A DNA stretch of 64,000 nt from a virus. A program made the position numbers and the translations under genes. Positions 1 through 64,000 of this stretch are shown piece after piece (position 1 is the first letter of the stretch; the number at the start of each line of letters is the position of its first letter). The notes below the pieces were generated by a model. The model did not search any database and was not told the DNA's origin. It worked only from the letters and a program-made list of their open reading frames with translations. Location of the stretch: the IMG/VR virus record IMGVR_UViG_3300029258_001507, positions 1-64,000 of that record; one strand, written 5' to 3'.

Positions 1-894
1 GTCTACAGTAAAATCGCCTTGGACACTGACGGATGCGTTATTCGTCGAGGTATCGAGGGTGACCGTTCCAGTGCTCGTTGCTTCTACCTCTAGAGAGTCA
101 AACGTGTAACTCCCAGCGGACAAGTCCAGTCGTTCGTTGGAGGACGACGCACCATAGACGCGCCCGGCCGATTGATACGCGCCAGTCGCCAGTATTGGGG
201 AAATAGTTTGCGCTTCGATTGCGAAGTTCGCAACATCGATGGTAGTGTTTGTACCCCTAGAAGTAAATCCTGCACCATTAAGACAGTTGGTAAGTTGAAA
301 GGTACCATCGCCGGTTATCTGGCTGTTTTCTCCCGTCACTAATAATCCGTTGTCCAGCGCGCCAGTGACCGTTTGGGGCACAGACAAAGTGGAGCCATCG
401 CCTAACGTCAAAGCATTGAACTTGCCAAAGTTACCAGAGGCTATTGGACCTATAGTCAACGTTCCGTTTGACGATACGGTGCCATCATATAGTCGCGAAA
501 ATTTCTTGGGGTACCACTCGCATGTCCCGCTAAATACGAAGGCTGCTGTACCTGATGTGAACGTGGCCACAGACAAAGCATCAAACGTTCCGTTGGTAAT
601 CGACACCGTAGACGATCCGAAATCAAACTCTCCAGCGCCGTCTAGAATAATATCCCCACCGTCGTCCATGGTGAGATTGTAGGCGGCCAGATCAAGTTTG
701 CTGGTATAGCCTGCCTCGACAGAAAGATTACCAAGCGCCCAAGCGGCGGTCAGCGTACAAGGGTTGCCGTCGCCGGCCGCGCCAAACGTGGCATCGTCGC
801 CAGTCCCGGGCACGCCCTCGGGAGACCAATTCGTAGATACAGTTGGATCGGAGGAGGTTGTCCCCAACCAGTTGTAGGCCGTCACATCGCTCAC
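1..894 (-). CDS. Beta-solenoid/adhesin-like surface protein, 3' end cut by window edge
   Basis: An open frame with codons in phase with base 1 runs from an in-frame TAG near 925 leftwards off the window, giving at least 298 residues. The likely start is GTG at 894, without a clear Shine-Dalgarno, so the start is uncertain. The protein is rich in Gly, Thr and Ser with alternating hydrophobic residues (for example GDIILDGAGEF and GTFDALSV), as in parallel beta-helix adhesins and fibres. Its N-terminal NWSPEGVPGTGDDATF resembles the W-rich NW..G.VPT.GAD segment of the next gene upstream, which suggests a related exported or virion surface protein. The exact function is unknown. Confidence 0.6.
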   Translation of the reverse strand, partial: MSDVTAYNWLGTTSSDPTVSTNWSPEGVPGTGDDATFGAAGDGNPCTLTAAWALGNLSVEAGYTSKLDLAAYNLTMDDGGDIILDGAGEFDFGSSTVSITNGTFDALSVATFTSGTAAFVFSGTCEWYPKKFSRLYDGTVSSNGTLTIGPIASGNFGKFNALTLGDGSTLSVPQTVTGALDNGLLVTGENSQITGDGTFQLTNCLNGAGFTSRGTNTTIDVANFAIEAQTISPILATGAYQSAGRVYGASSSNERLDLSAGSYTFDSLEVEATSTGTVTLDTSTNNASVSVQGDFTVD

Positions 895-994
895 CGAGGC
901 CGCATCCGCCGGCCTCTATCCGCCTCGGAAACGCCAGCAGCAACCCGGATGCAGTTGCCCTTCGGCCGCTAAGCCTAGCTGGCGTGTAGACTCC

Positions 995-1390
995 TCACGA
1001 CTTAAACAAACCGTCATCGTCCGTGGTGGTGAAATTCAGCATCCGTAACGGCCCGGACCTAAACGCTATACAACCTGTAACTATCGTAACGCTTTTCAAG
1101 TAGGCGGTACCTTCCGACGGAAGGCAGAGCCTGGTATACCGGTCTTTGCCCGGCGATATCAGCACGTCCGCGCCGTCTGTTGGCACAGTCCCACAGTCCC
1201 AATTCGTCGGGTCGTCCCACTCGTTTCCGGGCAACGGAACGTCCCACATACTCTTATTTGGGTGCGGATACGGCACCGACGGACCAATCCACCGGTGCGT
1301 GTACGGCTTCGGCGTTATCGCTGCTTTGATCGCGGAGACGGGCGTTAACACCACCGCCGCGATGCCAGCCAGAAAAGATCGTCGTTTCAT
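995..1390 (-). CDS. Small Tat-exported protein of unknown function
   Basis: 131 residues beginning MKRRSFLAGIAAVVL, a clear twin-arginine (Tat) signal with RRSFLA followed by a hydrophobic stretch and a probable cleavage site after SAIKA. The mature part holds a W-rich segment (NEWDDPTNWDCGTVPTDGAD) similar to the start of the neighbouring adhesin-like frame, so the two may be diverged members of one surface family. It lies at the distal end of the head operon, after a membrane protein and a protease. A phage protein sent through the host Tat pathway is unusual. No enzymatic motif was seen. Confidence 0.65.
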   Translation of the reverse strand: MKRRSFLAGIAAVVLTPVSAIKAAITPKPYTHRWIGPSVPYPHPNKSMWDVPLPGNEWDDPTNWDCGTVPTDGADVLISPGKDRYTRLCLPSEGTAYLKSVTIVTGCIAFRSGPLRMLNFTTTDDDGLFKS

Positions 1391-1399
1391 GGACTCACC

Positions 1400-1711
1400 T
1401 TATGTCGGCGTGGCTGGGTTGCTGTAACACCGCAAATCGGCCGAGACGAGCACTTTAGTCGTGCAATCGGCCGGCAAGACGGACGGCACCTGCCCATCGA
1501 CGGCCAACTCCGCCGCCTGAATGCCGGCGATCGCCTCGATATTTGCCTTGAGCGTCTGGTAATCGCCTCGCGTCACCGCCGGGGCAAGTGTCAGCAGGAC
1601 ACAAGCCAACTTCTGATCGGCGACCACGTCAATTTGCGAGGTCTTCCTCGCCCCCTTGTTGATCGCCTGGAATAGTTGCTCGTCGGCGGTCGGAATCGTG
1701 ATGGTTTTCAT
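1400..1711 (-). CDS. Hypothetical protein
   Basis: 103 residues with an ATG start behind a good AGGAG ribosome site (AGGAGATGCGATG). It is predicted mostly helical, with two Cys in the C-terminal third. It sits 8 bases from the membrane protein upstream and 10 bases before the Tat-signal gene, so it belongs to the same operon at the distal end of the head module. I do not recognise the family. The position suggests an accessory virion or lysis-associated role, but this is only context. Confidence 0.55.
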   Translation of the reverse strand: MKTITIPTADEQLFQAINKGARKTSQIDVVADQKLACVLLTLAPAVTRGDYQTLKANIEAIAGIQAAELAVDGQVPSVLPADCTTKVLVSADLRCYSNPATPT

Positions 1712-1719
1712 CGCATCTC

Positions 1720-2040
1720 CTAGTTAGATATCGCAACGACTGTCGCGATAGCAGCCACTGTCGTTGCTACACAAGCAGCCGACGCAATCAGGACTCCGAT
1801 CAGCTGCCATGTTGAATTAGTTCGCTTTTTCAAATCCGTTTCCACGTTGTCAATCTTCGTATCATGCACGGCCACTGTCTTGATTAGCCCAGGCTGGCCG
1901 TTTCCTCGCAACAACACAATCACCTCGTCAAGTCGCTTGTTGTTCGTGTTTGTTGCTGCAGTCAGTGTGGCAGTCTTCTCCACCTGCTCCGTAATTCGTG
2001 CGTGCAAAACATCAAAATCGCCCCTAGTGACATCACCCAT
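1720..2040 (-). CDS. XhlA-like membrane-associated protein (possible lysis accessory)
   Basis: 106 residues from the ATG at 2040, chosen because GAGGAAATTGGC precedes it. The N-terminal two thirds is a predicted amphipathic coiled coil (VEKTATL...HDTKIDNVETDLKK). The C-terminal 25 residues are one hydrophobic segment (WQLIGVLIASAACVATTVAA). This layout is that of XhlA (haemolysin XhlA) proteins, which are often encoded next to holins and endolysins. No endolysin was found beside it, so a lysis role is inference. A structural membrane adaptor is an alternative. Confidence 0.5.
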   Translation of the reverse strand: MGDVTRGDFDVLHARITEQVEKTATLTAATNTNNKRLDEVIVLLRGNGQPGLIKTVAVHDTKIDNVETDLKKRTNSTWQLIGVLIASAACVATTVAAIATVVAISN

Positions 2041-2080
2041 GCCAATTTCCTCGATAGCTGCTGAGTCTAACCAATCACGC

Positions 2081-3511
2081 CTAGTCGTCCAGTTCCTTCG
2101 CTGCCTCTGCAATGGCGTCTACGTCTCGCTGTGCGTCTTCGCTGGCTCTTGCTATCTCTGTCTTCGCCCTCGCTTCCTCTTCGGCGGCCACAGCCTTTGC
2201 TTCCCGCACTTTCGATGCCGCCGCACGAGCCGCCACGCTATGCGGCATGGGCGGCTTTGGGTCTGCCACAGCAGGCATTGGCGGTGGCTTGATTGCTGCC
2301 ATGATGTCCTGTGCAAGCGGCTCGGCAATCGGCCTGGCTTTCTCGACAGCCTTCTCAACGTCCTCTGCGGTAACTGCCCCGGTCTGCTGGTAGTTTTTCC
2401 ACAATAGATAAATAACGATTATCAGCAGAATGATCCATGGCAGCCACCGCTCCAGGGCTGTCGTCCAATGAGTCGCCGTGTTCGCCTCGTTGGTTATTGC
2501 GTTCTGCTCGATTGAAACAAGTTTCTCCTCGATGGCCTGTTTCTCCCTCTCTGATGCCTCTTCCTCCGCTTGCTTCCTCTGTTCGTCCAGCTTGGCCGCA
2601 GCACCTTCCGCCGCTTCCCTTGCCTTAGCTGCCTCCTCTTGCGCGGCCTGCACTGCTTTGGCTGCCTCCTCCTGCAAAATCGCAAACTGCGTCGAAACAA
2701 GCGTACTGTCAGCATTCGGGGTTGTTTCTGCCGGTACACCACCTGGTGCCCTGGGTGCTGCATTCGGGTCATTCTCGCTTCCGCCCAGCAAGCCGAATCG
2801 ACCTCCAAGTAACCCTCCACCAAGCTGGCCATTACCTGGACACGCATCAGCAACTAGGGATAACTCGACATCAATCAGGTCCTTCGTGAATGCCCCGAGA
2901 CTCCTCACAGTTGTCTCTACCGTGTTCGCATAGGTGCGATTGCTGCCGATGTTGGTCGTTTGCAAACACCCTATCAGTCTTCCGTCAAGCGTAAACACAG
3001 GCCCACCGGAATCACCACTGATAGAATATGGGGTTACCCCTATTCGCCCGTTCGTCGTCACGCTGACTACTTTCCCACGGTGCCAATACAGCTTCGCTGG
3101 GGATTTGCCGTATCCAGCCTTCCAAACATACTCGCCCTTTTTCGGCGTGACGCCAATTCGCACACCGCGAATACTCGCCTCAACAGGCCGCTCGATCCGC
3201 AGATAGGACGCATCAAACTCCTTCGATCTGCCAACAACTCGATATTTGTACTCACCACCGCCGAAGAAATCGACCGTGCCAGTCTGTGAATCATTTGTAA
3301 CATGGTCCGCCGTCAGAATCAGGCAGCCACCGAGATAGCACCCTGAACCCCTGCTTCCGTCCGATGCTTCCACCCTGCATATATTTGGCTGCTGATGTCT
3401 CAGCACTTCCGGCAATGCCGCCCTGGCTATTGCAGCACTCACGAACATGACCGTTACCACAATGCCAATTGTCAATAGCGTCGTGACGATATGCTTGCGT
3501 GTCAATCTCAT
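2081..3511 (-). CDS. Membrane-anchored trypsin-like serine protease with coiled coil
   Basis: 476 residues. An N-terminal hydrophobic segment (about 8-32) looks like a signal or anchor. A chymotrypsin-fold domain follows, with the His motif TADHV near residue 69, a candidate Asp in EFDASYL near 98 and the Ser motif GDSGGP near 165. A long Ala/Glu-rich coiled coil spans roughly 270-345, a single membrane helix (WLPWIILLIIVIYLLW) lies near 355, and a charged, Lys/Ala-rich tail ends the protein. The catalytic triad looks intact. It may process a virion or host envelope protein, or degrade host surface proteins. It overlaps the upstream small gene by 4 bases. Confidence 0.75.
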   Translation of the reverse strand: MRLTRKHIVTTLLTIGIVVTVMFVSAAIARAALPEVLRHQQPNICRVEASDGSRGSGCYLGGCLILTADHVTNDSQTGTVDFFGGGEYKYRVVGRSKEFDASYLRIERPVEASIRGVRIGVTPKKGEYVWKAGYGKSPAKLYWHRGKVVSVTTNGRIGVTPYSISGDSGGPVFTLDGRLIGCLQTTNIGSNRTYANTVETTVRSLGAFTKDLIDVELSLVADACPGNGQLGGGLLGGRFGLLGGSENDPNAAPRAPGGVPAETTPNADSTLVSTQFAILQEEAAKAVQAAQEEAAKAREAAEGAAAKLDEQRKQAEEEASEREKQAIEEKLVSIEQNAITNEANTATHWTTALERWLPWIILLIIVIYLLWKNYQQTGAVTAEDVEKAVEKARPIAEPLAQDIMAAIKPPPMPAVADPKPPMPHSVAARAAASKVREAKAVAAEEEARAKTEIARASEDAQRDVDAIAEAAKELDD

Positions 3512-3714
3512 AATGTCACCTTTTGCCCGTCTTCTATTCTTATCGGCAACGCTGGTGGTAGCCTAATTTCACTAATGCCGATTCTCACAAATACGCGCAG
3601 CTCGGCATTTTCAGCAATAGACAACGCCTCACGCATTGCGACCACCGCGTTTTCCAATGCGACTCTCGCATCGTACTGCTCGCTAGCCTTGTCGATAAAC
3701 TCTGTCTTGTCCAC
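3508..3714 (-). CDS. Small hypothetical protein
   Basis: 68 residues starting at GTG (3714) and ending in a 4-base overlap with the protease start, which suggests coupling between the two. The N-terminal half is a charged helix rich in Ala and Glu and the C-terminal half contains a short beta-like stretch (ELRVFVRIGISEIRLP). It is placed between the head-closure gene and the protease. I do not recognise it. The close spacing and overlap on both sides support it being real. Confidence 0.5.
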   Translation of the reverse strand: MDKTEFIDKASEQYDARVALENAVVAMREALSIAENAELRVFVRIGISEIRLPPALPIRIEDGQKVTL

Positions 3715-3719
3715 TGCTG

Positions 3720-4091
3720 CTATTCCGTAGTCGGCAATGTGTCACTTGCCCGAATCGTTTGGACCACGCGACGCATCTCTCTGCCCTTGATGTCCGGAGT
3801 AGTCCGCACCGTAACCACCTGCTTCAGGTTGGACAATGGGCTAGGCAAATCTATCATTTTTCCAAGCCAGAGAATGCTTCCGTCGGTTATGTCCCTGTCT
3901 ACGATGAGCGTCGTATCAATCGCGACCGTAACGCCCCGGTTATTCACCGTCTCGTCCCTGGTGTTGATGTGGCGGACGCTTATTTCCACGGGCGTTCCAG
4001 AAACAGTGGCAACGCCCTCATTGTCGTAATAGCCCGTAGCCTCCCAGAGAACAGCCTTCTGGTGCAAACAATCAGTCTCTACTGCCGGCAT
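3720..4091 (-). CDS. Putative head closure / neck protein
   Basis: 123 residues, mostly beta-strand by pattern, starting at an ATG that overlaps the upstream stop codon by one base. Its size, its position directly after a connector-like gene and downstream of the capsid gene, and its content match the small beta-barrel head-completion or stopper proteins of siphoviruses. No diagnostic motif is visible, so the role comes from gene order rather than from sequence identity. Confidence 0.45.
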   Translation of the reverse strand: MPAVETDCLHQKAVLWEATGYYDNEGVATVSGTPVEISVRHINTRDETVNNRGVTVAIDTTLIVDRDITDGSILWLGKMIDLPSPLSNLKQVVTVRTTPDIKGREMRRVVQTIRASDTLPTTE

Positions 4092-4504
4092 CAGTCTCTG
4101 TCCTTGTAGTCAGTTTGCTCACTGGGAGGCCGTCCGAGCCACACCCCACTAGCTTTGGGCCTTGGAGTCGAATCGAGTTGGGTCAGCGTGCCTGTAACGT
4201 CTAGTCGTTTTGCGGTCTGTCCCCACAGAGTCGAATCAAGGCCCATGTCCGTCTTGCCCTGGAATACCGCGCTTGCCCCGTCCGTTCTCTTGGAGTGGTA
4301 TTGCAAGTCGCGATGGGCGTAGAAATGCGCCGCGAGATTCTCCTCAATCTTCTTTGTCAGAGCGTCCGTTAATACACTCCCGGAATCTTGCGATACCACA
4401 TAGTCCGTCAGGGCGTTCGCCGTGTCAATAAACGGGTCCACGCTCAAATCCGGATCGGTACTGATAATCGCTCTGACTTCAGATTGTGAAGTTCTCCACG
4501 CCAT
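4091..4504 (-). CDS. Putative head-tail connector protein
   Basis: 137 residues. The N-terminal region (SEVRAIISTDPDLSVDPFID TANALTD) is helical and resembles the adaptor proteins that dock under the portal, which often begin with a short helix followed by a D-rich turn and an A/N-rich helix. The C-terminal part is polar. It lies second after the capsid gene, the usual place of the adaptor in siphovirus head operons. The assignment is by context and secondary-structure pattern. Confidence 0.5.
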   Translation of the reverse strand: MAWRTSQSEVRAIISTDPDLSVDPFIDTANALTDYVVSQDSGSVLTDALTKKIEENLAAHFYAHRDLQYHSKRTDGASAVFQGKTDMGLDSTLWGQTAKRLDVTGTLTQLDSTPRPKASGVWLGRPPSEQTDYKDRD

Positions 4505-4508
4505 CGCA

Positions 4509-4874
4509 TCATGCCTCCGCTAGGGCTTCCTGGATGGCCTGAAGAATCTCTGGCTTCCGAGTGCATCCATCAATGAGAATGCCTTCGTCAGCGGCAAATG
4601 TCTTTAATTCAGCTACGGTGAATTCCCCAAACTCTGCCAGGAATTCATCCGAAAAGGAATTGGTTGCTTCGCCCAGCTCAGCCTCTTCGCTGCTAATCAG
4701 CCGGAATTTGTCACTCCCGAATAACCGGTCAAGCGGCTTCTCGGTGACAATGATATCTTTCAGCCCAGGACGCAGCTTTCCATGTCCATCTCTCGCGCCG
4801 TAGACGGTCTTGTTTTCGCCATCGCCCTCTTCGTACTTGCCGCTCAGAATGCGGTACTGTCGCAACTTAGCCAT
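4509..4874 (-). CDS. Hypothetical protein with C-terminal HeH/SAP-like domain
   Basis: 121 residues. The last 40 residues (FTVAELKTFAADEGI, then RKPEILQAIQEAL) fit the helix-extended-helix or SAP-like fold that binds nucleic acid and is common in small phage head proteins encoded next to the capsid gene. The rest is polar and of unknown fold. It is the first gene after the capsid-associated hairpin, so its expression is probably lower than that of the capsid gene. A role in head completion or DNA contact is inference. Confidence 0.55.
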   Translation of the reverse strand: MAKLRQYRILSGKYEEGDGENKTVYGARDGHGKLRPGLKDIIVTEKPLDRLFGSDKFRLISSEEAELGEATNSFSDEFLAEFGEFTVAELKTFAADEGILIDGCTRKPEILQAIQEALAEA

Positions 4875-4910
4875 TGCTTACTCCTTGGGCCCTGTTGTCA
4901 CACGAAATAA

Positions 4911-4953
4911 GCCCCCCGGCGATGCGCAACAGGGGCACACACCGCCGGGAGGA
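4911..4953 (-). terminator. Hairpin after capsid gene (attenuator/terminator)
   Basis: Just after the capsid stop, CGCCGGG (4943-4949) pairs exactly with CCCGGCG (4915-4921), with extra GC pairs outside. On the minus strand it is followed by TTATTT. It would partly terminate transcription or protect the abundant capsid transcript. Confidence 0.55.
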
Positions 4954-4964
4954 GCCCAAGAAGA

Positions 4965-6128
4965 CTACGCAGTAGTCGCGTGCATGATGCCGCAGTTGTT
5001 GTTGTAGTCGTCGCGAATTTGCGGCACTTGGATTGCCATGACCTTATAGTTGATCTGCATTCCGCCGCGAGTCTCCCAACGCAACGTGGTTATGTCCATG
5101 CCATTGATGGCTCGTGCCACGTCGGCCGTCATCTGGACGAGAATCAGGGTAAACGTACTAGTCAGGAAATCCAGTTGTCGCACGTCGCTGATAGAGTCGA
5201 TCTTCTTCAGCCGGTCCCGAAGCGTATTGTCGCCCTTGTTCGCCGAATAATCGGCGTCCATGAATGGAGCCCAATCCGTCGAATGGTACATCATGAACGG
5301 ACCATAGAATCCGTCGTCGTTCAGCGTCTTAATCATGCCCAAGACTTCGGACACGGTCGTGGCGTTCGTGCTGACTCCCGTAGGTGTCGTTACGTCAGTC
5401 TTCGTGTTACGCGCCGGATGGGTCGTGTACCCATAGACCTTCGACGTTTGGCTGTACGCAGTGCTCACGCCATACGCATACGGCGTCACCGTGCCAATGA
5501 CCGACTTTTCGATCTGCTCAGCCACACGCCGCCCAGCGGCCTCGGCCGTGGTTGTGTCCAATGGCGAGCCCATGTTTCTCGACTGCATCAAGGTACGATG
5601 CTTGATGAAGAAATCCGCATGCGTAATCGGCAGCGGCATTCCCTCCAGCTTGTACAACGGTGCATCGTTGCGACCCTCGGTCGTGCCGTGCATGTCGACC
5701 ATCGCCTCACCCGGATCACTTTGCGTTTCGTGTTCCAGGATCGTCTTGGACATGCCATCGAATCCGCCATAGGAATTTGCACTGGCCAAATCCGTCCACG
5801 CTCGCAATCGCTGACGGGTAGCCATGACAACCGCTTCATCGAATTTGATCCACTCATCCTTACGCAAGGACGTTGCATTCGTCACGTCCATGGGAATGTC
5901 AAATCCATGATGCCGTGCATCGTTCACCGTTACCGTGCGGTATTCCGGCTTGCTCTTGCCAGTTTTGTTGTCGACAAGCTGCCGGCCCGTCTTTACCGTC
6001 ACGTACGCTTTTCCATCACGACCAACAAATGGACGCAGCAATCGCGGCTCGAACCGATATTGGTTATGGAACCGCTCGCCAACGTCGCCAACTCCCTGGC
6101 CGTTGATGATGAAATCAGATGTAAACAT
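4965..6128 (-). CDS. Major capsid protein (encapsulin/linocin-like HK97 fold)
   Basis: 387 residues. The sequence carries hallmarks of the linocin/encapsulin-type phage capsid family: RFEPRLLRPFVGRDGKAYV near the N-terminus, NATSLRKDEWIKFDEAV, RQRLRAWTDL, FDGMSKTILEHET, a PLDTTTAEAAGRRVAEQIE segment and the FYGPFMMYHSTDW motif. Capsids of this type assemble the shell of siphovirus heads without a large N-terminal delta domain. It follows two decoration paralogues and a protease/scaffold gene, the expected order for a head operon, and precedes a strong hairpin that would limit read-through into the connector genes. Confidence 0.88.
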   Translation of the reverse strand: MFTSDFIINGQGVGDVGERFHNQYRFEPRLLRPFVGRDGKAYVTVKTGRQLVDNKTGKSKPEYRTVTVNDARHHGFDIPMDVTNATSLRKDEWIKFDEAVVMATRQRLRAWTDLASANSYGGFDGMSKTILEHETQSDPGEAMVDMHGTTEGRNDAPLYKLEGMPLPITHADFFIKHRTLMQSRNMGSPLDTTTAEAAGRRVAEQIEKSVIGTVTPYAYGVSTAYSQTSKVYGYTTHPARNTKTDVTTPTGVSTNATTVSEVLGMIKTLNDDGFYGPFMMYHSTDWAPFMDADYSANKGDNTLRDRLKKIDSISDVRQLDFLTSTFTLILVQMTADVARAINGMDITTLRWETRGGMQINYKVMAIQVPQIRDDYNNNCGIMHATTA

Positions 6129-6172
6129 GTGTTTCTCCTCGTATGTCAGTTACTTGCACACTTGGCAAGACA

Positions 6173-6664
6173 TTAGTATCCCGTGTATTCACAGAGCAGC
6201 AGCTGCTCCGACGTCGGATTGGTTGATGTCTCCAGGCACTCGAACGGCTCGGCCTCAGGTGAGCCCGTCGTAGCAATCAACTTGCCCGTGGTCGTTTGCG
6301 CTATGAACAAATCGCCGATTGCGTGATCGTCACCAGTACCGGACACATCGGCCACCCGCATGTTGAATTGCTCGCCTGGTGCCGGGCAATACAGGAAGCA
6401 CGTCTCGCCTCCAGAATAGGCATCGTCGTAGTTCTTCCCTTGCAATTCGTCTTCGATCAGAATGGCAATAGTAACCCGGATTCCGTCATCGCCCTCGTTC
6501 AGGCGATCCAATACGTCGGTGTAAGTGAATTTGCCATTCACCATTTCCGTGCTGCCTTTTCGCACCATTAGGGTGCCAGGCTTCGGCGTGATCGAGGAAT
6601 CCACAATCCCCTCAATGAACACCCCCTTGGGGTAAGCCGTGGCAATGATTTTGTCGCCAGTCAT
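6173..6664 (-). CDS. Capsid decoration-like protein, paralogue 2
   Basis: 163 residues, clearly homologous to the gene just upstream: both begin MTG.KIIA.A.PKGVF, share LEDELQGK.YDDAY or a close variant in the middle, and end in a conserved LIATTG.PE.EPFECLETS TNP...LL.EYTGY segment. Such proteins encoded immediately before an encapsulin-type capsid gene are usually head decoration or stabilisation proteins. The two copies probably decorate different symmetry positions or allow heteromeric assembly; this is inference. Confidence 0.65.
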   Translation of the reverse strand: MTGDKIIATAYPKGVFIEGIVDSSITPKPGTLMVRKGSTEMVNGKFTYTDVLDRLNEGDDGIRVTIAILIEDELQGKNYDDAYSGGETCFLYCPAPGEQFNMRVADVSGTGDDHAIGDLFIAQTTTGKLIATTGSPEAEPFECLETSTNPTSEQLLLCEYTGY

Positions 6665-6682
6665 ATCTCAATCCCTTCCGGA

Positions 6683-7162
6683 TTAGTATCCAGTGTATTC
6701 CGACAGTAGCAGCGTGTCCGCTACTGGATTGGTTGATGTTTCGATGCACTCGAACGGCTCGGATTCCGGCGTTCCAGTCGTAGCAATCAACTTGCCAGTC
6801 CCCGAGTCGACAATCTGCATATCACCGATCGCCTTGCTGTCGCCGGTACCTGCAACGTCCTGATATCGCATGTTCAGTTTCTCGCCCATGACGGGAACAT
6901 AAAGGTAGCACGTAGACCCAGCCTCGTAGGCGTCGTCATAAGTCCTGCCTTGCAATTCGTCTTCGAGTAGCACCGCAACAAGCCGACGGTTCCCGTCAGT
7001 GCCCGGTGCGTAAACAGTCCACTCGTACCGTCCGTTCACCGGCTCCGTGGCAGCGGACTTCATCATCACGACACCCGGCTTCGGGGTCTGCCCGGAAGCC
7101 AGAAAGCCTTCCTTAAATACCCCCTTGGGCTCTGCCGAAGCAATGATCTTCGTGCCTGTCAT
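6683..7162 (-). CDS. Capsid decoration-like protein, paralogue 1
   Basis: 159 residues and the upstream member of a tandem pair. The central portion (VAVLLEDELQGRTYDDAYEA) and the C-terminal segment ending LLLSEYTGY match the downstream copy, and divergence is concentrated around residues 35-65. It lies between the DUF2213 protease/scaffold gene and the second copy. An ATG start is preceded by AAGGAGAACACACT, a strong ribosome site. The predicted role is capsid surface decoration; no direct motif proves this. Confidence 0.65.
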   Translation of the reverse strand: MTGTKIIASAEPKGVFKEGFLASGQTPKPGVVMMKSAATEPVNGRYEWTVYAPGTDGNRRLVAVLLEDELQGRTYDDAYEAGSTCYLYVPVMGEKLNMRYQDVAGTGDSKAIGDMQIVDSGTGKLIATTGTPESEPFECIETSTNPVADTLLLSEYTGY

Positions 7163-7218
7163 AGTGTGTTCTCCTTATTCCAATGCCTTATACGCACTGG
7201 CTTGCTTGCGTGTGTTGA

Positions 7219-8733
7219 CTACTCGCCTGCTTCACCAGGCAACAGCAAGTGGTCCTCCGACGCCTGATCCATGCCAGGTCGGCCCATGTTGTCCACTGCT
7301 GACGCCCCAATAAAGTGCTGTTGCGGCGGTTCTTCCTTCGGCGCAAGCGATGCCAATACAGTCAATTCGTCGAGGCTCTTGGAATTGAGCACCTTCGCCA
7401 CCGATTCTTTCTTGTCGTCGCCGACGTTTCCAATCAGCTTCTCGACAATGGCATCTTTCTCTCGCTGCTCAAGAACCTGAGCATGGCGGAATGTGTTCTG
7501 CACGCTTTCCGGAGCCGATTCAAGCCATTCGTTTTCGGTCATTGGCTTGCTTGCTTTCTTCTCGTCCATCTCTTCCTCTGTGTTTGTCGCGTTCTCCACC
7601 GGCTCCTTCGGCACGGTAGCCCATGTTTTCTTGTCGGCGTCATACGTGTGCCGATTTCCATCCGCGTCCTCGAATCCTTCCTTTGCGGCGTTCGCAACCA
7701 AGGACTCTTCCGCGACTTTCTCGACTGCCTTGACAGCGTTGGTAAGCATCGCATCATTCAAATCCATCAGATCAGAACGATTCGTCTCGTCGTAGCAGCA
7801 AGAGTTTTCAATCAAGCTGTCGACCATCTCAAGACGTTTCTCATCACTCAGGGACATAGTGTCACCCTCCGAATTCAGCATTTTTCCGTTTACAGGCTTC
7901 CACCTGACTACCTTGATTACTTCCGTTGGCAAATCGCCAGACAGCACGACCTTTTCGCGAGTTCGCGTGTAGGGCAAAGAGAAGTATCGCTCCTTGCGAA
8001 GGAAGACCACGCGGTTCTGGAATAAGTCCTCCAGGTACACCGTGTCCAATCCGGCGCCAGTACTAAACCGATCCCGAAGCTGCTGCCTCAGCACATCCTT
8101 GATCGTGTCTATCGATAACTCGTTCCCTACTGTGGTTTTCGTGGGCCCCGCACTTGCACCACTGCCATCCTCCGCTTGTTCATTCATCAGTACCCCGCAT
8201 CCGTCCTTAATGGAACATGCTCCTACTTGGTCCGGCAGAATCGCCAGGTGATCCGGCTCGTAATTCCGCGCTATGTACGTGTAGACATCCCCTGTTGGTG
8301 TCGCGCCTGGAGCGTGCTCATTCTCGGTCATGAGCCCAGTAGATAATTCGATTGGACGGCGGTCTTGAAGCGATGTAAGAATTCGCTTGTCGACTTTGGA
8401 AGTCTGGTCGACCGCAAACCACCCTTCAGCCTTGAGGTGACCGCGACCATCGATCGAGGCGTTGCGAATGTGACCTATCCCGAATTCATCCAGGACGCCA
8501 TCCGTCTTAACAGAGACCGACTCACCGTTAACAGTCGGATGATTGACGACGAGAGGCACGCCGTTCCACGATTCGCGGCTCTTGGCTATTTCGTCCGCCG
8601 GGTAATACAGCGGACCAGCACTACCATTGAGCACGCCCGGTACAATCAGCGTTAGAGGGGCAACTAGATATTCCGTGCCGTTGTCACTGCGGAATTCGGC
8701 CTTGCCCACAAAGTTGAGTGTGAGGTTTTCCAT
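7219..8733 (-). CDS. DUF2213 head maturation protease / scaffold
   Basis: 504 residues. The N-terminal third matches the DUF2213 phage family: GPLYYPADEIAKSRESWNGV, PLVVNHPTVNGESV, GHIRNASIDGRG and ELSTGL, thought to include a prohead protease. The C-terminal 300 residues are acidic and helical (EMDEKKASKPMTENEWLES and similar), as expected of a fused scaffold. It lies upstream of the decoration and capsid genes. The inferred job is to guide capsid assembly and then cleave the scaffold. Catalytic residues cannot be assigned with certainty by eye. Confidence 0.75.
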   Translation of the reverse strand: MENLTLNFVGKAEFRSDNGTEYLVAPLTLIVPGVLNGSAGPLYYPADEIAKSRESWNGVPLVVNHPTVNGESVSVKTDGVLDEFGIGHIRNASIDGRGHLKAEGWFAVDQTSKVDKRILTSLQDRRPIELSTGLMTENEHAPGATPTGDVYTYIARNYEPDHLAILPDQVGACSIKDGCGVLMNEQAEDGSGASAGPTKTTVGNELSIDTIKDVLRQQLRDRFSTGAGLDTVYLEDLFQNRVVFLRKERYFSLPYTRTREKVVLSGDLPTEVIKVVRWKPVNGKMLNSEGDTMSLSDEKRLEMVDSLIENSCCYDETNRSDLMDLNDAMLTNAVKAVEKVAEESLVANAAKEGFEDADGNRHTYDADKKTWATVPKEPVENATNTEEEMDEKKASKPMTENEWLESAPESVQNTFRHAQVLEQREKDAIVEKLIGNVGDDKKESVAKVLNSKSLDELTVLASLAPKEEPPQQHFIGASAVDNMGRPGMDQASEDHLLLPGEAGE

Positions 8734-8801
8734 GCGCCGAAGATAAACGTGTCAGTTATCTTCAGGCAAGCAGAGTGCATGGTTTCTCACCCCTGGGGTG
8801 G

Positions 8802-9041
8802 CTACTCCCCACTAGATAGCAACCGGACCCATCGGTAGTGCGTTTTCCGATGGAAATACTCACAGACAATCGTCTGTCCGGTCCCAGCAAGATTACGCCT
8901 CGCCCTGTAGATCACGCTACGTAACGTGACGTTTGACATGTCCGGCTTTTCGAGGGCCTCGCGAATTTCGTCCTTCGTGTGAGGCAGCCCATCCGATAAT
9001 AGCTCTAGGACTATTTGTTGAGGTACTGATAGATTGGTCAT
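8802..9041 (-). CDS. Small winged-helix-like DNA-binding protein
   Basis: 79 residues starting in an ATGA overlap with the stop of the head-morphogenesis gene. The sequence (VLELLSDGLPHTKDEIREALEKPDMSNVTLRSVIYRARRNL) reads as a winged-helix or HTH fold: helix, turn, recognition helix, then a beta wing (TIVCEYFHRKTHYRWVRL). It resembles the DNA-binding part of response regulators. Its place inside the head operon is odd for a regulator. It may act late or bind DNA during packaging; this is speculation. Confidence 0.55.
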   Translation of the reverse strand: MTNLSVPQQIVLELLSDGLPHTKDEIREALEKPDMSNVTLRSVIYRARRNLAGTGQTIVCEYFHRKTHYRWVRLLSSGE

Positions 9042-11305
9042 TTCTTCCGCCCCCGTGCCGGAGAGACAAATTTCCTGGGCCGCTTCGCCGCTATTGGCGT
9101 ATCAACACCAGCCCAACTCGTCCGGCGTTTCTGCTGGGCAATCGTTCGCTTGCTGCGTTGCGGTATTTCTGCCGCCAAGGAGGCACTAATAGACTTGGCT
9201 ATCGAGGACTTACTGCGTTTCTGGCCAGACTGGTTTTCACCCACGTTGGCTGGGGTCCACGCACACCGACAGTTTGGGTGGCGCGGTATCTTGCCCCTCG
9301 CTTCCTTCAGTGTGACCACTATTCCATCAAGAGGTTTGCATAGAGTGCAGTTATGCACCAATAGGCCATTCGCGAAGAATTCCGGCTCGTCCTCAACCTG
9401 TATGTCATACACCGCTATTGCCTTTCTGGCCAGCCGATGATATAGTACGGTTATATCACTCAGGAGCGGTCGCCCATGCCATTTCAGTTTGCTTGCAGCA
9501 TATGCAACCAATCGTTCGCCAGACACACGCAGTCGCTCAAAGACGGCTGCACAAATGTATTTTGCTCTAGAGCGTGCTACTTTGAGAGCCGAAAAAATGG
9601 CGGAGACCGTGCTTGCCCAACATGCGGAAAGCTTGTCCACAGGAGTAAACGAAACACTCGCCAATTCTGCTGCAGGGAATGCTACGACGCCAGCAGGCAA
9701 AAGGTCGTCGTCACCAAGACTTGTGTCGGCTGTGGCTCCAACTTCACCATCAACAAGAGTGTTCAACACAGATACAACTACTGCTCTATCGCGTGCAAGA
9801 GGGAGCATATGGCCGGCGAATGGCGCGCGTGCCAAACATGCGGCACTCGCTTTTGGCACAAAGGCTCCGACATTGCGCGTGGACTTGACAGGAAGCATTG
9901 CTCCGAGGAATGCAGAAGACCTCCTGACTACATTAAGTGCGACACTTGTGGGAAACGCTTTCGCAGATGCCCTTCCCAGACAGACAAGCGGTTTTGCAGC
10001 CTGGCGTGCTATAGACGTTCCACTTCGGAAACAACGATAGAGCGTGATGTGCGACTTTCTCTTGATAACCTCGGCATTGAATATATCAAGGAAGCTGCCC
10101 TTGGTAGATACGCGATTGACTTTCTCTTGGAGTCCCCAAGGATAGCCCTCGAAGTCGACGGTGACTACTGGCACAGGGACCCATCCAAAGACGCAAGAAA
10201 AGATGCCTACCTCACCAGCAATGGGTGGACTGTTGTGCGAATAAGAGAGTCTGAAATCAAAAACGCTGTCGATCTTGACGCCCTCGTCTTTGAACGACTC
10301 CAACGTGTCGCCCACGGATAGTGCATCGGCCGGAATCCAGCCCTGTTTCACGCGATCCCAGAATGGATGATCTGACGTCGCCGTTACGTGATGCTTCCCG
10401 GCCGCAATGCTAACCATCTTTCCGCTATAGTCTCTCTTCGTAGCTGCAGTGACCCTCTTGTATCCTTTGCGCGTTAGTACCATCATTCCAGGACGGACAG
10501 CCTGAATGGGAATGTCGCCGTCCAGCGTCGTCACCATCGTAAACGCCGGGAAACATACCCTATCGTCTCCAGCAGTACTCCACTCAACCTGCACGCCCAC
10601 CTCTTCGACGCCTAGCCTCTCCATGGCGTCTAGCTGGCCTTCCGCGTGCGCCCGAATAATCTCGGTCCTGGCAATCAGTTCAGCTCGCCGCCTATTCCCG
10701 TTCACAATCGCTGCCATGTCCCTCGCGATCTTGCGTGGGTTGTCACCTTGCACTAATCCGTCAGTCAATGCTCTGCTTAATTTGGTCGCCAAATCACTCG
10801 TAGCACCCTTCAGGTCCGTCATCGTCCTGGCGGCCAGGGTCTTCACCTTCTCCTGTTGCACAGGCTGAGCAAAGCTAGAACGAAGGAATTCCTCCCGGGT
10901 ACCCTGATAGAAGCCAGATACGTCTTCGCCCGTTTGTAAAGCCGCCTTGCGTGTATCATCAAATGCACGACCAGCCCCCTTCCTATAGCCTTCCTCAATG
11001 TACTTTTCGAGGAATGCTTCGTCTAAATCCTCGATCTTGATCCCACGCATCTGCGTGTTGAGTTGGTCCTCCAGCCACTGGCGGAATCCCGCCAATTGCT
11101 CCGGGGTCGACTGGAATCGGAACCGCTGGTTTCCTGCCAGCAATATAGATTTCGGACCTGCCAGACCAAACGCATCCTCCCTGACGACCAAGTCAAATAG
11201 AGCCGCCTTCACCTTCCGGTATCGCCTACGAATATCCGCCTGCGCAACCCGACGCAATGTCTGCGAACGTGTTGGGTCCATCTTCACTGGATTTCTAGCT
11301 GCCAT
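9038..11305 (-). CDS. Mu gpF-like head morphogenesis protein interrupted by an intein
   Basis: 755 residues as translated. Residues 1-250 and 653-755 form the host protein: a helical N-terminal part, NRRRAELIARTEIIRAH, then D..VCTLCKPLDG and PRHPNCRCAWTP, the Cys/His signature of the phage Mu F minor head family. Residues 251-652 are an intein inserted between DDRV and the +1 Cys of CTLC. Splicing would give a protein of about 353 residues. The gene lies between portal and DUF2213 genes, the usual place of this minor head protein. Its C-terminal tail is strongly basic. Confidence 0.85.
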   Translation of the reverse strand: MAARNPVKMDPTRSQTLRRVAQADIRRRYRKVKAALFDLVVREDAFGLAGPKSILLAGNQRFRFQSTPEQLAGFRQWLEDQLNTQMRGIKIEDLDEAFLEKYIEEGYRKGAGRAFDDTRKAALQTGEDVSGFYQGTREEFLRSSFAQPVQQEKVKTLAARTMTDLKGATSDLATKLSRALTDGLVQGDNPRKIARDMAAIVNGNRRRAELIARTEIIRAHAEGQLDAMERLGVEEVGVQVEWSTAGDDRVCFPAFTMVTTLDGDIPIQAVRPGMMVLTRKGYKRVTAATKRDYSGKMVSIAAGKHHVTATSDHPFWDRVKQGWIPADALSVGDTLESFKDEGVKIDSVFDFRLSYSHNSPPIAGEVGIFSCVFGWVPVPVVTVDFEGYPWGLQEKVNRVSTKGSFLDIFNAEVIKRKSHITLYRCFRSGTSIARQAAKPLVCLGRASAKAFPTSVALNVVRRSSAFLGAMLPVKSTRNVGAFVPKASAACLARAPFAGHMLPLARDRAVVVSVLNTLVDGEVGATADTSLGDDDLLPAGVVAFPAAELASVSFTPVDKLSACWASTVSAIFSALKVARSRAKYICAAVFERLRVSGERLVAYAASKLKWHGRPLLSDITVLYHRLARKAIAVYDIQVEDEPEFFANGLLVHNCTLCKPLDGIVVTLKEARGKIPRHPNCRCAWTPANVGENQSGQKRSKSSIAKSISASLAAEIPQRSKRTIAQQKRRTSWAGVDTPIAAKRPRKFVSPARGRKK
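9418..9446 (+). promoter_or_regulatory. Promoter for antisense homing endonuclease
   Basis: TTGCCT (9418-9423) and TATAGT (9441-9446) are separated by exactly 17 bases, matching a sigma70 promoter at 4/6 and 5/6 positions. It lies inside the C-terminal intein coding region and points into the plus-strand endonuclease gene that starts at 9476. Confidence 0.55.
9476..10321 (+). CDS. Antisense homing endonuclease, zinc-finger array plus Vsr/EDxHD-like nuclease
   Basis: 281 residues on the strand opposite to the intein. Residues 1-180 hold five CxxC...CxxxC modules (CSIC/CSRAC, CPTC/CCREC, CVGC/CSIAC, CQTC/CSEEC, CDTC/CSLAC), likely zinc-binding DNA readers. The C-terminal 100 residues carry a Vsr/EDxHD or DUF559-like nuclease core: YAIDFLLESP, ALEVDGDYWHRD and GWTVVRIRESEI. 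It has its own AGGAG (9462-9466) nine bases before the ATG and a promoter upstream. It probably cuts intein-free alleles of the head gene to spread the intein. Confidence 0.85.
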   Translation: MPFQFACSICNQSFARHTQSLKDGCTNVFCSRACYFESRKNGGDRACPTCGKLVHRSKRNTRQFCCRECYDASRQKVVVTKTCVGCGSNFTINKSVQHRYNYCSIACKREHMAGEWRACQTCGTRFWHKGSDIARGLDRKHCSEECRRPPDYIKCDTCGKRFRRCPSQTDKRFCSLACYRRSTSETTIERDVRLSLDNLGIEYIKEAALGRYAIDFLLESPRIALEVDGDYWHRDPSKDARKDAYLTSNGWTVVRIRESEIKNAVDLDALVFERLQRVAHG

Positions 11306-11317
11306 GACACGCTGCCT

Positions 11318-11662
11318 TCACTCGGGATATATCGGATCGCCGTTGTGCCTGCCCCTTGATGGAATTGCCATAGGTAAATGCAACTCCTCATGCACTTCGC
11401 CTCGCTCCTCGCGATCCTTCTCGGTCCACCGGGCCTGGATTTCTGCCGTCTTCTGACGTATTTCCTCAGGCGTAGGCATGTACGCCCTAGCGTCCCCAAT
11501 TTCTTGATTGGAACGAATCACCACACCCCAGAACACTAGCCTCTCTCTCGCACGGGACGTACCGCAACGCATTAGTCGCGATATCTCCTTCAACGTGCTA
11601 CCCTGCCTGTATAGCTCGCAGAATTCCTCTCTTCGATCACGTATCGCCTTCGGTATCAACAT
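11318..11662 (-). CDS. Small HTH protein
   Basis: 114 residues from the ATG at 11662 (MLIPKAIRDRREEF), overlapping the portal stop by 26 bases. Residues 10-45 (FCELYRQGSTLKEISRLMRCGTSRARERLV) are a helix-turn-helix of the kind found in resolvase or homeodomain-like proteins. The rest is polar and helical, ending in a Pro/Gly-rich tail. The overlap with the portal and the following head gene keeps it in the head operon. Possible roles are DNA binding during packaging or a relic of a mobile element; neither is proven. Confidence 0.55.
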   Translation of the reverse strand: MLIPKAIRDRREEFCELYRQGSTLKEISRLMRCGTSRARERLVFWGVVIRSNQEIGDARAYMPTPEEIRQKTAEIQARWTEKDREERGEVHEELHLPMAIPSRGRHNGDPIYPE

Positions 11663-13145
11663 CAAACTCGCCCTCGTCTTCGGCCGGCATGACGTTCTCC
11701 AAGTAGCCCTCCGCGACATCGTCCTCTATCTCAAGCACGCCAGTGAGGAAATCCTTCGGATGGAGCAAATTCTCGCCACCGCCCTGCAGATATTTCACCA
11801 TCGATTCCGTGCGCTTCGCCGCTATGACCGCCCGTTGCTCGTCAGTCAGATTATCCATGCTCGGCCACAGAATCGTGTAGCCGTCACCCGGCTCCGATAA
11901 TACACCAAACAATATCAGCCTGTCTATCGTTGGTGAAATCACCCGAGGACTCAGGTAATCGTTCTGTCGCTTCGATAATCGTCGATTCCATGCCCGCTCA
12001 TCCTGGCCGGAAGCCAATTCCCCACGCTCCGAGCCCATGAATATCCGCTTCGGAACACCCAATCGAATACAGATCGCATCTATCTGCACCTGCAAGTGGT
12101 CCGACGGGTCCTCCACCTGTGTACGTAAGCTGTTCGCCGACATCCCCAAAAGCATGATGTATCGCTGAAGACCGTTTGCGTAGTTCTCGATCATCGTGCG
12201 CATGTCGTCGTTGTCGATATCCACATCGCCGCCGAGCTCCGGATGCGTTTCAAAGCTGATTCCAGGAAATGCCCCCTTGTAATACATCTCAGGCGAAGCA
12301 CCCAACAGCTTCCGGATATTCAACAGGTAATTGAATACCTGCAATTGCCTCGGTAGCCCAAATAGCTCACTGCTACGCAGATTGTCCGCAATGTGGATGA
12401 TGCGCGACCAATGCACATTGACTGTAGATTGCGTAGGTGACGCAGAACCGCCAGAAGAATCCAGCGTGCCGTCACCAGTCCCTACGGTAAGAGCATATTG
12501 CGTGGGCTGCCCATACCTGGAATTTGATGGGTCGGTTTCATACGCAGTAATCTGGGCCAAGTCCTCAGAAAACGCCCGGAAGAACAGGACATTGTACTCG
12601 CCCACCGGCGACGTCGGCATGTCACGCTCGAATCCCTTCACGGGCTCATGCAATGGCAATCCATCATCAATCCCGATCAAAATGACGCCATACGACCCGA
12701 TGCCGCTCAATACATCAACACGCTGAAGGTAATCCCACACTATCCCGCCGGTTTCACCCTGGTACCAGCTTGATCCAGCGATCTCCCGATTGAGCCCCTC
12801 CCAATCACGCTCGAATTCCGTGCTGGTTTGCGGGTTCGCGTCCTCGGTAACCGTCGGCGTCAATAGCCATGATTCCGAAGGGAATATCTCCACGACACGC
12901 GAAGCCACACCCTCGCGCAAATACATGTCCCGGTAATTCTGCAACGTGATTGAGTCAGTCGCAGGGTAGCCACACTCATCATTGATGCTGCGGCGAGGGT
13001 CGATGTCGTCGCTATCGTTGTAATAGCGACTAATCGAGCGTACTGCATTGGCCAGCATTCTTCGCCTACCAGTATTCTCCGTTGGCTGCGGTTCAGCCTT
13101 CTTCGTGCGCCGCACAGCCTTCTTCTTCGCTGACTTCTTTGCCAT
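11637..13145 (-). CDS. Portal protein (DUF1073-like)
   Basis: 502 residues from the ATG at 13145, preceded by AGGGCAGAAGG. After a Lys-rich start it shows the portal pattern: NYRDMYLREGVASRVVEIFP, WDYLQRVDVLSGIGSYGVIL, a long central barrel region with ARAF-like FFRAFSEDL, RIIHIADNLRSSELFGLP, and QIDAICIRLGVPKRIFMGSERGE followed by NRRLSKRQNDYLSP, which are typical of DUF1073-type portals. It directly follows the large terminase gene. It would form the dodecameric DNA gate at one capsid vertex. Confidence 0.85.
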   Translation of the reverse strand: MAKKSAKKKAVRRTKKAEPQPTENTGRRRMLANAVRSISRYYNDSDDIDPRRSINDECGYPATDSITLQNYRDMYLREGVASRVVEIFPSESWLLTPTVTEDANPQTSTEFERDWEGLNREIAGSSWYQGETGGIVWDYLQRVDVLSGIGSYGVILIGIDDGLPLHEPVKGFERDMPTSPVGEYNVLFFRAFSEDLAQITAYETDPSNSRYGQPTQYALTVGTGDGTLDSSGGSASPTQSTVNVHWSRIIHIADNLRSSELFGLPRQLQVFNYLLNIRKLLGASPEMYYKGAFPGISFETHPELGGDVDIDNDDMRTMIENYANGLQRYIMLLGMSANSLRTQVEDPSDHLQVQIDAICIRLGVPKRIFMGSERGELASGQDERAWNRRLSKRQNDYLSPRVISPTIDRLILFGVLSEPGDGYTILWPSMDNLTDEQRAVIAAKRTESMVKYLQGGGENLLHPKDFLTGVLEIEDDVAEGYLENVMPAEDEGEFDVDTEGDT

Positions 13146-13168
13146 CCTTCTGCCCTCGTAAATGGTTT

Positions 13169-14785
13169 TCAAAACGCGCCCACACGGCCACGGAGCGTCT
13201 TGGCAACCTGCCCGTACATGGCCAACGCAAATGCGTCTGATTCGTCGGGACTGCAGCCCAACATCTTCTCTAGGGTGATCTCCGCACTGTCCGGATTCTT
13301 CGCACGCTTAGGCGGTAACCACATCCTGCCAGACTCGTCGTATTGTAATGGCAATGGCGCCAACTGCCTACGTAACTCCGTTTCAGTCACTGGAATAGCG
13401 AATGGCTTGTTCATCGCCGGGTCCAATCGCTCGCGAATAGCCCAGTACATCTCGCATCGCTTGTTCTTGAATGCGTATTTTGTCTCGTCTTCGCCCTCTC
13501 GCTGCTTAAGCGTCTTCCTCGCACGAGTACGCTTGGCGGTCGCGGCCGCACCGAACCGTATAGCGTTTACGTGATGCCCGTATTGGTCCCGCAATAAATC
13601 CACGTGCTGCTTCCCGCCGCCACCAGCATCAAAATACACATCCTTGGCAGATAGCTTGTGCTTCGCCATATACGCCATTGTATGCTTGGGAATGTCTGAA
13701 GTGTCAGGGGTCTTCACTGATACCAACTCAACAATACCTTCCCGGGAGCATATGCAATACGCCGTACTGTCGCCTCCCTCGGCAGGGTCAACACCCATGG
13801 TCCATCCAACCTTGTTGTATGCCGTGCGAGCAAATTCAGCAGACATGGCGAGCCATTCCGGAGGATACAGCAAGACCTCCTTGCCACGATAGAATTCGCC
13901 ATCAAGGCTAATCGACTGCATCATCGGGTCCCAATTGGTCCGACGCTCGATGTACTCATTGATGCCGATTAGCCCAGGTACCACCATCGGCTCTGGGGGA
14001 TTCTGCTTGTTCTTCAGCTTCCACGATAGAGCCAACCGCTTGTATTCCTTGCCCGACAATACGCCCCTGGGGTATTTGTCACTCTTGACCAGGCAGGGCT
14101 CCGGCTTACGCTTGCCTTCCCTTATCTCCTGGAGTCCGGCCTTGACGTTCGGGCTGTCTTCAGCGCGGACGTGGATGACATTCGTCCGTAATCCATCACC
14201 AGTAATGGACTTGACGTTTCCTGCCTCTGCCTTCTCCTGGAAGAAATTGGCGCATGGAAACGGATTGCCGATGATGAGAATACAGTGAGCCCACGTCTTG
14301 CACGACTCGTAGACCGTGTTTTTGATGCCAGACGACTCATCTAATACCACGAGCGTGCGTGGTATATTCAGGAATTGTGGCAGGTGCCTACCTAGGAGGG
14401 CTTCACCCTTGGTGACCGTCTGGCCGATAAGCTCGGATTTGTCGACAAATTCCCCTTGATTGTCGACCTGGCGAATGTGCATGTGGTTGTATTGCAGGGG
14501 GAGCGGATGCCGACTGGTGTTTATCAGCTGCCGAATTTCCCCCCATAGCACATCATTAAGCTGATTGCCACTCGCACTAGTGGTAACCGTGCGGGCAGGC
14601 CTCCGAGAGCATTGCCACCACAACGCAATGAATGCGGCAATGTAATCCTTACCCAAAGCGTTGCCAGCCGGGACAACTGTCTCATAGTTGGCCACAACGC
14701 TGTCTATGATTTCCCGCTGGTAGCTGGCCAACACCATATCAGGCCAACACATACGTTGGAAATCATACGGATCAATGAACGACAT
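13169..14785 (-). CDS. Terminase large subunit
   Basis: 538 residues. ATPase motifs: a Walker A-like PAGNALGKDY near residue 40 and Walker B TLVVLDESS near 147, followed by the coupling region IIGNP. Nuclease motifs: GVDPAEGGDST near 330 with the first catalytic Asp, FDAGGGG near 384, and a D-rich PDESDAFALAM near the C-terminus. It is the motor and headful or site-specific nuclease for DNA packaging and lies between small terminase and portal genes. Length is normal for the family. Confidence 0.92.
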   Translation of the reverse strand: MSFIDPYDFQRMCWPDMVLASYQREIIDSVVANYETVVPAGNALGKDYIAAFIALWWQCSRRPARTVTTSASGNQLNDVLWGEIRQLINTSRHPLPLQYNHMHIRQVDNQGEFVDKSELIGQTVTKGEALLGRHLPQFLNIPRTLVVLDESSGIKNTVYESCKTWAHCILIIGNPFPCANFFQEKAEAGNVKSITGDGLRTNVIHVRAEDSPNVKAGLQEIREGKRKPEPCLVKSDKYPRGVLSGKEYKRLALSWKLKNKQNPPEPMVVPGLIGINEYIERRTNWDPMMQSISLDGEFYRGKEVLLYPPEWLAMSAEFARTAYNKVGWTMGVDPAEGGDSTAYCICSREGIVELVSVKTPDTSDIPKHTMAYMAKHKLSAKDVYFDAGGGGKQHVDLLRDQYGHHVNAIRFGAAATAKRTRARKTLKQREGEDETKYAFKNKRCEMYWAIRERLDPAMNKPFAIPVTETELRRQLAPLPLQYDESGRMWLPPKRAKNPDSAEITLEKMLGCSPDESDAFALAMYGQVAKTLRGRVGAF

Positions 14786-14871
14786 ACGCTATCCACGATG
14801 AGACTGAGACACAGTATCTATTACTATCTCTACCAGTCCACAGACACCGCTGTCAAGTGCAATCCGCCATC

Positions 14872-15456
14872 TCACCGGCTGCCAGATACATCGTCTCTAC
14901 CCTGCCCCTGAGGCATAGTCTCCGCTAATCGCTTGTCCCAATCGATGAATACCTGCGTGTTAATCGTGGGTTGCAGCAGATTGAAGTAGTCCATCGCCAA
15001 CCGGATCATCGCACCCTTCTGCACAAATTTCAACTCAACTTCCTGGCCAACCACCTTCCCCTCATCGTCCAGCGTGTTCCGGCACTTGATCCCATCAATA
15101 CACCGCCTAACCTGCGGAGGCAACTTGCGCAAGTCGTCAATGCTGATCCTGCCATTCTCGTCACAGAAATCGACCGGGTCGCGGAATACGCAATAGGCCA
15201 ATTCCTGCAAGACGTTTTCCACGGTAAGCTGCTTGCCGAAGTCAATTTCCTTCAGAGCCTTGCCAAGGGCCCGCTTGATGCTCCGCTTCCGCATCAGCTT
15301 ACCTGCCTGCGCAGCAGCACATTTCGGCGAATACCCAGCAGCAATAGCAGCTTTAGCCCCGTCCATGCAGATCAAATATTCCTGCACAAATCGCCGTTGC
15401 CTATCAGTAAGCTTCTTCAGGTCAGTACCCCTGTCTAATAATTCAGTACTAGCCAT
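14872..15456 (-). CDS. Terminase small subunit (Terminase_2-like)
   Basis: 194 residues. The N-terminal half carries the standard motif set LTDRQRRFVQEYL, DGAKAAIAAGYSP and AAAQAGKLMRKRSIKRAL of small terminases, an HTH fold that binds the packaging site. The middle (ENVLQELAYCVFRDPVDFCDENG) and the C-terminal region are also typical of this family. It lies 86 bases upstream of the large subunit and starts at an ATG. It recognises concatemeric phage DNA and recruits the large subunit. Confidence 0.9.
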   Translation of the reverse strand: MASTELLDRGTDLKKLTDRQRRFVQEYLICMDGAKAAIAAGYSPKCAAAQAGKLMRKRSIKRALGKALKEIDFGKQLTVENVLQELAYCVFRDPVDFCDENGRISIDDLRKLPPQVRRCIDGIKCRNTLDDEGKVVGQEVELKFVQKGAMIRLAMDYFNLLQPTINTQVFIDWDKRLAETMPQGQGRDDVSGSR

Positions 15457-15501
15457 TGCCTATTACCCCCATGCCCTCCATTAACCGTATTGTGCCTTAT
15501 A

Positions 15502-15729
15502 TCATGGAATATCTGTACTACATTGCCTTTGTAGTGTCTGTACCTTTATTACTTCTCGGCATAATTCCGTCACCATGTCATGGGAGCAATCCGTATCCGG
15601 ATTACTGGCCCATTGCTCCAGAATCTGGATCATGGGATAGAATTCCTCCATGCTTCGCGTGTTCAAATTAACACAAAAGACGTGGCCGTTGCAAGGCGAC
15701 CACACTACGGCCCGTCGTGGCTTGCTCAT
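15502..15729 (-). CDS. Small hypothetical protein
   Basis: 75 residues from the ATG at 15729, chosen because ACAGGAAATGCA precedes it and because the upstream in-frame sequence has no ribosome site. It starts SKPRRAVVWSPCNGHVFCV and is predicted alpha/beta with four Cys spread out, not in CxxC pairs. It lies between accessory genes and the terminase operon. Family unknown. Confidence 0.45.
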   Translation of the reverse strand: MSKPRRAVVWSPCNGHVFCVNLNTRSMEEFYPMIQILEQWASNPDTDCSHDMVTELCREVIKVQTLQRQCSTDIP

Positions 15730-15812
15730 TGCATTTCCTGTCCTTATGAGACACCGGGGGACAAATAGGTGGACAGAATTGTCTCCTAATACGGCTTTAT
15801 CCGTGCTGCTTA

Positions 15813-16166
15813 TTATTTTCGCTTCATCGCAGCCTCTGGCGTTGCGTAGCATTGCTCAGCCAGCAGGTCGAACTCAAAACCTCTCACATCGCGACATCGT
15901 ACCGTACCTTCGTCGTTGTCATCAATGGCACAGCACACGAATCCACGACCAGCCTCTGTGGTGTATAGATTCATCCCTGGCGTAATCGGTACTCCATCGG
16001 CCGTCTTCGGTAGCTTGTCGACGATGGCTTGCAGCCGCTTGATTTCCTTGGCCGCCTTGTCGAGTACGCTGGTTATATCGTCCGCCTCCGAATTGGTCAG
16101 CGGCTCGCTGTCCGTGAGATGGTCCAGCACCTCGACGGCGTCGGCTATCCGTTGCGTCAGTGTCAT
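15813..16166 (-). CDS. Accessory protein, TADGVPI family member A
   Basis: 117 residues. A coiled N-terminal helix (RIADAVEVLDHLTDSE...AAKEIKRLQAIVDKL) is followed by a small beta domain with PKTADGVPITPGM and a C-terminal QCYATPEAAM. The same signature LP.TADGVPI.PGM...QCY.T.EA occurs in another gene of this window (26380-26712), so the two are paralogues. The start is preceded by an ACACGGAGGAGACGGAGG leader shared with other genes nearby. Function unknown; it overlaps the next gene by 4 bases. Confidence 0.6.
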   Translation of the reverse strand: MTLTQRIADAVEVLDHLTDSEPLTNSEADDITSVLDKAAKEIKRLQAIVDKLPKTADGVPITPGMNLYTTEAGRGFVCCAIDDNDEGTVRCRDVRGFEFDLLAEQCYATPEAAMKRK

Positions 16167-16426
16167 CCCTCCGTCTCCTCCGTGTCTTGGTTGGTTGTTT
16201 TAACCCGCCCAATTCCCCATCCGCCGTCCTCGTCCCGCCATTCATAGCCTGGCCGGCACTCGCACGGATCTCCGTAACACAGCCACAGTCTCTCTATCCG
16301 GCACCCACAATCTGGATCGCCATAGGCGTCGGTGCGATAGAGTCCGTCGTATCCATTCTCTCGCAGGTACGACTCCAGAATCTCCTGGCAGGTCGGAGGT
16401 AGGTCGCTCGTTTGGTTTTCACTCAT
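16163..16426 (-). CDS. Cys-rich small protein
   Basis: 87 residues from the ATG at 16426, placed behind a copy of the repeated AAGGAGACACGAGGA leader. The N-terminal part (CQEILESYLRENGYDGLY) is helical and the middle holds CGC...LWLCYGDPCEC, a likely zinc-binding knuckle. I associate similar short proteins with phages of diverse hosts, without a known function. It overlaps the downstream TADGVPI gene by 4 bases, so the two are probably co-expressed. Confidence 0.6.
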   Translation of the reverse strand: MSENQTSDLPPTCQEILESYLRENGYDGLYRTDAYGDPDCGCRIERLWLCYGDPCECRPGYEWRDEDGGWGIGRVKTTNQDTEETEG

Positions 16427-16468
16427 CACTTCGTATCCTCGTGTCTCCTTGGTTGGCTTTCCGTTCAT

Positions 16469-17323
16469 CTACCACGGCAATTCCCGCCGCCGCAGATGTT
16501 CCAGTTCGTCGGGCCACTCGTCCCAATCGCCTCCCTTTTTGTCCTTGAGTCTCAGTGGCTTGCCGTTCCATAATGGCCGTCGCCCGAACTGCTTGACGAA
16601 GACGTCCGCGTCGGCCGCGTCGCATTGCTGGACGATCCGTTCGATCCATTCGACATGGCACGGCCTCGCCCTAGGCCCAGACTCGCCGCCGATGATGACG
16701 CACCGCGCACCGGCACAAGCGACGGGTGGCATGCTTAACGATATCCGGCCGACGAGCGGCTCGACGGACAGGAAGGTTTTCATCCCCATGTCTCCGAGGT
16801 GATAGCTGTCCGGGCCACGCGAGTCGGCCGACCGCTGGTCCTCGACCGACGTTCCGATCCAGACATTCGGCAACTTGAGCGGATCGGCCCAGTGTTCTGG
16901 GTCCTCGAAGAATAGCTTGCACAGCGTGTCACAGGCTCGCCGCACTGTCGGCGTAACATGTTCCGGTCGCTTCGTCAGCAGCAAGTATTGCAGGGCGTCG
17001 GTCCGGGCGATCGTATCGCACAGCCGCACCCGCAGCGGATCGAGGTCATCCCGCTCCTCGAAGACATCGCACATCGACCCGACGAAGACCGACTCGGTGT
17101 CGTCGTTGATCGCCGCCCTGCGGTCCCACGATTCGAGTTGTTTCCACGCTCTCTCGCTTGCGGGCACGCGAACGCCGTCTGGCCCCCACGTCCCAAATAC
17201 GGCCGGATTCCGCCTCGCTTGCAGCTCCGCATAACAGTGCTCGCACCCAGTCGAGACCTTCGCGCATCCTCTCCACGGATTAAACGTGTGGTCACACCAT
17301 GCGATTGTCGTCTTCTCGCCCAT
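16469..17323 (-). CDS. DUF5131 family protein (Gp37/Gp68-like)
   Basis: 284 residues from the ATG at 17323 preceded by ACGGAGGAAGATAATA. The sequence matches the DUF5131 phage family: IAWCDHTFNPWRGCAKVSTG followed by CEHCYAE, then SVFVGSMCDVFEE, LQYLLLTKRPEH, NVWIGTSVEDQ, LSVEPLVGRI and VIIGGESGPRARP, ending in VFVKQFGRRP. The CxxxxxGCxxC pattern and the fold resemble radical SAM-like proteins. The biochemical role is unknown. It is common among phage and mobile-element accessory genes. Confidence 0.85.
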   Translation of the reverse strand: MGEKTTIAWCDHTFNPWRGCAKVSTGCEHCYAELQARRNPAVFGTWGPDGVRVPASERAWKQLESWDRRAAINDDTESVFVGSMCDVFEERDDLDPLRVRLCDTIARTDALQYLLLTKRPEHVTPTVRRACDTLCKLFFEDPEHWADPLKLPNVWIGTSVEDQRSADSRGPDSYHLGDMGMKTFLSVEPLVGRISLSMPPVACAGARCVIIGGESGPRARPCHVEWIERIVQQCDAADADVFVKQFGRRPLWNGKPLRLKDKKGGDWDEWPDELEHLRRRELPW

Positions 17324-17576
17324 TATTATCTTCCTCCGTGTCTCCGTGGCAGTCTTCCCCGGCATCACCCAGCGACGGCAAGCTGAAGTGTTTTGGTAGT
17401 CGATCCGCCAGCCGCGCCTCGTGATAGCCGATGCACCAAGCTACTCGCAATGTATCCATGCTTCCGTGCCTAGGGTACGGACACTCGGGCCCATCGCCGT
17501 TATGATACGCACACCGCCCCGCGAGTCGCGATTCGCGACTCCTGACATCGCTGTTCCACAGTGGCTTCACAGTCAT
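17292..17576 (-). CDS. Ribosome modulation factor (RMF/CrpP)-like small protein
   Basis: 94 residues from the ATG at 17576 behind CCGGAGGATA. The core CPYPRHGSMDTLRVAWCIGYHEA fits the short RMF/CrpP pattern (N/C-PYP..G...R..W..GY..A), which in bacteria binds and inactivates ribosomes or modifies drugs. The C-terminal 35 residues are acidic and of low complexity and overlap the start of the next gene. A role in tuning host translation is possible but unproven. Confidence 0.5.
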   Translation of the reverse strand: MTVKPLWNSDVRSRESRLAGRCAYHNGDGPECPYPRHGSMDTLRVAWCIGYHEARLADRLPKHFSLPSLGDAGEDCHGDTEEDNNGREDDNRMV

Positions 17577-17613
17577 TATCCTCCGGCTTCCTGATTTCGG
17601 TTTGCTGGATTCC

Positions 17614-17778
17614 TTACTCGTCCCGGTGGTTAGCCACGCAGACAAAGCAAGTCACCGCTCCGGCAACCAGCATGCATAACACCATCCGCAGCGTGAAGGC
17701 GAGCCCGCCGCCCGTCCTGATCCATTCCGGGCCGACGTGGTAGATGTACGTCCCCGCCAACCCGACACATCTTGCCAT
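17614..17778 (-). CDS. Small single-pass membrane protein (54 aa)
   Basis: Reading from the ATG at 17778 (behind AGAAGGCCATCG) gives 54 residues: MARCVGLAGTYIYHVGPEW, then a hydrophobic helix FTLRMVLCMLVAGAVTCFV and the charged end ANHRDE. The membrane segment with a charged tail looks like a real small protein. It lies entirely inside another reading frame (17630-17845) that has the better leader, so at most one of them, or a frameshifted product of both, may be expressed. Confidence 0.4.
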   Translation of the reverse strand: MARCVGLAGTYIYHVGPEWIRTGGGLAFTLRMVLCMLVAGAVTCFVCVANHRDE

Positions 17779-17845
17779 CGATGGCCTTCTGTAGCTCGGC
17801 GACTTTCCGTGTCTGGCATTTGTGCCCGTGGGCTAGCGACAACAT
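17630..17845 (-). CDS. Possible small protein overlapping the 54-aa membrane ORF
   Basis: 71 residues from the ATG at 17845, directly behind the repeated leader CACGGAGACACGGAGG found before several neighbouring genes. The N-terminal 25 residues (LSLAHGHKCQTRKVAELQKA) look protein-like and helical, while the rest is Arg/Gly-rich like an out-of-frame reading. A sequence change near 17780 that joins this start to the membrane frame would make one sensible protein. It may thus be a broken or frameshifted gene. Confidence 0.35.
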   Translation of the reverse strand: MLSLAHGHKCQTRKVAELQKAIDGKMCRVGGDVHLPRRPGMDQDGRRARLHAADGVMHAGCRSGDLLCLRG

Positions 17846-17881
17846 CACTCCGTCTCCTCCGTGTCTCCGTGGTTACTTACC

Positions 17882-18301
17882 TCAATCCAACACGCGCCGC
17901 TCCCGTTCTTCCGCGTCGAGGTCGCGTTGATAGTGGATGCGGTAGACGCCCGGCGGCAAAACGACGTTGCCGTGCTCCGGGTGGGTGATCGTGCGCTCTT
18001 GCGTGCAGTGCAGCACCGGACCATCGAGCGGCCCCGCGTCGGCGACACGGTACACGAGCACGCCATCTAGGGCGTCGAGGCAATGCCGACTGCCCTGCGT
18101 ACTGCCGGGGACGAGTTGCAGCGACGGCGTGTCCTCGGCCGTCGCGCCGGTCGGCACGTCGCCCAGCAGGGTGATGTAGACGTCGCCCTGTCTCCAGCAG
18201 TCGCCCGGCGTCGCCGCCTCGGGGAACCGCTGCGGTTGGTCGTTACGGATTGCCTCGGCCGTTTCCTGAATCATTTGAAGTTCTTGTGCGGTCGCGCTCA
18301 T
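17882..18301 (-). CDS. Hypothetical protein paired with DUF6745
   Basis: 139 residues from the ATG at 18301, in a TAATG overlap with the stop of the DUF6745 gene. The sequence is ordered: a short helix, then FPEAATPGDCWRQGDVYITLL, LQLVPGSTQGSRHCLD, VLHCTQERTITHPEHGNVVLP and GVYRIHYQRDLDAEE, mostly beta. I associate this gene pair with planctomycete and cyanobacterial genomes, where it stands beside repeat-containing DUF6745 proteins. The coupling indicates that the two products act together. Molecular function unknown. Confidence 0.65.
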   Translation of the reverse strand: MSATAQELQMIQETAEAIRNDQPQRFPEAATPGDCWRQGDVYITLLGDVPTGATAEDTPSLQLVPGSTQGSRHCLDALDGVLVYRVADAGPLDGPVLHCTQERTITHPEHGNVVLPPGVYRIHYQRDLDAEERERRVLD

Positions 18302-19422
18302 TACGAAGCTCCTATAATGCTGACGTTTCGGTTTCCACCCAGCCACTGTTGGGCCTGTTCACAACTAGTGATTTCGCGTGGTACGTGCATGGCGAAGACT
18401 TTGGCGGTCGACGGACACGAGCAGACGAGTCTCCGTTGCCCGTCGCGTGCCTCCATCAGGGCCTCGCGCGTACCGTCGACATCGTTGCGTTGCTTATCGA
18501 CGACCGTAGCTCCCGTCTCGGCCAGGTAGCGCGGCCAGCCGTAGCGGTCGATCCGAAGGCGTTGCACCTCCGCATTCTCCTCGCCGTGTATCTGATCGAG
18601 GGTCTGTGTCTCGGGCCGTATGACGATTTGCTCGTCGACCGCGACGCCGTCGATGTGCCACAACTGCCATCCATCGCGCCAAGTGATCGACGGCCCGGCT
18701 TCGTTGTGCAACCGGCCCTCTTGCAGGTGCAGCTCCGCCGGGCGATCGGCCAGCGCGGCGAATCGGTCTCCGTAGATGCACCAGGACGCATTGAGCGCGT
18801 GCTGCTCGTCGGCGGCGAATGCTTCCAGCAATCGGTCATCCCAGTGGCACACATCGCGGAAAAACGAGACGTATGCATACCAAGATGCCCATAGGTTGCC
18901 GCCACGATAGGAACGTAGGACTTGACCCCCGACTTGCGAATGGACTTGCTTCCGGACTTGCGAATAGACTTGACCCCCGACTTGCGAATGGACTTGCTTC
19001 CGGACTTGCGAATAGACTTGACCCCCGACTTGCGACTCGACTTGCGACTCGACTTGCGACCCGACTTGCGACTCGACTTGCGACTCGACTTGCGACCCGA
19101 CTTGCGAATAGACTTGCTTCCGGACTTGCGACCCGACTTGCGAATCGACTTGCGACCCGACTTGCGTCCCGACTTGCGACGCGACTTGCGAATCGCGAGT
19201 AGCCAGCATGATCCAGGCAATCGCCGCGCCAAGTGGCGAACCGAGCCGCAAGACAATTCCGGGCTCGGGTAGTTCGGCCGCGCGATAGCATCTCCGCACG
19301 CCTACTGCCGCCGCGTCGAAATCGGCGGGCTCCGTCGACAGACCGATTGCGGTCCACTTGGCGACCCACTCTGGTATCCGGTCCAACTGCGCGTCGGTCA
19401 ATCTATCGATTCGTGATGGCAT
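18301..19422 (-). CDS. DUF6745-like protein with SQV tetrapeptide repeat tract
   Basis: 373 residues. Residues 1-77 are helical ([20 protein letters not shown]). Residues about 78-165 are a tandem run of four-residue units of the type SQVG, SQVE and RKQV. The C-terminal 200 residues match the DUF6745 pattern, including [45 protein letters not shown] and a CSCPST.K.FAMHVP segment. The gene starts with ATG behind GGAGATTTGAA. Repeat number probably changes by slippage in steps of 12 bases. Role unknown. Confidence 0.7.
18914..19196 (-). repeat. 12-bp tandem repeats encoding SQVx
   Basis: On the plus strand the unit GACTTGCGAxxx recurs about every 12 bases through this stretch, with longer super-units near 18925-19030 repeated in blocks. 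It is in frame with the DUF6745 gene, so length changes keep the frame. Confidence 0.85.
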
Positions 19423-19449
19423 TTCAAATCTCCTGAACCCAGTACTAGG

Positions 19450-20193
19450 TCAATCCTTCATACTTGCCAAGTACTCGGCAGTCGACAGCCACCGTCGGCC
19501 ATTCCGTATGGAACGGGCCTTGAGCGTTACACCCTCGGGGATCGTCGTCAACGATCTGAGGTCCAGGTAGCTATCGGCCGTGAGCGTTACACCCTCGGAG
19601 ATCGTCGTCAACGATCTGAGGTCCAGGTAGCTATCGGTCTTGAGCGTTACACCCCCGGGGATCGTCGTCAACGATCCGAGGTCCAGGTAGCTATCGGCCG
19701 TGAGCGTTACACCCCCGGAGATCGTCGTCAACGATCCGAGGTTCAGGTAGCTATCGGTCTTGAGCGTTACACCCTCGGGGATCGTCGTCAACGATCTGAG
19801 GTCCAGGTAGCCATCAGCATTGAGCGTTACACCCTCCGGTAAAGTAGTCAACGATCCGAGGTTCAGGTCGCCATCGACTTCGAGCGTATTGCCGTCGAAG
19901 TGCCGCATCGCGGCGCGGAACATCTGGTTCTTCACGCGCGGCGTCATCCAGTCCTCCCACCAGTTCGGCCGTCCCGCGTCGAACTGGAACTCCCAGCCCG
20001 CTTCGTCCATCAGGCTCCTCACCGGCTTGTACTCCACCGGCGTCTGATACCGCCCCATTCCGTCGGTATCCCGGGTTTGCAAGCCATACTCCTCCCGGAT
20101 CGCGTGGTGCGAATCGGTCTCGTTCGACAGGTACACCGCGACGTCCCGGGTCGTGCTGTTGTAGGCACACACCGCAGATTTGAAATAACACAT
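19450..20193 (-). CDS. Repeat protein with 20-residue SLTTIPEGVTL units
   Basis: 247 residues from the ATG at 20193 behind AAGGAGAAGACC. The N-terminal 110 residues are a non-repeat domain (MCYFKSAVCAYNSTTRDVAV, DEAGWEFQFDAGRPNWW). The rest is about seven units of 20 residues with the pattern LDLRSLTTIPEGVTL.ADSY, each unit probably one turn of a small solenoid. It lies with two other repeat proteins in this accessory zone. A binding or surface-recognition role is plausible but not shown. Confidence 0.65.
   Translation of the reverse strand: MCYFKSAVCAYNSTTRDVAVYLSNETDSHHAIREEYGLQTRDTDGMGRYQTPVEYKPVRSLMDEAGWEFQFDAGRPNWWEDWMTPRVKNQMFRAAMRHFDGNTLEVDGDLNLGSLTTLPEGVTLNADGYLDLRSLTTIPEGVTLKTDSYLNLGSLTTISGGVTLTADSYLDLGSLTTIPGGVTLKTDSYLDLRSLTTISEGVTLTADSYLDLRSLTTIPEGVTLKARSIRNGRRWLSTAEYLASMKD
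19514..19873 (-). repeat. 60-bp tandem repeats (about six copies)
   Basis: A 60-base unit containing GAGCGTTACACCC and GTCGTCAACGATC recurs at exact 60-base spacing (near 19519, 19579, 19639, 19699, 19759, 19819). The copies are very similar, so expansion seems recent. Confidence 0.9.
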
Positions 20194-20210
20194 GGTCTTC
20201 TCCTTGGGGT

Positions 20211-20495
20211 TCACGCCTCATCGGCAAAATTCCATTCGCACAGTTCCGCCTCCGGCAGCAGAATCTCCCCGGTGCGTAACGTCGCGCCAACCAAGAACGC
20301 CTGCCGTATGCGATCCGGCAATCCGTGTCCGGTTTCGTCCAACGCGCGTTTCAATCCACGCCCGCACGCGGCGGGCGACCTCTCTTCCTCTTGCCATAGT
20401 GCGTAAGCACCTCCAAAAAAGCCGCTTCCCGGAGTCGAGCCGGGCTGCACGGCTAGGATGCAACATCCCCGCACAGGTAACCCTACAAGCGGCAT
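20211..20495 (-). CDS. Small hypothetical protein
   Basis: 94 residues from the ATG at 20495, preceded by GAAAGGAGAGATC. The N-terminal part (MPLVGLPVRGCCILAVQPG) is mildly hydrophobic and the rest is mixed helix (RGLKRALDETGHGLPDRIRQ). It sits between the SSB gene and the repeat protein. No family recognised. Another overlapping frame in the same direction is also open here, but it lacks a ribosome site. Confidence 0.45.
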   Translation of the reverse strand: MPLVGLPVRGCCILAVQPGSTPGSGFFGGAYALWQEEERSPAACGRGLKRALDETGHGLPDRIRQAFLVGATLRTGEILLPEAELCEWNFADEA

Positions 20496-20558
20496 GATCT
20501 CTCCTTTCGTTTTCGCATTGCGATTCAGAAAGCAGAACTCCTCGTCCCTCGCCATCTT

Positions 20559-21002
20559 TCAAAACGGAATATCCTCTCCTCCCTCGCCTGCCCGTTGCGG
20601 TTGCGGCCCGAACCCGTCCGGGTCGGTCCCCGGCGAGGCGGCCGGTCGCTGCTGCGGTCCCGCATGGCCGCCCCCCTTGCTGCCGAGCATCTGCATCCGT
20701 TCGCCGATCACCTTCAGTTTCGACCGCTTCTGGCCGTCCTTCTCCCAGGTGTCGAGCTTCAGCCGCCCCTCGATCAGGACCTGCGAGCCCTTCTTGAGGT
20801 ATTCACACGCCACCTCTGCCGTGCGGGCCCAGACAGTCACGTCGACGAAGACGGTCTCTTCGACGTATTCGCCCTTGGCGTTCTTCCGCTTGTCGTTGAT
20901 CGCCAGCCCCAGGTCGCACACCGCCGTCCCCGACGGGATGTACTTCAGTTCCGGGTCCCGCGTGAGATTGCCGACCAGGATTACCGCGTTGTAACCTGCC
21001 AT
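20559..21002 (-). CDS. ssb: Single-stranded DNA-binding protein
   Basis: 147 residues with a clear OB-fold [51 protein letters not shown] and [21 protein letters not shown] Gly/Pro/Gln-rich linker follows, then the acidic tip EDIPF that recruits replication and repair proteins. It coats single-stranded DNA during phage replication and recombination and fits with the Rad52-like annealing protein elsewhere in the window. Length is normal for bacterial and phage SSBs. Confidence 0.95.
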
Positions 21003-21010
21003 TTGTTTCC

Positions 21011-21340
21011 TTACTGTTTACGCCCCACTGCATTGGACACCCGCCAATCAATGCCGAGTACATCCCACGGCAGTGGTTGCCAGCCGACGACCATCGTGTT
21101 GCCGGTCAACGACGGCTCGTCTGGCACTAACATGCAGAAATGATCCATGCTTGTGAGCGTGGTGACGCCGAGATTGCGTAAGGGACCGTCCACGTGGTCG
21201 ATGGTCCGCCCTTCGCGAAGGAATACGATCTTCCGACCACACCAGACCTCGCGTTCCACGCACAACCCTTCTTGCATCTTCTCCGTGGCCCACCCGAAAT
21301 CATGCTGCCGGTTGTCCGGCTTGTTTTTTTCCTCACTCAT
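21011..21340 (-). CDS. DUF2829 / Tad2-like protein (candidate anti-Thoeris)
   Basis: 109 residues. [19 protein letters not shown] near residue 15 and the C-terminal [18 protein letters not shown] fit the DUF2829 layout (FG.AL..LK.GKKV.R..W ... W..S..D.L..DW.V). DUF2829 includes Tad2, a phage protein that binds the cyclic ADP-ribose-type signals of Thoeris defence. The middle is diverged and longer than in typical Tad2, so the sequestering activity is uncertain. It lies between SSB and a repeat protein, in an accessory zone where such genes are common. Confidence 0.55.
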
Positions 21341-21367
21341 AGCTTCGTGTCCTTCGTGGTTCTAGAA

Positions 21368-22162
21368 TCATTGTTTGGGTCGCGTGAATTGCCTCATAGA
21401 GGAGCAACGCCCTAGCCGAAGCCGGATCTCACAACACCCGCCATCTGCCTCCTTGATAGAGTCGATGTCCGCCCACTTGGGTGCCGTGATTTCGATGACC
21501 GCCTCCTCCTCGGACAGTATCCGTCTCCACGCCTCGGCATCGACGTATTGCAACGCCTCGCCACTTTGCCACTGGGCGGCTAGGATAACCTCCGGCGTCT
21601 GTCGCGACGAATCAACGAATTGCAGCGCCTCGCCATATTGCTGCACGGCGGCTAGAATAACCTCAGGCGTCCGTCGCGACGAATCAACGAATTGCAACGC
21701 GTAGCCGTTTTGCCGCACGGCGGCTAGGATAACCTCAGGCGTCCGTCGCGACGAATCGACGTGTCGCAGCGCGGAGCCATTTCGCTGCACGGCGGCTAGA
21801 ATAACCTCAGGCGTCCGTCGCGACGAATCGACGTATTGCAGCGCGTGGCCAGTTTGCTGCACGGCGGCTAGGATAACCTCAGGCGTCCGTCGCGACGAAT
21901 CAACGTATTGCAGCGCCTCGCCAGTTTGCTGCACGGCGGCTAAGATAACCTCAGGCGTCTGTTGCGACGAATCAACGAACTGCAGCGCCTCTCCATCTTG
22001 CTGCACGGCGGCTAAGATAACCTCAGGCGTCCGTCGCGACGAATCAACGAACCGCAGCGCGTAGCCATGTTTCCGCACGGCGACTAATGCTTCGGCGCTC
22101 TGGAGATCCCGTTTCTTATCCAGCCTTTTCCATAACTCGTGTAGTTCCTTCAGCCTTTCCAT
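21368..22162 (-). CDS. DUF4116-like tandem-repeat protein
   Basis: 264 residues. After a short helical start, about eight units of 24 residues follow the pattern FVDSSRRTPEVILAAVQQ.G (with ALQ between units), as in DUF4116 repeats. The final 55 residues are different (EEEAVIEITAPKWADIDS and a Cys-containing basic tail). The repeats would form an alpha solenoid. I know the repeat family from protist, virus and bacterial proteins without a defined function; here it may bind a protein partner. Confidence 0.75.
   Translation of the reverse strand: MERLKELHELWKRLDKKRDLQSAEALVAVRKHGYALRFVDSSRRTPEVILAAVQQDGEALQFVDSSQQTPEVILAAVQQTGEALQYVDSSRRTPEVILAAVQQTGHALQYVDSSRRTPEVILAAVQRNGSALRHVDSSRRTPEVILAAVRQNGYALQFVDSSRRTPEVILAAVQQYGEALQFVDSSRQTPEVILAAQWQSGEALQYVDAEAWRRILSEEEAVIEITAPKWADIDSIKEADGGCCEIRLRLGRCSSMRQFTRPKQ
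21541..22070 (-). repeat. 72-bp tandem repeats in DUF4116 gene
   Basis: Plus-strand blocks containing GGCTARRATAACCTC and GGCGTCYGTYGCGACGAATC recur every 72 bases over this stretch, seven to eight times, in frame with the protein. Confidence 0.85.
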
Positions 22163-22252
22163 GGTTTGTTTCCTTGTCGTGTTTTTGCCTTTTTACCGTT
22201 AACGACCAGGTGCGTTTATGCGCTGACGCACCCCAGCGTTCCAGCAGTGACC

Positions 22253-23122
22253 TTAAAATAACATCCTCTCTGTGTCTTGGCTCCTGACCGCTGATTCCAA
22301 ATTCCTTCTAGCCGCCGCGATGTATTCGTCCTTGATCTCGCAACCGAAGAATCGACGCCCAAGACGAATAGCCTCGTATCCTTCACTTCCGATTCCAGCA
22401 AACGGAGAAAACACAATCTCCTCAGGATTAGTGTATAGCTTGATTAAACGCCTGATAACACCAAGTTGCAATGGGCAAATGTGCTTCGTATCATCGTCGC
22501 CACGACCCTCCTTCACATTAAGCGTGTCCGTTTCTCGGATGTCGTCCCAGCATGCCTCCGCCCATTGAATCCAGTCATTGCGCGACACGTCACCCTTGGA
22601 GACTACCGGCGTTGCATTATCACCTGCTGCCCGGAATTTCAGCAAGTAATCCGGCAACGCGCCTCGGCACTTCGCGCGATCACGCTCAAGCCCCTGGAAC
22701 TGTAATTCAGTACTGCGTGTCCTAATAGCCTGAGCTTGCGGCCCCTTCCTGACCATCCAATCGTACTCGAATACCAGCCCCGCACGTTCACCCAATCGGA
22801 TGTTCAACCCACGGAAGTCAAACAGCCCGACTCCTCCGCTGCGTTTCATCCTTGGTATCTGGGCGACATGCACCATCACCACACGGCCAGGCTTTAGCAC
22901 TCGTGCAAATTGATGATAAAAGAACGACAAATGTATTTTGGCCTCACCCCTCAAATCCTCACTGTTACCGATGTCCTCGGCGAATGACGTATAGGCATAC
23001 AAGCTCGGGAAGGGGGGCGAAAATACCGAAAAATCAATTGATCGGTCCGGCATGGTGGCCATGTGTTCCACGCAATCGCCATGATGGATATCCCATCGCT
23101 TGCCGTCTAGTATATCGCTCAT
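22253..23122 (-). CDS. DNA methyltransferase (N4-C/N6-A type, beta order)
   Basis: 289 residues. The catalytic motif SPPF lies near residue 35 in DFSVFSPPFPSL, and the SAM-binding motif lies near the C-terminus in VFSPFAGIGSEGYEAIRLGRRFFG followed by EIKDEYIAAA, which is the beta-class order. SPP(F/Y) is more frequent in N4-cytosine enzymes, though N6-adenine cannot be excluded. The start overlaps the helicase stop (ATGA). It may protect phage DNA against host restriction or mark it for regulation. Confidence 0.85.
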   Translation of the reverse strand: MSDILDGKRWDIHHGDCVEHMATMPDRSIDFSVFSPPFPSLYAYTSFAEDIGNSEDLRGEAKIHLSFFYHQFARVLKPGRVVMVHVAQIPRMKRSGGVGLFDFRGLNIRLGERAGLVFEYDWMVRKGPQAQAIRTRSTELQFQGLERDRAKCRGALPDYLLKFRAAGDNATPVVSKGDVSRNDWIQWAEACWDDIRETDTLNVKEGRGDDDTKHICPLQLGVIRRLIKLYTNPEEIVFSPFAGIGSEGYEAIRLGRRFFGCEIKDEYIAAARRNLESAVRSQDTERMLF

Positions 23123-24597
23123 TGCATAGCCTTTCGGAATACTCGTTCCTGTTCTTCTGTGTCCAGCTGGACACGGCCCGCCTTTTGGATAACCGTTTCC
23201 ACCATGGGCATCTCAATATCGGTCACAGGAATATGGACGTTCAATGGATACCGTGACCCGAATCGATTCGACCGTTTCACAGCTTGATAATAGCTCTCGT
23301 AACTATCCACCAGCCCGCTGAATATCTGGCGGGTTGCTATTTGTAGATTCAACCCGAAACCGAGAATCTTCGGCTTGCTTATCAATGTCTTCACCCTGCC
23401 AGCCTTGAAGTCGTCGATCATCCGAACCCTATCCGCGTGCGGCGTGCTCCCGTACATGCTCACCGCTTCCGGTATGGCCTCTGACACGATGTCCTGTTCC
23501 GCGTTGTACAGGCACCATATTATGGTCGATTCATCAGGCCATTGTTCAACTAATCCCCTGATATACGCTGTCTTGTTCGTCGGAATTCGCTTCCCTTTGT
23601 AGCAGCCTTTTCCTATCGAACTCATCGCGGCTCGGTTGGTAATCCCGCCAGGTCGATGTGCGAATAACTCGCCATTCTTCCTGTGCGTTAACTCGATTTG
23701 TTCCGGCGTCATCTCAACATCATGGACATGGACGTTTATCGGTGGCAACTCCTCCGTATTGTCCGTCCATCCATAAGTGGCTGGATTATTGAGAAAGATT
23801 GACCAATGTGACAACGCACGATAGAAGGCTCCAAGAGAATGCTGTTTCAACACCCACCGCTCTTGCGTCTGCCCGCGATTCACAAAGAATCGGGCAAGGA
23901 AACTATTAACTGTTGGGTAAGCGTCCATGAACACCGCATGGTTGCCGTACTCGATTCGGTCGTTCGGTGCCGGCGTGCCAGTACACGCCAGTTTCCAGTC
24001 AAGCCCTCGTCCTAATCGTATGCACTCCGTGCCGAATTTACCGTAGTGGGATTTCAGCAGGGATGATTCATCCAAGATCAAGCACCCAAGCTTGCCTTGG
24101 GGAACGTCTGTTTTCAATGCCTCGTAGTTTGTTATTCCAAACCTGCCATCTCCGCTAGTCAACCATTCTGAAAGGTCGCGTGATGCTATCTTGTCCAATG
24201 GCAATTCCTCACCAAAGAATCGCTCGCACTCGGCCGCAGTTTGGTCAACCACCATGAGGGGAGAAATAATCAGGGCCTTTTTCTTCGCGTCCATCACATC
24301 CAGGACGTTCCTCGCGTAGTCAAGAAACATGAGCGTCTTGCCAAGCCCACAATCGGCAAAGATGCAGAACTTCCGCTTATTAAGTGCCATCCGGACAATC
24401 CCGTCTTGATAATCAAACGCATCGGGATGCGTCCGCCATTCATGATCCGTGTCGTCCGCACATGACATCCCAACCCGTGATGCGTATTCGTCCGGAAAGC
24501 TCGCAATACGCCCATTGATTGCATACGAGGGTAATTCCTTCACCGCCAGGAATTGTCGATAGGACTCGATATCACGTGCGTCGAGGTATATCTTCAT
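23119..24597 (-). CDS. SNF2-like superfamily 2 helicase
   Basis: 492 residues. Motif I is DCGLGKTL near residue 82, motif II is LDESSLLK near 175, motif III is TGTPAPND near 201, and motif VI is QAVKRSNRFG near 451. This is the compact SNF2-type DNA translocase common in phages, probably used in replication or recombination. It is coupled by ATGA to the methyltransferase downstream and to the HTH gene upstream. Confidence 0.85.
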   Translation of the reverse strand: MKIYLDARDIESYRQFLAVKELPSYAINGRIASFPDEYASRVGMSCADDTDHEWRTHPDAFDYQDGIVRMALNKRKFCIFADCGLGKTLMFLDYARNVLDVMDAKKKALIISPLMVVDQTAAECERFFGEELPLDKIASRDLSEWLTSGDGRFGITNYEALKTDVPQGKLGCLILDESSLLKSHYGKFGTECIRLGRGLDWKLACTGTPAPNDRIEYGNHAVFMDAYPTVNSFLARFFVNRGQTQERWVLKQHSLGAFYRALSHWSIFLNNPATYGWTDNTEELPPINVHVHDVEMTPEQIELTHRKNGELFAHRPGGITNRAAMSSIGKGCYKGKRIPTNKTAYIRGLVEQWPDESTIIWCLYNAEQDIVSEAIPEAVSMYGSTPHADRVRMIDDFKAGRVKTLISKPKILGFGLNLQIATRQIFSGLVDSYESYYQAVKRSNRFGSRYPLNVHIPVTDIEMPMVETVIQKAGRVQLDTEEQERVFRKAMQ

Positions 24598-25016
24598 TGC
24601 TCAAGCCATCCATTTCCAAGCGGCTGTCCGTTAACTTTGGGCATCGCAATCTTCAATTCGACCATGAGCCGCTCCGCTGTACTCAGCATCGGTAGAGGCC
24701 CGCCATTGACAAGGGCATACAGTGCATGCACGTCAACACCACCATCCCTCGCTATCGCTGGCAGGCTGCGCATATCGCACAGCAGCTCTTGTGCCAATCG
24801 ATCCGGCAGCTCGCCAGCACCTAGCTCGCCATGCAGGCGGACCCCAACTGCATTCGCTAACCGCTGGGCTGTCTTCAACAGCATGTCGCGATTGCCTTCC
24901 CTCGCATTCCTAACCACATCACGCGATACGCCAGCATCTCGTGCCAACTGGCACGTTGACCTGGTGTCCGCATTTGCCGCCTTCGACAGGAATCTCCGTA
25001 GTGTTTTCCCTATCAT
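24594..25016 (-). CDS. Putative HTH DNA-binding protein
   Basis: 140 residues, overlapping both neighbours through ATGA. The region STCQLARDAGVSRDVVRNAREGNRDMLLKTAQRLANAVGV fits an XRE-like HTH fold, with a second helical region toward the C-terminus (LPAIARDGGVDVHALYALVNG) that also resembles a degenerate HTH. It may be a two-headed DNA-binding protein. It is in the same operon as the helicase and methyltransferase, so an accessory role in DNA replication or regulation is possible. Confidence 0.6.
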   Translation of the reverse strand: MIGKTLRRFLSKAANADTRSTCQLARDAGVSRDVVRNAREGNRDMLLKTAQRLANAVGVRLHGELGAGELPDRLAQELLCDMRSLPAIARDGGVDVHALYALVNGGPLPMLSTAERLMVELKIAMPKVNGQPLGNGWLEQ

Positions 25017-25483
25017 TTGCTTTTCCCTTGTAGGTCCCGTAGTGCGTTTTGCTCTTCCAGATACCGCAACGTTTCCGTTAACGATATGCCACGAAATACA
25101 TCGCAGGTTATTCGCTTAGCTGGCAGTGCTAACATGTGCCGCCACGTCCTCGGCAGCCGAATCGCAATCAATTCCTCCGCTCTCGCCTCCACACAAGCCG
25201 ACATCTCAGGAAGTTCGAGCATCCGGACCACAACGCCATCTTCACTGTAAACCTCGGCACCAGGGAAACGCCCCAACCGCCGCAAGACGACCAGGACTTT
25301 GGAAAACTGTCCACGTTTCAGCAGGGTCTTCGGATGAGGCCACATCGCCTGACACGCTTCGCACTTCGCCAGCATCACGTCTTCCAGGGCTTCCCGCGTC
25401 AACGCAGCCAGTAAGGAGCGCCCTTCAGTCGAGCCATTCAACCAGGCCCGAACCGCTGCCTGTGTCCGTGGTAAATAGTCCAT
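25013..25483 (-). CDS. Hypothetical helical protein
   Basis: 156 residues, first gene of the HTH-helicase-methyltransferase operon and overlapping the HTH gene by 4 bases. The content is mostly helical, with CEACQAMWPHPKTLLKRGQ in the middle that might be a small zinc site, and a C-terminal helix (ETLRYLEEQNALRDLQ). I do not recognise the family. Coupling to the helicase operon suggests a role in DNA transactions. Confidence 0.55.
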   Translation of the reverse strand: MDYLPRTQAAVRAWLNGSTEGRSLLAALTREALEDVMLAKCEACQAMWPHPKTLLKRGQFSKVLVVLRRLGRFPGAEVYSEDGVVVRMLELPEMSACVEARAEELIAIRLPRTWRHMLALPAKRITCDVFRGISLTETLRYLEEQNALRDLQGKSK

Positions 25484-25725
25484 CCGTGTTAGCCCACCGT
25501 CGCCTAGTATCCTTCCGCGCGCAACAACCCCCTAGAGATACTGTCTTGGCAGCAAGCGGCATGCTCTTTGGGGTAGCCATTTCCGCCTAACAAGGCGCCG
25601 GAATCGAGCCAGCACTATAACGAGTGCCAGGCAACTCAACGCGTACATCCGGCTTGCTGTTGCACCGTCGAATTATTCGCCATCAGGGGCTGTAAGGCGT
25701 CTCGACGGGGGACACCCGGACGCAC
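25484..25725. other. Non-coding gap with tRNA-like T-arm motif
   Basis: No convincing gene. The minus strand shows GGCTCGATTCCGGC at about 25588-25605, like a tRNA T-arm, and a hairpin-capable CGCCTAACAAGGCG near 25585-25598. I could not fold a full cloverleaf here. It may hold promoter or leader sequence for the operon below 25483. Confidence 0.3.
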
Positions 25726-25998
25726 CTATCCACCGCACATCCGTGCGTGATACTGGCGGTCCCTCTTCATGTCTGCAATGGTCTTCTCTGGTTGTGTCCG
25801 CGCTTTGCGATTCTCCTGCTGCTCTTTCGTCGCCTTCCGCGCACGTCGGCGTTTTCTCGGCTTGCCGGGATGCTTGTCCTTGTGAACATCCCCGCCGCAT
25901 ACAGGGCAGTCGTCCTCTTCTGACAGGTTTTCCCGCCGGTGGACTTTGCGCAGGCAATCATAGCAGTAGCAATATGGCCCTTTTTCACCTCTGCTCAT
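25726..25998 (-). CDS. Zinc-ribbon small protein
   Basis: 90 residues. YCYCYDCLRKVHRREN and CPVCGGDVHKDK form two Cys pairs, a zinc ribbon or knuckle. The rest is a strongly basic helix (GKPRKRRRARKATKEQQENRK). It starts at ATG behind AAAAGGACTCATGCA. Such small basic zinc proteins in phages may bind nucleic acid or host polymerase. No closer assignment can be made. Confidence 0.55.
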   Translation of the reverse strand: MSRGEKGPYCYCYDCLRKVHRRENLSEEDDCPVCGGDVHKDKHPGKPRKRRRARKATKEQQENRKARTQPEKTIADMKRDRQYHARMCGG

Positions 25999-26022
25999 TG
26001 CATGAGTCCTTTTGTCTTGCCG

Positions 26023-26370
26023 CTATTCGGAATCGTCCTTATGCACACCTCGCTCGCTCAACTCATTCACATCCAATGCATGCGTGCCGTCGTCCCAGTG
26101 GATGTCAAAGTGTGTCCGGAATGCATAGCAAATCCCCCGCTTCGTGGCCATGTCGGCAGTTCTCGCGTTCCGCACTTGGAATCTCGTATGCGGCGGGTTG
26201 TCGAGCGGCTCCCACTCCTCTTGGGAATGTCGGCCGGCCACATCCTGCAGTAGCATCAGGATGCTACATGCCAATGTCTCCGCATGCCTCAGGCACACAT
26301 GCCCTGGCGCGTACATCCAGAGGAAGTTGTTGATTTGTAACTTCAAATGGGTCTCATTGTCCGGTTCCAT
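26023..26370 (-). CDS. Hypothetical protein
   Basis: 115 residues from an ATG behind AAAGGAGAGCC. The N-terminal half is helical (HLKLQINNFLWMYAPGHVC, LACSILMLLQDVAG), the C-terminal half mixed. No family recognised. It is in a run of small accessory genes, all minus strand, between the TADGVPI paralogue and a zinc-ribbon gene. Confidence 0.5.
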   Translation of the reverse strand: MEPDNETHLKLQINNFLWMYAPGHVCLRHAETLACSILMLLQDVAGRHSQEEWEPLDNPPHTRFQVRNARTADMATKRGICYAFRTHFDIHWDDGTHALDVNELSERGVHKDDSE

Positions 26371-26379
26371 GGCTCTCCT

Positions 26380-26712
26380 TTAGTTCGTCTTCGCACTTCG
26401 CCCACGTGACTCGGCTTCGCGCGTCGAATAGCACTGATCCGCCGATATGATGTGGCCTAGGTACCGCTCCCCGTAGCCTGTTCCACGAATCCGAGTTTCT
26501 TCGACTGCCACCGCACATGTGTCGGTTATGCCGCACTGCCCGCAATAAAACACTCGCATCCCCGGCACAATCGGCACCCCGTCGGCTGTCTCCGGTAACT
26601 TGTCGACGATATTCCGCAGCTGGCGATAGCTCCGGCACAGAGTAATCATGGCAATGTCGCAGTTGCGAGCCGCGTCTTCCGCAATCACGTCTACTACATC
26701 GTCGCGTATCAT
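26380..26712 (-). CDS. Accessory protein, TADGVPI family member B
   Basis: 110 residues from the ATG at 26712, with GGAG upstream; a second start at 26719 belongs to a different frame. It shares LPETADGVPIVPGMRV and the C-terminal QCYSTREAE with the gene at 15813-16166, but has CGQC in the middle as a possible metal site. The conservation between two distant copies shows that the frame is real. The function of this family is unknown. Confidence 0.6.
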   Translation of the reverse strand: MIRDDVVDVIAEDAARNCDIAMITLCRSYRQLRNIVDKLPETADGVPIVPGMRVFYCGQCGITDTCAVAVEETRIRGTGYGERYLGHIISADQCYSTREAESRGRSAKTN

Positions 26713-27117
26713 CACTCATGCTCCATTTAGGTCTTTGTCAGTGAGTACCTACTGGCCTGCTATGCGTCCAAGTGGTCTTGCAATCGGTCTATGACACGAC
26801 GAATGAATAGGGATCTCGCGTCGTCGCCGAAGTTGTCATCGCAACATAACACATTGTCGGCCGTTGTCCACGGCGTTCGATTAACTCGCACGGGTCGGCG
26901 AAATAGTGGTAGTTCATGGTTCCCATATTTTCCCAAGGAAACTGTGGCTAAGCATAAGAAAAACCCCCGCGACCGCGATGAGAGACTCGCCAAAGCCAGA
27001 GGCGCGGTGTTGGGGGCTGAAGTTGCTTTGATAGGCGAATCTCATTTCAGAAATCTACTCCCATCACGAATCAATGTCAATACCAATACAGATATTCCGT
27101 CAAGATTTCTACGATCA
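26713..27117. other. Stretch without a confident gene
   Basis: A weak minus-strand ORF (up to 77 codons, ending near 26760) and a plus-strand one lack ribosome sites and protein-like content. The minus strand has a CGCGGTCGCG run followed by GGGGGTTTTT near 26959-26977, a weak terminator-like signal after the gene at 27118. The part from 26995 to 27117 is noticeably AT-rich and may hold a promoter, but no clear -35/-10 pair was found. Confidence 0.3.
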
Positions 27118-27465
27118 CTATCGACACGCATCGATTTGTGCCTTTGGATGCTCCTTGCAGGCGTCAATGTATTTTTCGAGCCACGGCACGAATCTTTCGT
27201 AACTGCCGAACCCATTCGGTGGGTTATGCTTCTCGAACCGGACCGGATCGTCTCGCATAGCTTGCAGGCCCTTGGTCAGCGGCTCGATCAACTCGCCGGC
27301 CGTCTTGATGCCCACTTCATACGGTTGCCAGATGTGTTCATAGATTCCCGCCTCTGCGGCCATGGCGGTGAGGTTGTGTGTGACGTAGGCATCGAATAAT
27401 TTCACCACGTGGGGCTTTTCCCCGCCAGTGTCGACTTCGGCTAATAGGGTAATGTCAAGACCCAT
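27118..27465 (-). CDS. Conserved-looking hypothetical protein
   Basis: 115 residues beginning MGLDITLLAEVDTGGEKPHV, a start often seen in phage hypothetical proteins of this size. The middle VTHNLTAMAAEAGIYEHIWQ and the C-terminal FGSYERFVPWLEKYIDAC are helical with aromatic residues. No catalytic motif. The ATG start fits the operon spacing. Function unknown. Confidence 0.6.
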   Translation of the reverse strand: MGLDITLLAEVDTGGEKPHVVKLFDAYVTHNLTAMAAEAGIYEHIWQPYEVGIKTAGELIEPLTKGLQAMRDDPVRFEKHNPPNGFGSYERFVPWLEKYIDACKEHPKAQIDACR

Positions 27466-27568
27466 TCATCCATCCCTTCCCATTGTTAGAATTACTGGAT
27501 TCACGACGCCATAGCCACACTTCCCCACCCATAGCCGTCGCCGCTTCCGGTGTTCGCCATTTCTAGTA

Positions 27569-27841
27569 TCAGCTTATTGGCCATTTGCCCCGCTCCGTGT
27601 CGATCACAGAAATAACCGCTCGCATCGGGGCACGCACGGTTCCGACCACGTCGAGCTCCGTCTTGGGCGTTGGCCCGTTCTGCACCAATTCACCAAGCCC
27701 CGCCGTGGTCCCCCACACGCGAATGTTTCGTGCGTCGGAAATGACACACCAATCATCATCGCATGTGGCGTTTCCAACGTACACAAATCCCCGGTCCAGA
27801 ACGACCACTGCAAATCCACTAAGTACCTGTTTGGTTTCCAT
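27569..27841 (-). CDS. Hypothetical beta-rich protein
   Basis: 90 residues from the ATG behind AAGGAGAAAAGCT. The sequence alternates hydrophobic residues (QVLSGFAVVVLDRGFVYVG, WCVISDARNIRVWG), which suggests a small beta domain. It stands just downstream of the three Gly/Tyr-rich genes. No family recognised. Confidence 0.55.
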   Translation of the reverse strand: METKQVLSGFAVVVLDRGFVYVGNATCDDDWCVISDARNIRVWGTTAGLGELVQNGPTPKTELDVVGTVRAPMRAVISVIDTERGKWPIS

Positions 27842-27902
27842 AGCTTTTCTCCTTGTTACATGTTACGTCTAATGTCACGTTATCGCGATCAACGCCATTG
27901 CC

Positions 27903-28220
27903 TCAGCAATGGACCAAGCAATCGCCATGGCCACTACCTCCGCCGTCGCCCCAGCCATCGCCACAGCCCATGCCATCGCCATCGCCATGGCCATCGCCAT
28001 CGCCATAGCCCCAGCCGTCGCCACTGCCATAGCTGTCGCCCCAGCCATCGCCATCTCCATGGCCATAGCCATCGCCATTGCCAATGCCGTAGCCCCTGCC
28101 CTTGCCATAGCCATCGCCATAGCACAAGCCATTTCCCAAGCCATAGCCACAGCCCCAGCCATTGCCATAGCCATTTCCATAGCCTCCCTTTAGAAACTCA
28201 GTTATCCGTGTATCGTGCAT
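27903..28220 (-). CDS. Gly/Tyr/Asp-rich repeat protein, copy 3
   Basis: 105 residues. It starts MHDTRITEFLKGGYGNGYG and continues as near-perfect repeats of GYG, GDG and DGYG, with four or more Cys. The first 12 residues and the leader with TAGGAGCAATACA are the same as in the next copy upstream, which supports this frame over the other open frames in the low-complexity DNA. Such Gly/Tyr-rich chains are often disordered or amyloid-like. A coat, condensate or adhesive role would be speculation. Confidence 0.5.
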   Translation of the reverse strand: MHDTRITEFLKGGYGNGYGNGWGCGYGLGNGLCYGDGYGKGRGYGIGNGDGYGHGDGDGWGDSYGSGDGWGYGDGDGHGDGDGMGCGDGWGDGGGSGHGDCLVHC

Positions 28221-28234
28221 GACATGTATTGCTC

Positions 28235-28477
28235 CTACGCACCGTTATCACGGCCATAGCCCCAGCACCTGCCATCGCCATGGCCACTTCCGTAGCCATC
28301 GCCATTGCCATCGCCATCGCCATAGCCATCGCCATTGCCACTGCCATAGCCCCTGCCCTTGCCATAGCCATCGCCATAGCACAAGCCATTTCCCAAGCCA
28401 TAGCCACAGCCTCTGACATTGCCATAGCAGTCCCCATAGCCTCCCTTTAGAAACTCAGTTATCCGTGTATCGTGCAT
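28235..28477 (-). CDS. Gly/Tyr/Asp-rich repeat protein, copy 2
   Basis: 80 residues. The N-terminal MHDTRITEFLKGGYG matches copy 3 and the C-terminal GYGRDNGA matches copy 1, so the three arose by tandem duplication. The leader between copies is also conserved, including AGGAGCAATACA. The start codon lies about 11 bases after AGGAG, a bit far. A seven-codon alternative reading begins at the ATG five bases earlier, which could tune translation. Confidence 0.5.
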   Translation of the reverse strand: MHDTRITEFLKGGYGDCYGNVRGCGYGLGNGLCYGDGYGKGRGYGSGNGDGYGDGDGNGDGYGSGHGDGRCWGYGRDNGA

Positions 28478-28491
28478 GACGTGTATTGCTC

Positions 28492-28722
28492 CTAGGCACC
28501 GTTATCCCGGCCATATCCCCGGCCACAGCCGTAGCCACCACCATCGACCGTACCACACTGTTCGCCATCACCAACGCCATTGCCACCGCAATGGAAATAA
28601 TCCCATCCACAGCCCCAGCCCTCGCCAGAGCCAAGGCCCTCGCCGTAACCATCGCCAATGCCCACCCCATCGCACTCGCCATGGCCATGGCCGCAGCCAT
28701 GCAATATGCCATATTCCGTCAT
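28492..28722 (-). CDS. Gly/Tyr/Asp-rich repeat protein, copy 1
   Basis: 76 residues starting MTEYGILHGCGHGHG behind ACGGAGGCAAGGCAG, a strong ribosome site. The chain is rich in Gly with Asp, Cys, His and Tyr and ends GYGRDNGA as in copy 2. It is more diverged and less repetitive than the other two. It lies directly downstream of the helicase gene, so the family is probably expressed with the early operon. Confidence 0.5.
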   Translation of the reverse strand: MTEYGILHGCGHGHGECDGVGIGDGYGEGLGSGEGWGCGWDYFHCGGNGVGDGEQCGTVDGGGYGCGRGYGRDNGA

Positions 28723-28757
28723 CTGCCTTGCCTCCGTAGTCGCCGCCCTGCTGCCGA

Positions 28758-30401
28758 TTAGTGTAATTGCTCCCGATCAATGTCCTTGATATCCCTGTGC
28801 CAGTCGTTTCGTCGCTTCGGGCATAGCGGAATATCCCTAGGCGGATAATACGCTTTCCAAAATGCAGGCCGACGTGCCGACCCTGCCATTACCGCTGTCT
28901 TATAATAGAACCGCTGGTACAATTCATTAAATTTCACTTCTCCATTGTGTTTCTTCATGGCGTTCCAATAGACACCTGCCCAGAGCCGCTCCGCTTCTGG
29001 TGTGTCCTTGATCTTCCATTGTTTTACTGGCTCGCCCGTTACTTGCGTCAGTGTCCCGTCAGCCTGCACAATTGGCCTTGACGCCTTGCCGAGCGTCAAT
29101 TTGTGTCCACAATACTGGCAGACCACCATGCGACCTACCTTCTTGTGTACCATCCCGCATTTAGGGCAGACACGCCCTAGCGATTCGCCTGTTTCCCGTG
29201 TCTCTGCTATGCGGTTTTTACTGATTACGTCGGGGTCGGAACACTCAAACACCGATTCCCAATCGACGTTAATGTTAACCGATCCATGCCGCCACCATGC
29301 GCCGCCATAATCGATTACTAGGCACCGATCCTTTGCTTCATGGGTCCGCAATCCACGCCCAACCATTTGCAAAAACGCCCGGTAGGAACCGATCGGCGTG
29401 GCCAGCATGACACACCGGACTTGCGGCTCATCTATGCCTTCTCGCAGCACAAATCGATTCCACAGAATCGGTATCGCGCCATCCCGCCATTCCTGCATGG
29501 CCGCCTGGAATCGTTGCTCGTCCTGTTTTCTGTCGAGCGTTTCGCCGTCTACCCAGAAGTCCTGTCCGTCAACGTGTAGCGAACGAATACCTCTTGACTT
29601 GCAGAATCTTGCAGCCCATATCGATTCCTTGACACCCGGCGCAAACGCGAGCGTATGGATTTGCTCTGGATGCAATCGTTGATAGTGGTCGATGATGTTG
29701 CCAACTATCCGAGTCCGCACCTGATCGTCACCTCTCAGTGGTCCCCATGTGCGTCGTGCGTCCTTTTCCGATAGCGATAAGTCAACCTTTCCCTTGACCA
29801 ATTTGCGCGTATCTAGCTCGCTTGGAGCGAACCACGAAGCGACACAGAGGACCCCTTGCTCTTGCAAGTCCCGAGTTCTCGCGGACACAATCAATTCATC
29901 ACACACACCACACACACCTAATGGCGTTGCCGTTACACCGACGACTTTAGCGCCGCGATCCTTGTAATCATTGAGTAATTCGGCCGATTCCCCGGTCGCT
30001 ATTTGATGCACCTCATCAGCTAGCACTAGGTCTGCATCAACCCAATAGCCGTGTTGCGTCCGTCTACGTGATAGAATGGTCTGGATGGTCGCGATTTGCA
30101 CCTGTGCATCTTCGTATTCCAGCTGTTTCATGCTTGAGGAAATTACCCCAACCTGCATATCCGCCCTCTGGAATACGCTCCGCGTCTGTTCCGTCAATAG
30201 AATCCGATTTGTCAGGCAGAGCACGCGCCAACCTTTTTCGATGCCCCAATTCGCCAATGCGATTTGCATATTCGTCTTGCCGCTACCAGTCGGAGATGTC
30301 AGGCATACCGATTTAGCCCCGCCATCCAATGCGGCAATCGTCTTCGCCACGCCATCACGTTGGTGCGGCCAGGGCGATCGGGGAAACAGGTGATCGATCA
30401 T
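28758..30401 (-). CDS. DEAD/DEAH-box superfamily 2 helicase
   Basis: 547 residues from the ATG at 30401, which overlaps the ParB-like stop (ATGA). Motif I SPTGSGKT near residue 36, motif II ADEVH near 127, motif III VTATP near 152 and motif VI QMVGRGLR near 347 are all present. A zinc ribbon follows (CPKCG ... CQYCG, about 400-420), then a 100-residue tail. This layout is common in phage replication helicases. It probably unwinds DNA for replication start or recombination. Confidence 0.88.
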   Translation of the reverse strand: MIDHLFPRSPWPHQRDGVAKTIAALDGGAKSVCLTSPTGSGKTNMQIALANWGIEKGWRVLCLTNRILLTEQTRSVFQRADMQVGVISSSMKQLEYEDAQVQIATIQTILSRRRTQHGYWVDADLVLADEVHQIATGESAELLNDYKDRGAKVVGVTATPLGVCGVCDELIVSARTRDLQEQGVLCVASWFAPSELDTRKLVKGKVDLSLSEKDARRTWGPLRGDDQVRTRIVGNIIDHYQRLHPEQIHTLAFAPGVKESIWAARFCKSRGIRSLHVDGQDFWVDGETLDRKQDEQRFQAAMQEWRDGAIPILWNRFVLREGIDEPQVRCVMLATPIGSYRAFLQMVGRGLRTHEAKDRCLVIDYGGAWWRHGSVNINVDWESVFECSDPDVISKNRIAETRETGESLGRVCPKCGMVHKKVGRMVVCQYCGHKLTLGKASRPIVQADGTLTQVTGEPVKQWKIKDTPEAERLWAGVYWNAMKKHNGEVKFNELYQRFYYKTAVMAGSARRPAFWKAYYPPRDIPLCPKRRNDWHRDIKDIDREQLH

Positions 30402-31186
30402 TGCCCCATCCATTCATGCATTTCCTCGGTCGCGACCTCCAAATGGTCCTGGACGAGCTTCTGCGACTCACAGCCCGATTCGCCCACGTCATGCGCGATC
30501 TTATCGACGAGCCGGACCACCGGGGCAATTGCCCGCTCCCATTGCCTGAACCAATAGGAGCCGTCAAATCGCTTCGTCGGTTGCCCCTTCCGTTTCCGTG
30601 GCTCGGGTGCGTCAAACGGAATTTCTTCGTCGGGCTCGTCGACCGTCGCGGAACCCCCTCGACTTGGGGTGGGAGGCGCAAATTGCGCCTTACCATCCCG
30701 TTTGGGGGGTGTAGCCTTTCCCGCGAGTGAATCCTGCTTTCGATCCGCAACCACGGCTTGCACTAGCCGCTTGCTCACCCCGGCCGCCTCGGCAATGGCC
30801 TGCTGCGTCATCTTGCCGCCATTATCTAGCAGCCACTCGACACACGCCCGCTTGTCCGCTCGGGACATTCGCAATCCGTGCCGGTCGTTCGCCGTCATGC
30901 CGAATATCCGCGCGTCCTTCGCCGTACCCTGGTGGATGCGACAGGGAATTGACCCCCGTTTCGATCGTTGGGCCGCGAGGAATCGATGGAATCCATCGGC
31001 GACGTAGTAATCGGTCCCGTCATGGAATACATCGATTGGGGGAAACGGCCATTCGGTCCCAGCCGCCTTGATGATGTCGGCGTATTCGTCGACCACGTCG
31101 TCGTTGACTGCCAGTCGGCTTTGGGTGTTTCCGTCGATCCTTGGCAGGTCGACGGATAGCTGTTTCGTTTTCGTGCTCTTTGCCAT
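30398..31186 (-). CDS. ParB/Srx-like N-terminal domain protein with HTH
   Basis: 262 residues. The ParB-type core (PPIDVFHDGTDYYVADGFHR) and FLAAQRSKRGSIPCRIHQGT sit at about 47-85, followed by an HTH (MTQQAIAEAAGVSKRLVQAVV). A Pro/Arg-rich linker and a helical C-terminal region complete it. Phage proteins of this type can be ParB-like CTP-binding DNA clamps or nucleases. It is coupled to the downstream helicase, so a role in replication or partition is likely. Confidence 0.75.
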   Translation of the reverse strand: MAKSTKTKQLSVDLPRIDGNTQSRLAVNDDVVDEYADIIKAAGTEWPFPPIDVFHDGTDYYVADGFHRFLAAQRSKRGSIPCRIHQGTAKDARIFGMTANDRHGLRMSRADKRACVEWLLDNGGKMTQQAIAEAAGVSKRLVQAVVADRKQDSLAGKATPPKRDGKAQFAPPTPSRGGSATVDEPDEEIPFDAPEPRKRKGQPTKRFDGSYWFRQWERAIAPVVRLVDKIAHDVGESGCESQKLVQDHLEVATEEMHEWMGQ

Positions 31187-31206
31187 TAGTGGTGATTCCG
31201 TTCATG

Positions 31207-31422
31207 TTATCGTGGGTCAAATGCGTCCAGCCACTCCAATACCAAATGAATATTACCCGGCGTAAGGCCGCGTTCCGCCTGGATGTTTCTCCGCAGGTTG
31301 TCCCATGCGCAGGCCCAATCCTCACAGGTAGGCTCGCAGTCATCACACCGATTGTCGCCGATGTTGCTGTCTGGCCCGACAAAGTCCATGCCGCACTCGC
31401 TGCACGCTTGATGTTTACTCAT
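31207..31422 (-). CDS. Zinc-ribbon small protein
   Basis: 71 residues. CSECGMDFVGPDSN and CDDCEPTCEDWAC form the likely metal site. A helical tail (NIHLVLEWLDAFDPR) follows. The start overlaps the stop of the gene upstream (ATGA). It is one of several small Cys-rich proteins in this region and is unassigned. Confidence 0.55.
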   Translation of the reverse strand: MSKHQACSECGMDFVGPDSNIGDNRCDDCEPTCEDWACAWDNLRRNIQAERGLTPGNIHLVLEWLDAFDPR

Positions 31423-31619
31423 TCTTTCTCACCAGTTCTTAGGCCTCTTGCCTTGGTTCGCACATAGCTGCAATAGTCGCAGCAGTATTCCTCTTGTTGT
31501 GGCGTGGCGACTTGCCGCCCCGGCCGGTCACGAAACGTCATGAGTGCCGAGTGCGGCCGGTAGCCCTTGCCGTAGAGCATGTCGGCCGACGAATTGACGC
31601 ATTCGCATTTGAGGATCAT
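31419..31619 (-). CDS. Small Cys-containing protein
   Basis: 66 residues from the ATG at 31619 with AAAGGA nine bases upstream. The sequence has CECV near the start and YCCDYCSYV in the last third, a possible zinc site. It overlaps the next gene by 4 bases. Function unknown. Confidence 0.5.
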   Translation of the reverse strand: MILKCECVNSSADMLYGKGYRPHSALMTFRDRPGRQVATPQQEEYCCDYCSYVRTKARGLRTGEKE

Positions 31620-31655
31620 GGTTTCCAATCCTTTGCTAGTTTCAGTAAGTGCCCG

Positions 31656-33137
31656 TTATTTGTCCCCAAGAAAACTCACCCGCAACTCGCCGTCGTCCAC
31701 TTGCGCGCCGAATAGGTAAAGCCCCTTGTCGACGGCCAGTGCGTGCAGGTCCTTCCGGTCGGTCGGCTGGAGGTCTTGCCAGACTCGTTGGGGAATCGGC
31801 AGCAGTCCCGGTGACTTGATGTGCGGCAACAATTCGCGAAGCGTGAAGTCGACCCGCTCGCCGTCACTGAGCCCATTGACCCGATCGAATAGCGTCTTGC
31901 CGCGTCTCGGGTGCTCGACGAACAAGCGAGGATTGTCGTCGACGCTCTGAATTTTCAGGTGCTTTGTGTGCAGCGACTGCGCGAGGATGTCGAAGACCTG
32001 CCCCGCTTTCTTGCGGGCGATGGCCGCTTCCTTCGCCGCGTTGTCTTCGGCCTCGCGATGGGCCTTCGCTTTCGCCTGGTTGTGGTGTACGTCGCGCAGT
32101 TGCACGCCCCGGTTGTAGGCTTCCGTTGCTTCCTCGACGTCCGCCCCGGCTCGCTCGATGGCGGATTCTTCGGGGTAGGCAACCGTCTGGTTGGCAATGG
32201 CGGTCACCTCGACCAGGGCCGCCCGGTGCGACTTCGCGGCGTCGTAGGTGGATGCGGCTGCCCGGTATTCGGTCCTGCACGCCTCGACGGCCGCCATGGC
32301 CTTGTCCAATTCTTTTTGGAGTGCGTCCACCAGTTCCCTTGCGGCCGTGCACGCGTCGGCCGCCTTTTGCCTTGCCGCGTCGGCGTCCTCGACGGTCGGC
32401 CCGCTGTATTCGGTGCGTAACGTCTCCAGCCGTTCCATGGCTTCGCCCGCTTCCGCCTCCTTGGCGATGCCGTTTTCCCGCTCGGTCGTCAGCCGCTGCA
32501 ACGTGTCGCGTGCTTCGTCGCGGACGCTTCCCAGTTCGGCAAGGTCGGCCGACTGGGTCATATCCAGGCCGTCGGGGATGTGTTCCAGCGGTGCCGCGTG
32601 GGCCGCCTCCGATTTCGCCGTGTTCTCTCGCTCACCCGCGAGCTTGTCATAGGCCCGCTTGACCCGCGTGGCAAGAAGAACCGGGTCGCTCGTTTCCTGT
32701 ATGCCCAGCGCGTCGAAGGCCGCTTGGCCACCGGCCAGATCGTAATAGACCGCCGCGTCCGCCTTCGCCTCCGACAATACCGCCAGCGCCTTGATCGCAT
32801 GCGCGTCCCGAACTTCCGCCGTCTTGCCCGGCGGGTCGATCAGGTCGGTCAGGCTGAATTTCTCCGCGTCGATCGTGTCGATCTCGAATTCCCCCTTGCG
32901 CCGCTTCCGGCTCCCGATCGGTGCCACGACGCCGAACCCCTCGACCTTTCCGCTGGCCGCCCCGTCGTGCAAGGTCACGTCGACCTTGTGGCCCGCCAGC
33001 CAATCGATAGAGGAAATACAGGTGGTCTTGCCAGTGCCGCGAGCGCCGCGAAACTCATACGCTCCCGGCCCCTTGGATAGGTCCACTGAAAACACGCCCT
33101 CGATGGGCCCGGGGTTGGTAATATCAATACTTGTCAT
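31656..33137 (-). CDS. SMC/RecF-like AAA ATPase with coiled coil
   Basis: 493 residues from an ATG behind AAGGAGCGATAGAC. Walker A is GARGTGKTT near residue 33, followed by a long Ala/Glu-rich coiled coil (about 190-380). Near the C-terminus NGLSDGERVDFTLREL matches an ABC signature. The usual Walker B acidic pair is not obvious; the place where it should be reads LPIPQRVWQDLQ. This resembles phage gp46-like or RecF-like repair ATPases without a visible nuclease partner. It may be a DNA-end sensor or a degraded ATPase. Confidence 0.7.
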   Translation of the reverse strand: MTSIDITNPGPIEGVFSVDLSKGPGAYEFRGARGTGKTTCISSIDWLAGHKVDVTLHDGAASGKVEGFGVVAPIGSRKRRKGEFEIDTIDAEKFSLTDLIDPPGKTAEVRDAHAIKALAVLSEAKADAAVYYDLAGGQAAFDALGIQETSDPVLLATRVKRAYDKLAGERENTAKSEAAHAAPLEHIPDGLDMTQSADLAELGSVRDEARDTLQRLTTERENGIAKEAEAGEAMERLETLRTEYSGPTVEDADAARQKAADACTAARELVDALQKELDKAMAAVEACRTEYRAAASTYDAAKSHRAALVEVTAIANQTVAYPEESAIERAGADVEEATEAYNRGVQLRDVHHNQAKAKAHREAEDNAAKEAAIARKKAGQVFDILAQSLHTKHLKIQSVDDNPRLFVEHPRRGKTLFDRVNGLSDGERVDFTLRELLPHIKSPGLLPIPQRVWQDLQPTDRKDLHALAVDKGLYLFGAQVDDGELRVSFLGDK

Positions 33138-33167
33138 GTCTATCGCTCCTTGGCATTCTGTTAGATA

Positions 33168-33749
33168 TTATACCGGTGTGTTTGCCGTCTCTGCCACGCT
33201 ATCGATGATCGCGTAGATTGGGCGCAACAGCGGATCGTTGCCTCTGTCCCGGTTCGCGTCAGCTATGCGCATGAATGCATCCAACACGTCACACGGCCCG
33301 ACACAGGCAGGTGTGTCATGCGATTCTAGCTGCTCTACACGTCGTTGCAGCCTGTCTCGCTCATTGCACACTTCCTCATATTTGGTGATCCCAACAACGG
33401 TAGGTGGCTTCGGTGGTGCGTTTTGCTCGGGCTTGGCCTCTTGTGCTTGTGCCGCCACGAGCATGTCGAAGGGCGTCATCTCTAGCCAGTCTTGTTCCGC
33501 CGGAAACGCCTCAAGCATTTGTCGGAGGTCGAAGAACGGAATCCCCAGATCATCCAACGCCTTGGTCAATATGTCCGCCGCCTGATGATCGTCAGCCAGG
33601 CCCATGTGTTCACGCCACTCGACATCATCGAATAGACCTACGGCGAGCGTAGCCCGCTCAAACCGGCTCGCGCCCGCTTGTTGCTTGAGGTCTTGTAATC
33701 GTTGCCATTGTCTCGCGTAGGGCTTCTGTTTGCTTGTCTTCTTTGCCAT
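33168..33749 (-). CDS. Hypothetical helical protein
   Basis: 193 residues from the ATG at 33749 behind AAAGGAGCCAAGTC. The sequence is charged and helical: MAKKTSKQKPYARQWQRLQ near the start, a middle acidic region (DDHQAADILTKALDDLGIPF), and a short coiled coil (YEEVCNERDRLQRRVEQLES). It sits just before the SMC-like ATPase and may be its partner, but no motif supports a specific role. Confidence 0.55.
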   Translation of the reverse strand: MAKKTSKQKPYARQWQRLQDLKQQAGASRFERATLAVGLFDDVEWREHMGLADDHQAADILTKALDDLGIPFFDLRQMLEAFPAEQDWLEMTPFDMLVAAQAQEAKPEQNAPPKPPTVVGITKYEEVCNERDRLQRRVEQLESHDTPACVGPCDVLDAFMRIADANRDRGNDPLLRPIYAIIDSVAETANTPV

Positions 33750-33891
33750 GACTTGGCTCCTTTGTTTCGTTGAGCGATTCAAAAATATCCGCCGCGCGAG
33801 AACACGCGGCACAACAGTATGTTGCCGTCGGGCGTGGGACACGATTCCCACACGGACAACGGCGGTTGATTTGTTTTCTAGCTCTTTTCAT
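33658..33891 (-). CDS. Possible Cys-rich small protein
   Basis: 77 residues from the ATG at 33891 with GGGAG upstream. It begins MKRARKQINRRCPCGNRVPR and has a CPCG...CCAAC zinc-like site in the first half. The second half overlaps the start of the next gene by 92 bases, in a different frame, and is less protein-like. The N-terminal zinc site makes it plausible, but a shorter product or no product is possible. Confidence 0.35.
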   Translation of the reverse strand: MKRARKQINRRCPCGNRVPRPTATYCCAACSRAADIFESLNETKEPSHGKEDKQTEALRETMATITRPQATSGREPV

Positions 33892-34067
33892 GTTGCGCGG
33901 CTCCCGGGGCCGCAACTGATCTACGCGGATTTGATGCCCTGCAATTCCTCTCCGTCTCCCCAGACGTTTCCACTTGCCGCACGACCAACACAACCCTGCA
34001 ATCCCTCTCCCTCTCCCCACACGTTTTCACTTTCTAGCGCAACACTCGCCAAGTACACGTAGCTTTT

Positions 34068-34129
34068 CCTGCAATCACTCTCACCTTACCCAAAGGTTTC
34101 ACGCCACCGACACGGCATCAGCAGCCCCC
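34068..34129 (-). repeat. Duplicated repeat-spacer unit, copy 1
   Basis: A diverged 35-base repeat (34068-34102) followed by a 27-base spacer (34103-34129). The spacer is identical to the one at 34363-34389 and the two repeats differ at about three positions, so the unit was copied within the array. Confidence 0.9.
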
Positions 34130-34327
34130 CCTGCAATTCCTCTCCGTCTCCCCACACGTTTTCACTCTCCGGCCCACCAGCAGCCATTGACGGACGCATT
34201 CCTGCCTGCAATCACTCTCCCTCTCCCAACACGTTTTCACTCCGGCAGAATCCGCCTTGTACACAACCGCCTCTGGCCTGCAATCACTCTCCGTCTCCCC
34301 AGACGTTTTCACGTCGCCTAACTCGGT

Positions 34328-34389
34328 CCTGCAATTCCTCTCACTTTACCCAAAGGTTTCACGCCACCGACACGGCATCAGCAGCCCCC
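34328..34389 (-). repeat. Duplicated repeat-spacer unit, copy 2
   Basis: A diverged 35-base repeat (34328-34362) plus a 27-base spacer (34363-34389) identical to 34103-34129. Both repeats carry TTACCCAAAGG in place of the usual CTCCCC core. Confidence 0.9.
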
Positions 34390-35006
34390 CCTGCAATCAC
34401 TCTCCGTCTCCCCAGACGTTTTCACGCACGCTTTCTCGTGTGTAGGTGCGACCAGCAGGACCTGCAATTCCTCTCCGTCTCCCCAGACGTTTTCACAAGT
34501 GCGACGAAGCGCCAACGATCGCAAGCAAGCCGACCTGCAATTCCTCTCCGTCTCCCCAGACGTTTTTTCACCGAAGCTGCAATGAGCAGCGAGTCAAGAC
34601 GACTGCCCCTGCAATCCCTCTCCGTCTCCCCAGACGTTTCCACGTTTTTCGGAAAGGACTCCTGCAATTTCTCTCCGTCTCCCCAGACGTTTTCACTTGC
34701 CATTAGTAGGTCTGTCCGATGTTCGACCACTTTGCCTGCAATCACTCTCCCTCTCACAACACGTTTTCACCCGAAAGCGTGTTCTCCCCAGTGGAGTTTT
34801 TCCGGGCCTGCAATCCCTCTCCCTCTCCCCACGCGTTTTCACGTCCTTGTGTGCCGTCTTCCGGACGATCGTACTCACCCTGCAATCCCTCTCCCTCTCC
34901 CCACACGTTTTCACACATCGCATCCTTTACTCGAAGGCAGGATTCTTTCCAGCCTGCAATCCCTCTCCCTCTCCCCACACGTTTTCACAGCAGCCCTCGC
35001 AACCCC

Positions 35007-36599
35007 TTACCCCACGGCCTTTTGCGTGGCCGTTTTCGAGAGGTCGCGTCGAGCCGCCCCGTTTGCGCGTTTCTTTCGCCCATTCGCTTTGCTCCGATCG
35101 CCCCAATCCTTGTTGCCGTCAGCCGTTGCGACTTTGCGAGCGGTCCCGGGGTTTTTCGCGCCACCGGACCCCTCGCGTTTGCGCCGCTTCCGACGCGGCG
35201 ATTCGTACACTAATTCGTGCCGATGACAGACCGCCTTCAATCGCGTGTCCACCTGGTGCCACGGCCACGATCCGCCCTTGCGACCAGCCCCCGCCGTACA
35301 GAGCAACCGTGTCTTCTCCACGCTTCCCGACGGCGAACGAAAGACGAGTGTCCCCACGCCGTGCCGCTCCATCTGCTGAATTACCTCGCGAACAATCCGA
35401 CCGTTGTATTGCTGCTGGTACCTAGCCAGAATGTTTTTCTTGCTGTAAAAACCCCTCATTGCCGTCTGACGCCCGTGCCCTTGCCGGGCCGTGCCCCCGT
35501 GCCGGTACGAGGCGTGGAAGGTTGCCTTCCGCTCGGCCGTCTGCCGACGAAAGACACCCACCAGCCGGTCGCTACCCTTGCCGCCCAGCCACCAGGACCG
35601 GCCGTTGATCCGCAATCGCCACCCCCGTTTCCGCCCTGGTACCAAGACGGCCACCTTGTTCGGGTCGGCCTTGATCGGTTCGAGTTTCTCTTGCTTGTAG
35701 GATACCTCCACGTCGAACATGCCGTTGCGCCAGACGAGATTCGACCCGCAGAATTTCCACTCGCCCGAGTGGCATTTTTCGAGCATGTTGCGAATCTTCG
35801 CGTCATGCCGTCCGCCAGTCTTGAGCGTCACTACCCATGGCGTGGAACGAAATACCTCCTTGCCTGCCTTGGTCGTCGTCGGTACGCGATCGACACGAAT
35901 CAAGGCCCGCCAACGTGATTCTTCCGCGTCCGGTGGGATCAGCGTGCAATTATCGCGATCGATCGGGATCGGTTGCGGCTTGTGGCATTGAGAGAATAGC
36001 CCATACCCCGCCAGCATCACGTGCCATTCCCTGAATCCAGTCCACTGGTTCCATTGCCCAGGCCGGAAGGCGACTTGATGTGTTTTCAGGTTGCTGAACA
36101 TCCGATTCAGCGCCAACACCACCACTCGTTTGTTGAGTAGCGGTATTGCCCCACTGACCTCGTGATAGATCGCGTTGCTACATGCTTTCGGGTACGGAAG
36201 GACCGGGCACTTTGGCCGGTCGGCATGGAGTTTTTTCGGTTTCGTTGGTCGCTTGCCACGGGTTCCCTTGGGCGATTTCTTCCAGGCCGCAGCGTCTTTT
36301 TCGTATTGCCGCGTGTCGGCCACGAACTTCTGCGCGACCGGCTTAACCTCGCGATCCCACGCCAGTATCTCGTCGACCCAGTCCATCACCAACTGCACGT
36401 TGCCCACTTTGCGGTGCCAGCTATACCAGGCGAACATGGCCACGTTCTTAAGCTGCTGCACGGCCACGGCAATCGGTTCCATCGCCTCGCGAAACGCCTT
36501 CGGGCTTTCACCATCTACCGCCTGGATGCCGACCGGTTGCACGCGGATCGCGCCGACATACTCTTTCTCTTCGTGCTTCGGTTTCTTCTTGGCCATCAT
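35007..36599 (-). CDS. Cas12/TnpB-like CRISPR effector, apparently nuclease-dead
   Basis: 530 residues encoded 18 bases from the array. An N-terminal helical part (about 35-125), a wedge-like beta part (about 135-310, including SNAIYHEVSG and FDVEVSYKQEKLEPIK) and a RuvC-like C-terminal part follow the TnpB/Cas12 order. The RuvC-I segment reads KVAVLVPGRKRG (315-326), with Val at or near the expected catalytic Asp. RuvC-II reads TLVFRSPSG (417-425), with Arg421 where Glu is expected. After WPWHQVDTRLKAVCHRHELV there is no CxxC zinc finger and no RuvC-III Asp, only a Lys/Arg-rich tail. It may bind guide RNA and target DNA to silence rather than cut. Confidence 0.75.
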   Translation of the reverse strand: MMAKKKPKHEEKEYVGAIRVQPVGIQAVDGESPKAFREAMEPIAVAVQQLKNVAMFAWYSWHRKVGNVQLVMDWVDEILAWDREVKPVAQKFVADTRQYEKDAAAWKKSPKGTRGKRPTKPKKLHADRPKCPVLPYPKACSNAIYHEVSGAIPLLNKRVVVLALNRMFSNLKTHQVAFRPGQWNQWTGFREWHVMLAGYGLFSQCHKPQPIPIDRDNCTLIPPDAEESRWRALIRVDRVPTTTKAGKEVFRSTPWVVTLKTGGRHDAKIRNMLEKCHSGEWKFCGSNLVWRNGMFDVEVSYKQEKLEPIKADPNKVAVLVPGRKRGWRLRINGRSWWLGGKGSDRLVGVFRRQTAERKATFHASYRHGGTARQGHGRQTAMRGFYSKKNILARYQQQYNGRIVREVIQQMERHGVGTLVFRSPSGSVEKTRLLCTAGAGRKGGSWPWHQVDTRLKAVCHRHELVYESPRRKRRKREGSGGAKNPGTARKVATADGNKDWGDRSKANGRKKRANGAARRDLSKTATQKAVG

Positions 36600-36823
36600 T
36601 ATCTTTCGTTACTGAAGGGGATGCCGGCCGGGCCGCCTTGTGAACGACCCGACCGGCGGAGAGTAACTCTGGCGAGTGCTACACGGCTCGTTGCGTCCGT
36701 AGCTATTCTCGCCATGAGGCGTGCAGGACGCCTCCCATGCCCTACTGGCATGTCTCCCTGTAAGCCCCGCCGCCGGACTCGAACCGGCTTGCCCGGGTAA
36801 TCCATCCCTAAGGCATGCACCAT
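36599..36823 (-). CDS. Possible Arg-rich small protein coupled to the effector
   Basis: 74 residues, very rich in Arg and Gly (RVRRRGLQGD, GHGRRPARLMAR), ending in a TAATG overlap with the effector start. The overlap is the main support; no ribosome site is seen at the ATG at 36823. The same DNA holds GGTTCGAGTCCGGC, a tRNA T-arm-like motif at about 36769-36787. Alternatives are an effector leader, a structured non-coding RNA or a tRNA remnant. Confidence 0.35.
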   Translation of the reverse strand: MVHALGMDYPGKPVRVRRRGLQGDMPVGHGRRPARLMARIATDATSRVALARVTLRRSGRSQGGPAGIPFSNER

Positions 36824-36871
36824 GCAGCGGGTTATTTCCTGCTCGCTATTCGTGTCTCCGTGGTTATCCCA

Positions 36872-37270
36872 TCACTCCATCCACGACACGCAATCTTTCG
36901 TTTCGCAGCGCCCCCAGACGTGGCCGTTGTACGCGGCATGCGTCCAATGCAGATCACCGCCGCAGATCGGGCATTCCATGGTCCCCTTGGTGTTCTTGCC
37001 TTGGTTCTCTTCCTTGATGCGCGATATTGCCGGCGCGAGTACCTTCATGCGCGCGGCGTCCTTTGCTACCTCGGCGTCGTACTCGGCTACCTCGTCGTCG
37101 GTCGGCTCCGCGTACTGCTCGCAGCCGATGGCCGTCGTGTTCGCTTGGTGACAGGGTAGCCGCGTGACCCATCCACGGTCGGGCCCGCCAACCAATTCGC
37201 GAATGACAACGCCACGGCCGCAACGTTTGTTGATCGTGCCACGAAAATGCTTGCAGATTCCCTTTTTCAT
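36872..37270 (-). CDS. Zinc-ribbon hypothetical protein
   Basis: 132 residues from an ATG behind AGAGGATGAGGA. The N-terminal half has three Cys and basic residues (CKHFRGTINKRCGRGVVIRE) and the C-terminal part has CPICGGDLHWTHAAYNGHVW followed by GRC, a zinc ribbon. It stands between NinG and the effector region. Function unknown; a nucleic-acid-binding role is likely. Confidence 0.55.
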   Translation of the reverse strand: MKKGICKHFRGTINKRCGRGVVIRELVGGPDRGWVTRLPCHQANTTAIGCEQYAEPTDDEVAEYDAEVAKDAARMKVLAPAISRIKEENQGKNTKGTMECPICGGDLHWTHAAYNGHVWGRCETKDCVSWME

Positions 37271-37315
37271 TCCTCATCCTCTCGCCTGTCAGCCACAGCC
37301 AGCTTACGCTTCATG

Positions 37316-37858
37316 TTACCGCGTCATCCTGGTGATAGCCTCGCTCAATCGCGCGTCAAATCCGATCCGCATATCAACTAGTTCTTCCCGCGTAAAATGT
37401 CGCGTGGTCGCTTTCAATCGTTTCAGTCTCTCCATCGCCGACCTGCCACGCTCGGCCACCATCCAGATATGGTAATCCTCCACTGCGCCGCTCCTGTAGT
37501 TATTGCACCTTACGCATTGCGGTGCGACATTCTCTTCATTAAACAGTATCGAGAAACATCGCGATGCCAAAAAGTGCCCAGTCTGCATGCTTCCTCGGCT
37601 GTCTCTCCACTGCCTGACCTTGCCACATGTCACACATACACATTCCCCTACCCTGCGCGGCACTTGCGCCAACTCTCCCTTGACGACTGCAGTTACTGTC
37701 CCAGCTGGCTTTGCGGCTGCCTCCGCCCGAATCATCCTCTGAAATACCTGTGCCACAAACCTATTTGCATAGGTTGATAATTGGTATTCCGCCGCCTTCG
37801 CTAGCATCCGTTGCCGTGCTCGCTCGGCCTTTTCTTCTTCGGTTAGTGTCTGTGCCAT
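37316..37858 (-). CDS. NinG/Rap-like recombination protein
   Basis: 180 residues. The middle CVTCGKVRQWRDSRGSMQTG, HFLASRC and FNEENVAPQCVRCNNYRSGA match lambda NinG (Rap), an HNH-like structure-specific nuclease that acts on Holliday-junction-like DNA during phage recombination. The N-terminal helix is basic, as in the family. It is encoded with the exonuclease and Rad52-like annealing protein, so these form a recombination module. Confidence 0.85.
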   Translation of the reverse strand: MAQTLTEEEKAERARQRMLAKAAEYQLSTYANRFVAQVFQRMIRAEAAAKPAGTVTAVVKGELAQVPRRVGECVCVTCGKVRQWRDSRGSMQTGHFLASRCFSILFNEENVAPQCVRCNNYRSGAVEDYHIWMVAERGRSAMERLKRLKATTRHFTREELVDMRIGFDARLSEAITRMTR

Positions 37859-37891
37859 CAGTATTCACACCACCTTCCTGTGTGGTTGCAT

Positions 37892-38086
37892 TCAGGCGTC
37901 ACGAACGCGCTGCACTGACAAGACCTCTATCACAGCATGCACCTGAATATCGTCGTCAAGCGATAGCTCCTCGCGGATTTCCTTCACTGCCTCAACATCA
38001 CCATCTCGATCCAGGAGGACTAGCGCGATCTCTGTGACCGTGCGAGTTTGCTTGACTACCGCCAGTCGAGGTTTTGATACTATCAT
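37892..38086 (-). CDS. Small hypothetical protein
   Basis: 64 residues from the ATG at 38086, chosen for GCAGGAGTACAT before it. The sequence alternates hydrophobic residues (RTVTEIALVLLDRDGDVEAV and VHAVIEVLSVQRV), suggesting a small alpha/beta fold. It lies between NinG and exonuclease genes. No family recognised. Confidence 0.45.
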   Translation of the reverse strand: MIVSKPRLAVVKQTRTVTEIALVLLDRDGDVEAVKEIREELSLDDDIQVHAVIEVLSVQRVRDA

Positions 38087-38187
38087 ATGTACTCCTGCTT
38101 GTGCATTATCGCACAGCCTCAATAACGCGCAATATGCGACAACGCCATTGTCTTCCGGCTCGATGTACACAATCCGCGTTACTACCC

Positions 38188-39369
38188 TTATAGTCTCGTG
38201 TGCACCCGCACCGGCAAATCCGTCCGCAGTGTCACCAACTGCAGCGTAATGTCTGCTTTCGGCTCGAACGCAATAAGTGCTTCACGTTGCTTGGGCTTTA
38301 TGCGTTCGTCCTCATCCTTCGCCGCTTGAATGGTTGCGCCGACCGTGCCGAACTCACTAATCAGGTCCTTTGCCCCCTTGACGCCGATGCCGCACACGCC
38401 CTTGATTCCGTCTACGTTATCTCCGCAGATTGCCTGGTATTCCGCCCACTCACTGGGGCGAATGCCTGTGTCGTCCATGTGTGTCTTCGCACTGACCCAC
38501 TCGTATTCTGGCGTGAGTTCGCCGGTCGTTTCGTCTTCCGACCATTCGACGCCAAGCAACATATTACATGTCTCCGTCAAACACTGGCGCAAGTCCTTGT
38601 CTTGCGTGAGGAGCGTGACACGTCCCGGGAATTTTGCAGCCGCACTCGCCATGACGTCATCGGCCTCAAATCCATCCACGGATACACACGCACACCCTTG
38701 CCTGTCAAGTAGCTCTCGCACCAATACTAACTGCTGGATCAGTTCCGGCTCTTTTGGTGGCCGTGGCTTGTACTTGTCTTCCCATTCCTCGGTTAACTCC
38801 TTCCGGAAATTATTCTTGGAATCGAAACAACACAGCACATCCGTCAATCCCTTGTCCTTCAGTCTCGCAGTAGTGCGTTCCACCCATGCTGCCACCCGGG
38901 ACGCTGCCTCCACCCCGGCCCCGGAAAACCAGTTTTTATGGAGATAATAGTTCGCGTCCACTGCCAGCAACCATCGCGTTCGCTCCTTCTCCTGGCGTTC
39001 GCTAGCGTCTGCTTTTCTGGCCTCGTCTGACGTGTGGCCCGCGTCGACATGAGCCTGCACCAGCTTAACCCGATCAGGCCGATTAGCGTGTCGCATGTGT
39101 GTTGTCCAGGTTGCTAGCGTGTTGCGATCGTCCTCCGTTGGGTACGCTTGCGCTACTGCCTTGCATCGCGATATCAGGTCCGGGCTGGTCCACTCGGGAA
39201 ATATCTGATGGAATACATCCGGATTTGTCGCCTCGAAATGCCGCACTAGGTCGCCAATCTGCCAGAGGCAATCCCGCTGCTGTTCTGCCAGCCCATGCCC
39301 GAATGACTCCGCTTCTTCGAGCGTCATGCCGGAGCAGTCAAGGAATTGTGGACGCAGGCGCGATGTCAT
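38188..39369 (-). CDS. 5'-3' exonuclease (FEN/PolA-exo type) with extra N-terminal domain
   Basis: 393 residues. Residues about 1-135 form a helical domain (EEAESFGHGLAEQQRDCLWQ, QIFPEWTSPDLISRCKAVAQ) resembling phage DNA-binding modules. The rest is a metal-dependent 5' nuclease: LLAVDANYYLHK, GFEADDVMASAAAK, LLTQDKDLRQCL and the helix-hairpin-helix GDNVDGIKGVCGIGVKGAKD. All key acidic clusters are visible. It degrades 5' ends or flaps to give ssDNA for the Rad52-like annealer encoded next to it (ATGA overlap). Confidence 0.85.
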   Translation of the reverse strand: MTSRLRPQFLDCSGMTLEEAESFGHGLAEQQRDCLWQIGDLVRHFEATNPDVFHQIFPEWTSPDLISRCKAVAQAYPTEDDRNTLATWTTHMRHANRPDRVKLVQAHVDAGHTSDEARKADASERQEKERTRWLLAVDANYYLHKNWFSGAGVEAASRVAAWVERTTARLKDKGLTDVLCCFDSKNNFRKELTEEWEDKYKPRPPKEPELIQQLVLVRELLDRQGCACVSVDGFEADDVMASAAAKFPGRVTLLTQDKDLRQCLTETCNMLLGVEWSEDETTGELTPEYEWVSAKTHMDDTGIRPSEWAEYQAICGDNVDGIKGVCGIGVKGAKDLISEFGTVGATIQAAKDEDERIKPKQREALIAFEPKADITLQLVTLRTDLPVRVHTRL

Positions 39370-40151
39370 GACGTTTCCTCTACATCGAATGGCACGTCGC
39401 TTGATACGCCGTGCGGATCTTCAGTGGCTGCAATACGGGCGACACACTCCTCCAACGCGGCCACGGTCCAGCATGTGTGATCGCTCACCGGGAAATGGCC
39501 AACGACCGCCACCACGAACCTAGAAAATCCTTCGCGCAATTCCTTTGGGTCTTTGCATCCCGCCGCAAATTTACTTTGCCACGCAAGTTTCAGGTTATTC
39601 AGTTCTGCTACACTGACTTCGTGCTCCGGCTCTTTCGGCATGGCCCATGCTGGCAACCCAGGCGATTTCCAGTAGAATCCACCACCTCCCTGCTTCTGTG
39701 GCAGCTTGCCGTACTGCCACTGTCTCGATCCTGCTGGCCGTGCGTCCGATACCTCCGCAAATGTTTCATCGAGGTAATAGAGATATCGGCCGATCCCCCA
39801 TTGTGCGCCTGCTCGTTTCATCGCGCCGCTGAATCCACCCTTTGCTGGCTCGATGTTTGTTGGCTCCGCCACGTCCCATTTTGTAATCCACTCGCCATTG
39901 ATCCTGATGGAAATACCACCTACCATGGCTGTCTTGCCATGTATATCAATGGTTATCGGCTCCTCGTTGCGCCAATTCGCTGGGCCGCACACATCATCCA
40001 GCCGCTTCTGTATCGCCCTGGCTGTAATGTAAGCCAGGACTAAGGCGAATACACCATTTGTATTCCTTCCACTCCGCGAGATTCGCCACTCAATGTCTTC
40101 TGGTGCGAACGGCTCCGCCAGCCTGTCTAGGGCGATGCTACTATTAGTCAT
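39366..40151 (-). CDS. Rad52/22-like single-strand annealing protein
   Basis: 261 residues. LAEPFAPEDIEWRIS, YITARAIQKRLDDVCGPANW, ITIDIHGKTAMVGGISIRI and GGFSGAMKRAGAQWGIGRYL followed by YYLDE match the Rad52 family of phage annealing proteins. The C-terminal 100 residues are variable, as usual. It pairs complementary single strands, together with the exonuclease downstream and SSB, for double-strand-break repair or replication restart. Confidence 0.88.
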   Translation of the reverse strand: MTNSSIALDRLAEPFAPEDIEWRISRSGRNTNGVFALVLAYITARAIQKRLDDVCGPANWRNEEPITIDIHGKTAMVGGISIRINGEWITKWDVAEPTNIEPAKGGFSGAMKRAGAQWGIGRYLYYLDETFAEVSDARPAGSRQWQYGKLPQKQGGGGFYWKSPGLPAWAMPKEPEHEVSVAELNNLKLAWQSKFAAGCKDPKELREGFSRFVVAVVGHFPVSDHTCWTVAALEECVARIAATEDPHGVSSDVPFDVEETS

Positions 40152-40447
40152 TTCTTCTCACCTTTCTGGCCCTCGGCGTGCTCCATGTCGCAAATGATCG
40201 CATTTAGATCGTCCGCAATCGCTTCCGCCATGTCGCGCAGTTGCGACTGCCCGACCCGATCGGCGAGACCATGGAGCAGCCACGCTGCACCGACAACGCC
40301 CTCGATTCGCATGATAACCGACGCTGTTGTTTCTGTTGGCTTCTCCTCTGCCGGCGCAAACAATAACCAGAATGCGTCGCGAAGCAGCCTATCCAGTGCT
40401 GACATGTCGCAAGACATGCCATGCATCGATTCCTTGCTATACATCAT
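40148..40447 (-). CDS. Small helical protein
   Basis: 99 residues, overlapping both neighbours (4 bases with the Rad52-like gene, 11 with the small membrane gene). Helices: MSALDRLLRDAFWLLFAP, TTASVIMRIEGVVGAAWLLH and QLRDMAEAIADDLNAIICDM. No motif. Since it opens the recombination operon it may be an early regulator or accessory protein. Confidence 0.55.
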   Translation of the reverse strand: MMYSKESMHGMSCDMSALDRLLRDAFWLLFAPAEEKPTETTASVIMRIEGVVGAAWLLHGLADRVGQSQLRDMAEAIADDLNAIICDMEHAEGQKGEKK

Positions 40448-40583
40448 GTTTCACCTTGTGTTTTTCGTGAGCGCGATTCGACTTGCGGCGATCGCGTAAT
40501 TCGGCACAACAATAGATCAGTGCGCCGACCAACGCGGCATACCATATAGGATTTGATTCAATGAGCTGCCAGTAGGAATTCAT
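40437..40583 (-). CDS. Small single-pass membrane protein (48 aa)
   Basis: 48 residues from the ATG at 40583: MNSYWQLIESNPIWYAALVG, a membrane segment (IWYAALVGALIYCCA) and a basic tail (RDRRKSNRAHEKHKVKHDV). GAGGC and CGGAG lie upstream of the start. It is the first gene downstream of the promoter at 40804-40831. Its role may be at the host membrane early in infection, unproven. Confidence 0.5.
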   Translation of the reverse strand: MNSYWQLIESNPIWYAALVGALIYCCAELRDRRKSNRAHEKHKVKHDV

Positions 40584-40620
40584 GCCTCTAGGCTCCGTTA
40601 GAGTACAATCGCATGAAGAT

Positions 40621-40654
40621 GGCCGCCGAGGGAGCCCGCACTCCCTCGACGGCC
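40621..40654. terminator. Strong hairpin upstream of the recombination operon
   Basis: GGCCG and CGAGGGAG (40621-40634) pair with CTCCCTCG and CGGCC (40641-40654), leaving one C-A mismatch and a six-base loop. No U-run follows on either strand, so it may be an RNA stability or attenuation element in the leader rather than a simple terminator. Confidence 0.5.
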
Positions 40655-40803
40655 GGCCACCATGAGGTGCATAATAGCGTAGACGTTGCGCGTTCCTAGT
40701 TGTGCGCATGTCGTGTGGCAGAGCATGGCGGCCCTTCCTGCGTTTGCGGTTCTGTTTTGCGTGCCGATTCGCTACGGCACACGCGGGTTTCACAGTGCGA
40801 GCA

Positions 40804-40831
40804 AATCTACCAGACGGAAAGCATTTGTCAA
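40804..40831 (-). promoter_or_regulatory. Promoter of the recombination operon
   Basis: On the minus strand a perfect TTGACA (40826-40831) stands 16 bases before TAGATT (40804-40809). An ATCCATGGAT palindrome and an ATTTTCGGAAAAT inverted repeat lie just upstream (about 40838-40860), possible operators. Confidence 0.6.
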
Positions 40832-40865
40832 TAGTGATCCATGGATTTTCCGAAAATAATCCATC

Positions 40866-41087
40866 TTAGTCCAGATTGGCCAATTCGCTCACGCTACAAC
40901 CGAGCGCCTTGGCCAATTTCCGCAGACTCGCCATGATCGGCTCCATGTACCGATCATTTTCCCAATCGGCAATCCGCGATTGGCCGCAGCCCATCGCATC
41001 GGCCAATTGCTGCTGGGTCATTTTGGCGCGCAGCCGAGCTGCCCTGATTCGGCCGCCCGGCGTTTGGGGTTTTTGCTTTTGTGTCAT
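40866..41087 (-). CDS. XRE/Cro-type HTH regulator
   Basis: 73 residues from the ATG at 41087 behind AAAAGGAGCCCAGCGC. The HTH is GGRIRAARLRAKMTQQQLAD followed by AMGCGQSRIADWEN and a helical end (SLRKLAKALGCSVSEL), the classic Cro/C1 fold in its compact form. It lies directly upstream of the recombination-operon promoter and overlaps the gene before it. It probably represses one of the nearby promoters. Confidence 0.85.
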   Translation of the reverse strand: MTQKQKPQTPGGRIRAARLRAKMTQQQLADAMGCGQSRIADWENDRYMEPIMASLRKLAKALGCSVSELANLD

Positions 41088-41257
41088 GCGCTGGGCTCCT
41101 TTTCGCCACAAAGTTCGCGGGCCGCGTCGAGATTATCATCGGCGGCAGGACGTCGACCCGCCCGGCCCACTGGCGGCACGGGGGCCATTTGCCAGTGGGC
41201 GCGGCGGGGGACTGCAGAGGCAATGTCGTCGTGATCGATTACGATAGTGGCATTCAT
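41084..41257 (-). CDS. Small hypothetical protein (57 aa)
   Basis: 57 residues from the ATG at 41257: MNATIVIDHDDIASAVPRRA, then a Pro/Arg-rich stretch and NLDAARELCGEKEPSA. The ATG follows CAAGGAGACGAAACG, and the stop overlaps the XRE start (ATGA). The leader is almost the same as that before the gene at 41843, so the leader was duplicated. Role unknown. Confidence 0.55.
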   Translation of the reverse strand: MNATIVIDHDDIASAVPRRAHWQMAPVPPVGRAGRRPAADDNLDAARELCGEKEPSA

Positions 41258-41297
41258 CGTTTCGTCTCCTTGTTTCGCGGTTTCCTTTTCGTGGCGC

Positions 41298-41843
41298 TTA
41301 TTTGCCAGCCAGTCGCGCCGCCAATGTCTCCATAGTGTGGTCATCGCCGCTGGGTTGCATGGCGAGCGAGATGTCCTCGGTGCAATGTGCGGACCCGTGG
41401 TCGCTGATCCGCAGCTTGAACGATTCGGTATCGTCGCCCACTTCGCGCCATACCTCATAATACCGGCTGCGCGTGTTGAATCCTCCGCCCGCATCGCCGA
41501 AGTGCCAGCCGTGCTGCTCCGCGAGCGCCTTCGCGTGGGCCTCGGTGTTTTCGATCCACGCGAACGCATCATGCTTGGCCTGGCACTCGTCGCACCGCTC
41601 TCGATCGGCATCGTATTCCGTGTCAAGTTCCGTCTCGCAGTCAACGCACCACTCCACCGACGGCGCTGGCTCCTCTTCCTCGCGAGGCTCCGCCATGGCG
41701 AGCCTTCGAGATGCTTCGTCGCGCTGTCGTAATTCGGCCTGCACCGCACGATATACGTCGTCGCCGTGCTCGCGCCGAATCGACACGCGACTCCGCTTGC
41801 CCCGTGACACCTCGTCAGCCAGCTTTGTGATGTCGGCGTTCAT
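41298..41843 (-). CDS. Acidic zinc-knuckle hypothetical protein
   Basis: 181 residues from the ATG at 41843 behind CAAGGAGACGAAACG. It begins MNADITKLADEVSRGKRSRV, has an acidic EPREEEEPAPSVEW segment and a CVDCETELDT...RCDEC site typical of a zinc knuckle, then a mixed domain (YEVWREVGDDTESFKLRI). It is the first gene of the leftward regulatory operon. A role in early takeover or regulation is plausible. Confidence 0.6.
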   Translation of the reverse strand: MNADITKLADEVSRGKRSRVSIRREHGDDVYRAVQAELRQRDEASRRLAMAEPREEEEPAPSVEWCVDCETELDTEYDADRERCDECQAKHDAFAWIENTEAHAKALAEQHGWHFGDAGGGFNTRSRYYEVWREVGDDTESFKLRISDHGSAHCTEDISLAMQPSGDDHTMETLAARLAGK

Positions 41844-41889
41844 CGTTTCGTCTCCTTGTTTCGCGGTCAACTCCCAATCGCTAATTACC

Positions 41890-41917
41890 ATTATCGGGAT
41901 ATCCCGCTCTTTGTCAA
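41890..41917 (-). promoter_or_regulatory. Leftward promoter with embedded operator
   Basis: On the minus strand TTGACA (41912-41917) and GATAAT (41890-41895) are 16 bases apart. The spacer contains the perfect palindrome CGGGATATCCCG (41895-41906), so a bound regulator would block RNA polymerase. A half-site-like TTCCCGATAT lies near 41933-41942. Confidence 0.65.
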
Positions 41918-42110
41918 CGGCGAATAACGCCATTTCCCGATATTTTTTCCAGATGGCGAGCAAACAAGCAAAAAACGCCTATACGTACGGCACAAATTGG
42001 ACGGCAATTATTTTCCAGAATCGGTGAAAATCGACAGAAATAGGCACTCTGCCGTACCACATCACCGCGAATCCTGAGGAATTCGGCGATTCCTAATACT
42101 CGCCATGGTA

Positions 42111-42181
42111 TATTCCGGAATATGCGTGGATGGCTATTGCATTCTGCCGATGATCCTGCTAGAGTCAGATTGTACAGTACA
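42111..42181. promoter_or_regulatory. Operator-like palindromes before the plus-strand operon
   Basis: TATTCCGGAATA (42111-42122) and TGTACAGTACA (42171-42181) are perfect palindromes between the divergent operons. A weak plus-strand TTGCAT...TAGAGT pair lies between them (about 42137-42165). They probably control the operon starting at 42206. Confidence 0.45.
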
Positions 42182-42205
42182 CTCCTAGCCACCATGGAGG
42201 CCATC

Positions 42206-42493
42206 ATGACAGTACGGGAATTACAGAGGATTGACATGGGATTATTGCCAGAAATCGACCAGGTACGGTGCCGCAAATGCGGCACAATCTACCGATGGAA
42301 TCGTGACTCATGTGTATACACTGGCGCCTATAATGCGTCGGTTGATACGCATGGCCTTGATCGCGAATTCGGCCTCGACCTGTGGCTCTGTGCCTGCGAT
42401 GGCGAGCCGCTCCTCATTGGCCTGGATTCGAGCGACGAGGACGCATTTGCTTATAATTTTTTCACCATGAACGAGGAAACACGCCATGCCTAG
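42206..42493 (+). CDS. Zinc-ribbon-like hypothetical protein
   Basis: 95 residues from the ATG at 42206, chosen because GGAGGCCATC precedes it. RCRKCGTIYRWNRDS is a zinc-ribbon half and LWLCACDGEPLLIGLDSSDE follows. It is the first gene of the only rightward operon and overlaps the next gene by 8 bases. Function unknown; regulation is possible given its place beside the control region. Confidence 0.55.
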   Translation: MTVRELQRIDMGLLPEIDQVRCRKCGTIYRWNRDSCVYTGAYNASVDTHGLDREFGLDLWLCACDGEPLLIGLDSSDEDAFAYNFFTMNEETRHA

Positions 42494-42680
42494 ATATCGA
42501 TCCACGATCGTCACTCGCTCTCGCGACTCTGTAGATGATTACCGCCGAGAGCGATGCAATGTTACTGCGGACACGGAGCACCAGGCGCGACGCAAAATCA
42601 TCCAGCAGGCTCTAGCCGTCGGACAGACTGTAGACTATTTTGTCTACATTTACGCCGCAGAGGAGGAACCAATTGAATAG
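42486..42680 (+). CDS. Small hypothetical protein
   Basis: 64 residues from the ATG at 42486 with GAGGA upstream. The sequence MPRYRSTIVTRSRDSVDDYR and TADTEHQARRKIIQQALAVG is alpha/beta with many charges. The stop overlaps the TTG start of the HTH gene. No family recognised. Confidence 0.5.
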   Translation: MPRYRSTIVTRSRDSVDDYRRERCNVTADTEHQARRKIIQQALAVGQTVDYFVYIYAAEEEPIE

Positions 42681-42906
42681 ATATTGCACGCCAGTAGAGG
42701 CAGCCGAACAGATCGGTTGCAGCCCAAGCCACGTGCGATCACTGATACGATCGCGCAAGCTGCGGGCACGACGGAAAAAATATTTGGGAATCTGGCACTA
42801 CCAGATCCTGCAATCCGATGTCACGAGGTATGCTGCCACGCCGCAACGTGGCGGCTGGCCTCGTGGCCAACCAAGAAAGGAGCCTGACAATGAGATGTCT
42901 ACTTGA
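42673..42906 (+). CDS. Excisionase-like HTH protein (TTG start)
   Basis: 77 residues from TTG at 42673, six bases after a perfect AGGAGG (42661-42666). TPVEAAEQIGCSPSHVRSLI and RSRKLRARRKKYLGIWHYQI match the MerR/excisionase-type HTH_17 fold with its wing. It might be an Xis (excision) protein or a regulator. No integrase was found in the window, so the excisionase role is only a possibility. Confidence 0.65.
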   Translation: MNRYCTPVEAAEQIGCSPSHVRSLIRSRKLRARRKKYLGIWHYQILQSDVTRYAATPQRGGWPRGQPRKEPDNEMST

Positions 42907-42973
42907 TCTTGTTGTGTTGTGTTTGGCGTTGGCTGTTGTCGCCTGCACACTTTTTGCATGCCTGGTGTGGTAA
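42890..42973 (+). CDS. 27-residue membrane peptide
   Basis: ATG at 42890 behind AAAGGAGCCTGAC gives MRCLLDLVVLCLALAVVACT then LFACLVW, a single hydrophobic helix with three Cys, ending 23 bases before the PEP-CTERM start. The ribosome site is strong and the spacing tight. Roles might be a leader peptide, a lipobox-like small protein or a membrane toxin; it is too short to be sure. Confidence 0.45.
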   Translation: MRCLLDLVVLCLALAVVACTLFACLVW

Positions 42974-42996
42974 GCAGACACCCTAAGGAGGTTACC

Positions 42997-43557
42997 ATGA
43001 CACGCCTACTTGTGTTCGTCGGACTACTGCTATCGGTTAGCCATGCGTCCGCTGAAATGATCGACCATGGCACATACACTACAGACACGGACGCGGGACT
43101 TGATTGGCTCGACTGGAGCGAGACAGCAGGGTTGACACCTCCCGAAGTGGAGTTGTCGGAATGGAGATATGCCACGGTATCGGAATTCCAGGAATTCCTG
43201 GAGAAGTTCCATTTCGAGCGAATCGGAGGACTCGTCAATGAGGAAGATCGTGCTCTTGCGGCGACTGTGTTTGACCTGATGGGAACACCCGAAGAGGAAG
43301 CCGTGGTCCTGATTATCGATGGGCCTAGGGCACACATTCAGATGTTCTCACTAGGCCAGATAGACCCATTACTTGGCCACGCTCATACGGGCTGGAGCGT
43401 CACTTCCGTACATTCCGATTGGGTGCAAGGCGATCGCTTTGGCGGGCATGCGCTTGTCAGAGAGGCTGTGTCTGCACCGGAGCCGAGCACGTTTCTTGCT
43501 GGCCTAGCGGGGATTGCTGGGCTTGTGTTCTTCACACGACGGCGACTATTGATCTAA
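42997..43557 (+). CDS. PEP-CTERM sorting-signal surface protein
   Basis: 186 residues from the ATG at 42997 behind AAGGAGGTTACC. A signal peptide (LLVFVGLLLSVSHASA) is followed by a domain with TDTDAGLDWLDWSETAGL and ELSEWRYATVSEFQEFL, seen in many bacterial PEP-CTERM proteins. The C-terminus is the classic sorting tail: APEPSTFL, a membrane helix (AGLAGIAGLVFF) and TRRRLL. In bacteria this tail is processed by exosortase and the protein is displayed or released at the cell surface. A phage copy implies a host with exosortase and may alter the host surface. Confidence 0.85.
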   Translation: MTRLLVFVGLLLSVSHASAEMIDHGTYTTDTDAGLDWLDWSETAGLTPPEVELSEWRYATVSEFQEFLEKFHFERIGGLVNEEDRALAATVFDLMGTPEEEAVVLIIDGPRAHIQMFSLGQIDPLLGHAHTGWSVTSVHSDWVQGDRFGGHALVREAVSAPEPSTFLAGLAGIAGLVFFTRRRLLI

Positions 43558-43569
43558 CGCCGAATCACT

Positions 43570-43631
43570 GCCCTAGCCCAACTCTACAGCATGGCGGGAG
43601 CGAATGCACCATGCGACGAGTGGGCTAGGGC
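43570..43631. terminator. Bidirectional nested hairpin between convergent operons
   Basis: GCCCTAGCCCA (43570-43580) pairs exactly with TGGGCTAGGGC (43621-43631). Inside, GCATGG (43589-43594) can pair with CCATGC (about 43609-43614). It stands between the rightward PEP-CTERM gene and the leftward glycan operon and reaches into the last stop codon. Confidence 0.65.
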
Positions 43632-44542
43632 TATTTCCAGTACGGGTTGTCTGGTGAAGCAGTGATGCCAGGAATGTGGGAGTAATCTCTCACATGCTCT
43701 CGGATAAATGGATAGGCGTCCCACGGGTCGGTCAGTACGAATTGCCTATCCGCAAGCGTGGCGCGCCAGTACTCTTGCAAAAACGGATTGAGCATTGCGG
43801 CAACAAACGAAAATGTGGATGCTCCACCTACGATAATGTCGCATTGCGACAGCAAGTAGAAATCCGGATACCAATCTATATCTCCAGGATTTCCGCTCTT
43901 GAGGTCCTCTCGAAGATAGTTGTAGTGTGCATATTGCTCCGATGTGTATTGCACACCCAATGATTCTGCTGTCTCTACGTGGTATCCTGTCAGTTCTGAC
44001 GCAACGGTTGGATCTTCACTGGCTACAAATAGCTTGTATCCCGTCAATCGTGGCAGATGTGTTTCCAGCCAGTTGACGTACCAACTGATCGGCGTTAGTG
44101 GAAAGATACGCCTGCCATAATCTCCTCGACGGACATGCAAGCCTATGGTAATGTCACAATCATGCAACAATCGCTTGCGTGCATCAACCAGGCGACTTTC
44201 TGTATCCAATGTCGGCCTGAACAAACCGGACAGATAGAGTTCATAACCGCCGTAAAAACTTGTGTGATATTGTCCATACCCGCGATAATCGCGATTGTCG
44301 ATATCATTCTCGTTAGGCAAGGTTGGCTGCAGCAGGCTGTTACCCGGAGTCTCGTGGTATGGCGGAAGCGTTCGTCCTATAGGCGTGTCGACAGTGCCGA
44401 ATAATGTATTCCCTATCCACGGCGGGATTTCCAAGTCCATGGAATATTTGGCAGCCCATGTCTTCAGAAATGCGTATTGCAAAAACTGATTTGCTGCTCT
44501 ACCCATGGTGCCAAATTGCGACATGGTTATTATTCGTGACAT
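43631..44542 (-). CDS. GT11-like (alpha-1,2-fucosyltransferase-type) glycosyltransferase
   Basis: 303 residues from the ATG at 44542; the start is uncertain, and an earlier TTG also exists. MGRAANQFLQYAFLKTWAAK near the N-terminus and the key motif GLHVRRGDYGRRIFPLTPIS near 165 match fucosyltransferases of family GT11, where the HxRRGD motif binds GDP-fucose. It ends the glycan operon next to a strong hairpin. It would add a deoxysugar such as fucose to a phage-made or host glycan. Confidence 0.7.
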   Translation of the reverse strand: MSRIITMSQFGTMGRAANQFLQYAFLKTWAAKYSMDLEIPPWIGNTLFGTVDTPIGRTLPPYHETPGNSLLQPTLPNENDIDNRDYRGYGQYHTSFYGGYELYLSGLFRPTLDTESRLVDARKRLLHDCDITIGLHVRRGDYGRRIFPLTPISWYVNWLETHLPRLTGYKLFVASEDPTVASELTGYHVETAESLGVQYTSEQYAHYNYLREDLKSGNPGDIDWYPDFYLLSQCDIIVGGASTFSFVAAMLNPFLQEYWRATLADRQFVLTDPWDAYPFIREHVRDYSHIPGITASPDNPYWK

Positions 44543-45351
44543 GTTGTATTCCCGCCCCAAAATATATGACTCGTGCGCCTGGAATGGTGAAACTTCGCTG
44601 CGGCCTGTTCTGTGGAAAAGTCGAGCCCGATCTCTTTAATGCATGACGCATTTCTCAGCCAATACATAGCGGCAAGGACATTGGTAGTTGCCGCTCTAGT
44701 GCAATTCCACCTGATAAATCCTCTTTCTGCATTGTCGAGCACAGAATCAACGTACGTCTGGCGTAGTACCAGTGGCAACTCCGAAATAGAATCAAGGCTT
44801 ATTGCGAGATCAGACACATTAGAGATAGTTGCATCCGTACACAACTTGACTGAATCTATTCCTACATGATGCAGATATTTCTTCTGAAGATCGCACACTT
44901 CCGGCAGGTCGTAGATAGTGTAGCTAGCTGGCTCAAGAAAATGCACTACCATGGCAGCAAGTAGCCCATATCCACCTCCTATTTCCACTACGTGCTTCCC
45001 GTGTAGAGTGCCACCCATAAATTCGCGAATGACACATACGTCTTCGAGTGTGTGTATGAGAGTATGTGATACGTGCAGCGTGCGCGTTATGTGATGCCGT
45101 CTTGGTGTTCCGACATCGTCTAATGCATGCAAGAATGCCGCATCCTCAAGTGTCGTGTGGGAATGCCTCCACAGTTCAGATAAGATCGGCTTCAATACCT
45201 TGTGCTCAACGTCCTTGTTTTCTGTGACACAGGCGATCCCTGGCATTTGGCGAAAGACCGGGAAATACACAGGATCGGACACTGCAAGCCTACAATCCTC
45301 AATAAATTGCCGATAGGTATGTTCGCCAATAAGCCAGTCTGAATTATACAT
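44530..45351 (-). CDS. Putative sugar O-methyltransferase
   Basis: 273 residues. The SAM-binding motif is HVVEIGGGYGLLAAMVVHFL near residue 120, followed by YTIYDLPEVCDLQKKYL, as in sugar methyltransferases that cap glycan chains. The N-terminal half is helical. It overlaps both neighbours slightly. It probably methylates a sugar made or added by the cassette. Confidence 0.7.
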   Translation of the reverse strand: MYNSDWLIGEHTYRQFIEDCRLAVSDPVYFPVFRQMPGIACVTENKDVEHKVLKPILSELWRHSHTTLEDAAFLHALDDVGTPRRHHITRTLHVSHTLIHTLEDVCVIREFMGGTLHGKHVVEIGGGYGLLAAMVVHFLEPASYTIYDLPEVCDLQKKYLHHVGIDSVKLCTDATISNVSDLAISLDSISELPLVLRQTYVDSVLDNAERGFIRWNCTRAATTNVLAAMYWLRNASCIKEIGLDFSTEQAAAKFHHSRRTSHIFWGGNTTCHE

Positions 45352-46153
45352 GCTGTTTCTTTATTTCTGTTTTCAGTGCCTGCAAGAGTCGCTGCCCAAG
45401 TGCCACCTTTTCAGGTGGCGACCGCAAATAGTTGCCCTCTTCGCCAGCTGCATAATAATGATCGTATTCCAGGCCAGGCACTATGCGCAACTTATTTCCA
45501 GCAAGCAACCAGAGCAAGTTGTAGACAAACGAATCATTAGCATCGAAGACTTGCTCATAGTATGTTGATTGCAAGTCCTGTTCTGACAACTCCAGCCAAT
45601 TCGGCAGTTGCCTATCTGCCCTGATGCCACGATATTGCCCAAAGACATTCAGGAATGATCGTCTAGCTACTGTCTGATTTCCAGTGTTGAAGAAGCAACA
45701 GAAAATCGGGTGTGGCACGATTTGTGATATACTAGTCAATGTATACGGAGTATCTGACGCAAGTGGCCGATAATTGAATCGCGGCCTCGCAAAACTGGCA
45801 CATAACCATACAGATTGATCGGTGGCTAATGATAGCACCTTGTCGATAAAGGTACTATCCATGCTGTTGTCTGAGTCGCACGTAATTACCCAATCGCCAG
45901 TTGCCCTGGCGATGGCTTCCAGTTTATTCCCGAAGACTCCGTAATTGTGCGGATTTCGGAAAAGAGATACTTTTGCCTGTCCTCGCAGTAAGTGTTCCAA
46001 CCCATCACAATCCTCTGAGCAGTCATCCACAACCACAATCTCATCAATACCAGGATGATTTTGCGCTGCTTTCAGGCATCTAAGTATTTTCGCGCCAGAG
46101 CCGCGCTGTGGCGACATTTCATTGTATGCAGTAATCGCAAAACTCGTACTCAT
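45344..46153 (-). CDS. Family 2 glycosyltransferase
   Basis: 269 residues. FAITAYNEMSPQRGSGAKIL at the start, IVVVDDCSEDCDG near 38 and ATGDWVITCDSDNSMDSTFI near 90 form the GT-A fold of GT2, with D.D metal site DSD. The rest includes an acceptor part with aromatic residues. It transfers a nucleotide-activated sugar within the glycan cassette. Confidence 0.85.
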   Translation of the reverse strand: MSTSFAITAYNEMSPQRGSGAKILRCLKAAQNHPGIDEIVVVDDCSEDCDGLEHLLRGQAKVSLFRNPHNYGVFGNKLEAIARATGDWVITCDSDNSMDSTFIDKVLSLATDQSVWLCASFARPRFNYRPLASDTPYTLTSISQIVPHPIFCCFFNTGNQTVARRSFLNVFGQYRGIRADRQLPNWLELSEQDLQSTYYEQVFDANDSFVYNLLWLLAGNKLRIVPGLEYDHYYAAGEEGNYLRSPPEKVALGQRLLQALKTEIKKQHV

Positions 46154-46698
46154 TTGTGTCCATGCTTCCTGAATGCCCAGCTAGGGAAGTCTTCATTCGT
46201 CACAACGTGCAATTGTGCGCCGTATTCCTCAACGAACCTATCCAATACAGGCTGCACCATAATAAAATCATCAAAGATGCAATAATCATGGCCAGTGACC
46301 CAACCGCCAGGTTTCACTTTAGGAATCCATGCCTCTAAGTCAGAACGAATCCGCAAATGATTGGCATCTAGATAGACCCAGTCTAAGCTTTCGTCCTGGA
46401 ATGTCTCGGCTACTTCAACGGAGTACCCCTTGATTATTTCCACATTCGCATGGTCTTTGAACCGTTCCCTAGTCGTTCTTTCGTTTTCGTCCTGCTGTGT
46501 TTGTGCGACGTTTGCTGGATCATGTCCATAATCCGCCACGGATTGCGTTTCCCAACAATCGATCAGATAGAGTTTTCGTGGCTTGTTAAATCGCACGATC
46601 ATGTCGGCGAAATCGCCATGCTGCACGCCAACTTCCGCCACCACGCCGCCATTAGGAAGAGTGGCCGCCATTGTGCCTCTGTCCGTCATGTCCAGCAT
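46150..46698 (-). CDS. SAM-dependent methyltransferase
   Basis: 182 residues. GGVVAEVGVQHGDFADMIVR near residue 17 is motif I, and KLYLIDCWETQ and LDWVYLDANH are further conserved parts of the Methyltransf_24-like fold. It overlaps the GT2 gene by 4 bases and touches the next gene. The acceptor is probably a sugar or peptide of the cassette; it cannot be told from sequence. Confidence 0.75.
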   Translation of the reverse strand: MLDMTDRGTMAATLPNGGVVAEVGVQHGDFADMIVRFNKPRKLYLIDCWETQSVADYGHDPANVAQTQQDENERTTRERFKDHANVEIIKGYSVEVAETFQDESLDWVYLDANHLRIRSDLEAWIPKVKPGGWVTGHDYCIFDDFIMVQPVLDRFVEEYGAQLHVVTNEDFPSWAFRKHGHK

Positions 46699-47559
46699 TT
46701 ACAAGTCCTCCTTTGGCAATATGGAATCAAATTGCTGAAGATTGCGAGTATACACTGCGTGGCATGATTCACCCAATTGTGGGTTAGCGTAAGCATCCAT
46801 CCCAGCGTCTGGCTTATCTATCCATGGTGCATACCCGGAACAATAGTGTATGATTTTCGTGTTGTCATTCGGGCAACTCCAACACGATACCTCCTTGTTG
46901 ATCACATCGGACAGCATGTTGTAAAAAACAAGATTTATAACAGGCTGGTCAGTACCACGGACGCAATGCGTATTGATTGGCTGAATGCGGGTACACATTT
47001 CATGCAGTTGATCTATCGCGTCCGACGGGATGTCATCAGGCCTAAACAACAACATGGCCGTATTGTATTGCCGCCACTGTTGTCCATGCGTGCGCCACAC
47101 CCACTCATGCAACTGTGTATTTGATGACCTGAATGGTTTACCCTCCTCTTTGAGTGTTCTGTTACATTCGTCGATCCAAAAGGTGAAGCAATGCTCTAGA
47201 GTATTTTCTTCGCGATCAGCAATGATGGTTGGCTGTCGTCGCTTGTGCAATGTGTCAAATACTGATGCAATATTTCCCTGGATAAGAATATCACAATCAA
47301 GATATAATGCCTTATCCCATTGCCTGAAGAACTGCGAGAATACATCGAACTTCTGGTAATAGCCGTCTGCTGATGTTCCTTCCAGTATGTGTATCTGCCG
47401 ACCACTAAACTCGGTAGTATCTGTTCCTTGCGGAACTATTAACGCGATATCTCCGCACCATTCACCCTCGATTCGACAATTGACCATTGCGGCTTTTGCG
47501 TGATCGAAATAGCTTGGCGATGCCGCGAATATAACCACATTATCTGATGTTCGTTGCAT
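46699..47559 (-). CDS. GT8-like glycosyltransferase
   Basis: 286 residues from the ATG at 47559. VIFAASPSYFDHAKAAMVNC near the start, KFDVFSQFFRQWDKALYLDC and then DILIQGNI (DxD motif near 96) match the GT8-type fold. A C-terminal His (SCWSCPNDNTKIIHYCSG) may help to bind the metal, as in this family. It transfers a hexose to the growing glycan or to a protein. Confidence 0.7.
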   Translation of the reverse strand: MQRTSDNVVIFAASPSYFDHAKAAMVNCRIEGEWCGDIALIVPQGTDTTEFSGRQIHILEGTSADGYYQKFDVFSQFFRQWDKALYLDCDILIQGNIASVFDTLHKRRQPTIIADREENTLEHCFTFWIDECNRTLKEEGKPFRSSNTQLHEWVWRTHGQQWRQYNTAMLLFRPDDIPSDAIDQLHEMCTRIQPINTHCVRGTDQPVINLVFYNMLSDVINKEVSCWSCPNDNTKIIHYCSGYAPWIDKPDAGMDAYANPQLGESCHAVYTRNLQQFDSILPKEDL

Positions 47560-47561
47560 TC

Positions 47562-48671
47562 TCAATTCAACTCCTCTATTGCTTTATGCGCCGCCTCTAG
47601 GTCGTCGCCAGTAATGTTTGGGTCCACATACGATATCTCCCGGTTCCAGCCTTTAGGCTCTATCTCACCTACTCTCGCCTCCGCCAAGCCCCATCCGACC
47701 GTGCCACGCACTGGCTGATAATACCCCGCGCAACATGCTAGCGTATATTGTACATGTTGCCTGATAAAGTCCACTGTATCATTCAAGCTCTCTTTGGTTT
47801 CACCTGGGAAGCCCAGCAAGAACAAACAGACAACAGGAATCCCCCGTTCCCATAGCATCCTGAGCTTCCTACTTGCCTCCTCTGGCGAAAATGTCTTCCC
47901 CATGGCACGGAGCATGTCCGCATTTCCACTCTCAATGCCAAGTTGCACATGCATTGGATCGTATCGTGAAATAGCCTCTATCCGCTCTTCATCGAGCTGG
48001 CTGATGTGCGAGAAAAACGTCGTTTTCCCTGATAGCACAACCCCCCTGCGATCAGCCTCATCTAGAATAGCCGCCATATGCGACACATCCAACGCAAACA
48101 CGTCATCTACGAAAAATAGCGATTGCTTACGATACTTGCTAAGCAACATTTCGCAAATATCTACAGTCCTACTTGGTGCAAAATGCCTGATTCGCGGTTC
48201 TGTGTTATGACAGAAATTACATCGATATGGACATCCCCTGGTTGTCATTACTTCATTGTGCGAATTATTGGGATCAAGCCTAGCAAAGTCCGATGCGTTC
48301 CACGCTGGATAGTGTTGATAATCTATCTCTTCTCTCGCAAATAAATATTCCCCTGGTGAAGTAAACACTTCTATCCCAATCGCCTGTAGTTGAACTATCT
48401 CTTCTGTCGCTAGTGTGTCGCAACATTTTCCCCCTAAGACTATCCGGCCTTTATAGTGTTCCCTGATATGCCGCAACTGTTCACGCACCTCATTGTTGAA
48501 TGCAATAGCCGAGATTCCCACAACGTCGAAACCATCGTAGTTAGCATGCGCCGACAGATACTCCACTTCCACCACATGGCCGAATTGTCGCCCATAGGCA
48601 GCGAGATCCAAAATGGCTATCGGCGACCTCGGCTCATTCTGGAAGTATGGCTGCATTAACAGAACATTCAT
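47562..48671 (-). CDS. B12-binding-like radical SAM enzyme
   Basis: 369 residues from the ATG at 48671 (ATGA overlap). The N-terminal 120 residues have a Rossmann/B12-binding-like pattern (MNVLLMQPYF, DVVGISAIAFNN). The radical SAM motif CPYRCNFC lies near 150, followed by FFVDDVFALD. The C-terminal part is typical of B12-type radical SAM enzymes. It may modify sugars (methyl, epimer or deoxy) or another cassette substrate. Confidence 0.85.
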   Translation of the reverse strand: MNVLLMQPYFQNEPRSPIAILDLAAYGRQFGHVVEVEYLSAHANYDGFDVVGISAIAFNNEVREQLRHIREHYKGRIVLGGKCCDTLATEEIVQLQAIGIEVFTSPGEYLFAREEIDYQHYPAWNASDFARLDPNNSHNEVMTTRGCPYRCNFCHNTEPRIRHFAPSRTVDICEMLLSKYRKQSLFFVDDVFALDVSHMAAILDEADRRGVVLSGKTTFFSHISQLDEERIEAISRYDPMHVQLGIESGNADMLRAMGKTFSPEEASRKLRMLWERGIPVVCLFLLGFPGETKESLNDTVDFIRQHVQYTLACCAGYYQPVRGTVGWGLAEARVGEIEPKGWNREISYVDPNITGDDLEAAHKAIEELN

Positions 48672-49573
48672 GGCGCCCACCATTCAATCGTTTTATTCAG
48701 GCCGTCTTCCAGCGCCACTGGCTGTTGTCGATGTGGCAGCCATTGTGTTAGTTTGTCTATACATAGAGACTGTCTCGGAATTTCGCGCAGAAGACGTGGC
48801 TTCTTCTGCACTTCTACTTCTGCCGACTTTCCCATTAGTTTACAGATCGTCCATATCATGTCCTGCACCGATAACACCTGCCCAGTTCCTACATTGAACA
48901 CTTCACCCCATGGGCTTCTGCCCATCAATGCCACCAACGTTTCCACTAGATCGTCAATGTAGATAAATTCCCGGACGAAATGCGCCGCGCCATCGGTGAT
49001 AGTTGGTTGCAATCCACTAGCTAGTTTGTTTATAGTTCGCGGGACGATTCTACTGCTGTTCCTGTCGCCTGGCCCATACACATTCACTGGCCGCACACTA
49101 AATGCTGGCACTACATAACTTTTGTGATATGTCTGGACTAAGTGACTGGCGCATGCCTTTGACGCTTCGTAAATGCTGGTAGGCATGAGTGGCTGCGTTT
49201 CCGTGTATGGTGTCGCGCCGGCTCCATAGGCCTTGTCGCTCTCAATGCATAATACACCCTTTATTCGCCCTATCTGCCTCGCTGCTTCAAGGATATTCAA
49301 TGTGCCAATGGCATTAGTGCGAAAACATCCGATAGGGTCTCTCATGCAGTTTCTGACTATCGATTTCGCGGCACAATGGTATATTTGCTCGATCTCATAA
49401 TCCGCTAACACTTCGAGCACTCTACCATATTCCGTCACGTCTCCTCGCACGAATGTCCAGCCTGCTGGCGACACCTCACGACGGGCGAGCCCGAATACCT
49501 CATGCTCGTCCGACAGTGCATCTGCAATCGCCCTCGCAATAAAACCAGATACACCGGTTACTAAGATTTGCAT
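48668..49573 (-). CDS. NAD-dependent sugar epimerase/dehydratase
   Basis: 301 residues of extended SDR type. VTGVSGFIARAIADAL at the start binds NAD, YHCAAKSIVRN is the next conserved element, and the catalytic Tyr-Lys pair is in YEASKACASHLV. NVYGPGDRN, a nucleotide-sugar-binding segment, follows. It is probably a GDP- or UDP-sugar epimerase or 4,6-dehydratase making the sugar used by the cassette. Confidence 0.85.
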   Translation of the reverse strand: MQILVTGVSGFIARAIADALSDEHEVFGLARREVSPAGWTFVRGDVTEYGRVLEVLADYEIEQIYHCAAKSIVRNCMRDPIGCFRTNAIGTLNILEAARQIGRIKGVLCIESDKAYGAGATPYTETQPLMPTSIYEASKACASHLVQTYHKSYVVPAFSVRPVNVYGPGDRNSSRIVPRTINKLASGLQPTITDGAAHFVREFIYIDDLVETLVALMGRSPWGEVFNVGTGQVLSVQDMIWTICKLMGKSAEVEVQKKPRLLREIPRQSLCIDKLTQWLPHRQQPVALEDGLNKTIEWWAP

Positions 49574-50304
49574 TGTTCACGCTCCCAGGACTCATAATCA
49601 AATTCTCCTAGAGTATCAGTCCATGCATACGGACCAAGGCCCCTGAGGAAAGCAGAAAAACGAGTGATCCCTTTACTGATATCTGATTGGTTATCAATTT
49701 GAAAGACCATCCCTGGCACAAAGCCATAACACCTGAGCCTTGGCTGTATCTGTATTAGCGCGTGATCGCTCCCCGTAGAATGCGGCATCACGTCGTTCAT
49801 CATTTCCAGGATTGTGTTGGCACTGTATCCATTAACAAGATATCCTTGGTTTGAAAACGCCCCATAGAGTCGGATTATGTGACGCACATCTGTCAACTCA
49901 TGGTCAAAGCCTAGTTCTGGATGCCACTGTCCACGATCGTCGTGAAACGTTGCCCCAAGAAAAAATATGTCCCACGGCTTATTAAAGACGTTGCATATAT
50001 AATCTAGCCGTGCCTGAAAGTCGCTACAGATCAGCGCGTCATCTTCCAACACCCCGACAATTCGACCCTCTCTCGCCTTCCCTATTACCGCAGTATGGGA
50101 CAGCCAATTACCTATAGTATCCGGAGTATGCTGCATGGCTTTGACATTATCCATGCTGCCCGTGTAGTCCTCTTTCCTGTACGCCTCGAAACGTGTCGCA
50201 GCAATCCCCGCCTTGTCCAGTTCCCCACGGATATGCGTAAGCCTGTCCGTTCTGTGCGATAGATTGATGTAATACCAATCGATTAGCTCTTTGGCAAGAC
50301 GCAT
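49561..50304 (-). CDS. GT25-like glycosyltransferase
   Basis: 247 residues from the ATG at 50304 behind GTAGGAGATATACT. DWYYINLSHRTDRLTHIRGE and GRIVGVLEDDALICSDF are hallmarks of the GT25 family (LPS beta-galactosyltransferase type); NGYSANTILEMMNDVMP and the following GSDHALIQ also fit. It would add galactose or a similar sugar. It is coupled to the SDR gene. Confidence 0.85.
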   Translation of the reverse strand: MRLAKELIDWYYINLSHRTDRLTHIRGELDKAGIAATRFEAYRKEDYTGSMDNVKAMQHTPDTIGNWLSHTAVIGKAREGRIVGVLEDDALICSDFQARLDYICNVFNKPWDIFFLGATFHDDRGQWHPELGFDHELTDVRHIIRLYGAFSNQGYLVNGYSANTILEMMNDVMPHSTGSDHALIQIQPRLRCYGFVPGMVFQIDNQSDISKGITRFSAFLRGLGPYAWTDTLGEFDYESWEREQCKS

Positions 50305-50347
50305 AGTATATCTCCTACTTCTTCCACTCCGCAAATACAATGGTCGC

Positions 50348-51007
50348 TTAACATACACTTGCCGCCGTCATTGACTCAAACAAAATGTTTTCCCTGTATA
50401 TGGCGACAGGACTAAACATGCTATACAACTCATCAATCAGTTCGTCTTGGGTAGGTTCACCAGCATAAAGAGGCGGGTCATGCGATTCAATGTACAGATA
50501 ACGTGTCTTACTGAGGATGTGTTGCGCACCAGCAATAAATAGCCGCTGTGAACCTTGGATATCCGCCCAAATGAAATCAATGTTATCGATTTCCGGATGG
50601 TCCGCAAACCATGTGTCGAGCCGCATACATGGCACAGACACTGGCTCTTTGAATGTTATTTCTGGCGATCTCGCAAGGTGCCCTGTTGGTTCGCGCAGAC
50701 TGCCAGAGAAATCCCAATCATCCCGCCGACCCGCCTTTCCCGTCGACGCATGGAAGTCTCTTGGGCCGTCGACGTCCGCCACCGCTTCCTCGTAGAGAGT
50801 TACTCGCTCATCGGGTAGCACCGCTTGCTTGAATCGCTTGGTTGCTCGTTGTTCTGGATCAAAACAGAACAGCCGTATTCCTGGCATGTATTCCAAGAAC
50901 CGAATGGTGTCGGCGCCTTCGTGACACCCTATCTCAAGCATGATAGGTGCTTCACCTACCAAGTCCAAGATGTCTATCGCTGACAGTTCGTGGTTGTAGC
51001 GTTTCAC
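50348..51007 (-). CDS. FkbM-family methyltransferase
   Basis: 219 residues from GTG at 51007, overlapping the previous stop as GTGA; the open frame farther upstream is a shadow of that gene. IMLEIGCHEGADTIRFLEYM is motif I, LFCFDPEQRATKRF follows, and LDTWFADHPEIDNIDFIWAD with IQGSQ is the FkbM hallmark (usually D..G.E). FkbM enzymes O-methylate sugars or antibiotics. The GSQ variant may alter chemistry. Confidence 0.8.
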   Translation of the reverse strand: MKRYNHELSAIDILDLVGEAPIMLEIGCHEGADTIRFLEYMPGIRLFCFDPEQRATKRFKQAVLPDERVTLYEEAVADVDGPRDFHASTGKAGRRDDWDFSGSLREPTGHLARSPEITFKEPVSVPCMRLDTWFADHPEIDNIDFIWADIQGSQRLFIAGAQHILSKTRYLYIESHDPPLYAGEPTQDELIDELYSMFSPVAIYRENILFESMTAASVC

Positions 51008-51705
51008 ACGTGCTCTCCTTCTTGGTCCTTGTTGAGTGGGTCGTACTCTTCTCCAGGAAACGCCGTGATGACCGGTTGGTGGCGCGTTCCCATGACGCCC
51101 TTGCCTTCGGCGCCAGTATGATCGACTAGGCTCGGCATGTGAACATGCTCTATGTAGCCCTGAGGCTTGAGGGAGCAATACACAGCCCCATCATTGTTTT
51201 TGAAACCAGTACGCCTGTTTTTGGCCCAATCAAAGAAATAGGTCGCCGACATTAACGCCTTAAGTGAATGTTGATCGAACACCAGGGCTTGCGCACCTTT
51301 GCCATTTCTAGGCGCTGGATGCCAGCCACTGCCGCCATCTATCCGGTCGGCGTTCTCCGGATACGTGCAGAGATTCAAATAGCCCTTGTCTGGATACCAT
51401 TGCTCCAGATATTCCCGAAGATTCTGGCAACAGAGAATGTCATCCTGGAACATCGCATACCGATCACACCACGGGTTACGATAGTACAATTCCTGGATGG
51501 ACAGCATCCAGTGTCCATTCGTTTTCACCTTATATCGCCTTGCGGCAACCGGCAGCTGAAAATGATCGTACTTGCTTGGGTCCTCGCAGCCATCGACAAA
51601 TAGCGTAGGCTTATGGAATCCCGCCCTGGCTAATGATGCAATTGTCGGAGGTAATAGAGTCTCTAGCCGCTCATCCACCGTAGCTATTCCGTAGCTCCAT
51701 CGCAT
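51004..51705 (-). CDS. Putative glycosyltransferase (GT-A-like)
   Basis: 233 residues. SYGIATVDERLETLLPPTIA at the start, FVDGCEDPSKYDHF and DRYAMFQDDILCCQNL near 85, with a DxD-like QDD motif, and HVHMPSLVDHTG near the end point to a GT-A enzyme of no defined family. I believe similar proteins are seen in phage glycan cassettes. The frame overlaps both neighbours. Confidence 0.65.
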   Translation of the reverse strand: MRWSYGIATVDERLETLLPPTIASLARAGFHKPTLFVDGCEDPSKYDHFQLPVAARRYKVKTNGHWMLSIQELYYRNPWCDRYAMFQDDILCCQNLREYLEQWYPDKGYLNLCTYPENADRIDGGSGWHPAPRNGKGAQALVFDQHSLKALMSATYFFDWAKNRRTGFKNNDGAVYCSLKPQGYIEHVHMPSLVDHTGAEGKGVMGTRHQPVITAFPGEEYDPLNKDQEGEHV

Positions 51706-51959
51706 AAGGTGTCGCTCCTCTTACGCGCCTTGATAATTGCTATTTGTATCAGCTTTTTGCCCACAAACCTGGCAAACGGCAATCCTCGTTGCTCCGCTGA
51801 TTCTTCCAGTACATCAATAAGGAATTCGATGTTCTTGCTACACCACTCCGGGCCTCGCTGGTCCATTAGCTTGGCGTATTTCTCGCACTGACAGCTACCC
51901 GTTGCACGAATACCAAACCGACGCAATAGGGTTTTCAGTTCTGTCCCCGTGCCAGCCAT
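51684..51959 (-). CDS. Small Cys-containing protein of the glycan cassette
   Basis: 91 residues. GIRATGSCQCEKYAKLMDQR and GPEWCSKNIEFLIDVLEESA carry three Cys in CxC...WC pattern, followed by a helix and ARFVGKKLIQIAI. I associate genes like this with glycosyltransferase cassettes in phages, where they may be partners. It starts the cassette just below the tail gene. Confidence 0.6.
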   Translation of the reverse strand: MAGTGTELKTLLRRFGIRATGSCQCEKYAKLMDQRGPEWCSKNIEFLIDVLEESAEQRGLPFARFVGKKLIQIAIIKARKRSDTLCDGATE

Positions 51960-51960
51960 G

Positions 51961-53331
51961 CTATTTGATTCGGATGATTCTGTTCACAACAATGAATTTC
52001 TGGCGATTGTCGGAATCAAAGCCACCATTGTACAGCCCCAAGTGTGGACTGCTTTCTCCGTGGCCCAAGCTTCCAGTGTGCTCAAATGTGTCTGTCAATG
52101 CGGTCCCTGCGTGCGCAGCATGCCCGAGCCCAACGCCTGTGCCAGGCCCGTCTACGTGCGTGGAATGCGAAAACAACCCGGCATCGCTTGTACCTGCGCC
52201 AATAGCTGTTGCGCCGCTCGATTCATCGGGCGCCGGCCAAACCTCGCTTGCCCCTAGCTGTATGCTGTGCCTATGATTGTCCGGGTCCTCGTAGGATGTG
52301 TATCCAGTAGTATCACCAGCAACACCAGACGCCCCTCCAACGGCATCGATTGCCGATTCCACGCTAAGTGGATGATGGTCGTGGTCTGGATGGTCATCAT
52401 GATCTGCTATAGTGTGTGCGTCGTGCGTATCTAGCGTGTGTGTGCCATGAGCAGTTACCGTGTGGGCTGGTTGCGCCGTGTGTGCTGGGTGTCCATTTTC
52501 GCTTGCGCCATGCCAGGTAAACCCATCAATATTCCCAACCGTCTGCTCGTTGGTTTCTCCTGCTGCATCAAGCTGTATCGTTGTCCTGCCAGTACCGGCC
52601 GAATATACTTCCCATCCAGTGGGGATTTTCCCTGGGTAACTTACAGACCCATATTCCATAATCTGGCCTATGAATGACCATAGATATGGAGTCTGGCATA
52701 TCTTGTTCCCCTCGGCATCCACCTTGTACGAAATGATATCATCTTCGTATACCGATGGGTCCAGTCCGATTCCTTCGGCCCGCTTCCTTGGCAGATAGAC
52801 CGCAAATGGTGTTTCTCCAGGGTCTTCGACAACGCCACACCTGGACGCATGCCGCACCATCACGTAGGGATCGTCGCACGTCGTGCCGGTTCCCTCTTGC
52901 CAATCAGCGGTAGCCACGCACCAAATCAGATCGGTATTTGTGTTCGTTGATGGAGGAGGCACAACCCATCGTCCATTGGGCTGCTTGAAAATGATAATCC
53001 ACTCTTGCGGAATCACACTGGTCGAGAAATTGAAGACCTCCTTGTCTTCGATGTCGATTGCCTCAACAACGGCAGTGCCCGTCAGGTCTTTGTAGACCCG
53101 GTAGATGTCGCAATCGCCTGAGCCAGGTTCATCGTCGTCCGGCCCAGCTCCATGCGAGGTCAACGCTGGAATGCCCGCCGATGACGTTGGCCACCCGATA
53201 TACGTGCCGACCGAAGCAGGCGGATTGATGGTATTGACGGGGAATGGCGTCCTCGCCTTGTCCTTCTGCTCTCGCAACACTTGCTGCAGGCGTTTTATGT
53301 CGTTTGCGCTTAGGACCGGGATTTTCCCCAT
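51961..53331 (-). CDS. Tail collar-like receptor-binding protein with His-rich region
   Basis: 456 residues. The middle (about 285-330) is very His-rich (PAHTAQPAHTVTAHGTHTLD, HDDHPDHDHHP), followed by HRHSIQLG and a C-terminal RQKFIVVNRIIRIK that fits the end strand of tail collar domains. HxH runs in phage tail tips bind metal ions and stabilise trimers. The N-terminal 200 residues may attach to the tail. The likely role is distal tail fibre or adhesin; host ligand unknown. Confidence 0.6.
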   Translation of the reverse strand: MGKIPVLSANDIKRLQQVLREQKDKARTPFPVNTINPPASVGTYIGWPTSSAGIPALTSHGAGPDDDEPGSGDCDIYRVYKDLTGTAVVEAIDIEDKEVFNFSTSVIPQEWIIIFKQPNGRWVVPPPSTNTNTDLIWCVATADWQEGTGTTCDDPYVMVRHASRCGVVEDPGETPFAVYLPRKRAEGIGLDPSVYEDDIISYKVDAEGNKICQTPYLWSFIGQIMEYGSVSYPGKIPTGWEVYSAGTGRTTIQLDAAGETNEQTVGNIDGFTWHGASENGHPAHTAQPAHTVTAHGTHTLDTHDAHTIADHDDHPDHDHHPLSVESAIDAVGGASGVAGDTTGYTSYEDPDNHRHSIQLGASEVWPAPDESSGATAIGAGTSDAGLFSHSTHVDGPGTGVGLGHAAHAGTALTDTFEHTGSLGHGESSPHLGLYNGGFDSDNRQKFIVVNRIIRIK

Positions 53332-53335
53332 CGCG

Positions 53336-53821
53336 TCACCTCGGCAACACTACCAGGTGAAATCGCGTTGACCCACTCCGACACCGAATCCAATATTCCG
53401 CATCTTCCACTGGCGTGAACCTCACGGATTCGCCCGGGTGGATTTCCATCAGCGGAATACTCTCGCAGCTAAGCTCAAGGACACTCGCCGCCTGCTCCTC
53501 TTTCTCTTCTTCAGAGAGGTTCCGTTGCGCACGAGGAATGATACTACGTATCAAAATTTGCGAGATAGAGGTCAAGTCGCCAAGACCTAGGCGTTGTGGC
53601 GATTCCGACACTTTCAATCGCCGCTCATAGCACGATTCTTCTGTATTTACGGGCACGCTATAGCGTGAATCGTACTGAAGTGGTGTTTCCCCGGGCTCCC
53701 GGTAGTAGACCGATTCCACGACGGTCACACGGCCTAGTGTGTCTGCGTCTTGGCACGCCGCAGGCGGTATTCCATCGTACACCACTTCCGCCTCTTCGGA
53801 CGTTGTTACGTCTTCACCCAT
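53336..53821 (-). CDS. Hypothetical virion-associated protein
   Basis: 161 residues. The N-terminal third is acidic (EDVTTSEEAEVVYDGIPP); the middle has an extended stretch (VTVVESVYYREPGETPLQYD); RCRSGSTRFHLVVLPR ends it. It is tightly packed in the tail module between two structural genes. No family recognised; a tail-tip accessory role is inferred from place. Confidence 0.5.
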   Translation of the reverse strand: MGEDVTTSEEAEVVYDGIPPAACQDADTLGRVTVVESVYYREPGETPLQYDSRYSVPVNTEESCYERRLKVSESPQRLGLGDLTSISQILIRSIIPRAQRNLSEEEKEEQAASVLELSCESIPLMEIHPGESVRFTPVEDAEYWIRCRSGSTRFHLVVLPR

Positions 53822-53845
53822 TGTCGCTCCTCAATTGGTTAGACT

Positions 53846-54253
53846 TCATCTTTCAAACGCATTAACGATTACGTCACATGCAGCGGTATCCGCAACGAAT
53901 CGCAATGACCGTGCCCCGGATGTTCCAGGCGGATCATCGAGAATTCTCGACAGCCTAAATACAGCAACCTCTCCAGCCAGCAATTCCCCTAACGGATAAA
54001 AATCCAAGCTGTCCGGACTGTAGATACCATAGGTGACGTAGTTCGTTGCGTCAAGGTTCTGGAGTTGGCAGAACCCCAATGTATCTATCTCTGACAGGTC
54101 AATATCGGTGCCGCTAGTAGACACCTCCACCGCGCCTGGTGACGGTCCCTTGGTGCCGGTCATATCCGCAGAAAAGGACGTCGGCGTATTGCGAAACTGT
54201 TGATTGCCGTTATTGATATTGAGGCTTGTCGTAACTTTGATTTCATTCGCCAT
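53846..54253 (-). CDS. Hypothetical beta-rich virion protein
   Basis: 135 residues, mostly beta by pattern (NEIKVTTSLNINNGNQQFRN; NYVTYGIYSPDSLDFYPLGE, then LLAGEVAVFRL). Such short proteins with a PLGELLAGE turn are common in tail and head-fibre regions of environmental phages, in my reading. It probably decorates the tail tip. No motif gives a function. Confidence 0.55.
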   Translation of the reverse strand: MANEIKVTTSLNINNGNQQFRNTPTSFSADMTGTKGPSPGAVEVSTSGTDIDLSEIDTLGFCQLQNLDATNYVTYGIYSPDSLDFYPLGELLAGEVAVFRLSRILDDPPGTSGARSLRFVADTAACDVIVNAFER

Positions 54254-54274
54254 GGCGTTCGCCTTGCCTTGTCG

Positions 54275-55189
54275 TCACAGTGTCGTTGGAATCCCGAGCA
54301 ACGTGAAGTCCGATTCGTCGTAATGCTCGAAATCGTTGAATACCTCAGGCAGCCCTGGATTTAAGAAGATACCATTGCCATCGAGAGGGAACGGTACCGG
54401 CGACGTCGGCATGTTGTCTACGTTGTCTAGGATGTTTATGAAATCCTTGACATTGTTAGGGTTCGCACCAACCTTCAGAGCGTTGACTTCACGGAATCCC
54501 TCGTCCCGCAAATGCAAATCAAACGTATTCGAGTTGATTTCAAAGTCAAACGTCCGCGTATAGTAGTAGGTGCAAACACCTAATACCCTGCGTTCCCATG
54601 ACAATTCCGAGAGCTTGATGGTGCGTGCTGGCATGCCCCACAATACATCGTCATTGACTGTGTTGACTTGCTCGGAAAATAGGTCCAATTGCAAGTCGGC
54701 CACGTTCTGTTGAATCCGCACTACAGGCCGCACTTCATCTTTCTGCCTCTGGTTCTCTGGATACAGATCAAAGCTACTCGCCTCGATCCGGTCGCCGTTT
54801 CTGTCGACTTCAGCAACGGTTTTCTCTCGCACGTAGCTCCCGCTTACTCTCTGTGGCTCTAATAGCGGGTCTTCTACTGTGGTGTCTTGGCACCGTTCCC
54901 AAGGAATCGTGCTGTGCGTAAGCTCCACGGACCAGTGTACGTGATTCTCGCCCTTGCGTGCCTTGTACCTGCGCACGCGCATATTGGGGCGACAAATCGC
55001 CCAAAAATCCACCTCGTTGCCGAAATTCCAAAACGAGCCTATCGCGGGTAGCCCGGCGGTTTCCATCACGGTTCCTGGCCCGTCGCCATAATCCGTCGTC
55101 TCGACCTTATGCAGCGAGGTGTAGGTTCTGTGCCCCTCACCGTCACGGTCAAGGCTCCAGTCGAGCAGGTCTACGTAAATGGCTGACAC
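54275..55189 (-). CDS. Putative distal tail protein
   Basis: 304 residues directly after the tape-measure gene, where distal tail (Dit) or tail-hub proteins usually stand. Content is mixed beta with many aromatic residues (SFWNFGNEVDFWAI, HVHWSVELTHSTIPWERC, GVCTYYYTRTFDFEINSNTF). No exact motif. The role as tail-hub or baseplate-like protein is from gene order and size. Confidence 0.5.
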   Translation of the reverse strand: MSAIYVDLLDWSLDRDGEGHRTYTSLHKVETTDYGDGPGTVMETAGLPAIGSFWNFGNEVDFWAICRPNMRVRRYKARKGENHVHWSVELTHSTIPWERCQDTTVEDPLLEPQRVSGSYVREKTVAEVDRNGDRIEASSFDLYPENQRQKDEVRPVVRIQQNVADLQLDLFSEQVNTVNDDVLWGMPARTIKLSELSWERRVLGVCTYYYTRTFDFEINSNTFDLHLRDEGFREVNALKVGANPNNVKDFINILDNVDNMPTSPVPFPLDGNGIFLNPGLPEVFNDFEHYDESDFTLLGIPTTL

Positions 55190-55202
55190 TGTGTTTGCTC
55201 CG

Positions 55203-57353
55203 TTATGGTATTTCCGCTGTTTCGATGACAGGCAACGTCTCGATTGCGCCTCTCAGCTCTTGCTGCTCTAGCAATTGCTCTTCCAGCAGCCTTGTGATAC
55301 TCGTATCTTGTCCGAGTCTGTTTATCAGTGCGGATTGTGTCTCTTTTTGCACTGGCGATGCCTGCAATAAACTCGGCACATCAGGAAACGCTGGAAGCAA
55401 TGGACCAGTCCGTTTCAGGTTTACTTCGGGCAATGCTGTAAACTCTACTTTAGGTAGTTGTAGATTCTGAACAGCACCTTTAACAATGTTTCCTACCTCT
55501 TCGCTGAATTCTTCTAAGGTGTCTGCCTTAAAGCCTTGAATGAGGGCTCTTTCAAATTCTGGGGGAGGAGCGAAAAGAACTTCTTCTCCCAAAAGACCTT
55601 TGGCAATGGCTGTTCCAGCAGCTTTGGCAAAACCTATAACAAGCTTAAGTGCAGTATTTAAGCCCTGCATAACTGAACGAATAAACCGAACAGTGAACAC
55701 CTCGCGAAGTTTATTAGCAATGAACCCTGCCCCCAATGCAAACAGGCGCGCCAGAAGACCAACGCCAGTACTTGCGTTGTTGACCATTGCTTGAATCAGA
55801 TTCATGAAGTTTTTTCCAAGGTCTGATAGCAATACCTTCCAATTGTTTCTCAGCCACTTGTTGATTATTGCCATATTTTCCTGGAAGTTCTGGAAAAACC
55901 CTATCGACCGATCTACAAAGCTCATGACTGCTTGTTTTGCGTTGTTCCAAGCGGCAATCAACCCGTCCGAACCTTCTAACCACAACACTATTCCGGCTAT
56001 CGCAGCACCTACAGCAACTAGCCCAACTACCCAAGGATTCATGAGCCCTACGATTGCTGCCAATACCTTTACTGTAGCTATAAGGACACCTAGAAGTTTT
56101 GCAGATATGAACAATGCCGGACCAACAGCACTAACTAAGGCAATGACAGCAAGCGTAGTTGCTTGGATTTTTGGATCAAGACGAGAGAACCTTAGAGACA
56201 ACTTTTCTACAGAAGTGAGTAAAGGATCTACAAGCTTTGTCAATTCTAACACGGCAGGTGTTAGAACGTCTCCAATGTTTTGCGCAAGAACTTGAACTCT
56301 TACCACCATTTTCTTGTAAGCAAAACCTAGCTTGTTTATGGTGTCCGTTTGGGTTGCAAATGCCCCTTCCGCTGCACCACTAGCGTCTTGCATCGCCTTC
56401 AGTTTCTCCTTGTAGACATCTGTTTGGCTGCCAGTGAGTGCAAGTGCAAGTGTTTGCCCCTCAATGCTGCCGATGTATCGCTGGAGTGGCAGTTTGCTCT
56501 TCGTCGCCTCTCTGGTGACAAATTCTATAGCACCCTGCAGGCCCTTCTGCTCAATAACTGCCTTTCCGCTCTCGAAGCCAGTCTTTTTCAGCAGCTTTAT
56601 CATGTCCGCCGAAGGAGACGACAACGCCTGAAGGGCTCCGCGTAATTGCGTAGTCACTTCTGCCGCATTCCCCGTAACGCCTGTCCCCGTAGCCATGACC
56701 GCAAAGACTTCTTCCTGCGTAACCTGTAATTCCGCAGCTAGCGGGATGACCCTGCCAATACTTGAGGCCAACTCCGGGAATGTCGTTTGGCCCAATTTGT
56801 TCGTGACAAACGCCAGGTCGGCCACTTTCTGGACAGCTTTCGCTGACGTGTCGCCGTAGCCCTTCGTGACTGCGCTAGTGAGATTGATAGCATCTGTCGT
56901 AGTCGCCAGCCCGGCAGTGGCAGCTTTTGCGTTGATCCGCAATACCTCCATGGTATCTGCCGTATCGCCAAATGCAGAGACCACCTGGAACAAACCACCA
57001 GCAATATCGCCTGTTGTTTTGCCGACTTCCACGCCAAGAGCTTGGACTCCCGTTTTCAGCTCGCGCACTCGTTCCGGCGCTAGTCCGAGAGCCCCAACGT
57101 TCGCCATGGCGGCATTCAGATCGGTAGACATCTTCGTAGCAGCGGTGCCGAGGCCAACCAGTGGTAGCGTTATGGCAGCAGTAAGCACCTTGCCGGTTTC
57201 CACTGCTTTTCTCTCGACCGTATTTAATGTCGATACAATCGATCGTGTCGCCGAGCGAGTGCTGCTTTGCGCAGTCTTCAGCATGGCCTGATAGGACTTT
57301 TGGTCCCCGAGAAGTCGGACTACAAGCCGTTCTAGCTCAACTTCGCTTGCCAT
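55203..57353 (-). CDS. Tail tape measure protein
   Basis: 716 residues starting MASEVELERLVVRLLGDQKS and overlapping the GT stop. It fits the TP901-type tape measure pattern: KMSTDLNAAMANVGALGLAP, VGKTTGDIAGGLFQVVSAFG, and long helical repeats, with hydrophobic segments in the middle (ALFISAKLLGVLIATVKVLA and others) that may insert in the membrane during DNA ejection. If fully helical, its length fits a tail of about 100 nm (inference from the lambda scale). The middle third looks more AT-rich than neighbouring genes. Confidence 0.9.
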   Translation of the reverse strand: MASEVELERLVVRLLGDQKSYQAMLKTAQSSTRSATRSIVSTLNTVERKAVETGKVLTAAITLPLVGLGTAATKMSTDLNAAMANVGALGLAPERVRELKTGVQALGVEVGKTTGDIAGGLFQVVSAFGDTADTMEVLRINAKAATAGLATTTDAINLTSAVTKGYGDTSAKAVQKVADLAFVTNKLGQTTFPELASSIGRVIPLAAELQVTQEEVFAVMATGTGVTGNAAEVTTQLRGALQALSSPSADMIKLLKKTGFESGKAVIEQKGLQGAIEFVTREATKSKLPLQRYIGSIEGQTLALALTGSQTDVYKEKLKAMQDASGAAEGAFATQTDTINKLGFAYKKMVVRVQVLAQNIGDVLTPAVLELTKLVDPLLTSVEKLSLRFSRLDPKIQATTLAVIALVSAVGPALFISAKLLGVLIATVKVLAAIVGLMNPWVVGLVAVGAAIAGIVLWLEGSDGLIAAWNNAKQAVMSFVDRSIGFFQNFQENMAIINKWLRNNWKVLLSDLGKNFMNLIQAMVNNASTGVGLLARLFALGAGFIANKLREVFTVRFIRSVMQGLNTALKLVIGFAKAAGTAIAKGLLGEEVLFAPPPEFERALIQGFKADTLEEFSEEVGNIVKGAVQNLQLPKVEFTALPEVNLKRTGPLLPAFPDVPSLLQASPVQKETQSALINRLGQDTSITRLLEEQLLEQQELRGAIETLPVIETAEIP

Positions 57354-58058
57354 GCTTTACCCCTCCAACAATAGCCATCCACCGCTTTTTCAGTATATCT
57401 GACACCTGCTTTTTGGTCTGAGCCGCCGGAGCCTTGCGTGGTCGTTTCACCTCGAAGGGCACCTTGAATGATTCAATGCCAGGAACAGCCGCATTGGAAT
57501 TACATAACGCATGTGTCTGGCTTCGCACCTCTTGGGCAACTCTCATCAGGTACCAATCGGTCCTGCTCGGCTCGTCCATCTCAAGCTGAAAATACGCTTG
57601 CCATGCTAGGTACTCGTTATATGATACTTTCGCTAGGCATTCGGCAAGCGTCATTTTCAGGCGGAGTGCCAAATACATCCACGATTGGTACTCCTTGGCT
57701 AGTTTTTTGCCGTCTCGGTTACCTCATCCTCGGTTAGGTCCAAGCCACCGAGTTCGCGTGCCTTGTCCGCAAGAGGCGTCTGAATCCGATTGGGCCACCC
57801 ACGAACGGTTGCCAGCGATACGTTTTTCCCGTCGCTGTCGCGCAAGCACAACGCAACGAGCAACGAATCGGCATCGGCCGCGCCTTCAAGCTTTTGCGGT
57901 TTGCCGTCAGGGCCGATGGTCGCGCCATTCAGGACGGAATTGCGGTACTGCCTCACTACCTCTCCGGTCGGCTCGTACAGTGTGTATCGATTCCCGTCGA
58001 TCTCGAAGTCCGCACAATCAAGCGTCGTGGTACCAAGATTGGTGATTTCCCTAGTCAT
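57337..58058 (-). CDS. Tail assembly chaperone GT fusion via programmed -1 frameshift
   Basis: The G frame is read to GCA AAA AAC at 57702; a -1 shift on A-AAA-AAC then continues CTA GCC AAG GAG TAC CAA TCG TGG ATG, joining the T frame. The product is about 240 residues. The T part (MYLALRLKMTLAECLAKVSY, EYLAWQAYFQLE) matches lambda gpT, whose order is tail tube - G/GT - tape measure, as here. GT is a chaperone that loads tail-tube subunits on the tape measure. Confidence 0.88.
57699..58058 (-). CDS. Tail assembly chaperone G
   Basis: 119 residues from the ATG at 58058 behind AGGAGCGAAATAGAC. TREITNLGTTTLDCADFEID, LYEPTGEVVRQYRNSVLNGA and DLTEDEVTETAKN are typical of short tail chaperones encoded between tail tube and tape measure. 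The stop TAG (57699-57701) lies directly after the slippery heptamer, so unshifted ribosomes make this form in excess. Confidence 0.85.
   Translation of the reverse strand: MTREITNLGTTTLDCADFEIDGNRYTLYEPTGEVVRQYRNSVLNGATIGPDGKPQKLEGAADADSLLVALCLRDSDGKNVSLATVRGWPNRIQTPLADKARELGGLDLTEDEVTETAKN
57702..57708 (-). promoter_or_regulatory. -1 frameshift slippery heptamer A-AAA-AAC
   Basis: Minus strand A AAA AAC, in the zero frame of gene G (GCA AAA AAC TAG). Both tRNAs can re-pair after a slip of one base, and the new frame stays open through the T region. The stop codon directly after it would promote pausing. Confidence 0.9.
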
Positions 58059-58093
58059 GTCTATTTCGCTCCTAAACTGGCAGGCCTTCCCAA

Positions 58094-58129
58094 GTCCCCG
58101 GGGAGCACTGCCAATCACTCCCCGGGGAC
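58094..58129 (-). terminator. Perfect hairpin between tail tube and chaperone
   Basis: GTCCCCGGGGA (58094-58104) and TCCCCGGGGAC (58119-58129) form a perfect 11-bp stem with a 14-base loop. No clear U-run follows, so it may be an attenuator or stabiliser that gives more tail-tube than chaperone mRNA. Confidence 0.65.
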
Positions 58130-58142
58130 GTTTGCGCAATTA

Positions 58143-58640
58143 TCATGTGCCTGCCACATTTGTCAATACAGGCGCCTCTTCGGTTCTGTTCGTCGGGTCC
58201 CAATTCGTCGGCACAATAGTGATCGTCGCCATAGGCATCTCGCCCTCGACGTGTTCCCCCGGCTCGAACCGTCGCAAATAGCCATAGAATGCCAACGTCG
58301 ACCCGTCCGGGAATTCCACCGTGATCGTGTCGCGCCGGTTAACGGCCGCCATGATCTCATCAGTGCCATAGATACCTGGTTCATATGCACCAGTGTAGGT
58401 GAATTCATCTAGGGTCTTCAGTGCCCTTGGCGCAGACGTTCTCCACGTGGTGTTGAAAAACGTGGTCGTGTCGATTGCATCCCCGCCTTCCACTGGCGGT
58501 GGCGAGGCAGTCTTCTCCCAAATCAGCAGCGACGGACGGCTACCAATTGTAACTTTTGTTGGGTGCCCGTCTTCCAATTTGATGCCATTAGTCGGCGCAT
58601 CAGAAGGGTCGAGTCTAGTGGTTGCAGTTGGAGCAGCCAT
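58143..58640 (-). CDS. Major tail tube protein
   Basis: 165 residues. ATTRLDPSDAPTNGIKLEDG, IDTTTFFNTTWRTSAPRALK, TLDEFTYTGAYEPGIYGTD, and ITVEFPDGSTLAFYGYLRRF followed by MPMATITIVPTNWDP form the beta-sandwich pattern of siphovirus tail tube proteins (as lambda gpV). It lies directly before the chaperone and tape measure genes. It forms the stacked hexamer rings of the tail. Confidence 0.85.
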   Translation of the reverse strand: MAAPTATTRLDPSDAPTNGIKLEDGHPTKVTIGSRPSLLIWEKTASPPPVEGGDAIDTTTFFNTTWRTSAPRALKTLDEFTYTGAYEPGIYGTDEIMAAVNRRDTITVEFPDGSTLAFYGYLRRFEPGEHVEGEMPMATITIVPTNWDPTNRTEEAPVLTNVAGT

Positions 58641-58658
58641 GGTTATCTCCTAATATTG

Positions 58659-59108
58659 TCAAGACGTTTGTCTCAATGCTACAACAGCGTTGATGGTGAA
58701 TAGATTCCGCTTCGTGTCCCTCACTTCTTTCCCGAGAGACACAATATCAGTAGTGCGCGTCACGGTGTATACGATGTACGTTGTGCCAGCAATCGTTATT
58801 GGGCGATATTGAATGTCCTTATCCAATGCCTCGGTTATCGCGTTCGCCTTGGTCCTTCCAGGGCTGACTGCGTAACTACGAATCCTGACCTGGATTCCAT
58901 AATGCAGCCACGTTTCTCCGCTCAAATGTGACCGTCCATCAATCCTGCTGGTCGTATCGTACAGCGTAATTGCATCGTCCGGGCTGTCCGGCTCTTGCGA
59001 ATAGCTTATCGGCCAGTCTTCTCGCGACGTAGGCAATGTCCCCAAACCCAACTCCACCAGAGTATGGCGCATGATATCTGCCGGCGAGTGATTGAGGGAA
59101 CCGCTCAT
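58659..59108 (-). CDS. Putative tail terminator / minor tail protein
   Basis: 149 residues upstream of the tail tube gene. DIMRHTLVELGLGTLPTSRE, HYGIQVRIRSYAVSPGRTKA and ITEALDKDIQYRPITIAGTT are compatible with the tail terminator fold, where a helix packs against a sheet. It probably caps the tail tube and joins it to the head. Assignment is from place and pattern. Confidence 0.6.
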   Translation of the reverse strand: MSGSLNHSPADIMRHTLVELGLGTLPTSREDWPISYSQEPDSPDDAITLYDTTSRIDGRSHLSGETWLHYGIQVRIRSYAVSPGRTKANAITEALDKDIQYRPITIAGTTYIVYTVTRTTDIVSLGKEVRDTKRNLFTINAVVALRQTS

Positions 59109-59461
59109 CTATCCTCTTCCGTGAATGCACTAGCCCGAAGGTTTCCCGTGTCGATTGGCACCAAATCCTGGCTCTCTCGCTGTAACCGAAGTCCCGTGAG
59201 AAGCAGAGCCTTCAGTAAGGTTGCGCCCTTTCGCATGCTATCCTCGATTATCCTGCGGAATTCTGGCTTCATTTCCCTGGCTGGCTTTTCCAAATACTTT
59301 GCCTGCCCTACCGTGTGCCGAGCCTCCATATTCTCATGGACATACACCGCGTAATTCGCCGTGTAGCCGACCCTGACGGCTTCCTTGGGGCTATTACCAT
59401 AGGCTCTGGACAACTTCCGCAGCTTGTCCTCCAATGCTCGCAGATTCTGTATTTCGGCCAT
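59105..59461 (-). CDS. HK97 gp10-like tail completion protein
   Basis: 118 residues from the ATG at 59461, which overlaps the upstream stop (TAATG). IQNLRALEDKLRKLSRAYGN, VRVGYTANYAVYVHENMEAR, and TGLRLQRESQDLVPIDTGNL followed by RASAF are the hallmark of HK97 gp10-like proteins (often Y.A.YVH.....VP.DTG.LR.S). They join the neck and tail in siphoviruses. Coupled to the gene downstream. Confidence 0.85.
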   Translation of the reverse strand: MAEIQNLRALEDKLRKLSRAYGNSPKEAVRVGYTANYAVYVHENMEARHTVGQAKYLEKPAREMKPEFRRIIEDSMRKGATLLKALLLTGLRLQRESQDLVPIDTGNLRASAFTEEDR

Positions 59462-61356
59462 TATTCGAGCCCCAACACGTTCGGAATCGCGTAAGGATCG
59501 GTTGCACTCGCTGGAATCTCCACCGTCTTCCACGGTCGCTCGTCGCCTCGTCGTATCTTGTATTGGGCTCCGATGAACATGTTGGTAAATGATACCAATC
59601 CGGTTGCATCGCTCGTTTCCGTGCGCACCTTGGTATCCGCACTAATCCCCGTGCCCGGCAAGTCGTGTATTTTCACGGAGACCGATGCGCCTTCTTCAAC
59701 TATTCCATCCTCATCGTAACAGTAGAAATACCCCGTAACAAAGCCCGGATTACTTGCTGGAATGCTCACTGCTGTCATCGAATACGTTTGGCTTGTGTCT
59801 GCCGATACGGCAAGTGTAGTTGGGGTGAAGGAATACGTCGCCTTGGTGATTGCGACATTCCATGTAGCGGAATCCAACGAGAATGAGCATTGCCCGCTAA
59901 CGTTCGTTGTCGCGGTGTAGCTCTCGCCTCCATTGGTCATGCGAACTGTTGCATTTTCGAGCGGGTCGGTACCATCGTTGACGGTTATCGTTACGGTCCA
60001 CGCTCCACTACCAGTATCCGACGATGTCCAAGCGGCATCTCCCCTGTCTCGAATGGCTTCCAGGCTATCTGCCGCCACATCATAGGTCCCGCCAATGTCG
60101 CTGGGTAGCGTTGCAACCTTGCTAGTCATCGCCTTCAGGAAGCCGAGGATTGTATTGACGCCAGTTCCAGTGAATGCTCCAACTCTATTAAGCAGCGTTG
60201 TCTGATCTGTCTGCACATCACCAATGTCAGTGCTCAGTGTGTCTTGTGATTCACGAAGTGCCTCAAGACTGTCTGTCGTCACGTCATACGTTCCACCAAT
60301 GTCGCTAGGCAGCGTAGCCGCCTTACTCGCCATAGCTTTTAGGAATCCAAGGACGGTATTTACACCTGTGCCCGTGAATGCGCCGATTCTGGCAAGGAGT
60401 GTGTCTTGTTTCGCTTCAGTCGCTAGAGTGGATTTGTCCGTAATGATCGGGAGCATTTTGTAACCGGTCGTTGCATCCGGCGTGACAGTGAACGCATCCA
60501 CGGTAACCGTTTGGGTGGCGCCATCGTAGTCCAATATAGATCGCGATTGATCCTGCCCCGTACCGCTTACCAGCTGCAATGTTTCCCCGTTGTATATGTC
60601 GTCTACCGTGCTTGCGAGCGCATTCAGTTGCGCCGTTGTCCCTGTTGCTGCTCGCAGCCGGCCTTCGTTGGTAGTCGCCGCGCCGTTCACCGCCTGCAAC
60701 ACGAATTCGCTTGTAGCATCTGGCTGCACCTTCCAGTCGCGATCTACAATTGCCGTGCGCGAACTGCCGAAATACTCAAGACTGTGTCGCACTTGCCCGC
60801 TTCCAAGTCCTGACACAATCACTATTGCGGCTGGATCATAGGCACCGTCAAGACTGCTCGCGCCAGAATCAAGGACAATTGTATTCGCAGTGGACGAGAC
60901 TACATCTCCGGCATAGATAACAATGGAGTCCGCTGTCTCCCTTACTTTCTTACCAGCCGAATTAGCGATATTGTGATTCGCCTTAGTAATTACACGATCC
61001 CACACAGCTTTGGCGTCGATGTCTGTATTGACGACTGCTGCGCCAGACCAATGGACCGTTTGGACGCCCATCGTGTTTTGGCCTGGTGTCGGCGAGGCAC
61101 CGGTGTAATACTCGATAGCATACTCTCCAGCGGTCGTAATCCCTGCCGGGAAATCCCCAACGTATGTACCCGTACCGCTCGCGTCGGATGTTTGCTGTTC
61201 CGTGCAGGTAATCATACCAGTGGCCCAATTAGCATCACTAATAGCTGAGGCGGCAACCATGGCCGAACCATTCCATCGCGTCGTGCGGTCCTCGCCCCAC
61301 ACTATCGCCTTGATAGTCAGCCCTGTTGCCAGATGGATATTCAGTTCCCCGGACAT
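59461..61356 (-). CDS. Ig-like/carboxypeptidase-regulatory-like virion protein
   Basis: 631 residues. N-terminal BppU-like part (NIHLATGLTIKAIVWGED). Middle segments repeat (a unit of 60-70 residues with GAFTGTGVNTVLGFLKAMAS and ATLPSDIGGTYDV appears twice). The C-terminal part has Ig-like/carboxypeptidase-regulatory domains (WTVTITVNDGTDPLENATVR, SGQCSFSLDSATWNVAITKA). Large beta-rich virion protein, maybe a head fibre, neck whisker or baseplate upper protein. Confidence 0.65.
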   Translation of the reverse strand: MSGELNIHLATGLTIKAIVWGEDRTTRWNGSAMVAASAISDANWATGMITCTEQQTSDASGTGTYVGDFPAGITTAGEYAIEYYTGASPTPGQNTMGVQTVHWSGAAVVNTDIDAKAVWDRVITKANHNIANSAGKKVRETADSIVIYAGDVVSSTANTIVLDSGASSLDGAYDPAAIVIVSGLGSGQVRHSLEYFGSSRTAIVDRDWKVQPDATSEFVLQAVNGAATTNEGRLRAATGTTAQLNALASTVDDIYNGETLQLVSGTGQDQSRSILDYDGATQTVTVDAFTVTPDATTGYKMLPIITDKSTLATEAKQDTLLARIGAFTGTGVNTVLGFLKAMASKAATLPSDIGGTYDVTTDSLEALRESQDTLSTDIGDVQTDQTTLLNRVGAFTGTGVNTILGFLKAMTSKVATLPSDIGGTYDVAADSLEAIRDRGDAAWTSSDTGSGAWTVTITVNDGTDPLENATVRMTNGGESYTATTNVSGQCSFSLDSATWNVAITKATYSFTPTTLAVSADTSQTYSMTAVSIPASNPGFVTGYFYCYDEDGIVEEGASVSVKIHDLPGTGISADTKVRTETSDATGLVSFTNMFIGAQYKIRRGDERPWKTVEIPASATDPYAIPNVLGLE

Positions 61357-61373
61357 GCCAATGCCTCAGTGTT

Positions 61374-63758
61374 CTATTTCGTGCCTATTTGCCTGCTGCC
61401 AAGTGTGTCCACCTGATAGTGAATTCCCAGGGTATGTGTCAATGCGTCCCCTCCGTACTCGTCGGCTGTTGCTGACACACGGCTTATGTCAAACGCGAAT
61501 TGGTCACCAATCTTAAACGTGGTTCCTGTAATTGCCTCAAACACGCTTATCGTGCTTTCGTATTGCGTATCAAAGTCTGTTTCCACCGTTATGGTCGTTG
61601 CGGCGCCTAGTACTTCATTGGCCCTTGCAACAGTGTAGATTAGCTGCCATTTCACCTTGTCCGTGCCGGTCGGTGCCGCAATACCTTGCCAGTGTATATG
61701 GAAGGACAGGTCCGTCCCCTCTTTGTAATCATGCTGAAGCTCGAATACACCGCTGACCCCTTCGCCTGGTGCGAATGCATATGTAGAAATGCCAGTGTCT
61801 GTGCCAGTGCTGTCTTTCAGTTCATCAACGTCAGGGAGGCTTGATGTCGGCAGACTCAAAATAGACCCGGCCAAGTTGATGTCTCTGTAGACCGGCTCAC
61901 CTAATACTAGCGTTTTGTCAGTTTCGCACCCAAGAGTAATGTCACCACCAGAATCTACCGTGGCGGTTGCTGCCGTATCCGCGTCGTATGACAATTTTAG
62001 CTGGGTCGTTGCGTCAAATACTTCCAGTGTCGCATCTGGATCAGTAACGCCGATCCCAACCAGGCCATCGTGCATGACGACCATGCGCGTGTCCATCGTA
62101 GTCCCAGAACTGGTCTTAAATAATAGGTCGGTATCTCCAGCGATATCCGCATTGGTCCTGTCCGCCACAATGGTTACACCAACATTGTCGACGGAAGGCG
62201 TAGAGCTAGTGCCCATGATGATCTGGACATCGCGGCCTGCAGTGTTCTGTATTTTCAGCGTCGTGTCAGAGACGTCCGCATCAACAATGTGTGCCCGGTG
62301 CACCGGCACCAGTGGATTGCTGTCTCCCAATGCCAATCTGCCGAGAGAATCCAGCCGCATTCTCTCTATTGCCGCCCCTGTGTTGTTCGTCCCGAACACG
62401 ATATCCGTAGTGTTCGTGGTCGACAAAAAGCTTGCGTTTGCTTCTGCCCAAATCGACGCTCCGGGAAGGATGGCATCGCTTCCAGAGGATTCCAAAGGTG
62501 CGTTGAAATTGATTCGCCCTAATTCATCCCCATCGACAATCTCTGTCTTCTGCGTTGCCAGCGTAAGGATTCCTGCCGAACTAGCATCTCCCTGCACATC
62601 CAGTATGGATTGCGGACTAGCGGTATTCACACCAACCTTGCCAGACCCGTCAGGCAGTAGCGGTATATTACCGTTCGACGTAGTAACAATCGAATTGCTG
62701 TTGAGGTCCAGGTCGCCCCCAAGCTGCGGCGTCGTATCCTCGACAATGTTCTCCAGGGCATTGGCCAACCAATGTACATTGGTATTTCCGCCCAGGTCCT
62801 CGATTCTGCTTTCCGGCTCTTGGATGTAGACATCATCACATGCCTGGATTTCATACATGTTGTCCGATTCACCGGACACCCCGGGGTTACTCTCGTAGTA
62901 ATAATTCATTCCGAGCCACAGTCTAGTCATCGTATACGCACGTATGGCGTATCCAGTGTTGGCCTCGAAGAAATTATCCCGGATGGTTACATCGCGTGAT
63001 GTCGGCGCGATGTAGAGCGTATCGTCTTGTCCCTCAAGGATGTTGTCCGTGATCGTGGCGCTGAACGCACATAGCCGAAATACCGGCCCATTGTCGTCTG
63101 TACCCTCGTGATTCTTGGTGGCATCGTTATTAGTTATTAGCAGGCGATTACACGATGTCTGCCCGCTGAAATCGACAACCTGATTGTTCCACTTCAAGGA
63201 ACATGTATCGATTGTCAATTTGCCAATCTGATAATGGTCGCCAGCACCCTGGACAACATCTATAACCTTCGCGAACTCGAAAACGCCAAGATTGTAGAAA
63301 TGCAGGTCCCTGCGAAAAGTAGTATTCCCAAGTACCCCTGTGTTTATGTAAAACGCCGTTCCGCCTGCATTAGGTCCGCCACCAACAATAACAAATCCCG
63401 ACGCCGAAAATCCGGCCGCTGTCTGTGCTTGTTGGCAGGACGGAAATTCAAACAGGTGTCCAGACCCCGTGTAATATAGCCATGTGTTCCGTCCAAGGTT
63501 GTCAGGGCCAGAATCGCCCTTGATCTGGATGTTGTTGCCCAAGATTTCCAGGGTGGACGTAATTAGATATTTGCCAGCAGGAATATAGAGCGTTCCGCCG
63601 GAGGTTGTATACACCCCAGTGAAGTCCGAATAGTCGTTCAGGATATCCAGCGCCGCTTGGAATGCACTGGTATCGTCCGTCACGCCATCCCCTACGGCGC
63701 CGTAGGTCTTGACGTTGACTACGTCCATTCGCTCTGGAATAGGAATCCCTGAAGGCAT
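61374..63758 (-). CDS. Pectate-lyase-fold tail fibre / tailspike
   Basis: 794 residues. N-terminal MDVVNVKTYGAVGDGVTDDT, SAFQAALDIL and GGTLYIPAGKYLITSTLEIL are the classic start of the pectate lyase superfamily (Pfam PF12708), followed by a right-handed beta-helix with N/D-rich turns. The C-terminal part (about 340-794) is a different, repeat-like fibre region with MRLDSLGRLALGDSNPLVPV and a final VRANEVLGAATTITVETDF-type sheet. It probably binds or degrades a host surface glycan. Active-site residues were not identified. Confidence 0.85.
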   Translation of the reverse strand: MPSGIPIPERMDVVNVKTYGAVGDGVTDDTSAFQAALDILNDYSDFTGVYTTSGGTLYIPAGKYLITSTLEILGNNIQIKGDSGPDNLGRNTWLYYTGSGHLFEFPSCQQAQTAAGFSASGFVIVGGGPNAGGTAFYINTGVLGNTTFRRDLHFYNLGVFEFAKVIDVVQGAGDHYQIGKLTIDTCSLKWNNQVVDFSGQTSCNRLLITNNDATKNHEGTDDNGPVFRLCAFSATITDNILEGQDDTLYIAPTSRDVTIRDNFFEANTGYAIRAYTMTRLWLGMNYYYESNPGVSGESDNMYEIQACDDVYIQEPESRIEDLGGNTNVHWLANALENIVEDTTPQLGGDLDLNSNSIVTTSNGNIPLLPDGSGKVGVNTASPQSILDVQGDASSAGILTLATQKTEIVDGDELGRINFNAPLESSGSDAILPGASIWAEANASFLSTTNTTDIVFGTNNTGAAIERMRLDSLGRLALGDSNPLVPVHRAHIVDADVSDTTLKIQNTAGRDVQIIMGTSSTPSVDNVGVTIVADRTNADIAGDTDLLFKTSSGTTMDTRMVVMHDGLVGIGVTDPDATLEVFDATTQLKLSYDADTAATATVDSGGDITLGCETDKTLVLGEPVYRDINLAGSILSLPTSSLPDVDELKDSTGTDTGISTYAFAPGEGVSGVFELQHDYKEGTDLSFHIHWQGIAAPTGTDKVKWQLIYTVARANEVLGAATTITVETDFDTQYESTISVFEAITGTTFKIGDQFAFDISRVSATADEYGGDALTHTLGIHYQVDTLGSRQIGTK

Positions 63759-63775
63759 GATAATCTACCTACTAA

Positions 63776-64000
63776 TCAGTCGCTCTGCACATTCAGCTTG
63801 CCAGTTACGCCCGCACCGCCAGCCGCAAGCGTTACCGTAATCGCACTACCCAGGGAGCTGGCGAATTCCCTTGGGAAATACAGAGAGCCAGGCCCTGTTG
63901 TCGTGATGTCGACAACCACCGTGTACGTTCCATCCGTGATAGTTAGGCTGCCTCCGGTAGGATCGGCGTCGTAACTGTAGACCACCTGGGAAATGTGATG
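63776..64000 (-). CDS. Small virion protein, cut by window edge
   Basis: The frame is open through base 64000, so the true start may lie outside; the GTG at 63985 gives 69 residues. YSYDADPTGGSLTITDGTYT, then VVVDITTTGPGSLYFPREFA and a C-terminal VTLAAGGAGVTGKLNVQSD are typical of a small beta-rich phage protein that I associate with tail genes. It precedes the tail fibre gene by 17 bases. Confidence 0.65.
   Translation of the reverse strand, partial: HHISQVVYSYDADPTGGSLTITDGTYTVVVDITTTGPGSLYFPREFASSLGSAITVTLAAGGAGVTGKLNVQSD

Follow-up and report, generated by a model that had tools for sequence, protein, structure and literature searches.

How can a phage head gene contain an intein that has its homing endonuclease gene on the other DNA strand, and do both genes remain intact? 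In canonical inteins the endonuclease, of the LAGLIDADG or HNH type, is nested in frame within the Hint domain. In the window (the whole 64,000-nucleotide stretch analysed here, from IMG/VR virus record IMGVR_UViG_3300029258_001507), the initial annotation described an intein with intact splicing blocks at Cys251 and HN/Cys653, interrupting a head gene that stays open through about 280 antisense codons. It also described a separate plus-strand gene for a Vsr/EDxHD-type endonuclease lying within the intein, and regarded the arrangement as seemingly new or very rare.

A predicted intein with a nuclease gene on the opposite strand

The features of the locus are listed in Table 1. The head gene matched Phage_Mu_F in Pfam (8e-11) and phrog_758, head morphogenesis, in PHROG (2e-34), and in two relatives (L005 and L006) the same MuF site is empty and reads ...DDRVCQLC.. 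and ...DGRVCQLC.., respectively. The same ORF matched the Pfam family Intein_splicing at 8e-7, which is under Pfam's cut-off, and NCBIfam intein_Cterm over its cut-off. HMMs of the Hint N and C blocks matched the intein with E values of 9.5e-35 (the window copy being part of the training set) and 1.5e-18. Cys251 corresponds to Cys1 of the intein, block B reads T310-S-D-H313, and the intein ends in VHN, directly followed by Cys653 (VHN/C); across 12 aligned inteins Cys1, the TxxH of block B and alignment columns H406, N407 and C408 are invariant. Indeed, Cys1, TxxH and N/C were found in 26/26 of the antisense-bearing inteins checked. (Note that for one of these, L008, the motif scan halted at an earlier motif and the splice motifs were taken from the alignment.) AlphaFold2 modelled both the Hint N and the Hint C part of the intein with confidence and predicted residues 107-361 to be disordered; the best PDB match of the model is the gp41-1 intein (6qaz; E 2.4e-8, probability 1.00). 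Thus the proposed splicing blocks are present and a Hint fold is predicted around them, and by motifs and predicted fold the insert appears to be a class 1 Hint intein that would be competent to splice. No Pfam endonuclease match was found in the 755 residues of the minus frame, the nuclease match being on the plus strand, and the host gene is not fractured at this locus.

Table 1 Features of the intein-containing head gene and the antisense nuclease gene in the window
Feature	Position	Strand	Basis or remark
MuF-like head morphogenesis gene (N-extein, intein and C-extein)	9038..11305	-	one open frame, 755 codons plus stop
N-extein, MuF residues 1-250	10556..11305	-	Pfam MuF stretch stops at residue 251
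Predicted intein, 402 aa, Cys1...His-Asn/Cys+1, residues 251-652	9350..10555	-	exact mapping of splice motifs
Hint N-terminal part, ~100 aa, including block B TxxH	10256..10555	-	AlphaFold2 pLDDT mostly 80-94; HMM of N blocks
Filler: the antisense gene as read in the intein frame, predicted disordered	9488..10252	-	pLDDT <50, model residues 107-361
Hint C-terminal part, blocks F and G, ~40 aa	9350..9469	-	HMM of C blocks; NCBIfam intein_Cterm
C-extein with CxxC/HPxCRC end of MuF	9038..9349	-	PHROG matches, residues 652-709
Antisense gene (281 codons plus stop) for a homing endonuclease with zinc ribbons and an EDxHD/Vsr-fold nuclease	9476..10321	+	sequence and predicted fold
AGGAG, likely ribosome-binding site, 9 nt upstream of nuclease ATG	9462..9466	+	sequence
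Tentative promoter-like site TTGCCT-17-TATAGT, TG ahead of second hexamer	9418..9446	+	sole promoter-like match in 8700-10700; 1.2 expected by chance

The plus-strand ORF encodes CxxC ribbons followed by a nuclease domain, and matched DUF559 (6e-12) and, weakly, Vsr in Pfam. By HMM the protein matched the homing endonuclease I-Bth0305I (3r3p) with an E value of 7.6e-16. The predicted structure has a mean pLDDT of 86, and its best match is the catalytic domain of I-Bth0305I (3r3p, rank 1 in Foldseek, E 7e-6, probability 1.00), with Vsr also matched. Residues E189, D215, H233 and D239 do not vary among 13 relatives; of these four, only E189 and D239 align with identical residues of the 3r3p construct. 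Thus the separate endonuclease gene of the initial annotation is intact and conserved among homologues, and its assignment to the Vsr/EDxHD family is upheld by those homologues and by the predicted fold. Purine-rich, AGGAG-like sites also precede the starts of some of the nuclease relatives. Of the 46 long ORFs in the window, 43 run on the minus strand, which, like the chance-level promoter match (Table 1), counts against the reading that we prefer below.

The nuclease and intein frames are in exact codon-opposite register (register 0), in which only TTA, CTA or TCA in the nuclease gene stops the intein frame. None of the 15 Leu and 21 Ser codons of the nuclease gene is one of these three; when synonymous codons were resampled according to the phage's own codon usage, 5.5 stops were expected and the probability of none was 0.002. 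The intein frame is therefore open because the two frames are codon-opposite and the nuclease gene is without TTA, CTA and TCA. The long antisense-open stretch first reported is thus confirmed, there being no stop across the 755-codon frame, and when homologues were inspected for stops their frames too were unbroken. A second IMG/VR contig (L001) is identical to the window over 10,843 bp except for one base, which lies outside the locus; an assembly slip is therefore unlikely (note that both contigs may share a sample), and an assembly artefact was rejected on the strength of the second contig and the homologues.

Zinc-ribbon relatives in viral contigs

With the window nuclease and its homologue from L004 as queries, viral contigs yielded 80 loci. 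At 13 distinct loci (the window and 12 further) the nuclease gene runs antisense inside a single uninterrupted frame, 699-1708 codons long, that has both Hint blocks. The frames are always in register 0, and the other two registers carry 4-21 stops. Apart from L053 (see below), the hosts of these inteins are MuF genes or portal genes fused to a MuF-like end, one of them also with a Clp protease; the nuclease starts 126 bp inside the 3' edge of the intein in four loci and near that in most others, that is, just past the Hint C part. Other layouts occur in the same family. At three loci the nuclease shares the strand of the host gene but is read in the +1 frame, and the intein frame is unbroken (L026:2485-5220 (+) with the nuclease at 3395-4840 (+), L039:149-2347 with 1206-2039, and L040:2893-5100 with 3893-4792), at two it is in the intein frame (L058 and L062), and at two the Hint halves are split onto separate ORFs (L028 and L076). 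For many zinc-ribbon relatives no Hint blocks were detected within about 4 kb, and these look free-standing.

Several individual loci are of note. The fractured MuF gene of L028 consists of a first ORF (3014-4777 (+)) in which the N-half, Hint N and the nuclease are fused, and an overlapping second (4744-5829 (+)) with Hint C and the C-half. Two MuF genes have, or appear to have, two inteins: that of L015 (2807-5773 (-)) apparently has one at the VC/xxC site, with an antisense nuclease, and one at an HPxC site, and that of L062 (2081-4840 (+)) has a small one without an endonuclease and another with the zinc-ribbon-family nuclease in frame. At L053:2147-6211 (-) an antisense nuclease lies in the intein of a gene that is not recognisable as MuF and has a weak prohead-protease match, so the antisense arrangement may not be limited to MuF. 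A contig of Streptomyces alboflavus NRRL B-2373 (NZ_JNXT01000054.1; L099), probably from a prophage of a culturable strain, encodes what seems to be the same nuclease as that of L029, which is antisense in the portal gene with the Clp protease. (A relative in mycobacteriophage Donovan was rejected as an intein case, the nuclease gene being located between a methylase gene and other genes; the Donovan protein had no match with the domain HMM used for the tree described below.)

Winged-helix relatives in cultured phages

In Gordonia phage Malisha, gp5 (annotated as a hypothetical protein) has an intein, and antisense within it lies an unannotated gene for a winged-helix and EDxHD-like nuclease. 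This nuclease matches approximately 127 records from cultured phages, mostly under genes called minor head, MuF-like, head morphogenesis or hypothetical. The strand was read in 14 of them (Malisha and thirteen further regions), and in 13/14 the nuclease gene is antisense in an intein. Register 0 and an uninterrupted host frame were found in Aaphi23, Fosterous, KpTDp1, vB_Pae_BR313c, AH01, 1N2-2, SaI_NFG_5577, Snoke, fEg-Eco06, vB_StyS-sam, Jersey UPWr_S1 and vB_VaM_H2. The exception among the 14 is Acinetobacter phage IME285 (L178), in which the nuclease gene is free-standing; it lies at 455-1348 (+), tail to tail with a short gene (1342-2055 (-)) at the usual MuF position.

Among viral contigs, we found 265 relatives of the winged-helix family. 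In 78 of the best 80, picked by nuclease similarity alone, the nuclease gene lies opposite a single unbroken intein frame that contains both Hint blocks; in the other two a single Hint block was found and the register is also open. After removal of redundancy, 62 loci were retained, with the Pfam MuF domain in 45/62 and an intein domain in 57/62. (Note that a single-sequence search found no other relative of the L005 nuclease; this protein was subsequently placed with the winged-helix nucleases, on a branch that is long and uncertain.) The view that the arrangement is very rare is thus not sustained: numerous viral contigs and cultured phages have it, and in the winged-helix family it is the rule.

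Forbidden codons are absent from these loci as well. At 14 loci there were none, where flanking codon usage predicts approximately 41 (joint log10 P of -19). At the 62 non-redundant winged-helix loci, which are additional to those 14, there were 0 compared with 549 expected from base composition, the other registers holding 1252 and 631; since the base-composition null ignores codon bias, an exact probability for these 62 loci is not to be over-read. Note that two seemingly free-standing nuclease genes (L044 and L045) have no or few forbidden codons, and therefore one open register alone proves little. The apparently free-standing genes at L017:4001-4774 (+) and L045:4001-4693 (+), which have no Hint nearby and are nearly free of TTA, CTA and TCA despite a GC content of 36%, may be recent escapees from antisense inteins.

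Gain and loss of inteins and a proposed mechanism

Presence of the intein is polymorphic among related phages. When the intein was removed from the Malisha extein sequence, the junction aligned without a gap to intein-free Squiddly, Spooky, Horus, Lucky10 and ODay. Malisha is 97.3% identical to Squiddly until 95 bp before the insertion and 56-69% identical thereafter; near the insertion it is closer to Lucky10 (70-88% in most windows of the comparison), and past the site the identity with Squiddly resumes at 83%, not 97%. This switch in the flanks has the look of co-conversion during homing, with ordinary phage mosaicism being another possible source. Snoke and fEg-Eco06, whose exteins are 89% identical, have inteins at different MuF sites, each phage being empty at the site of the other. 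Moreover, the inteins of Snoke and vB_StyS-sam are nearly identical while silent sites in their exteins have reached or approached saturation, which implies transfer.

Our preferred reading, to which we assign a probability of roughly 0.85, is that the phage capsid gene at this locus carries a mobile intein, with its homing endonuclease encoded by a full overlapping antisense gene between the Hint halves. During translation of the sense transcript the antisense stretch would be read through, giving a disordered loop, and the Hint halves would then associate and splice, joining the MuF exteins again. The EDxHD nuclease, if expressed from the other strand, would cut intein-free MuF alleles at or near the VC/xxC site, and repair of the break would copy intein and nuclease gene together. 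The overlap would be tolerable because, with the frames codon-opposite, avoiding TTA, CTA and TCA is sufficient to keep the intein open.

We considered whether the endonuclease is instead a passenger, that is, a free-standing homing gene with a target elsewhere that is sheltered in a splicing-competent intein and does not drive its spread. The many zinc-ribbon members without a nearby Hint block are consistent with this idea, as is a tree of 51 catalytic domains in which free-standing and nested copies are mixed; the antisense state changes at least four times in this tree, as forced by well-supported branches, and probably eight times. (The details of the tree are weak because only 91 columns were usable, and gain and loss are indistinguishable in it.) Against a passenger are the near-universal nesting among the best winged-helix matches, mostly in MuF, the location of the nuclease gene where the Hint fold normally has its endonuclease, and the gain and loss of inteins as whole units at fixed sites. 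We therefore consider a passenger unlikely.

Selection on the two frames

In pairs of Guernseyvirinae, substitutions in the exteins peak at position 3 of the capsid codons (139/236 in the N-extein of Snoke and SaI_NFG). In the overlap the peak is at capsid position 1, which is nuclease position 3 (68/125), and in Hint C it is back at capsid position 3 (6/6). Estimates of dN/dS in the overlap were 0.17-0.24 for the nuclease frame and 0.56-0.78 for the intein frame. Similarly, when the window and L008 were compared over the same codons, identity was 52% for the nuclease reading and 28% for the intein reading, with 111/89/173 changes by nuclease codon position. For the same-strand pair L039 and L040 the codon-position counts were 67/30/29 in the overlap and 65/61/122 in the N-extein, a pattern that supports coding in the nuclease frame. 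In the window's own lineage the pairs are either distant or identical, L009 and L010 being identical and uninformative. Thus in relatives the nuclease is under purifying selection, and the intein frame is selected to stay open.

These findings bear on three further explanations. First, the antisense gene or its transcript might mainly regulate the late capsid gene by antisense interference, with the nuclease being secondary. Convergent transcription over an essential gene could interfere with it, and a like concern has been voiced for antisense homing genes in rDNA (PMC9548176). Selection here acts on the protein sequence of the nuclease, however, which a regulatory RNA does not explain, and we regard this possibility as very unlikely.

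Second, the insert might be removed as RNA, by a group I or group II intron, or the halves might splice in trans, so that read-through is not needed. EDxHD enzymes are known from fractured genes, and L028 has its Hint halves in two ORFs. Such enzymes are also known from group I introns (PMC3943268). However, no Rfam match was found in 8700-11700, around the nuclease gene, even at E values up to 0.5, and on this basis an RNA intron was rejected; the intein blocks directly abut extein codons; and a frame kept open at every locus has no reason unless it is translated. Removal as RNA or in trans is thus slightly less probable still.

Third, and least probable of all, the plus ORF might be a relic or spurious and the intein-frame protein the conserved entity, as the recurring intein-frame motifs FHGD (winged-helix group) and MPV (zinc group) might suggest; but these motifs are not a hidden domain, being reverse complements of the nuclease catalytic strand (VAVE reads xHGD and YWH reads xPV), the intein-frame reading is predicted to be disordered, and homology, fold and the substitution pattern (changes at nuclease third positions, low dN/dS and the higher nuclease-frame identity to L008) led us to reject a spurious ORF.

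Relation to known systems

The window locus shares with canonical bifunctional inteins the predicted Hint fold, Cys1, TxxH, HN/C, a conserved host site and the endonuclease position between the Hint halves; unlike in those inteins, the endonuclease has a gene of its own on the other strand, and its stretch is predicted disordered filler in the intein. Fractured genes with split inteins, reportedly described by Dassa et al. 2009 with an endonuclease gene between the Hint halves and a link to EDxHD, are similar in endonuclease family and in the location of the gene between two Hint halves, whereas here host gene and intein form one contiguous frame and the endonuclease gene overlaps it in antisense.

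Two other systems have partial parallels. A hidden HNH endonuclease of the ShiLan type is located in an insertion in a phage methylase gene in which no splicing element was detected (PMC11855218); there too a homing endonuclease is read in a different frame from its host gene, which runs open through the insertion, but ShiLan is same-strand, HNH and without self-splicing, whereas the window has an antisense EDxHD gene and Hint blocks. In nuclear group I introns of myxomycetes, homing endonuclease genes are antisense to their splicing element and have been shown to be expressed (PMC9548176); those introns are eukaryotic, their enzymes are of the His-Cys family and, the intron RNA being untranslated, double coding is not required. 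A large intein in the capsid morphogenesis gene of Escherichia phage Snoke (Guernseyvirinae) has been announced (PMC6776784). It is one of the antisense-bearing inteins found here; announcement and record annotate the large intein and mention no endonuclease. In the open-access literature, searched without the preprint of Gosselin et al. 2025 (bioRxiv 10.1101/2025.01.02.630785), we found no report of an antisense endonuclease in an intein; that preprint, as cited in PMC11855218, concerns actinobacteriophage inteins of 'non-canonical architecture'.

We lean towards the view that inteins with overlapping endonuclease genes are a widespread and unrecognised class, with two families, repeated antisense entry and a few same-strand +1 cases (L026, L039 and L040). 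This class would comprise more than 100 full-length antiparallel double-coding cases, always codon-opposite and held open by selection on a selfish element. Because mobility and splicing are encoded by separate genes that run in opposite directions, expression of the nuclease would be uncoupled from that of the late capsid gene, and the arrangement suggests a route between free-standing, nested and fractured forms. Long antiparallel overlapping protein genes are a disputed subject, and the loci described here are a very clear set of them, with many natural replicates in which one partner has a recognisable enzyme fold and the other must only stay open. Since unannotated examples occur in cultured phages of common laboratory hosts, splicing, expression and homing are directly testable. 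Elsewhere in the window, 43634-51705 (-) is a run of minus-strand genes, one of which (48671-49573) begins like an NAD-dependent sugar epimerase.
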